Shown here: piece after piece, positions 1 through 25,612 of the stretch
Layout of the letters: each line of letters starts with the position of its first letter
How positions within the stretch are numbered: position 1 is the stretch's first letter
IMG/VR virus record: IMGVR_UViG_3300027974_000145
Span: 1 to 25,612 of that record
Length of the DNA: 25,612 bases
Strand: one strand, 5' to 3'
Source of the DNA: a virus
Made by a program: the position numbers and the translations under genes
Notes under the pieces: generated by a model
Database searches by the model: none
Told to the model about the DNA's origin: nothing
The model's input: only the letters and a program-made list of their open reading frames with translations

Positions 1-729
1 GTTGGCCTTTTTGGCCGCTAGGTCTGCCTGCGCCTCCCCCAAGCCCCAAAACGGCCCCCCGCGAGCGTGTCCGTCATCCGTATCTCCGCCGCCCTCCGCT
101 TCCACGTACCAGAGATCGCAATCTGCGTCCGACTCGCACCCCGAACCGCACGACTCCTCCTGACACACACCGTCACAGCAGTAGCCGGCGCAGCATGTGG
201 TGCCGCAGCAGGTCATACCTGATGGGCAGCAATTCCCATCGCAGCACACGCCACTGGCGCAGTCGGCTCGGTCATCGCATCCGTCCTCGGGCGGGGGCGG
301 CGGAAAAACGCTCTTCTTGCAGCGTTTGCACGAATTAGACCCATACCCAATGGGCGTGTACCCAGGCGGGCAAAAATACTCCGCCGAAGTGCAAGATTCG
401 CTAGGAAGGTCGCAGCAATAGACAATGACAGGGCCGGGGTCAGGCGGTGGTTCCGGCGGCTCCGGCGGTGGCGGCGGCGGATCGGACCCCGGGCAAACGC
501 TGCCTGGGCCACCAAACTCCCCTCCGAGATATTCGCAGTCGCACGGATTCCTTTGCTCGCAAATGGCGTCTTCGCCACTGGCGTACGTCCAGCACGCCCC
601 AGGCGTACAATCGTTATCGCCGCGAAACGTGCCTCCACCGCAGTTCTCGCAGGTGCATTTCCTCTTGCCCGTGGAGCAGTCCGCCCCGTTGCAGCAGCGG
701 CCTCGCTGGTTGCAATTCGACTCAGTCAC
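1..729 (-). CDS. Cysteine-rich, Pro-linker surface protein candidate (partial, runs off left edge)
   Basis: The frame is open from a GTG at 729 to the window edge, so the C-terminus is missing. The 243 visible codons include 35 cysteines, many in CC pairs such as GVCCDGNCCPSG and TCCGTTCC. Cys-rich blocks lie at about residues 6-70 and 100-210. They are separated by a Pro/Glu linker near residues 78-95 (PPPPPPEPPEPPPDPGP) and a second short Pro run near 138-142. I see no signal peptide. The pattern suggests a disulfide-bonded or metal-binding extracellular protein, which would suit the last gene of a tail-fibre module, but I cannot name the family. The GTG overlaps the stop of the upstream gene by 8 bases, the same geometry as at 18205-18212, and has only a weak ribosome site. 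The first in-frame ATG lies deep inside the second Cys block, so it is an unlikely start. High Cys periodicity, with no stop over 243 codons, argues for a real gene. Confidence 0.75.
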   Translation of the reverse strand, partial: MTESNCNQRGRCCNGADCSTGKRKCTCENCGGGTFRGDNDCTPGACWTYASGEDAICEQRNPCDCEYLGGEFGGPGSVCPGSDPPPPPPEPPEPPPDPGPVIVYCCDLPSESCTSAEYFCPPGYTPIGYGSNSCKRCKKSVFPPPPPEDGCDDRADCASGVCCDGNCCPSGMTCCGTTCCAGYCCDGVCQEESCGSGCESDADCDLWYVEAEGGGDTDDGHARGGPFWGLGEAQADLAAKKAN

Positions 730-1501
730 TTGGCTTTAAATACGTCAATGTTGTCAATTGCGGAATGACTCTTAGTCTTACTGGAAGCTCAACTGTGCTT
801 TCTTCGTAGTCAATCGTGCAATCGCTTTTCCAAGTAAAGTTCTGGAAGTACGGCACTTTCACAGTCGCTTCGATATCGACGTTGGCTAGGAGAGCGCGTG
901 TTGCGCGCCGGCCCTGCGCTCCGCCAGCAACGCCACCAAAAAACTGATCGCCTTCATTGATAACAATCTGGCCAACGGCCGCTGGGGGCGGAATGCGACC
1001 TCCGACAGAATCCCCCGAAGGAGACACGGGGACAGGAAACCCATTCATGTATTCAATGGTCATGTTTTGCGTGCTGACGGTGTTGTATTGGGCGTTGTCT
1101 GCAAATGTGTTGTCAAAAAATGAATTGCCTCCGACGTTAAAAGTCGGGCCACCGTAGTACTCGTTCGCAAAAAACTCTTGGTTCGTTGGAAAGGAAAACT
1201 CCGCGCCGCCGTAATTTGTGTTGTACCAACTGCCGTTGGAGTACGACCCTATCCCAGGAGCCTCAAAATAGTACTGGTTATAGTTCTGAGGGAAAAGCTC
1301 TTGGTATTGCTGCGGGTTCCACGCTGGCCCGCCAACCACCCCCTTGGTATTTGGCGGCTCGCGAGGGGCAAGGTTCACATCCCCGCGATGCGCAAGCGGC
1401 TGCTGGCAATTGCCGAGCGCCTGCATGAGAGAGCGGACGGCGCTGTCCGGAAGTGCGCCGGAGAGGGCGTTGACGAGTGCTGGAACTTGCTGCGTAAACA
1501 T
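722..1501 (-). CDS. Tyr/Asn/Phe-rich virion protein candidate
   Basis: This 259-residue protein has a short helical N-terminus (about 1-30) and then a long stretch (about 60-150) rich in Tyr, Asn, Phe and Gly. A more ordinary beta-type region at about 180-255 ends the chain. There is no transmembrane segment or signal peptide. The ATG overlaps the stop of the propeller-like gene (TGATG at 1499-1503), so translation is probably coupled. Its place after two tail or surface genes and before the Cys-rich gene suggests a distal tail or fibre-associated component. The aromatic, Asn-rich composition resembles low-complexity adhesive or fibrous proteins, but I do not recognise a family and the function is inferred from position only. 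Confidence 0.82.
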   Translation of the reverse strand: MFTQQVPALVNALSGALPDSAVRSLMQALGNCQQPLAHRGDVNLAPREPPNTKGVVGGPAWNPQQYQELFPQNYNQYYFEAPGIGSYSNGSWYNTNYGGAEFSFPTNQEFFANEYYGGPTFNVGGNSFFDNTFADNAQYNTVSTQNMTIEYMNGFPVPVSPSGDSVGGRIPPPAAVGQIVINEGDQFFGGVAGGAQGRRATRALLANVDIEATVKVPYFQNFTWKSDCTIDYEESTVELPVRLRVIPQLTTLTYLKPSD

Positions 1502-4104
1502 CAGGACACACCATCCACAGTGAGGCCGTACAATTTCACCGCATTGGCTGGCTGCGAGGATGCCTGCGTCCCAGCCATCGCAATAGCGACATGCCTGTCG
1601 CCACCGACATTATGCTCGTCGCGGTGACCGGACAGATACGCACGCGCAAATCCGTTTGCGTCACCAAGGGGAGAGCGACCGCGACCCATGTTAAGCGTGG
1701 ACTGCGTTCCTGCCGACAGGAATCCTCCACGGTCGCTGACGATTGCGTTCGCGCGCGGAGTTGGAGAATTGTTGTAGTGCAACCGCAATTGCAGATTGGC
1801 GTCGTTTTGCGTCGGCTCGTACAGCAATCCAACGGATCGGCTGCCCTTGTCGCCGTCCGTAATGGTGAAATTGCCGGTACGGAATTCGTACGGGATCGGA
1901 GAGCCTGGAGCATCCACATGGCCGGATGAATTTGTGAAGGTTCCGTCGCCCATGCCGTACAAAGAGACCTGTTTCCCAGACACCTGACCGACCGTTCCAG
2001 CAGTGACCGCGACGGGATATGTCTCCTCCCACCACGCCTTAGTCGCCGCGCAGTAGCACAGCGCGCGTGTTGAAAGCGACTCTCCCTGTCGGCAGTAGAA
2101 GAAGCGGATGACCTTGGAGTTCTGGTCGGCCGACACAAAGAAGACGCTGGACGCAGGGAAGTAGATCAGGCCGTCGCGCCAATAGTTGTCGATGGGAAGG
2201 GAGACAGCCGCTTCGGTCTGCCCGTCGAAGGCGTACATGCCGTAGCTGTCTGCGATGTACGCTACTCCGCCCAGCACGGCAAAGCACCTGCTGTTTAGCA
2301 TGCCGCGATACGCTGCGAGCGTAATGGATGCATCGATAACCGGCTGCGAGACGTACTGCAACTTGTACAGATGACGAGATTGGCAAATCAGCAGTGCGGC
2401 ACCCAGTGGAACAAGACCGACAATGGCGTCCGGATCACCTGCGTTTTCTTGCAGAACAAGTTCGTTTTCTTCCGGCACGCTCTCTGGCTCATCGATCTCC
2501 GAGAACAAGAGTGCATTGGGGCGCTCTCCGGTCGTGTCCACGGCATACCACGCGCGGTCCTGGAAGACGCATCCGACTGCGAAGCTCCCTGGGAGGACGC
2601 CGAAGCGCCTGGCGTTTAGCTGGCCGGAAGGCAGTACGACTGGCATCAGTCCGTAGTCGGCGCGCGTTGTGTCTTTAAGATCATCGTCCGAAAGCGTGTC
2701 GGAATACGCCCCGAAGAATCCTCCGTCCGTGCGTTGGATGGTGGCAACCCTGAACAACACCACGGACTGATCGGCTGTCGTGCGCCACAGTTCCATGGCG
2801 GTTACGCGATCTTCAATGCCCGGATGCGTGAACGACCACGTAATGCTTGGCGCACCCGATGAAGTTTCGACCTCCACAAGGTCTGAGATGGAGGACGGAA
2901 TGGGTCCGTTGCGGGATTCCGGCGTGGAGTCAAGATAGCGAATACAGCAAAGATACTTGCCGCTGATTGCGCTGGACATGGTGGCCGTGAGCTTGGCCTG
3001 CGTGTCCCTAATGACGGCAGTCGGCACTTGGAAGTACTGCCCGCCAGCAGTCACGGAGACTGTCGATACCGAACCGTTTAGCAACGACGCTCCGGCGGCA
3101 GCGCCAGCGCCATCGGGATCGTCTGCGGCTGGGGTAAACGTAATGACGGGCGGCGATACAAACCCGGCTCCTCCAGTGACAGCCGTGACACTGGCCACTC
3201 GGTATGACATAGACACGCGCACCTGCGCGCCAGTGCCTCCTCCCCCCAGGACACTTGCTGTCACGCCGCTCGTCGTAGCGCCGGTTCCGCCGGAGATGAG
3301 GCGGATCGTGTCCACTTTACCATCTGCAACTGCCGCAACGGCCACGGCAGATGTCAGCCCTTGCGCAGTGGAGAAGAGGACTGTCGGGGCCCCAGTGTAA
3401 CCAGTGCCTTGGTTGGTGATCGTGGCCGCGTAGACAGTTCCCAGAACGCCAACGGACAGTTGCGCCCCGCCAGCGATTCCGCCGTCCACAGAAACCGTGG
3501 GTGTGGTGGAGTACCCTTCCCCGCCGTCAGTGACAACGACGCTTGTCACTCGCCCATTTGTGATCGTGGCTTTCGCCTTGGCGTTTGCGCTGGGGCTGCC
3601 GCCCGTAAAACTCACGGTTGGGACGTTGTTGTACCCTACGCCAGGAGAAACGATCTGGATGTCTTTGACGTACCTTGCTCCGCCGCCAGTAGACGCGACG
3701 ATAGTCGGCCCAACAGCCGGCTTCTGGATTCCGATTCGGTCAACTACGGCCTTGTCGCCGTCCCAGCGGATTCCCCGCCCCATGCCGTCCACGCCGTACA
3801 TGTCATTGAAACGGCCCTTCAGGAACGCCATCGGGCGAATAGGGCCGGTGTACGCAAACGCCGTTGCGGCAGCGCCGGTGCCGCCGTTACCAGAGAACTG
3901 CACTTCCGGCGACCCTGTGTAGCCAGTGCCAGATGCAGTGATGACCACAGACTCCACGGCCGTTCCGGCCATGTGTGCAACGGCCGCAGCGCCCGTCCCA
4001 CCGCCGCCGACAATCGCGACGTTAGGCGGAGCGGTGTAGCCAGTTCCGCCAGCGACGAGCGACACGGAGACAACGCGATTAGGGGAACGAGTGGAGATAA
4101 TCAT
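1501..4104 (-). CDS. Propeller-like tail/stabilisation protein with inserted GxGY repeats
   Basis: 867 residues. Eight Gly-rich beta repeats of about 40 residues (consensus roughly GGxGYT..P.V...GGGGTGA) lie at about 10-88 (two copies) and 144-378 (six). Between them, residues 92-130 form a different segment (KGRFNDMYGVDGMGRGIRWD). From about 379 on the sequence looks like the beta-propeller of podovirus packaged-DNA stabilisation or tail-tube B proteins (P22 gp10/T7 gp12 type): a beta domain at 380-450, then LLFSEIDEPESVPEENE at about 532-548, a VGLVPLGAALLICQSRHLYKL strand pair, and propeller-like strands to about 750. The likely role is to plug or extend the tail nozzle. The ATG overlaps the stop of the upstream Fn3 gene (ATGA at 4101-4104). 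The family assignment rests on pattern memory, not on an alignment; an alternative is a tail-spike base. Confidence 0.85.
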   Translation of the reverse strand: MIISTRSPNRVVSVSLVAGGTGYTAPPNVAIVGGGGTGAAAVAHMAGTAVESVVITASGTGYTGSPEVQFSGNGGTGAAATAFAYTGPIRPMAFLKGRFNDMYGVDGMGRGIRWDGDKAVVDRIGIQKPAVGPTIVASTGGGARYVKDIQIVSPGVGYNNVPTVSFTGGSPSANAKAKATITNGRVTSVVVTDGGEGYSTTPTVSVDGGIAGGAQLSVGVLGTVYAATITNQGTGYTGAPTVLFSTAQGLTSAVAVAAVADGKVDTIRLISGGTGATTSGVTASVLGGGGTGAQVRVSMSYRVASVTAVTGGAGFVSPPVITFTPAADDPDGAGAAAGASLLNGSVSTVSVTAGGQYFQVPTAVIRDTQAKLTATMSSAISGKYLCCIRYLDSTPESRNGPIPSSISDLVEVETSSGAPSITWSFTHPGIEDRVTAMELWRTTADQSVVLFRVATIQRTDGGFFGAYSDTLSDDDLKDTTRADYGLMPVVLPSGQLNARRFGVLPGSFAVGCVFQDRAWYAVDTTGERPNALLFSEIDEPESVPEENELVLQENAGDPDAIVGLVPLGAALLICQSRHLYKLQYVSQPVIDASITLAAYRGMLNSRCFAVLGGVAYIADSYGMYAFDGQTEAAVSLPIDNYWRDGLIYFPASSVFFVSADQNSKVIRFFYCRQGESLSTRALCYCAATKAWWEETYPVAVTAGTVGQVSGKQVSLYGMGDGTFTNSSGHVDAPGSPIPYEFRTGNFTITDGDKGSRSVGLLYEPTQNDANLQLRLHYNNSPTPRANAIVSDRGGFLSAGTQSTLNMGRGRSPLGDANGFARAYLSGHRDEHNVGGDRHVAIAMAGTQASSQPANAVKLYGLTVDGVS
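2971..3675 (-). repeat. Six tandem Gly-rich beta repeats in the propeller-like gene
   Basis: This DNA encodes residues 144-378 of the 867-residue protein. Successive units share the order V..V.(V/I)T..G.GY...P.V.......(G)A.A.A, for example VTDGGEGYSTTPTVSVDGG and TNQGTGYTGAPTVLFS. The last two copies are degenerate: GxGY becomes GAGF, then GQYF. The repeats are clear as protein but diverged in DNA, so they are probably old or fast-evolving. Confidence 0.8.
3841..4077 (-). repeat. Two N-terminal Gly-rich beta repeats, separate block
   Basis: This encodes residues 10-88 of the same protein. The two copies are the best conserved: VAGGTGYTAPPNVAIVGGGG and TASGTGYTGSPEVQFSGNGG, each followed by TGAAA. 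They are cut off from the six-copy block by a non-repetitive segment of about 55 residues. Confidence 0.8.
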
Positions 4105-7100
4105 GTCGGTTCCGCGAACGCCCTTTCTGGCGGCGTAAACTCGCCAAAATATCTCCCGCCAGCCGTGACACGCAGCGTCTCCAAGTACGCGAGGTTGGTG
4201 GGCGCCATGAAATATTGCAGCCCGGATGTCGCGGCAATCCCACGGAAAGTACCTGTAAAATACAGATTGTCGTAGAATGGGCAGTTGACTCCATTAGTGC
4301 ATCCGTGCGTGGCGCACGGATATGTGTTGCTACTATTCCGAACAACGCGATCCGCGGCTGGCATGTTAGCATTCCACGACGAATACGAGGAAACGGCCGT
4401 AAGGGCGCGACCGTTCAGATAAACGCGAAGCGTATTATTTGCTGTATAGAAGAGCTTTTTCTGGGAAAACTCCACGGCAAGGTGAACCCATTGGTCAATG
4501 GCGTCATCTGAAATTGTAAAGTCGCTGCGGATGTAGTCGCTTTGATTTGTGACGCAGCCAGCGCCAGCAAATTCATTTGTATACGCGCGAACGATTAGCC
4601 TATATGGCGTTGTTGTCCCGGACGTTGGCAGCAACTGCGCGTCAACGTAAACGTGCCCATGCTCTGGGTTGGACGTTCCTCGCTGGTTCTCGTAAACGAC
4701 GGGAATGTATTTGAAAGACGTAGTGTTGATGCTAACGCCTTGCAGGTTGTTCCCAGTTCTCTGCACGCCGAAGAGGTAGCGGGCTGATGAACCCAAGCCT
4801 AACGCGGCTTGCACCCACGCCTCGCAGGTCAAAACATCGTCGGATCCGTAGTCGTATCTCCCACTCGCCGTACTTGCCGCCCCGGCAGTGGAAAATGCGC
4901 GATAGATAAACGGAGTATTTAGCGTCACGTACGCATCTCCGAATCTCCCAGTTCCCGTTGGCTGCGGGGACGAGGAGGAAATCAGCGACGTTGTCAGCTG
5001 ACCGCTACGCTCGCGAACGATAGACTTTCGCGACTGCGTGTCGTACAGAAACGTCACGCGGTCCCACGCGGAGTCGGCGTACGTTCCCGGAGCAGTCAGT
5101 GATGCGGTCACGCCGGTTGGCGTTCCGCTGACCGCCGTCCCACCGGCCGTTGATGCCGACGCACGCAACAGGAACGACACTGACGGAGGCTTGGAGATGT
5201 AGAAGCGAGCAAGCCCCCACTTGTGGTCTGGGTGGTATAACGTGGAATACGAACTTGGCGTCGGGAGCAGCAGACTGCTCCGCTTGTATTTCATTGTTGT
5301 TGGATGCAAAACGCCAGTATGCTCGCCAATAGTAGACCACGTACTGCCGCTATTGGTGCTAACCTCCAATAGAAGCGAGTCGGAATGATCAACACCAACG
5401 GATGGCATGATGATGTCTTGGATGATCCGCCCGTCATCAAACTTGGGCGTGAGGAATGTTGGCGCTGTGGTGACAGTTCCGGCCTGCGCAGTGACCGTCG
5501 TGTCGGCCGTCACGGAGCCCGCAAAATTGCCAACTCGCACCGTGAGCGTGCGGGATCCTGCCGCGCCTGTCGGGAACGTGATTGTTTTGGCAGAAAGGTC
5601 CGTGGCGACATTTGCAAACTCTATTCCGCCCTCCAGCCCCGCCGCCGCCAGCACGCCCGTTCCTGCGTTGGATACGGCCCACGTTACGGTCACGTATCCC
5701 GCCGAAACAGCCGAAGTCAGCGTCAGCCCTGTCGGGGCGACGGAGACCGCCTGATCGACAAGCGCGAGAGAATATGGGCTAGGCCCAACAGTAGTGATTG
5801 TTGAGACACGGAAGTTGTATCTCTTGGCCGACGAAAGCTGGTCGGTGATCGTGTAAGTGTTCGCGGCCGTTGTGCCGGTGGCGTTGATCCATGCCGTCGC
5901 GTTGGCTTCTTGGTACTGGACGCTATGCCCGGTGACAGTCGATCCATACGTCGCGCCAATCGTCCACCGCAAGGAGATTGAATTAGAAAACTCTGCGGTA
6001 GCCGTGCGAGACGTAATCGAAAGAGACGTTGGCGCAACGGCAACGCGGCCGGGGTACACGGCGTTGGATTGCGTGCTGTACGGGCCAGTGAAGTTGCGGT
6101 TGTTGACGGCTGCTACGCGGACAACGTACTCGTTGCCATTAACCAGCCCTGCAATCGTCGCCGGGGAGGCCGGGACCGTCCCGTAAGTACTCCACGTAGA
6201 TGCGGACGTTTGCTTGTACTGAATGACGTATCCGGTAATCTCAGCACCGCCGTTATTCGATGGCGTCGTCCACGACGCGGTGATTTGCATGTTCCCGCCA
6301 GTCGCGTTGGCGCCAGTCGGCGCAGTCGGCGCGCCAACTGGCGTGACGGCCGCGCCTGCTGTGCTGTAATTGCCAGTACCGACTGACGAAACCGCAGCTA
6401 CGCGAAACAAGTACGCGGTGCCGTTGGTGAGCCCATTGACAGTAGTTTGCGTGTTAGTGCTGGAGCCATCGCTGAACGTCGCCCAAGTGCTTCCTGAGTT
6501 GGAGCTGTACTGGATGACATAGTCAATGATGGCAGAGCCGCCAGTGTCCGCAGGGGCGGCCCAGCGGACGAGCGACAGTCCGTCACCGGATGTCCCCGTG
6601 ACGCTGGTTGGCGCCAGCGGAACTGTCTGCGGAACCAGTGCGCTGCTAGTGACTGTCGCGCTAGCGCCCTCTGAATTTACTGCCGCCACGCGGTAGCGAT
6701 ATGAGCTTCCGTTGGTGAGCCCCGTCGCCGTGTAGTTGGTCGCAGTGCTGGCGCTGCGCGTGATGACGGAGTAGGAGCCGCTGTTGACAGACACCTCAAT
6801 TTGATAATCAGTGATTGCGGCACCGCCCGTCACCGCAGGCGCAGCCCAAGAGAGTGCGACCTGCGCATTTCCGGCAGTTCCTGCCAGACTGGTCGGGGCG
6901 TTAGGGGTGGTGCGAGGAATGACCGCGGATGTCGCAGAGGAGTACGGGCCAGTGCCCACGGCGTTGACGGCCGCCACGCGATACCGATAGGAGCTTCCGT
7001 TGGTCAGGCCAGTGACCGCAAGCGATGTATCTGCGCTCGTGCCGTCACTTATTGTTGTCCAAGTTGACCCCCCATCGGTGGACTGCTGAATAACATAATC

Positions 7101-8069
7101 TGTGATTCCACCAGCGTGATTCGCTGGTGGCGCCGACCATAGCAGCGAGGCTTGCTGGTTTCCGTGCGAGGCCGATAGCGAAGACACCTGACCAGGAACG
7201 CCTAGCGGAAGAATTGGGGTCATCCACGCTATAAACTCGCTGCCTGCAATTGCGTTGCTGGCGGCCACGCGAAACACGTACGGCGACCCGTTGGTCAGCC
7301 CAGTGACTGTTGCAGTAGTTGCTGTCGATGTGCCGTCGCTGAACGTCGCCCATGTCGCGCCGCCGTTGCCGCTGTATTGCACGACGTAATCGGTGATCGC
7401 GGAACCGCCGTTATTCGATGGCGCAGTCCACGACAGCACGGCCTGCGCGTTGCCGGGTGAGGCAGTCAGGCTTGTTGGAGAACCTGGCGCGCCGACCGGA
7501 GTCACGGAGCTTGAGGCAACAGTGTAGTTGCCAATTCCGTACGCATTGGTGGACGCAACGCGGAACACGTACGTCGTGCCGTTAGCGAGGCCAGTGAGGG
7601 CGGCGCTGGTTTCTGATGACGATGCCGCAAACGTCCACGTTGCGCCGCCATCCGAAGATCGCTGCACTGAGTACGCGGTCACGCCGCCACCGCCGGAGAA
7701 TTCCGGCTCATCCCAATCCAGCGTGGCCGAGCCGCTTCCGGCAGACGCCGTGAGATTCCTGGGGATTCCAGGAACTCCTGAAAAAGACGGTGGTATGCCA
7801 CCAGCTGGCACTTGTGTGGAATATACGGCGCCAACGGCGTCTTGGTAAACAATCCCACCACCAGCAGATCGCTGATAATTAAACGCAGAGATCACGGGCT
7901 GCGTTGCGACGGCAGTCGAAGCAAACGTCACGGCCTGAAGCCCAGGACGAACGGTCAACTGGCCTGGGGCTACGGACTGGAGGTTTACCTGCGTGACTGC
8001 CGCGCCAGGGGGAATGGAATACGGACTGGCATTCGTGACCAGACCGGCCCACTTTTCGACTGTGATCAT
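4101..8069 (-). CDS. Large Fn3-array virion surface protein with lectin-like C-terminus
   Basis: 1322 residues from the ATG at 8069, which overlaps the adaptor stop (ATGA) and follows a GAGGG ribosome site; the in-frame ATG at 8117 would overlap by 52 bases and is less likely. Residues 1-97 (WAGLVTNASPYSIPPGAA, then PGQLTVRPGLQ) resemble the N-terminus of podovirus stabilisation proteins. Residues about 99-777 hold seven fibronectin type III domains, each ending in a Y.(F/Y)RV(A)A.N-type strand; the seventh is divergent. Residues about 778-868 look like another Ig-type fold. Residues about 1040-1290 (EAWVQ, then DQWVHLAVEF and LRVYLNGRAL) match the pattern of a LamG/concanavalin A-like lectin domain. 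There is no signal peptide, as expected for an assembled virion protein. The likely role is surface display and carbohydrate or host binding, anchored to the tail by the N-terminus. Domain calls are from visible motifs. Confidence 0.9.
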   Translation of the reverse strand: MITVEKWAGLVTNASPYSIPPGAAVTQVNLQSVAPGQLTVRPGLQAVTFASTAVATQPVISAFNYQRSAGGGIVYQDAVGAVYSTQVPAGGIPPSFSGVPGIPRNLTASAGSGSATLDWDEPEFSGGGGVTAYSVQRSSDGGATWTFAASSSETSAALTGLANGTTYVFRVASTNAYGIGNYTVASSSVTPVGAPGSPTSLTASPGNAQAVLSWTAPSNNGGSAITDYVVQYSGNGGATWATFSDGTSTATTATVTGLTNGSPYVFRVAASNAIAGSEFIAWMTPILPLGVPGQVSSLSASHGNQQASLLWSAPPANHAGGITDYVIQQSTDGGSTWTTISDGTSADTSLAVTGLTNGSSYRYRVAAVNAVGTGPYSSATSAVIPRTTPNAPTSLAGTAGNAQVALSWAAPAVTGGAAITDYQIEVSVNSGSYSVITRSASTATNYTATGLTNGSSYRYRVAAVNSEGASATVTSSALVPQTVPLAPTSVTGTSGDGLSLVRWAAPADTGGSAIIDYVIQYSSNSGSTWATFSDGSSTNTQTTVNGLTNGTAYLFRVAAVSSVGTGNYSTAGAAVTPVGAPTAPTGANATGGNMQITASWTTPSNNGGAEITGYVIQYKQTSASTWSTYGTVPASPATIAGLVNGNEYVVRVAAVNNRNFTGPYSTQSNAVYPGRVAVAPTSLSITSRTATAEFSNSISLRWTIGATYGSTVTGHSVQYQEANATAWINATGTTAANTYTITDQLSSAKRYNFRVSTITTVGPSPYSLALVDQAVSVAPTGLTLTSAVSAGYVTVTWAVSNAGTGVLAAAGLEGGIEFANVATDLSAKTITFPTGAAGSRTLTVRVGNFAGSVTADTTVTAQAGTVTTAPTFLTPKFDDGRIIQDIIMPSVGVDHSDSLLLEVSTNSGSTWSTIGEHTGVLHPTTMKYKRSSLLLPTPSSYSTLYHPDHKWGLARFYISKPPSVSFLLRASASTAGGTAVSGTPTGVTASLTAPGTYADSAWDRVTFLYDTQSRKSIVRERSGQLTTSLISSSSPQPTGTGRFGDAYVTLNTPFIYRAFSTAGAASTASGRYDYGSDDVLTCEAWVQAALGLGSSARYLFGVQRTGNNLQGVSINTTSFKYIPVVYENQRGTSNPEHGHVYVDAQLLPTSGTTTPYRLIVRAYTNEFAGAGCVTNQSDYIRSDFTISDDAIDQWVHLAVEFSQKKLFYTANNTLRVYLNGRALTAVSSYSSWNANMPAADRVVRNSSNTYPCATHGCTNGVNCPFYDNLYFTGTFRGIAATSGLQYFMAPTNLAYLETLRVTAGGRYFGEFTPPERAFAEPT
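5739..7775 (-). repeat. Seven tandem fibronectin type III units
   Basis: This encodes residues 99-777. Units begin near residues 99, 194, 291, 388, 483, 579 and 676, with a period of about 96 residues (288 bases). Each has the W(T/A)AP strand, the ITDY(V/Q)(I/V)Q strand and the TGLTNG turn. Parts are still nearly identical as DNA: a 20-base string is repeated exactly at 6246-6265 and 7404-7423, and the RYRVAAVN segments near 6681 and 6974 differ at few positions. Confidence 0.88.
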
Positions 8070-9181
8070 GTGCCCTCGTCGGGTTTGAGTGGGCTTCTCC
8101 AGCCGCCATCGTGCCACACTTCCCTGGACCGGCCGGAGAGAGGAGCAAGCTGATCCATCTCCATGGCCAATCTGAGATCCCGCTGGTACATGGAGAAGGC
8201 GTTGTCCGGCTTTTGATTTCGGACCCGTGCCAGCCAGTACTCCGCCGCAGAGTAGATGACGTTGTGCATGTGCGGCGGAACGTCAATGGGATCAGTGATC
8301 AGATACTTGGTAGTTCCTGCAATTGTCCCGGAGGTTTCGGTGGTCATGGATGTGGTCGAAGCGACATCGGTGATCTTCGACTCCGAGAACCACGGGGTGA
8401 TCGATGTGATCGGGCCGGGAATGTTGGTGGTGTCCCCAACACGGAGGACGGAGCCAATCATGCCGGGAGAGAACTGCGTGCTTGTGCCCGTGACTGCGGT
8501 AGTGGAGCGGGCAATCGTTCCGGCCCGCACGGACGCTTCGTGACCAGAGAACCGCAAGCCACGGGCAGTCCTCCGGTAAATGAAGTCAATCGTCTCGGCC
8601 TGGGTCGGATAGCCCAGGAGTTTGATTGCCCAGCCATCGGACGCCGGGTCTTTGATGACAGTCCAGTGGTACGGACGGCCGGAGGAGTTGGCCACCCGCT
8701 CCAACTTCATCGCAATGTCCGGGGTCACATACAGGCCGGACCACCAGTTGAATTCGTCGGACGGCTCATCCAGATTCCGGAAATCTGCCGGGAGCGGGTA
8801 GGTCACCCGATACAGGGTGTACGCCGTGCCGGCCGAGATGTTCCCAGTGAAACCGATATCCAGGGTGGCGACAGTACTGGACGAGGTGGACAAAATCCGC
8901 CCGATTGTGTCCCCGATGCGGATATGGGCTCCAGAGGCCCAGGAAGGCCACGTAGCGCCCGCCAGCGTGACGGTGGACCCGGACACCTGTACAGTACCAG
9001 TGCCCTGCGGAAGGCTTGTAATGAGCCGTCCGTGGACATGGTAGTACGCCCAGTCGCGAATCTGGGTAACTTCCGCATAGGACCGCTGCACGGCCGTCCG
9101 GATGTCCCGCTGTTCCGCGTCCTGGGGCCCGCCGAAGGACGACGTAATCAGGTGTTCTACTACGTCAAAATAGGTAAGCAT
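8066..9181 (-). CDS. Head-tail adaptor / connector candidate
   Basis: 371 residues, starting at an ATG with a GGAGAGG ribosome site. The helical N-terminus (1-50, with repeated Arg/Glu/Asp and YAEVTQIRDW) and helical C-terminus (about 305-345) flank two beta modules at about 59-128 and 219-298. This all-helical frame with a C-terminal YWLARVRNQKPDNAFSMY helix is typical of podovirus adaptor or tail-tube A proteins (T7 gp11/P22 gp4 type) in size and position, just upstream of the stabilisation-like genes. The role would be to sit under the portal ring and recruit the tail. The two beta modules share a (I/V)LRVGD/IRIGD strand and an SAGTAY/IAGTTKY strand, so they look like an internal duplication. 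The function is inferred from architecture and context. Confidence 0.85.
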   Translation of the reverse strand: MLTYFDVVEHLITSSFGGPQDAEQRDIRTAVQRSYAEVTQIRDWAYYHVHGRLITSLPQGTGTVQVSGSTVTLAGATWPSWASGAHIRIGDTIGRILSTSSSTVATLDIGFTGNISAGTAYTLYRVTYPLPADFRNLDEPSDEFNWWSGLYVTPDIAMKLERVANSSGRPYHWTVIKDPASDGWAIKLLGYPTQAETIDFIYRRTARGLRFSGHEASVRAGTIARSTTAVTGTSTQFSPGMIGSVLRVGDTTNIPGPITSITPWFSESKITDVASTTSMTTETSGTIAGTTKYLITDPIDVPPHMHNVIYSAAEYWLARVRNQKPDNAFSMYQRDLRLAMEMDQLAPLSGRSREVWHDGGWRSPLKPDEGT

Positions 9182-9240
9182 GACCTCTCCGGTGCCTACC
9201 TACTACTGTCCCTCCACGGCCGTTCCTTCGCTCAAGAGCG

Positions 9241-9510
9241 TCACTGCGCCCGCGACGGCGGGTAAACGGCACGACCGACAGAGAAGTTTGCTTCCAGCAC
9301 AGTGCAGTCCTTGCTCCCAAGTTTCACGCACCTACTGATGGCGTCGTTCTTCTTTACGAAAACGGTTGCCTGCCGCAAAGTCCTCATCCACCCGTGACCG
9401 TTGCGCCAAAACAGCGGATCGCCGTTCCAGCCCTTTGACTCCACCACCCAGCCGCAGCCGTAGGCAAGCGACGGCGAGCCTTGATCCGATTCCTTCGTGA
9501 TGGCGTCCAT
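9241..9510 (-). CDS. Small conserved-looking protein of unknown function
   Basis: 89 residues from the ATG at 9510, which has a strong AGAGGGA ribosome site; longer in-frame starts would run into the neighbouring gene. The sequence is rich in Trp and Gly in its first half (GCGWVVESKGWNGDPLFWRN), followed by GHGWMRTLRQATVFVKKND. It has three cysteines and no membrane segment. It is probably a small mixed alpha/beta protein. It lies between two other small genes and the adaptor. I do not recognise it. Confidence 0.75.
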   Translation of the reverse strand: MDAITKESDQGSPSLAYGCGWVVESKGWNGDPLFWRNGHGWMRTLRQATVFVKKNDAISRCVKLGSKDCTVLEANFSVGRAVYPPSRAQ

Positions 9511-9536
9511 CGCGTCCCTCTTTGATTTCAGTAGCG

Positions 9537-9740
9537 TCAAATGTCCAGCATCTCGGCCGGGATCATCTCGCGTATCTGCTCGGCCAGCCGTCGCTCCTCT
9601 GCGGTCGGCTCGCCATGCTTGCACAGGCTGCGGCAGGTCTGGTCGATCTGCCACAAGACCTGCATCGCCTCGCTGCCCAGCCTCGCGGCGTCGTACTCGG
9701 CCTGCTCGTCGGGCAACGAGAACTTCAATGTGGCGATCAC
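9537..9740 (-). CDS. Small phage protein, IATLKF-type family
   Basis: 67 residues, starting at a GTG at 9740. The N-terminus MIATLKFSLPDEQAEY matches the opening of a small family common in phage genomes (from memory: a beta strand, an LPxEQ turn, then helices with a VLWQIDQ core and a C-terminal helix). No function is known to me. The ribosome site is weak: the only purine-rich stretch is too far upstream. The stop is 26 bases before the next start, so the two genes are probably co-translated. Confidence 0.8.
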   Translation of the reverse strand: MIATLKFSLPDEQAEYDAARLGSEAMQVLWQIDQTCRSLCKHGEPTAEERRLAEQIREMIPAEMLDI

Positions 9741-9782
9741 GGATATACCGTAAGTGGATTCCTGGCGATCAAACCGAAGAAC

Positions 9783-9810
9783 ATTCTACCGGGTGAGTCA
9801 CGCCGCGCAA
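9783..9810 (-). promoter_or_regulatory. Weak sigma70-like promoter candidate
   Basis: In the 105-base gap before the 67-residue gene, the minus strand reads TAGAAT (9783-9788) with TTGCGC 16 bases upstream (9805-9810). The -10 matches five of six consensus bases; the -35 matches only the first three. This could be chance in a gap that otherwise has no visible content. Confidence 0.25.
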
Positions 9811-9845
9811 TGCCATCCCCGACGCCACACTGGTGCTGTAGCGAA

Positions 9846-10106
9846 CTAAACCGGCTGGTAGAGTTCGCTGCCGATTTCCTCTACCGCACCGCTTGCTAGC
9901 AACCCTGGCAGCATGGCCGCTACCGCATCATACGCCACAAACTCAGGGCGAACGGCTAGAAGAATCCGGCCCTCTGAGTCACGCGGTGCAACGTCGGCCG
10001 GGTCGATGCACGTTGTCGGCGGCACATGCCCCCACGCGGCGTCCAAGGCGAGCCTTACCTGCTCGTAAAGCGCAGCGTCAGAGGTTCGGAAATAGCGTTG
10101 CGTCAT
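9846..10106 (-). CDS. Small hypothetical phage protein
   Basis: 86 residues from the ATG at 10106, 8 bases after the stop of the lectin-like gene; the upstream ATG at 10148 would overlap that gene by 34 bases. The chain opens MTQRYFRTSDAALYEQVR, a helix, then a WG-containing loop, a beta segment (ILLAVRPEFV) and a C-terminal helix. There are no membrane segments. The mix suggests a compact cytoplasmic or minor virion protein. I have a vague memory of similar proteins beside structural genes in other phages, but no function. Confidence 0.75.
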   Translation of the reverse strand: MTQRYFRTSDAALYEQVRLALDAAWGHVPPTTCIDPADVAPRDSEGRILLAVRPEFVAYDAVAAMLPGLLASGAVEEIGSELYQPV

Positions 10107-10114
10107 GTCTGAAC

Positions 10115-11839
10115 TCACGAAACCCAAAGCCTTGTTCCGGCAAACCACCTAGCCCCGCCACCACTCACCGCCAGCGTGATTGTTTGCCCAGATGTCGCGG
10201 CGACGGTGAACGTCGTGCCGTTGGCGGCGTTGCCGTCAGCGTTGTACACGGCAGTTCCGTTGCGCCGGATTATGACCTCCCAGGCGTCGTTGTAATTGTC
10301 ATCTGAGACGATGCTGACGTTCAGCGTGCCGCTTACGTTGACTGTGATTGAAGGCGAACTTGTAAACGTCGCAGGGCTGGCAGGCGGTGCGAGTTTGCTG
10401 GCGCTGGTTCCCGCGCCGCTCCAGCCGCTCGCGGTCAGGCTGTTGCCCGCTGTCGGAGTGGCTGTCCAGACAAGCGAGTACGGCCCTGTGCCGATAGCGT
10501 TGACAGCGGCCCCACGGAACTGATACGCGGTGCCGTTTGTCAGGCCAGTGACAGTCGCGCCGATAGAGGCCGACGTGCCATCGGCAAACGTAGTCCACGT
10601 TGACCCACTGTCGGAACTGTATTGCACAACGTAGTCGGTGATGGCAGAGCCGCCGTCGCTGGACGGCGCAGACCAGTTAAGGGTAACGCTCCCATTTCCT
10701 TGAGACGGCGAAGCGAACGCTAAAGGAGCGGTCGGCACGGTCGGCGGAATGATCCACGCTTGCAGGGCGTTGAAAGAACCGTCGGCGTATTCAGATGAAA
10801 ATGTGATCGTCTGGCCGGCGGTGACAGTTTTCGTGATGTCAACACTCCACGATCCGCCAGTACCGCCGGAGTTTCCTGTGTAGGTCTGGCCCGCCGCCAC
10901 AATCGCCATATCACCACCGGTGCCGTCGCCAACGCCGCTAGTCGTCGCGGTAATGCGGAGAATTCCGGCGTTGTTGATCGTGATGGTGTTCGGCCCGGTG
11001 ATATTCGTGAGCGTGGCGCGTGCGAGTTTGGTCGCCTCGCTGCCGTTGCCAGTCCATCCGGACGTGGATGGGGAGAGAGGCACTCCGATTGCCCACTTGG
11101 TCGTGAGGTAGCGTTCGACCGCCTGGATTTCAGCGAGGCTCAAATCTCGGCTGTAAACCAGAACCTCGCCAATTGGCCCATTCCACCACCTGTTTTGCGT
11201 TGGGTCTTGGCCGACGTTGAGGAAATTGCCAGCCGCAGAGTTAGTGCCCGCCGTTGCCGCAACGCTAAGGTTTGCAGCAACACCGCTCACGCGGCGAACG
11301 TGCTGGGTCGGCGTTACTCCGCCAACCATTATCGCGTCAATCCCCAACGTTACCGTTGGCCCACCAACCGCATTGTATTGTACGCCTCGCCACTGCGTAT
11401 TAAGCGTGAGCGTTCCGCTAGAGTTAAAAAGATTGATGCCATATGAGTTGCTGGTCGTTGAATCTCGCCCGTACATCGGCGTTCTGACGTTTGCCGCCGT
11501 TACGTCGGCAAAATTTGGCCTACACACACAGAAAAACGTGGCGTATCCCGTCAAAGACGCGGACCCCAGCCCTGTCGCCATCGCGTCGTTTGCGCCATCG
11601 AAAGTCAGCGCCGCTTTCCCGCCGATTACGCCGTCGTAGGCTGGTCGATTGTTGGCCGTTGTCTGGGTCGCGTGCCGCCCGTTGCCGCTCTTGTCGTTCC
11701 ACTGGCTCGCCGCGCCGCTAACAGTCGTCACAGACGAAGCGTCGGCAGCGTCCAGCCAGAGTTGCAGGCCCGCTATCGTCTTCGGGCTAAAGCCGCCTGA
11801 TGCTCTCGGCCTCAACAGTCTCGGGCTCATTGGGCACAT
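10115..11839 (-). CDS. Lectin-like/Fn3 virion surface protein
   Basis: 574 residues. Residues about 17-255 match a LamG/concanavalin A-like domain: GLQLWLDAADASS, then WNDKSGNGRHATQ, ALTFDGAND, and a closing GEVLVYSRDLSLAEIQAVE. Then comes a beta module (256-365), one Fn3 domain (366-460; ITDYVVQYSSDSGSTW and VTGLTNGTAYQFR), and a second copy of the beta module (466-574). The likely role is carbohydrate or cell-surface binding, as a head fibre or tail appendage. The Fn3 unit closely resembles those in the 1322-residue protein. The start at 11839 has only a weak ribosome site; the ATG at 11830 is an alternative. It follows a 22-residue peptide gene by 25 bases. Domain calls are visual. Confidence 0.88.
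   Translation of the reverse strand: MCPMSPRLLRPRASGGFSPKTIAGLQLWLDAADASSVTTVSGAASQWNDKSGNGRHATQTTANNRPAYDGVIGGKAALTFDGANDAMATGLGSASLTGYATFFCVCRPNFADVTAANVRTPMYGRDSTTSNSYGINLFNSSGTLTLNTQWRGVQYNAVGGPTVTLGIDAIMVGGVTPTQHVRRVSGVAANLSVAATAGTNSAAGNFLNVGQDPTQNRWWNGPIGEVLVYSRDLSLAEIQAVERYLTTKWAIGVPLSPSTSGWTGNGSEATKLARATLTNITGPNTITINNAGILRITATTSGVGDGTGGDMAIVAAGQTYTGNSGGTGGSWSVDITKTVTAGQTITFSSEYADGSFNALQAWIIPPTVPTAPLAFASPSQGNGSVTLNWSAPSSDGGSAITDYVVQYSSDSGSTWTTFADGTSASIGATVTGLTNGTAYQFRGAAVNAIGTGPYSLVWTATPTAGNSLTASGWSGAGTSASKLAPPASPATFTSSPSITVNVSGTLNVSIVSDDNYNDAWEVIIRRNGTAVYNADGNAANGTTFTVAATSGQTITLAVSGGGARWFAGTRLWVS
10118..10444 (-). repeat. C-terminal copy of duplicated beta module
   Basis: This encodes residues 466-574: it opens SGWSGAGTSASKLA, continues with SITVNVSGTLNVS, and closes with TSGQTITLAVSGG before a final Trp strand. 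It matches the copy at 10745-11074 in order and spacing, but the DNA has diverged. Confidence 0.7.
10745..11074 (-). repeat. N-terminal copy of duplicated beta module
   Basis: This encodes residues 256-365: it opens TSGWTGNGSEATKLA, continues with NTITINNAGILRITA, and closes with VTAGQTITFSSEYADG. The single Fn3 domain lies between this and the second copy. Confidence 0.7.
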
Positions 11840-11864
11840 GGAATGACGCTCTGGTGATGTAGGG

Positions 11865-11933
11865 TCAGCGGCTACGGATCGCCAGTATGAACACGGCGAT
11901 CACGAGCATTGACAGGATGATGTGTTCAAACAT
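11865..11933 (-). CDS. 22-residue single-span membrane peptide
   Basis: ATG at 11933, two bases after the stop of the preceding gene, with an AAGGG ribosome site inside that gene's end. It encodes MFEHIILSMLVIAVFILAIR and two more residues, Ser-Arg. This is one hydrophobic helix of about 16-18 residues, with an acidic residue near the N-terminus and two Arg at the end. The charge pattern suits an N-out/C-in or cytoplasmic-anchored membrane peptide. It is too short for a classical holin but could affect the membrane during lysis or entry. It may also be a chance frame; coupling and the ribosome site favour a gene. Confidence 0.45.
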   Translation of the reverse strand: MFEHIILSMLVIAVFILAIRSR

Positions 11934-11935
11934 GG

Positions 11936-12262
11936 CTAACCCTTCACCGACACCGTCATGGCGCAGGTGGTGGCACCGACGACGACTGGGGCGACGTAGG
12001 CAAATCCGAAACAGGCATCTGGGATTGGGTGGGCGCCCACGGTCACGGCAGTTGTCAGGGCAGAACCATCAGCATAGATCCTGACAGGAGTGTCTTCGGC
12101 ACCAGCGGAAACGTGCCAGTTGATCTGGGTGGCACCGTTGGTGTTCCCGATAAGGACGCCGCCGCCGGCATACCGACCAAACGGAAATCGCGGAGTGGTG
12201 GTAGCCGCAGAAGACCCGGCCGTGATGGTGGCCCCAGTGGAGAAACGCTCAATACCGCTCAT
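11936..12262 (-). CDS. Small beta-rich virion protein candidate
   Basis: 108 residues. The ATG overlaps the upstream stop (ATGA at 12259-12262) and follows an AAAGGG ribosome site. The chain is Gly/Ala/Thr-rich with alternating hydrophobic residues throughout (TQINWHVSAGAEDTPVRIY, then VVVGATTCAMTVSV), which predicts an all-beta sandwich. It has no signal peptide or long hydrophobic helix. Small beta proteins at this position in a structural operon are often decoration proteins, fibre caps or fibre-attachment proteins, but I recognise no family. Confidence 0.8.
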   Translation of the reverse strand: MSGIERFSTGATITAGSSAATTTPRFPFGRYAGGGVLIGNTNGATQINWHVSAGAEDTPVRIYADGSALTTAVTVGAHPIPDACFGFAYVAPVVVGATTCAMTVSVKG

Positions 12263-12789
12263 GTTCGCCCTTTCGCTTTGTAGGCATGTTTGTCGATGAA
12301 TCGCTCCCGCACTTCCCCAGCCTTGGCGCCAGGGTTCTTGCGGAGTTCCTTCCTGACCTCTTCGGCCACGATCTTTTCGTTGATCAGCTTCCGCTTCGGG
12401 GCGGCGGGGCCGGGGTCATAATTCACTGTCCCCGATACCGCGAGCCGGCGCTTCTTGGCCACTCGCAGGACATCGTCGTTGGACGAGACCCACGCCTCCG
12501 GGTCTTGCCAACGTCGCTTGTCAGCCAGACCGCCGCAGTAGTATTTACCGGAGATGTTGATCCCGGCTGCCTTGGCTTCTTTGACCATCCACTTGGCGGA
12601 TTCGGCGGGCATGTCGTTCAACTGCTGGTTGTTCATGCGGCCCTGCATAAACGCCCGGTCGGAGCCTTTGGTCCCGGGAGCGATCTGAAGAGCGCACATT
12701 TCCGCGAACCGCTCCCCATACTGAAGGGCGTTCTTGTAGACCTCCACAGCCTCTCGGCCGCGATCACTGATTTGCTGGGGGATTTGCAT
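12259..12789 (-). CDS. Basic helical protein downstream of portal, unknown function
   Basis: 176 residues, mostly helical and strongly basic in its C-terminal half (AKKRRL at about 111, KRKLINEKIVAEEVRKELRK, and a final KAKGRT). The N-terminal half contains FMQGRMNNQQLNDMPAESA and a GINISGKYYCGGLADKRRW segment. The start at 12789 overlaps the portal end by 26 bases; an AGGA lies about 12 bases upstream. No catalytic motif is visible. A DNA-binding or head-completion role would fit the charge and position, but that is inference. Confidence 0.78.
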   Translation of the reverse strand: MQIPQQISDRGREAVEVYKNALQYGERFAEMCALQIAPGTKGSDRAFMQGRMNNQQLNDMPAESAKWMVKEAKAAGINISGKYYCGGLADKRRWQDPEAWVSSNDDVLRVAKKRRLAVSGTVNYDPGPAAPKRKLINEKIVAEEVRKELRKNPGAKAGEVRERFIDKHAYKAKGRT

Positions 12790-14752
12790 TGGGTTGTGGC
12801 GGTCCTGGTGGGGATTGCGGGGGCTGTCCTGGGGGCGGAGGCGGAATCATGTAGCGAGCGACATCGACTTGCATGGCCTTGCCCCAGTCTTCCAAGAGAG
12901 CGTTGAAGAGTTCCGGCCTGCCGGCCTGGAGCAATCCCTGGGAGATGGGTGCGAGGATCTGCATGGCGTTGGTGATGTTTTCGATGCGGGTCGCGATGTT
13001 GGGCTTTCGCGCGCTGCCCGCCTCAACACGGTATGAGTATTCGCGGACGATGCTGTCCGGGTTCTCTCCCTGAACGTGCATGCCCCATGCCTGTGCGGCC
13101 ATCGGTCCCAGGAGCGGTTCGACATCCTGGGGATAGATCAACCATCGCGCACACAGGGCTTCCTTGCGGGCGACCTCCGAGAGAGCGTCTTCCAGGATCG
13201 AAGCGTAGTCGTCCGGCCGTACCGAAATCTGTTCCGCCTTCACCTGTGCTTCTGCGGCTGACCGGAACTGATTCCTGGTCATTCCGTAAACTAGCTCAGT
13301 CAGACCCACTCTGCGATCAAAGAGCGCCGTGACCTCTGCGATAATTTGGTACATGTCCTGGGTCACCCCGGGCATGTTGAAGACCGAGATCACATCGTTG
13401 ACCGACCGGCCAACGGCTTCGGAGATTTCGACAATGTTGAAGCCCTTCTCAGACTTCTCCAGGATCTTCGACTTCAGGTCTTGGTCCGCAGCCTTTGATA
13501 CGCCGATCAGCGTCTGCGATGAGGTCGCCACGCGGGTCGCAAGGAAGCTCATCGCCCAATTAATAAATCGCAATTCCCCGATAGCGGGACGGATCAAAGA
13601 GACCGGCCATGAGTATCCAGGTTTGCCGTGCCATGCGAGCAAGGTGAACGGCCAGCCGCCCGGTTCTGCCCAGAATGGAATCGGCCATTGGCAGGCCATG
13701 AACATTTGCTGAGACACGCCTGTTTCGTCTACCGGCTCCTGGAGCATGGGGAGCGGCATGTTCAGTGGAAACTCAACGCCTTCTGCCACAGCGAGGTAGC
13801 AGTTGGGGCCCATGGCGTCGAACTTGCCACGGAGGTCTTTGTCGGCGTCCTTCAGCCGGTCACCGAAGCCGGTCTTAGAATAAATCTCCCAGTAGCAGAC
13901 GATGTCGTTCGTCTGGCCGTTGCGGCGCTTGTTCTCATAGCCGCGTTCCTTCTCGTCCGACCTGGAGGCATACGATTCCAGGTGGCCCTTCAGATCGTCA
14001 CGGGACAAGCCAAACTTCGCCGCCACTTCATCGATGGGCTGAATACGCTTGCGGGCACACCAGCGGATGTCCTCAAACTCATCGGCATCCGGATCCCAGA
14101 CGAGGTTGTCCACTGAGTCGTAGAACGAACCGGCGAACTTCACTGCACTTCCAGGAGGGGAGTACAGTTCGTGCCACCACACGCCAGCGCCTTTGATGAA
14201 CGCCTCTTCCACAACCTTCCTGGAATGCTGCTTCAAATTCAGTTCGTTGGGCGTGTAGTTCAGATACTGTTCCAGGAGCGCAGCGATGATCTTGCGACGT
14301 TCGTAGTTGAACTGCTGCTGCTGCATTCCCTGCTGATAGGCCATCATCCCTTGGTCAGGCATCATCACCGGCTGGCCATCCGGACCCATGACAGGACCGT
14401 TGGGCCCCATCTGCGGAACCGGAGGCTGCGGGAAGATCCCCAGGAGTGGCGCCGGGACGATGGGGTAGTCCTTCGGCGTCACTGCCCGGGTGGGATTCCG
14501 GTGATGGATGACCGACGTAAAGAGGCGAACGGCCTCCCAGACGCGGTTCACGCAGATTCGCACGGCGGGAAGATCAATCCCCTTGGCATAGGCACGGGCC
14601 TGTTCAGGGCCCCACATGGCCTCCGGATCGGAGGCGTAGAACCCCAACGCTTCCTTCGCATCGTCACTGAAAGGTCGCTTATGGGTCTGCGCCAACTTTA
14701 TCAGCTTTAACCAGCCGGCAGTGATTGGCGCAAGTGGATTATCAGTACTCAT
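12764..14752 (-). CDS. Portal protein
   Basis: 662 residues from the ATG at 14752, which overlaps the HNH gene stop (ATGA); an ATG at 14824 would overlap by 76 bases and is rejected. Portal-type features are an N-terminal helical region with ICVNRVWEAVRLFTSVI (about 66-82), a wing segment with VWDPDADEFEDIRWCARKR (about 218-236), a long stem/wing region, and a helical C-terminal part (about 430-600; DDYASILEDALSEVARKE). It would form the dodecameric channel for DNA packaging. Odd features are a Pro/Met/Gln/Gly-rich insert at about 105-150 and a Pro-rich tail at about 635-662. Its length fits podovirus-type portals. The call rests on motifs plus proximity to the terminase. Confidence 0.9.
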   Translation of the reverse strand: MSTDNPLAPITAGWLKLIKLAQTHKRPFSDDAKEALGFYASDPEAMWGPEQARAYAKGIDLPAVRICVNRVWEAVRLFTSVIHHRNPTRAVTPKDYPIVPAPLLGIFPQPPVPQMGPNGPVMGPDGQPVMMPDQGMMAYQQGMQQQQFNYERRKIIAALLEQYLNYTPNELNLKQHSRKVVEEAFIKGAGVWWHELYSPPGSAVKFAGSFYDSVDNLVWDPDADEFEDIRWCARKRIQPIDEVAAKFGLSRDDLKGHLESYASRSDEKERGYENKRRNGQTNDIVCYWEIYSKTGFGDRLKDADKDLRGKFDAMGPNCYLAVAEGVEFPLNMPLPMLQEPVDETGVSQQMFMACQWPIPFWAEPGGWPFTLLAWHGKPGYSWPVSLIRPAIGELRFINWAMSFLATRVATSSQTLIGVSKAADQDLKSKILEKSEKGFNIVEISEAVGRSVNDVISVFNMPGVTQDMYQIIAEVTALFDRRVGLTELVYGMTRNQFRSAAEAQVKAEQISVRPDDYASILEDALSEVARKEALCARWLIYPQDVEPLLGPMAAQAWGMHVQGENPDSIVREYSYRVEAGSARKPNIATRIENITNAMQILAPISQGLLQAGRPELFNALLEDWGKAMQVDVARYMIPPPPPGQPPQSPPGPPQPNANPPANQ

Positions 14753-15420
14753 CCGACCACCTTCCAGGACTCGCCGCGATGCAGCATCGCCTCTAGTAGC
14801 TCTACGCGCTTTTGCAAGGCCCACACCTTGCGGTTGTGGTCAGCGTGCAGTTTCTGGTGTTTGCCACTTTGGACAACAACAAGGTTTTCCCATCGATTGT
14901 CGTCCTTAATGCCGTTCAAATGATGCACTTCTTCCTTGCGGCCAAGCATGCGGCGAAGATGCTCTGAGGCCACAAGGCGATGCTCCAATACGTAGCCGGC
15001 CTTGCTTGCCATTGGATGACTTGGGGCATGCACCATCACGTACCCCTGGACGGTGCGAGGACGGCCACCGCTCCACCTGGGGGCACATTCCCCCTTCCGA
15101 TTCTTTGTAGAAGAGCCGCGAGATCGCAGCCCAACCCGTGCCGCCAGCCTGCGGCGGACTGTTGTTTGGCTGCACCTAAACTGCGAGGCTACTTCTGCGG
15201 TGGACTTTTCGTCGCGCCAATATGCCAAAGCCATCTCGTCTGCCGGCAGGCGGATTCGCTCGCCGCCAATCCGGAGAGCGAATCCCGCCTTGCGCAAATG
15301 CTGCCCAACCGTCTTTCCTGTGCCGAGCCCCAGGCTTTTTGCGATGCCTTCACACGTACGACCTTCGTCAAAATACATGCGGCGCAGGTCTTCGGTGCAG
15401 TAATTCAGTCGGCTGGGCAT
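14749..15420 (-). CDS. HNH endonuclease with two helix-turn-helix units
   Basis: 223 residues, with AGGAG before the ATG at 15420. Residues about 8-48 and 57-100 are two helix-turn-helix units of the resolvase/Sigma70-region-4 type (CEGIAKSLGLGTGKTVGQHL and TAEVASQFRCSQTTVRRRL). Residues about 145-193 hold an HNH core of the homing-endonuclease type: EHRLVASEHL, then VHHLNGIKDDNRWENL with His166/His167, Asn175 and Asn179, and a closing KHQKLH. A short coiled coil follows (198-215). Such free-standing enzymes are usually selfish genes that cut intronless relatives; some assist packaging. It sits neatly between two stop/start junctions, so an insertion would have kept coupling to the portal gene. 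Confidence 0.92.
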   Translation of the reverse strand: MPSRLNYCTEDLRRMYFDEGRTCEGIAKSLGLGTGKTVGQHLRKAGFALRIGGERIRLPADEMALAYWRDEKSTAEVASQFRCSQTTVRRRLAARVGLRSRGSSTKNRKGECAPRWSGGRPRTVQGYVMVHAPSHPMASKAGYVLEHRLVASEHLRRMLGRKEEVHHLNGIKDDNRWENLVVVQSGKHQKLHADHNRKVWALQKRVELLEAMLHRGESWKVVG

Positions 15421-15429
15421 TGAACGCTC

Positions 15430-15741
15430 CTACTTCTTAGTGTCCTTTTCCGCCCGCTTCTCCAGCATGGCGACACGTTCCGAGAGGATGGCAAGCTGCC
15501 CGGCCGGCTTGTGCTGCCAAAAACCGTAGGACTTCCACGCCGGGAACTCATTCACGCCCGGGTCATCGACATGGTGGACGGACGACTTCTCCGTCCCGCC
15601 GTAGCCTGGGGAGATAGCCCACAACGTGAGAGTGCGGGCAGAGACATCCGTAACCAGGGCCGGAACTGGCTTGGCCCCCTCATGGGCATGGAAGAAGACA
15701 AACTCGCCCAATTCGGCCTTGGGCATGACGAAATCGCTCAT
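15430..15741 (-). CDS. Small beta-rich protein with C-terminal coiled coil
   Basis: 103 residues from the ATG at 15741, which overlaps the terminase stop (ATGA); the longer frame from 15885 would lie mostly inside the terminase gene. The N-terminal part is beta-rich with GEFVFFHAHEGAKPVPALV and an RTLTLWAISPGYGG strand, followed by a VHHVDDP loop. The C-terminal 20-25 residues form a charged helix with LAILSERVAMLEKRAEK heptads. The fold may be SH3-like. I have a memory of similar small proteins in other phages but no function. It is coupled to the large terminase. Confidence 0.8.
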   Translation of the reverse strand: MSDFVMPKAELGEFVFFHAHEGAKPVPALVTDVSARTLTLWAISPGYGGTEKSSVHHVDDPGVNEFPAWKSYGFWQHKPAGQLAILSERVAMLEKRAEKDTKK

Positions 15742-17417
15742 TGGTATTTCCCTTTCGGAGAGAGGTACAAGACACCGTCGTCGTCTTTCTGTTGGCGGCG
15801 GCGCTTGTCGGCCAGATACTTCACCCACCATGGCTCTGGCCCGGTAACCCTGGGGGGCTTGTGATACTTGGGTTCGTAGGCACACATGTACTCTGCGGCC
15901 TGACAGGCGTGGACTTCGCCTCGCGTCTGCGGTTCGTCGGTCACGTAGACCTGACCGTTCACCGTAGTGGTCTTCTTGCGGTAGCGCTTAATCTCTCGCA
16001 GGAAGTTGGGGCAGCCCCCATCCAGGACTTTGAACCGCGTCGTCCCGTCTCCTTGGATGTGGAGGAGCTTCCGCATCAGAGCCGTGCGGGCCGGGATGTC
16101 GTCTGAGCCTGGAGTAAATCCGAAGCCAGATATCTGCGAGCGGATGTTCCGCTTCTTCAGTTCCTCGCTGTATAGCTCATGCGGGAGTCTTCCTGACCCA
16201 AGGTCGCGGAGCATGCCGCCGTGCATGTCCATGATCCAGTTGTAGAAGTGCTGGTTCTGCGCCTTGGCTGCGAACTGCTCACCGAATATCAGGGCGTTGC
16301 ACTGCCGGATGTACAGTTCGTCATAGAACAGGATGAATCGCTCATCGGGCGGGATGGCTGCGAAGAGGCACGCCATGACCGTATGCCCAGGATCGATGGC
16401 AACGTATCTGGTCCAGTCGCTGGGGACTTGCCCGTCCGGGAGATGAGATCGTGGCATGACATGGACCGCCGTGTTGAACGTCGGATACATGAGCGTGGAT
16501 TCGGTGGTGAACTCGCCTTCCGCACGCATGCGGAGTTCATCTACACCGAGAGCCGACCAGCGTTCGATGTTCTTCTTTTTCTCTTCGTCATCAATCGCGG
16601 AGTTATCCAAGAAGCGCAGCGTGAACTTGCGGATGATTGCGTTGGGGTCGTTCTCCGCCTTCTCGGCACGTTCACACAGTCCAAGGAGCGCATCATTCTT
16701 GGAATGTGGCATGGCCGACCAAATAAAGCGGCCTTTGCGATCCGCGAGGCGAGCCTGCATTTCCCCCACCCAAGATTCATTGGACAAATCTTCGTCACAC
16801 CAAACCAAATCGGCCGCGAAACCTTGCGGGGGTTCACCTTCCGATGAGAAGCAGTAGATCGTCCATCCGGTGATCAACTCAGCCTTCTGGAGATAGCCGG
16901 CGTTCTTCTGCACCCAAGCGATTTCTTTGATCATTCTTGGAGGGATCAGAGGAGGCGCTGGTTTGGCCTCTCCCCTTCTCGCATCGTCCTTGCCGGGAAT
17001 GAATGCCCGCCACTTGTTCGTCTCCTCGTCCCGGATCATTCGGAACGCACCGGGGCGAAACAGGATCCTGTGGATGACCATTCCGATGTGGGTCCACCCC
17101 TTTCCCACGATCACAAGGTTGCCGCCCTCTTTGGGGTATTTGTTGTGCGGGTCTTGGCCTGTCGCAGCCCTAGCGATTTCTGCCGCAACACACAGCGTTT
17201 TCCCTGCACGGTTTCCGCCGATCACGATCCGCTCGCTCGCCATGCACTGGTGGATTTCGTCCTGCTTGGGCATGGGCGTGTACAGCCGCAACGCCTCAAT
17301 ACGACGTTCCGCGATCTCCTGCTGCAACTCCTTCATGGAGTCCAGCGCGTGCTTCGTCATGCCCGCAATCGGGGCACTAGCGGTCGGAGGTGGGGGGATC
17401 TTGGGGTGCTTGCGCAT
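15738..17417 (-). CDS. terL: Terminase large subunit
   Basis: 559 residues. The ATPase domain shows Walker A GGNRAGKT at 67-74 and Walker B DLVWCDED ending at 210, with a coupling-type region after it (WSAMPHSK). The nuclease domain shows the first acidic strand AIDPG with Asp342, then IMDMHGG with Asp397, and a final EVHACQAAEYM where the usual Asp seems to be Gln506. It is the motor and nuclease that cuts and pumps DNA through the portal. The start at 17417 overlaps the preceding small gene by 41 bases and has a poor ribosome site; the ATG at 17360 would remove the overlap and loses only a Pro-rich leader. The length is normal for the family. Confidence 0.95.
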   Translation of the reverse strand: MRKHPKIPPPPTASAPIAGMTKHALDSMKELQQEIAERRIEALRLYTPMPKQDEIHQCMASERIVIGGNRAGKTLCVAAEIARAATGQDPHNKYPKEGGNLVIVGKGWTHIGMVIHRILFRPGAFRMIRDEETNKWRAFIPGKDDARRGEAKPAPPLIPPRMIKEIAWVQKNAGYLQKAELITGWTIYCFSSEGEPPQGFAADLVWCDEDLSNESWVGEMQARLADRKGRFIWSAMPHSKNDALLGLCERAEKAENDPNAIIRKFTLRFLDNSAIDDEEKKKNIERWSALGVDELRMRAEGEFTTESTLMYPTFNTAVHVMPRSHLPDGQVPSDWTRYVAIDPGHTVMACLFAAIPPDERFILFYDELYIRQCNALIFGEQFAAKAQNQHFYNWIMDMHGGMLRDLGSGRLPHELYSEELKKRNIRSQISGFGFTPGSDDIPARTALMRKLLHIQGDGTTRFKVLDGGCPNFLREIKRYRKKTTTVNGQVYVTDEPQTRGEVHACQAAEYMCAYEPKYHKPPRVTGPEPWWVKYLADKRRRQQKDDDGVLYLSPKGKYQ

Positions 17418-17571
17418 TGAGTTCAGAGAGGACGATGTCTATGGCTTCCACTATCGACTTGTCGGACGGTCTGGTCCCGGTGAGGAACTCTGAGCAATAC
17501 CGTCTCAGGTTCTTCAGGACGACGACCGCATCACCCAGCCGCTGGAGTTCTGTTTGCGTTTTCATGTTCAC
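17377..17571 (-). CDS. Small helical protein between terminase genes
   Basis: 64 residues from a GTG at 17571 overlapping the upstream stop (GTGA), or 62 from the ATG at 17565. The chain is helical: TELQRLGDAVVVLKNLRRYC, then a GTRPSDKSIVEAIDIVLSEL segment and a Pro-rich end. No catalytic motif is visible. It overlaps the start of the large terminase by 41 bases if that gene begins at 17417. Position suggests a packaging accessory, but nothing in the sequence proves it. Confidence 0.65.
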   Translation of the reverse strand: MNMKTQTELQRLGDAVVVLKNLRRYCSEFLTGTRPSDKSIVEAIDIVLSELNAQAPQDPPTSDR

Positions 17572-18212
17572 CGCACATCGTTTCCGGAGTTGTCATGGGG
17601 AAGCGGCTGTCCCCGCTCTCCATCGGTGTCGGGGGATACCGGAGGCACAACCCAATTCGTGGCTCCTTGTTGACTTCGATCCACCACTTGCAAGTTTCGC
17701 ACTGCGTCATTGAGGTCTTTCTGTGGTAAGGCGTTGATAACCGTCGCCGCTTCCAGAACACGCTTCTGTAGCTCCGTTTCCAATTCGTCTTCGGACCAGA
17801 GGGTGAGCGGTTTCTTCGCACCACCATCGGCGGAATTTTGTGCAGTGAGCCGGACCATCGTCTCCAGCATCTTGGTCCTAAATGCACCGCCGGCAGGGGC
17901 GTCGTAGAACTGCTTCATCCAGGCATTGCCGAATCCAGCCACGCCACCGAAGTAGGTGTAGAGAATCTCCACCAGCTCAGAGGAATGGGGGATGTTCGAT
18001 CCACCCAGGCGGGCGGCGGCGATGAAGAGATCGACCGCACCCTTCTCAATCTCTTCCAGCTTCTTGTCGGTCTTACGCTTGCGCTTCTTCTTCGCAATCG
18101 TATTGCGGCAGTGACGGCACTTGGAGTGATAGCCGTCCTTCGACTTGTGGAAGTGTTTGGGGTCTAGCGGGTAGGTCTTGCCGCACTCGGCGCAGGTCCG
18201 TTCGCTAGACAC
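17568..18212 (-). CDS. Zinc-ribbon protein, small terminase subunit candidate
   Basis: 214 residues, starting at a GTG that overlaps the glycosyltransferase stop by 8 bases. A zinc ribbon lies at residues 7-35 (Cys7, Cys10, Cys32, Cys35; CAECGKTYPLDPKHF and CRHCRN), followed by a very basic patch (KKKRKRKTDKK). Residues about 50-160 are helical, with an LVEILYTYFGGVAGFGNAW core and a WSEDELETELQKRVLEA helix; the last 35 residues look disordered. The place just upstream of the large terminase and the DNA-binding-like N-terminus suggest the small terminase subunit. The ribbon replaces the usual helix-turn-helix, and I have no alignment to confirm it; a regulator is the alternative. Confidence 0.8.
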   Translation of the reverse strand: MSSERTCAECGKTYPLDPKHFHKSKDGYHSKCRHCRNTIAKKKRKRKTDKKLEEIEKGAVDLFIAAARLGGSNIPHSSELVEILYTYFGGVAGFGNAWMKQFYDAPAGGAFRTKMLETMVRLTAQNSADGGAKKPLTLWSEDELETELQKRVLEAATVINALPQKDLNDAVRNLQVVDRSQQGATNWVVPPVSPDTDGERGQPLPHDNSGNDVR

Positions 18213-19062
18213 TCACTTTGAACTTGGGCTTTAGGTCCACGATCTTCACGGCCGAATCGAAGTTGGCTTCCCAGGACTGCTTCAGCTTCTCGGAGATGTG
18301 CTTGGCTTCGATGAACTGCGGCTTGCCGACGCACTTCGGCTTCCAGTGGCCCGCCCAAGCATCCCAGTTACAGAACACGGGGTTGTAGCCCAGCTTCTGC
18401 GTGCCAACCAACGACAGATCGCGTGTCATGGTTACGTCTTCCGTCGATGCCTTTTCGGCCTGATAGCGATCACTCCACTCGTAAAAAAACCAGGGCTTGT
18501 CTGCTTCGGTCTTGGGTTCCGTGAGTTCAAAGGCCCGCATGTCGTACATGATCAGACCCGTGGGGAGCGCAGCACATTCCTGGATGCCGGACAGCTTCAC
18601 GGCCTGAGAGCGTTCGTACATCTTCAACTGGAAGTCCGGATTCGGATTGTCGGTCTGCATGTTCCGCCACTCAAAGACGTACACGCACTCCATCGGAGGC
18701 GGGCCGCAGTACGGGGCACCGATGACACACGGGCCCTTTTCGTAGTGGTCGTACAGGAACGAAAAGGACGAGGTGAAGAACGGCTTGCCGCCCTGTTCGC
18801 AGTCAGGCTTCATGTCCGAATCGATCATCACCAACACATCCACCCCGTACTCGCGGGCCTGGAGAACGGCCCGGTTGCGGGTCATGGTGATCGGCGTGTC
18901 GGCAAGGTTCCAGATGCGGATGTTCTCAATCCGTGGATCCCGGGAAGCCTCGGCAACGAGGGGTGTCATCCACTCCCTGATGTCTGGGACTTCAGAGGAA
19001 ATCCCGCCGTTGCCGCCGTAGGAGAACGTAACCAGACCGACGTTCAGCTTGCGTTGTTGCAT
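18205..19062 (-). CDS. GT-A fold glycosyltransferase
   Basis: 285 residues with an excellent ribosome site (GAGGTGA) before the ATG at 19062. The N-terminal Rossmann-like strand is KLNVGLVTFSYGG. Residues 73-83 are GVDVLVMIDSD, the metal-binding DxD motif of GT-A enzymes (Asp81, Asp83). Later motifs are ALPTGLIMYDMRAF at about 165-178 and STEDVTM at 206-212 (Glu208, Asp209), plus His239 in AGHWKPKC, which fits the acceptor/metal side of the fold. It would transfer a sugar from a nucleotide sugar to a virion protein, host glycan or phage DNA; the acceptor cannot be read from sequence. It is the first gene after a strong promoter and upstream of the packaging genes. Confidence 0.88.
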   Translation of the reverse strand: MQQRKLNVGLVTFSYGGNGGISSEVPDIREWMTPLVAEASRDPRIENIRIWNLADTPITMTRNRAVLQAREYGVDVLVMIDSDMKPDCEQGGKPFFTSSFSFLYDHYEKGPCVIGAPYCGPPPMECVYVFEWRNMQTDNPNPDFQLKMYERSQAVKLSGIQECAALPTGLIMYDMRAFELTEPKTEADKPWFFYEWSDRYQAEKASTEDVTMTRDLSLVGTQKLGYNPVFCNWDAWAGHWKPKCVGKPQFIEAKHISEKLKQSWEANFDSAVKIVDLKPKFKVSV

Positions 19063-19066
19063 GTTA

Positions 19067-19073
19067 TCACCTC
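19067..19073 (-). promoter_or_regulatory. Ribosome binding site of the glycosyltransferase gene
   Basis: GAGGTGA on the minus strand, 4 bases before the ATG at 19062. It is one of the best matches to the anti-Shine-Dalgarno sequence in the window and fixes this start. Confidence 0.7.
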
Positions 19074-19084
19074 GGGGGAGAGTG

Positions 19085-19113
19085 ATGGTATCAAATTAGT
19101 GTACGGATGTCAA
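19085..19113 (-). promoter_or_regulatory. Sigma70-type promoter for the packaging operon
   Basis: The minus strand has a perfect TTGACA (19108-19113), a 17-base spacer and TACCAT (19085-19090), followed by a short leader to the glycosyltransferase ATG. The -35 overlaps the stop codon of the preceding gene. It matches the bacterial housekeeping promoter well except at two -10 bases, and lies in the only real gap before the glycosyltransferase. Confidence 0.65.
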
Positions 19114-19745
19114 CGTAACGAGAACGGGTTTTGCCAGCCGCTCTGCACCATGTCGCCGGCCTGTGACCAGAGCGAGTTCACATCGAAAGACGGGCGACCC
19201 ATGCTGCCGTCAGGCGTTCGCTGGTAGGCCGACAGCCTCCGGTTGAGGAGGTCGATAAACGCATCGCGTCGTCCGTAGTCAGGAGTCTCTGCGCTCTGGC
19301 CGGTAAAGTCCTTTGAGCGTTGTTCAAAGAACTTGGGGCGTTCGTAGGCGTACGCCAGATTGCCCTGGTTCCCTTCGCCGGCTACGGAACGCTCAGATCG
19401 CGTACGCCCAGTGGGGTCAATACGTCGCGTATAGTTTATGCCGGGTGCCGAAAAGCTCTGTGCTTCTGGAGCGCCTTGCGGGCGGGTCTGGTTCCACGCC
19501 TGTGCAAACGCCGTGTTGGACTGCGGAGCCGACAGGGCCTGCGCAGCCTTGGGGACAGAGAACGGCGTGTAGGCGTTCCCTGAGACATCCTTAAAACGAG
19601 ACATATCGACTGGCTGTGAGATCGGCCGTGGAGCGGGCTGTTGGCTGATGGTCTGCGGCTTGGGGATTGAAGCGCTGTTCCACTGCCCGCCGTTGTGGGA
19701 CCACCGTGGATCGTTGTATCCACCTCCCTGCGTCTGGATGTCCAC
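19110..19745 (-). CDS. Gln/Pro/Ser-rich protein of unknown function
   Basis: 211 residues starting at a GTG overlapping the upstream TAG (TAGTG), behind an AAGGGTGA ribosome site. The N-terminal half is low-complexity, rich in Gln, Pro, Ser and Asn (PKPQTISQQPAPRPISQP at about 29-46), probably disordered. The C-terminal half has DAFIDLLNRRLSAYQ helices and an FDVNSLWSQAGDMVQSGWQ segment. There is no signal peptide or membrane span. It lies between the capsid and packaging operons. Disordered N-termini are common in minor head proteins, but I do not recognise it. Confidence 0.8.
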   Translation of the reverse strand: MDIQTQGGGYNDPRWSHNGGQWNSASIPKPQTISQQPAPRPISQPVDMSRFKDVSGNAYTPFSVPKAAQALSAPQSNTAFAQAWNQTRPQGAPEAQSFSAPGINYTRRIDPTGRTRSERSVAGEGNQGNLAYAYERPKFFEQRSKDFTGQSAETPDYGRRDAFIDLLNRRLSAYQRTPDGSMGRPSFDVNSLWSQAGDMVQSGWQNPFSLR

Positions 19746-19894
19746 TATTCGTCACCCTTCTTCGTTGGGATGCTGTCCAAGCCCATGCCCGTGCCATGGA
19801 GCATGCGCAGTTTGATGATGTCCACGGACTCAGGCTTCCGGGTCTCGGCAATGAGTTGCCGGAGGTAGTCCAGGTTCTGGATTGCTGGTTCCAT
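19745..19894 (-). CDS. 49-residue protein starting at the terminator T-tract
   Basis: The frame runs from an ATG at 19894 to the TAG at 19745, which overlaps the GTG of the next gene. It encodes a helical chain (MEPAIQNLDYLRQLIAETRK), then SVDIIKLRMLHGTGMG and a basic end. There is no ribosome site: the ATG follows the TTTTCTTT tail of the terminator directly. It must be reached by read-through, by leaderless initiation or not at all. Its coupling to the next gene and sensible amino-acid content support a gene; the missing ribosome site is the main doubt. Confidence 0.55.
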   Translation of the reverse strand: MEPAIQNLDYLRQLIAETRKPESVDIIKLRMLHGTGMGLDSIPTKKGDE

Positions 19895-19932
19895 AAAGAA
19901 AACGCCGCTGGCCAGTTGCCCAGCCAGCGGCG
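19895..19932 (-). terminator. Intrinsic terminator after the capsid genes
   Basis: On the minus strand a perfect 10-base-pair stem (19923-19932 with 19903-19912, GC-rich) with a 10-base loop is followed by TTTTCTTT. It lies about 28 bases after the stop of the decoration candidate. This is the clearest terminator in the window and ends the head module. Confidence 0.85.
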
Positions 19933-19960
19933 CCCCCGATTGCCCTGTGACGGGCAGTTC

Positions 19961-20551
19961 TTAGTAGCGGGTCTTCACGATGGCCAGAACGTTCGCCCCA
20001 GTGGTCGCACCCGTGCTGCACGCACGGCCGAGAACACCAAGACCGTTGTCGCCGGCACCAGTCGTCGCAGCACCCACGCCGCTCTTCGTCACGCGGCCAG
20101 CCGTGGTGCCCGTCGAAGCCGCAGCGGTGATCGCCGCGAGACGGTCGCCCACAACCAGATCCGAACCGCTGAGAGCAACAGCCACTTCAGTCGGACCTTC
20201 CACCGTGACCCAGAACACATCGTTCACCGCAACGCCCGTCGCCGCGAGGTACTCGTCCACCACGCCAACGCGCTCTTCGTTGGTCGCCGTGCTGTAGCCC
20301 TTCGTCTGCGTGAACGACGCCAGACCAGCCGTGCCCGTGTCGAACGACACCACCCGCTTGGGGGCCAGCGCGATGGTGGACGCATTCCGCACGGCAACAC
20401 AGGTCTTCACCCGGTTGCTGCGGATCTGGCCCGTGACGGGATTCACATCCGGGAACTGCTTCACAGCCCCAACCCAATTAGCACCGTCATTGGCGCCGGT
20501 GACCCCAAGGGTCTGACCAAGCGAGAACGGCGGATCAACAAGAAGACTCAT
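19961..20551 (-). CDS. Capsid decoration / minor head protein candidate
   Basis: 196 residues. The start at 20551 has an AGAGGTGAT ribosome site and lies 18 bases after the capsid gene stop. The chain is Ala/Gly/Thr/Val-rich with alternating strands: VAVRNASTIALAPKRVVSF, then VNDVFWVTVEGPTEVAVAL and a Gly/Thr/Ala-rich TTGAGDNGLGVLGRA segment. This matches the compact beta proteins that often follow the major capsid gene and decorate the head (DUF2190-like in layout, from memory). No signal peptide or metal motif is visible. It is the last gene before the terminator, so it is likely made in high amount with the capsid protein. Confidence 0.83.
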   Translation of the reverse strand: MSLLVDPPFSLGQTLGVTGANDGANWVGAVKQFPDVNPVTGQIRSNRVKTCVAVRNASTIALAPKRVVSFDTGTAGLASFTQTKGYSTATNEERVGVVDEYLAATGVAVNDVFWVTVEGPTEVAVALSGSDLVVGDRLAAITAAASTGTTAGRVTKSGVGAATTGAGDNGLGVLGRACSTGATTGANVLAIVKTRY

Positions 20552-20569
20552 TTCAGATCACCTCTTTCT

Positions 20570-21679
20570 TTAGGCAAGGGCTGCGAGTTTGAAGAAGTTG
20601 CGCGGGCTCTTAAATTTAAGGTTGCCCAACGTTGACACAACGTAGCGATACTGCTGGGTGATCTCGTCGTAGAACGGGCCCTCAGAGTTGAGAAGCTGTC
20701 CTTCCATGCAGAGCAACTCCATGTTGCCGATGGCGAGACCGTAGCCAACGTCGGCCGGAATCGAATTTTCCGCCGACACCTCAACTCCGTCGAACTCAAA
20801 CACATCCGTGAAGCCATAGCTCCGCAGACCGTTCTGACGGCTGACGATGACCCGCTCCTTGTCGTCCAGCTTGTTCAGGAAGTCGATGTACCAACGACGG
20901 TTCAGGAGAACCATGTCGATCTGGTCTTCCTTCGTATCGTTGCGACGAGCCTGATGCAACGCCTCGCGAAGAGCCTTGGTGCAGTTGGCTGCCCAGGTCG
21001 TACCGCCGAAGTAGCTGCTGGTCACGTTCGCAATGACCGGCGAGTAGAAGTCATACTCAGGATCGGCCTCACCGTTGGGCCAAACGCCAGTCTTCTGCGA
21101 GCCGCCGTACGCGCCCAGGACGGTCGAAAGACCGGCATAGGTGTCGGTCGGATAGCCAAACGGATCCAGTGCGTTTGCCGTACGCTGGGCGCCAGTGGAC
21201 ACGTTGATCGTGCCGTTGGCCGCAAGGAACGACTCCAGGCCGTGGAAGCGAAGCTCGTTGCCGGCAGCGTAGCCGTCAACCACCCACTCCTTCGCAAGGT
21301 ACTGCTCCATGCTGGTCAGAAGACGCGAAGCCATCTTGCCAGCAACGTTGACAAGAGCTTGTGCGCTACGATTTTCCAACATTTCCTTCTTGTAGATCGC
21401 GTCGGTCACCTGCGCACCGCGATACTCCAACTCGGCAGACTTCCAGAGGTTCTGGCGAGCGAACGAGCGAGGAGTTTCGCCGTTGTTACCAGATGGGGTA
21501 TGGTTGCGATACTGGATTTCCCAGTCGAAACCTCGTCCCGACATGTTGGTGCGAATGTTGCCGCTGCCTTCCAAAGCAGCGAACACCTTGTACTTCCGCA
21601 ACGAGGCGACCTCTTCCTCCCGAAGGTGGTTGACAATCGTCGTTGCGATGGAACGTGCCCAGTCAGTCGAACTAGCCAT
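20570..21679 (-). CDS. Major capsid protein
   Basis: 369 residues. The ATG overlaps the scaffold stop (TAATG) and follows a GGAG ribosome site. The N-terminal arm is helical (TIVNHLREEEVASLRKYKVF), then GFDWEIQYRNHTP, a long helix (KMASRLLTSMEQYLAKEWVV at about 115-134), and an alternating beta/helix body with MVLLNRRWYIDFLNKLDD. The C-terminal part has VEVSAENSIPADVGYGLAIG and a final LGNLKFKSPRNFFKLAAL. Its length, the gene before it (scaffold type) and the beta-rich gene after it all fit an HK97-fold major capsid protein. It is the most abundant product expected from this window. No protease gene is visible nearby, so maturation may not need one. Confidence 0.9.
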   Translation of the reverse strand: MASSTDWARSIATTIVNHLREEEVASLRKYKVFAALEGSGNIRTNMSGRGFDWEIQYRNHTPSGNNGETPRSFARQNLWKSAELEYRGAQVTDAIYKKEMLENRSAQALVNVAGKMASRLLTSMEQYLAKEWVVDGYAAGNELRFHGLESFLAANGTINVSTGAQRTANALDPFGYPTDTYAGLSTVLGAYGGSQKTGVWPNGEADPEYDFYSPVIANVTSSYFGGTTWAANCTKALREALHQARRNDTKEDQIDMVLLNRRWYIDFLNKLDDKERVIVSRQNGLRSYGFTDVFEFDGVEVSAENSIPADVGYGLAIGNMELLCMEGQLLNSEGPFYDEITQQYRYVVSTLGNLKFKSPRNFFKLAALA

Positions 21680-22707
21680 TAAAGGACTCCATCGTTAACG
21701 AGTTGGCCTTTCAGCCGCTCTTCAAAACTCATCCGAGAACGCGGTGCCCTCGGCTCTGTGGTGCCTGCACTTCGATTCGGAGCGCGGGTTGCACGCTCGC
21801 GAAGGAACTGCATGTTCTGTTGTGCAACGGGGTCAACGGGGGCTTGGGGCTGCATGGGGGGCTGCGGGGCGAGGCCCTGCGGCGGAGCCTGCGGCGCGGG
21901 CTGCTGCATCTGCTGGTAGCGCAGGTTCAGGAGATCCCGCTGGAGCATTCCAGTCGCGTACTGCCAACGGGCCTTGGGATCCTGGATGCCGATCTGCTGG
22001 GCTTGGCCGATGTACGCCTGGATGGCCTGACCTTCACGGCTCACCGATCCGTCCTGGTTGTAGAGCCAGTCGGAGTTCTGACGTTCCAGGTCGGAGACGT
22101 AGTTCTGCGACTGATACTGGCCCAGTTGCTGTTGCACAAGCTCTTGGGCCTTCTGCATCGCAACCTGTTCAACGAACGGCTTCAGCGTGTTCTCGGGATC
22201 CGTGACCAGCTTGCGAGCGAAGTTCGCGGTGTAGTCCTGGTACTTCCGGAGAGCCTGCTGGGCCTCAAACGGAGCGTTGGGGTCGATGACCTCTTTGCCC
22301 GTCTGGGGGTCGCGGACGATGTACGACTTGTAGGTGTCTTCGATGGACGGGGGGTTCCACCACTTCGGCTGCTCGGGAGCCTTGGGGCGGCTGGCTTCCT
22401 GCTGGGCCGAGAGCCACTGCTGATACTTCTCGCGGTTCTGGACGTAGTCCGTGGTGTGCGGGATCAACGACTGGAACTGCTGAAGCTGACGCTGGGTCTC
22501 ACCGTAGCCGTTGAATGCGCGGTACAGGTTTTGGGCGATGGCGAGATCGTCTTGGCCCTGGAACTCGGGGAGATGGCGGAACGCTTCGTAGGGGGAAGCG
22601 AAGCTCTCGCTCTGAGGAGCAGGCGCCGACTGCGGAGGAGCGGAATCAACAGGAGCCGAAACGGGGGCTTCGGAAACGGATTCGGTCTGGAGAAGTTCGT
22701 CGGACAT
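21679..22707 (-). CDS. Scaffolding protein candidate
   Basis: 342 residues with a GAAGGTGA ribosome site. The N-terminus is acidic and Pro/Ser/Ala-rich (about 1-36), then a helical part (EFQGQDDLAIAQNLYRAF, EKYQQWLSAQQEASR), a Gln-rich helical region (QKAQELVQQQLGQYQSQN), a Pro/Gln-rich linker at about 268-300 and a basic tail with SRMSFEERLKGQL. There is no enzyme motif. This layout, with an acidic helical body and a short basic C-terminal capsid-contact helix, is typical of scaffolding proteins and is found just upstream of the major capsid gene. A fused protease was not seen. Confidence 0.82.
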   Translation of the reverse strand: MSDELLQTESVSEAPVSAPVDSAPPQSAPAPQSESFASPYEAFRHLPEFQGQDDLAIAQNLYRAFNGYGETQRQLQQFQSLIPHTTDYVQNREKYQQWLSAQQEASRPKAPEQPKWWNPPSIEDTYKSYIVRDPQTGKEVIDPNAPFEAQQALRKYQDYTANFARKLVTDPENTLKPFVEQVAMQKAQELVQQQLGQYQSQNYVSDLERQNSDWLYNQDGSVSREGQAIQAYIGQAQQIGIQDPKARWQYATGMLQRDLLNLRYQQMQQPAPQAPPQGLAPQPPMQPQAPVDPVAQQNMQFLRERATRAPNRSAGTTEPRAPRSRMSFEERLKGQLVNDGVL

Positions 22708-22756
22708 TTATTTCACCTTCGGGGGGAGGAGGTTCCTCTGGTGAACTAATGTCTAT

Positions 22757-22775
22757 GTAACTCCATTTTTGTTAC
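22757..22775. repeat. Short inverted repeat upstream of the scaffold gene
   Basis: GTAAC (22757-22761) and GTTAC (22771-22775) flank nine AT-rich bases, in a 72-base gap. There is no T-tract in the minus-strand direction, so it is not a terminator. It may be an operator or chance. Confidence 0.3.
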
Positions 22776-22779
22776 GGAT

Positions 22780-22998
22780 TTAGGTCGCTTCGACCTCCGC
22801 CTCCGTCTCAATCCACACCCGGGCGCCACATGAGAGAGGGCTGTCCGGTTCGTATCGCACCACACAGGGACCGTTGATCTTCACGGAGTGGGCGTACTGG
22901 TTGGACTTGTACGTCTTTACCGTGAGGACGGGGTCTCGCTCCCCGGTCTTCTGGTTCTTTTTGATTACGTGTTGGTTAACGTGGATGATGTGCTTCAT
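22780..22998 (-). CDS. Small conserved phage protein (MKHIIHVNQH type)
   Basis: 72 residues. The opening MKHIIHVNQHVIKKNQKTGE and the closing LSCGARVWIETEAEVE match a small protein found in many phages and bacteria, from memory; its function is unknown to me. The sequence predicts a single compact beta domain with two Cys. There is no ribosome site; the ATG is two bases after an inverted repeat. The stop is 72 bases before the scaffold gene. Confidence 0.85.
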   Translation of the reverse strand: MKHIIHVNQHVIKKNQKTGERDPVLTVKTYKSNQYAHSVKINGPCVVRYEPDSPLSCGARVWIETEAEVEAT

Positions 22999-22999
22999 G

Positions 23000-23013
23000 T
23001 GTACCAGTGTACA
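23000..23013. repeat. TGTAC inverted repeat at a start codon
   Basis: TGTAC (23000-23004) and GTACA (23009-23013) are separated by CAGT, one base from the ATG of the 72-residue gene and touching the upstream stop. This could be a small operator or a hairpin controlling initiation, or chance. Confidence 0.3.
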
Positions 23014-23619
23014 TTATCTAGCCTGCGAGCCCAACTCTTGCAGCAATTCCTCTAGCGAGGGATGACGGCCATGCTTGCCAAAGAATTCTGCATCTGCCGG
23101 AGACACGTAGGGTTTCCCAGAGAGGACTGCCGCGGCTGGCCTTGCTAGGAGACTTCCGCCCTCGTCGGCACGCAGCCAGTTGAATGCGTCTGGTGGCGCC
23201 AGGTGCCTTGCCCGCGTTTCGCCTAGTGGGTGGATCGCCACCGGGAAATACGCATCGGGCGCCCGCTGTTGTAACGCCATCATTCTTCCGCGACCCTCAT
23301 GCCCACGCACTTGCCAGTTGCCGTCCTTGGACTTATCGACGTACAGGACTGGCGTGCCTATCGGCTGGCCATCGTCCAGCGCCTGCAAGATGTGATCTAT
23401 CGGGCGCGTCGAAAGGTCGCGCGGAGGATTGACTTGCAGGAACCTCTTGGGTTGCATGTAGGCCATGAACCCGCGATAGTCGATGTTGCTAGCATCGGGG
23501 ATTCCGCCAAGTCCGCTCGCGTTATCGAACTGCACGCCGGCATGCACTCGCGGAGCGCCGGCTGTTATTTCGCCCACACGCTGGATCAGCTTATCTAGCC
23601 GCGTAATTGGGTTAGCCAT
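23014..23619 (-). CDS. ParB/sulfiredoxin-like (GHEGR motif) protein
   Basis: 201 residues; the start overlaps the previous stop (TAATG). Residues about 52-145 carry GFMAYMQPKRFL, then TRPIDHILQALDDGQPIGTP, a VLYVD strand, and WQVRGHEGRGRMMALQQR at about 105-122, followed by YFPVAIHP. This order of strand, helix and GHEGR(H)R-type motif is that of ParB/sulfiredoxin-fold domains seen in phage polyvalent proteins; here the usual second His of the motif is Gly. Such domains bind nucleotides or DNA, or act as nucleases. The rest is uncharacterised. It may travel in the virion, but its real activity is not visible. Confidence 0.75.
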   Translation of the reverse strand: MANPITRLDKLIQRVGEITAGAPRVHAGVQFDNASGLGGIPDASNIDYRGFMAYMQPKRFLQVNPPRDLSTRPIDHILQALDDGQPIGTPVLYVDKSKDGNWQVRGHEGRGRMMALQQRAPDAYFPVAIHPLGETRARHLAPPDAFNWLRADEGGSLLARPAAAVLSGKPYVSPADAEFFGKHGRHPSLEELLQELGSQAR

Positions 23620-24263
23620 TACTCGTCACTCAATAGCCCATAGGCTATGCCCCCGCCCATGACGCCACCTGCGCCCATCAGTCCTCCGACGATCTCGGGG
23701 TTCTCTTGGAGTGCCTTGCGGAGAACGACTTGCGGGGATTCTGCGGCGAGGCGGGAGAGAAGGTCGTCGTTCAGCGGGAGTTTGAATACGGCCGGGAGTT
23801 GGTCGTAGACCTCGGGGTTCTGTCGGCCGCTCTCCAGGATCGCTCGGGCATTAGCCAGTCGGCGTTCCTGGCGAGCGGCGGATGCGTCATGGGGATACGG
23901 ACGCGGAGGATCATTTGGGACGCGAACTCCGTATCGCTTCACTCCGCCGCGTGGAGGGACGGAAACGTAATCTGCAATCCCCTTGCCTGTCGCATCTGGG
24001 ATGTCACCGTAGATGTTGGGGACAGCCTGCTCATAGCCGCGTTGGCGGGTGACGTAGCGATAGCCCTTCCCGTAACGCTCGGCTTCTGAGCGGGCCCATT
24101 CACTGGGAAGTGGAGTGGTGTCTACTTCCGCACCACGGCGGGCCATCATCATGGCTTCCATGGCAGACTCAGGGGCTGCACGGGGCAGGCCGGCGAGGAT
24201 GTCGTCTGCTACCCATGGAACGAGACCGGAGACATCTGCGACGTAGCGGGTTGGGTTGGGCAT
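23619..24263 (-). CDS. Unknown protein, possible internal virion protein
   Basis: 214 residues, with TAATG overlaps at both ends. It opens MPNPTRYVADVSGLVPWVAD, has a Met-rich helix (ESAMEAMMMARR), a basic/aromatic centre (ERYGKGYRYVTRQRGYEQA), a Pro-rich strip, a helical part (NARAILESGRQNPEVYDQL) and a Gly-rich hydrophobic end (GGLMGAGGVMGGGIAYGLL), which could insert in a membrane. I recognise no family. A Gly/Met-rich hydrophobic C-terminus is compatible with a protein ejected into the cell envelope during infection, but this is a guess. Confidence 0.75.
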   Translation of the reverse strand: MPNPTRYVADVSGLVPWVADDILAGLPRAAPESAMEAMMMARRGAEVDTTPLPSEWARSEAERYGKGYRYVTRQRGYEQAVPNIYGDIPDATGKGIADYVSVPPRGGVKRYGVRVPNDPPRPYPHDASAARQERRLANARAILESGRQNPEVYDQLPAVFKLPLNDDLLSRLAAESPQVVLRKALQENPEIVGGLMGAGGVMGGGIAYGLLSDE

Positions 24264-24967
24264 TAGCGCACCGGAAGGGCGAGGCGTGGAGCGGGAGGCG
24301 AATTGCGAAGACGACGGATGACTTCGCCGGCCTGATCGACCAAGTAAGTGGGCGAGCCATCGCCATTGCGGAGTGCGCCCATCAATTTCTTCGTCGGCTG
24401 ATAGGCGTTCTCTAGGCCGGGCGTCATCAGATCAACCGCCATCGCGCCGATTGGATTGGTCGCGTACATGCGGTCGTAGGCTTGGTTCACCGGGTAGCCC
24501 AAGTCCGGCATGGCCGCAGCGGGAGCAGCCATGAGCAATCTGGCGGCGCGATCCGCAAGCGACTTGTCTCCTGACAACGCTTCCGACGCATGCATGATCG
24601 CTTGCTCAGGAATGATCATTGCCTGATGGAAGACGTTCCGAGACTCAGGCTGGGATTCGCCGTAGGCTGACAGTTCCGAAAGGCTCTTCACGGCCATCGG
24701 CAGTGCGGATCGTCCGGTCGCTCCGTAGTGGTCTGCGATGTTTGCCCCAAAACGCATGGCGACCTCTTGGTCTACCGGGCCGGCACGCCGCATGCCTCGC
24801 TCTGCGTATCGCTTACCTTCCGCGATCAGCTTTAGCCGCCGCAAGTCTTGGGCCCGCATGAGTGACTCAGCGTCCAGGCCAGCCTGCACCGCGTCTTCGT
24901 AACGCTCCTTGTTGACGCGAGCGTCTTCTGTATTCAGCGGGACGCGAGATGAAAACCAGTCAGGCAT
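24263..24967 (-). CDS. Unknown helical protein, possible internal virion protein
   Basis: 234 residues from the ATG at 24967, which overlaps the previous stop (TAATG); the ATG at 24979 would add only four residues. The chain is mostly helical, with an Arg/Glu/Ala-rich N-terminal half (ARVNKERYEDAVQAGLDAES), a YGATGRSALPMAVKSLSEL segment, an ADRAARLLMAAPAAAMPDLG helix and a SPTYLVDQAGEVIRRL end. No motif identifies it. With its two downstream neighbours it makes a coupled trio just before the head module. Confidence 0.75.
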   Translation of the reverse strand: MPDWFSSRVPLNTEDARVNKERYEDAVQAGLDAESLMRAQDLRRLKLIAEGKRYAERGMRRAGPVDQEVAMRFGANIADHYGATGRSALPMAVKSLSELSAYGESQPESRNVFHQAMIIPEQAIMHASEALSGDKSLADRAARLLMAAPAAAMPDLGYPVNQAYDRMYATNPIGAMAVDLMTPGLENAYQPTKKLMGALRNGDGSPTYLVDQAGEVIRRLRNSPPAPRLALPVR

Positions 24968-25233
24968 TAGCAGTTCCACGCCCGCAAGGACTTATTGATC
25001 CGAGAGTCGGGGTCGTTGGCCGTCTCTGAGCTGGTGAGTTTCTCCTTCATGCCCTTCATCCTGGCACAGAAGGAATCACGCCTGGATCCGCCTTCCGGCT
25101 GCGGGGCTTTCAAATTCGCGTTGTTGGCGCGGTTGTAGGCGGCACGGCCCTTGGCATTGAGCCCGCCGTCAGGGTCTTGGCCTTCCTTGCGAGTCCAGAG
25201 CAGGCTGCGGATCTTGTCACCCTCGCTGTCCAC
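24967..25233 (-). CDS. DUF6321-like small phage protein
   Basis: 88 residues starting at a GTG that lies 8 codons inside the end of the upstream gene. Residues about 22-88 (GGLNAKGRAAYNRANNAN, then RRDSFCARMKGMKEKL and ANDPDSRINKSLRAWNC) are characteristic of a small domain I recall as DUF6321, common in phages and giant-virus-like genomes, with unknown function. It is basic, has conserved Cys residues near the middle and at the end, and may bind nucleic acid. The first nine residues equal those of the neighbouring 51-residue protein. Confidence 0.85.
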   Translation of the reverse strand: MDSEGDKIRSLLWTRKEGQDPDGGLNAKGRAAYNRANNANLKAPQPEGGSRRDSFCARMKGMKEKLTSSETANDPDSRINKSLRAWNC

Positions 25234-25372
25234 TCAACTTCCTCCACTGCTTGGGATCTGGGTAGTCCTTGTCACCCGGCTTGGCGGGAGCTTCGCCGCG
25301 TTCACGCTTGGCGTGGACGTTGGCCCAGAGGCCCTTGCGGAGTTTGCGGATCTTGTCGCCTTCAGAGTCCAT
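25217..25372 (-). CDS. 51-residue basic protein, short family member
   Basis: ATG at 25372 overlaps the stop of the upstream partial gene (TAATG). It opens MDSEGDKIRKLRKGLWANVH and continues KRERGEAPAKPGDKDYPDP; the LWANVHAKRERG and KPGDKDYP parts resemble small proteins seen in many phages (from memory). It is strongly basic and has no membrane segment or metal motif. It overlaps the start of the DUF6321-like gene by 17 bases. The function is unknown. Confidence 0.75.
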   Translation of the reverse strand: MDSEGDKIRKLRKGLWANVHAKRERGEAPAKPGDKDYPDPKQWRKLSGQRG

Positions 25373-25612
25373 TACAGTTTTTTCATGTACTGGTTGGGGC
25401 GTGCCGGGATCTTGTACGGCATGTTCTGCATGTACGGCGAGGGCGGAGCAGCGGGCCTCGGCGCCGGGTTTTGGTAAGGCATATTCTTGCCAAGCGTCTC
25501 ATAACCATCGTGCGGCCACTGGTTATCGCGGCGCGGTGGCGGGAGAGGCTCTAGCCCCATTTCGTCTGTCTGCTTGGCGCCGCGTTGCGACTCCAGGTAT
25601 TCCAGTTCGCGC
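25372..25612 (-). CDS. Pro/Asn-rich protein, partial at right edge
   Basis: The frame is open from the right edge to a TAA at 25372, so the N-terminus is missing (79 codons visible). It holds two related strips, NMPYQNPAPRP and NMPYKIPARPNQYM, and is rich in Pro, Asn and Gln. An ATG at 25558-25560 could be an internal start, but the frame continues upstream without a stop (LEYLESQRGAKQTDE). It probably is a disordered tail of a larger protein. I recognise no family. Confidence 0.6.
   Translation of the reverse strand, partial: RELEYLESQRGAKQTDEMGLEPLPPPRRDNQWPHDGYETLGKNMPYQNPAPRPAAPPSPYMQNMPYKIPARPNQYMKKL

Follow-up and report, generated by a model that had tools for sequence, protein, structure and literature searches.

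How tailed phages make and use proteins with up to 241 cysteines is the question raised by a locus at the edge of a 25,612-nt stretch of viral DNA (IMG/VR record IMGVR_UViG_3300027974_000145, positions 1–25,612; hereafter, the window). One open frame on the minus strand extends from a GTG codon at position 729 to the window edge, and its 243 codons in the window include 35 Cys codons (14.4%), as compared with at most 6.9% Cys in the other window ORFs of at least 100 aa and 0–2% in the adjoining structural genes. The initial annotation had described a Cys-rich protein with Pro/Glu linkers at the distal end of a phage tail module, encoded by a gene continuing past the window, and the ORF count and the sequence agreed with this description of its composition.

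A search of viral contigs identified the same DNA in IMGVR_UViG_3300009160_000004 (60,251 bp; 100% identity over the 8,729 bp compared). This contig reads through the window edge, with neither a stop nor a frameshift there, and completes the gene as had been anticipated; the full product (P0001) comprises 282 aa with 43 Cys (15%), ends with ...EECPP, and is terminated by TGA. The motif YCCDGVCQEE(S/E)C is present twice in the protein. P0001 contains no signal peptide-like segment, and such a segment was found by a rough rule in 7 of 191 relatives. Pfam searches with P0001 and ten relatives gave no match, the metallothionein profile included, and AlphaFold modeling with 8 sequences yielded no usable structure (pLDDT 41). 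Directly downstream of the Cys-rich gene, and just outside the window, lies a small gene that we call F. The principal features of the locus are as follows.

1–729, minus strand: Cys-rich gene, 5' 243 codons, with the GTG start at 729 (3' 39 codons at L002:8730–8849)
L002:8846–9292: F, 148 aa, overlapping the Cys-rich gene at ATGA
722–1501, minus strand: 259-aa gene directly upstream of the Cys-rich gene, with homologous genes at the same place in L055 and L047
1501–4104, minus strand: 867-aa virion structural protein with GGTGYTxPPxV repeats, matching PHROG baseplate, head-closure, and virion structural families
4101–8117, minus strand: 1338-aa tail-module protein, assigned from its sequence, with repeats that appear fibronectin-III-like by eye
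8066–9181, minus strand: 371-aa protein at a tail tubular A-like position, with no significant family match
12764–14824, minus strand: P22-like portal protein, by family matches
15738–17417, minus strand: terminase large subunit (TerL), by family matches
20570–21679, minus strand: major head protein, by family match

An 8-nt overlap (GTGACTGA) links the stop of the 259-aa gene with the start of the Cys-rich gene, and the 259-aa product shares 51% identity with the corresponding neighbor in L047. Across many unrelated phages, the genes upstream of the Cys-rich/F loci matched tape-measure and baseplate PHROGs, and those downstream often matched exonucleases or glycosyltransferases. The module was therefore placed at the distal end of the tail block, in line with the initial annotation, and the Cys-rich gene follows tape-measure or baseplate genes, the order expected of a tail-tip or receptor-binding protein. 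The 867-aa tail protein of the window contains repeats of the form GGxGYTxPPxVxxxGGGGxGAxA, and in L042 and L067 such repeats were linked to Cys-rich segments. By eye, a 223-aa ORF between the portal and terminase genes (14749–15420, minus strand) resembled an HNH endonuclease of the homing type, and a 285-aa ORF with a DSD motif beside the packaging genes (18205–19062, minus strand) appeared glycosyltransferase-like. In a related record, IMGVR_UViG_3300042507_002862 (60.5 kb; L096 and L097), the start of one Cys-rich gene was present at both contig ends, so this contig probably represents an entire genome, either terminally repeated or assembled as a circle.

Homologues of the Cys-rich protein in L047, L053, L055, L056, and L061 exhibited about 40% identity. 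In an alignment of eight sequences, 23 of the 30 invariant columns were Cys. Relative to the L047 homologue, the window protein kept 35 of 40 aligned Cys residues, 8 of them via a different Cys codon, at an identity of about 34% for non-Cys residues; this retention of Cys while the other residues diverged indicated that the ORF is coding. Comparison of L057 with L063 gave a dN/dS of 0.105, and 234 of 237 Cys residues were kept, 75 via a changed Cys codon, and the two comparisons together show selection of Cys at the protein level. As judged from these alignments, purifying selection has maintained the Cys positions across diverged phages, and the conservation on which the initial annotation depended was thus observed. 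A rule of odd Cys number, which had it held would have implied disulfides plus one free thiol, was rejected: 45 of 50 clusters in the first set were odd (p 4e-9), and the new families held out under the same start rule comprised 12 odd and 17 even. Common descent, with Cys changes occurring in pairs, may account for the surplus of odd counts in the first set.

The Cys-rich gene and F constitute a recurrent pair. Relatives of F were encoded in at least 295 viral contigs (the searches gave 194, then 295 and 292 loci), and the stop of the Cys-rich gene overlaps the start of F as ATGA in the window phage and most relatives. Among 51 loci that were non-redundant at the F core, the ORF upstream of F contained at least 5% Cys in 44, as compared with 13 of 457 background ORFs, and an N-terminal Cys cluster was present in 41 of the 51 and in 5 of the 457 others. 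In hold-out loci, which were fetched later and were non-redundant to the first set at the F core, the upstream ORF contained at least 5% Cys in 27 of 39, against 11 of 247 (p 5e-20). The extremes of the Cys-rich partners were a protein of 1,740 aa with 241 Cys and one of 365 aa with 22% Cys. One locus (L005:2111–6282) carried a split module of two consecutive Cys-rich genes, the first ending with NPLP and preceding an ORF that encodes an F N-domain alone (RGYTL type), and the second followed by the F C-domain. The pair is a previously undescribed two-gene unit located where the tail genes end in hundreds of uncultured phages; the literature searched contained no description of it, and none of the GenBank phage records searched contained it.

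F showed no significant Pfam, NCBIfam, or PHROG match, and neither its sequence nor its fold identified a PDB relative (no fold match at E ≤ 0.001). Rows such as HIV RT in the fold search were noise, and weak SAP-domain matches (best E 0.009) were below any cut-off. The predicted structure of F (pLDDT 92) consisted of two domains, an N-domain of about 50 aa and a helical C-domain of about 80 aa, the latter with the conserved signature CxCN...A..MD...WC. C86 and C88 were invariant in 44 F proteins, and helix 87–98 of the model directly follows C86; C103 was more than 90% conserved and was replaced in L013 and L092. F was also considered as a chromosomal family of planctomycetes and rejected as such: only 2 of 392 Planctomycetota genomes contained it, and in both the gene lay within phage DNA. 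A narrow-pattern genome scan gave no match, and a wider alignment gave five.

We compared the C-termini of the Cys-rich proteins with the N-domains of their F partners. An NPxP end (NPLP or NPFP) was present in 21 of 57 Cys-rich proteins and 2 of 590 background proteins, and in 12 of 39 against 1 of 247 in the hold-out; other Cys-rich proteins ended with CPP or had neither tail. All 32 NPxP tails were paired with an F N-domain of the RGYTLxxVxxC type, and 7 of 9 xPP tails with one of the RPxGYxxDVLS type. For tail-less Cys-rich proteins, the F N-domain was mostly a CxxC-ribbon-like segment or was absent. The match between tail and N-domain gave Fisher p values of 3e-14 and 2e-8, calculated with relatedness ignored and with classes set after inspection. 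In the subfamily of the window protein, the Pro tail was not universal, the L047 homologue ending with CIPD. Moreover, two independent fusions (L020; L055 with L049) joined the Cys-rich part to the F C-domain and lacked both the tail and the N-domain. The tail/N-domain match and the loss of both elements in the fusions suggested that F probably attaches to the tail and supplies its conserved CxC domain there; on the simplest reading, the N-domain would recognize the tail and so deliver the C-domain, and fusion would make this recognition unnecessary.

To identify the hosts, we relied on MAG binning and two prophages. Copies of TerL with 71% and 70% identity to that of the window were present in one Pirellulaceae MAG, the former on a 55-kb phage contig that also carried a Cys-rich gene and F, and TerL was found in none of 299 control-phylum genomes. 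A planctomycete contig with housekeeping genes, whose gene names were read by eye, contained a prophage with a Cys-rich gene (125 aa, 11 Cys) followed by an F-like gene. A second planctomycete prophage (G370) resembled the window phage in its structural genes and in TerL (38% identity) and lacked the Cys-rich/F pair, which indicated that the pair is accessory. At the place of the pair, this prophage had a 397-aa low-Cys ORF (L113:7591–8784; G370:C14), so the slot appears to be variable. Contrary binning was obtained for L086 (Alphaproteobacteria) and L087 (Verrucomicrobiales). Overall, the evidence points to Planctomycetota as hosts of phages with the module.

A GACC-C-C-GGxFxGxGxxC repeat, covered by no Pfam family in the phage proteins tested, was detected in 16 of 72 phage Cys-rich proteins (hmmsearch i-E < 1e-3). 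The Cys repeat of these phage members was found in 8 of 149 Planctomycetota genomes (in one case within phage DNA) and in two control phyla in 1 of 150 (spurious, with stops) and 0 of 145. Two of the planctomycete carriers (L105 and L106) had signal peptide-like N-termini and look secreted. A Planctomycetota ORF of more than 600 aa (L104; G004:C226:73732–76842) contained at least 13 tandem GACCLPDGHC...GGTYQGDGTTC repeats. The planctomycete wall is reported to be rich in proline and cysteine and stabilized by disulfides (PMC3035269). The initial annotation had suggested mimicry of a host surface protein; this idea gained some ground for certain members, whose repeat occurs in signal peptide-bearing Planctomycetota proteins, but does not clearly extend to the window protein, which did not match the repeat or contained at most a fragment (CEYLGGEFGGPGSVC). 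The phage Cys-rich protein may serve as an adhesin or mimic for the planctomycete wall.

On these data, we propose a two-gene module of Planctomycetota tailed phages in which a distal-tail Cys-rich adhesin is paired with F as the partner that binds its C-terminus, a reading to which we give an even chance of being correct. Composed of small Cys-rich modules that are connected by linkers rich in Pro or Ser, the Cys-rich protein would be exposed on the distal tail as an adhesin or tail-tip protein, and it may contact the host envelope, which is proteinaceous and Cys/Pro-rich. The variable N-terminal domain of F would bind the C-terminal tail (NPLP, CPP, or another type) and thereby bring the conserved helical C-terminal domain to the Cys-rich protein, with F serving in assembly, anchoring, or folding as a stoichiometric subunit. 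Virion location, disulfide bonding, adhesion, physical binding, and the role of the CxC domain are presumed in this proposal. Since an export signal is lacking, any oxidation would have to occur either with assistance inside the cytoplasm or once the cell has lysed. A more specific version, in which the CxC partner, guided by a C-terminal address tag, matures a disulfide-knit adhesin in the reducing cytoplasm and the host-type repeat attaches it to the planctomycete wall, is distinctly improbable as a whole.

The relationship between the two proteins could be read in other ways. F might be mainly a redox or metal-delivery partner, whose CxC oxidizes, isomerizes, or metallates the Cys-rich protein in a transient complex, and a disulfide-knit virion protein could then be made in a reducing cytoplasm. 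The two invariant cysteines and the largely conserved C103, the position of CxC at a helix start, and the nearly constant pairing of F with a Cys-rich gene are consistent with this role; however, the profiles and PDB folds searched gave F no match to thioredoxin, PDI, Mia40, or any further redox fold or family, C103 is replaced in L013 and L092, and the existence of fusions between F and its substrate points to a stoichiometric subunit and not to a catalyst, and we regard such a role as unlikely. We also doubt, to a similar degree, that the tail/N-domain match arose solely because a short stretch of DNA spanning the gene boundary is inherited as a block, with no interaction between the proteins. 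Although the tail and the N-domain are encoded side by side, the two genes being less than 10 nt apart in most loci, the tail is encoded by differing synonymous codons (AAC/AAT, four for Pro, and five for Leu), and the NPxP tail persists without the ATGA overlap (L057, L063, L083, and L215). NPLP is kept with TAG/TAA stops and, in L057 and L063, with a gap to F of about 100 nt, and tail and N-domain were lost together in the fusions.

The Cys-rich protein itself could instead be an intracellular metallothionein-like metal binder, which its extremely high proportion of Cys, its CC and CxC motifs, and the rarity of signal peptide-like segments would fit. We consider this very unlikely in view of the lengths of up to 1,740 aa, the tail-module position, the Pro/Ser linkers, the Cys repeat common to secreted Planctomycetota proteins, and the absence of a Pfam metallothionein match. 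Alternatively, the Cys-rich proteins and F could be non-virion moron genes at the tail-block boundary, such as superinfection-exclusion proteins or lysis-stage proteins that are released at the host surface. The exonuclease or glycosyltransferase genes often found downstream mark such a boundary, and the pair is absent from the related prophage G370; the 8-nt overlap with the upstream tail-module gene, the tape-measure genes close upstream in many unrelated phages, and the lack of an export signal nevertheless make this improbable.

The proposed adhesin–partner module marks hundreds of uncultured phages and offers a testable pair of a putative address tag and its reader. Very little is known about the phages of Planctomycetota, the probable hosts. 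Binding of the Cys-rich proteins to the proteinaceous wall of planctomycetes, if it occurs, would also offer a way to learn how such cells become infected.

Several phage Cys-rich proteins share GACC...C...GGxFxGxGxxC with secreted Planctomycetota repeat proteins but differ from L105 and L106 in lacking signal peptide-like N-termini. The closest fold match of F was A0A6J5QC46 of an uncultured Caudovirales phage, which aligned over the whole length (35% identity, E 1e-10) but has no annotated function. Tail fibers with dedicated assembly chaperones form gene pairs in Mu (S/U), lambda (stf/tfa), and T4 (gp37/gp38). As in these pairs, a variable, probably exposed tail-module protein is followed by a small conserved partner gene, F lying directly downstream of the putative fiber or adhesin gene, and the F type matches the C-terminus of the Cys-rich protein, which may reflect specificity of F for that region. 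Unlike in these pairs, the Cys content is extreme, and F lacks sequence similarity to any such family, carries a domain with an invariant CxC, and occurs in some loci as a fusion with the Cys-rich protein. Without belonging to any known family tested, the Cys-rich/F pair would work like a pair of tail fiber and chaperone.
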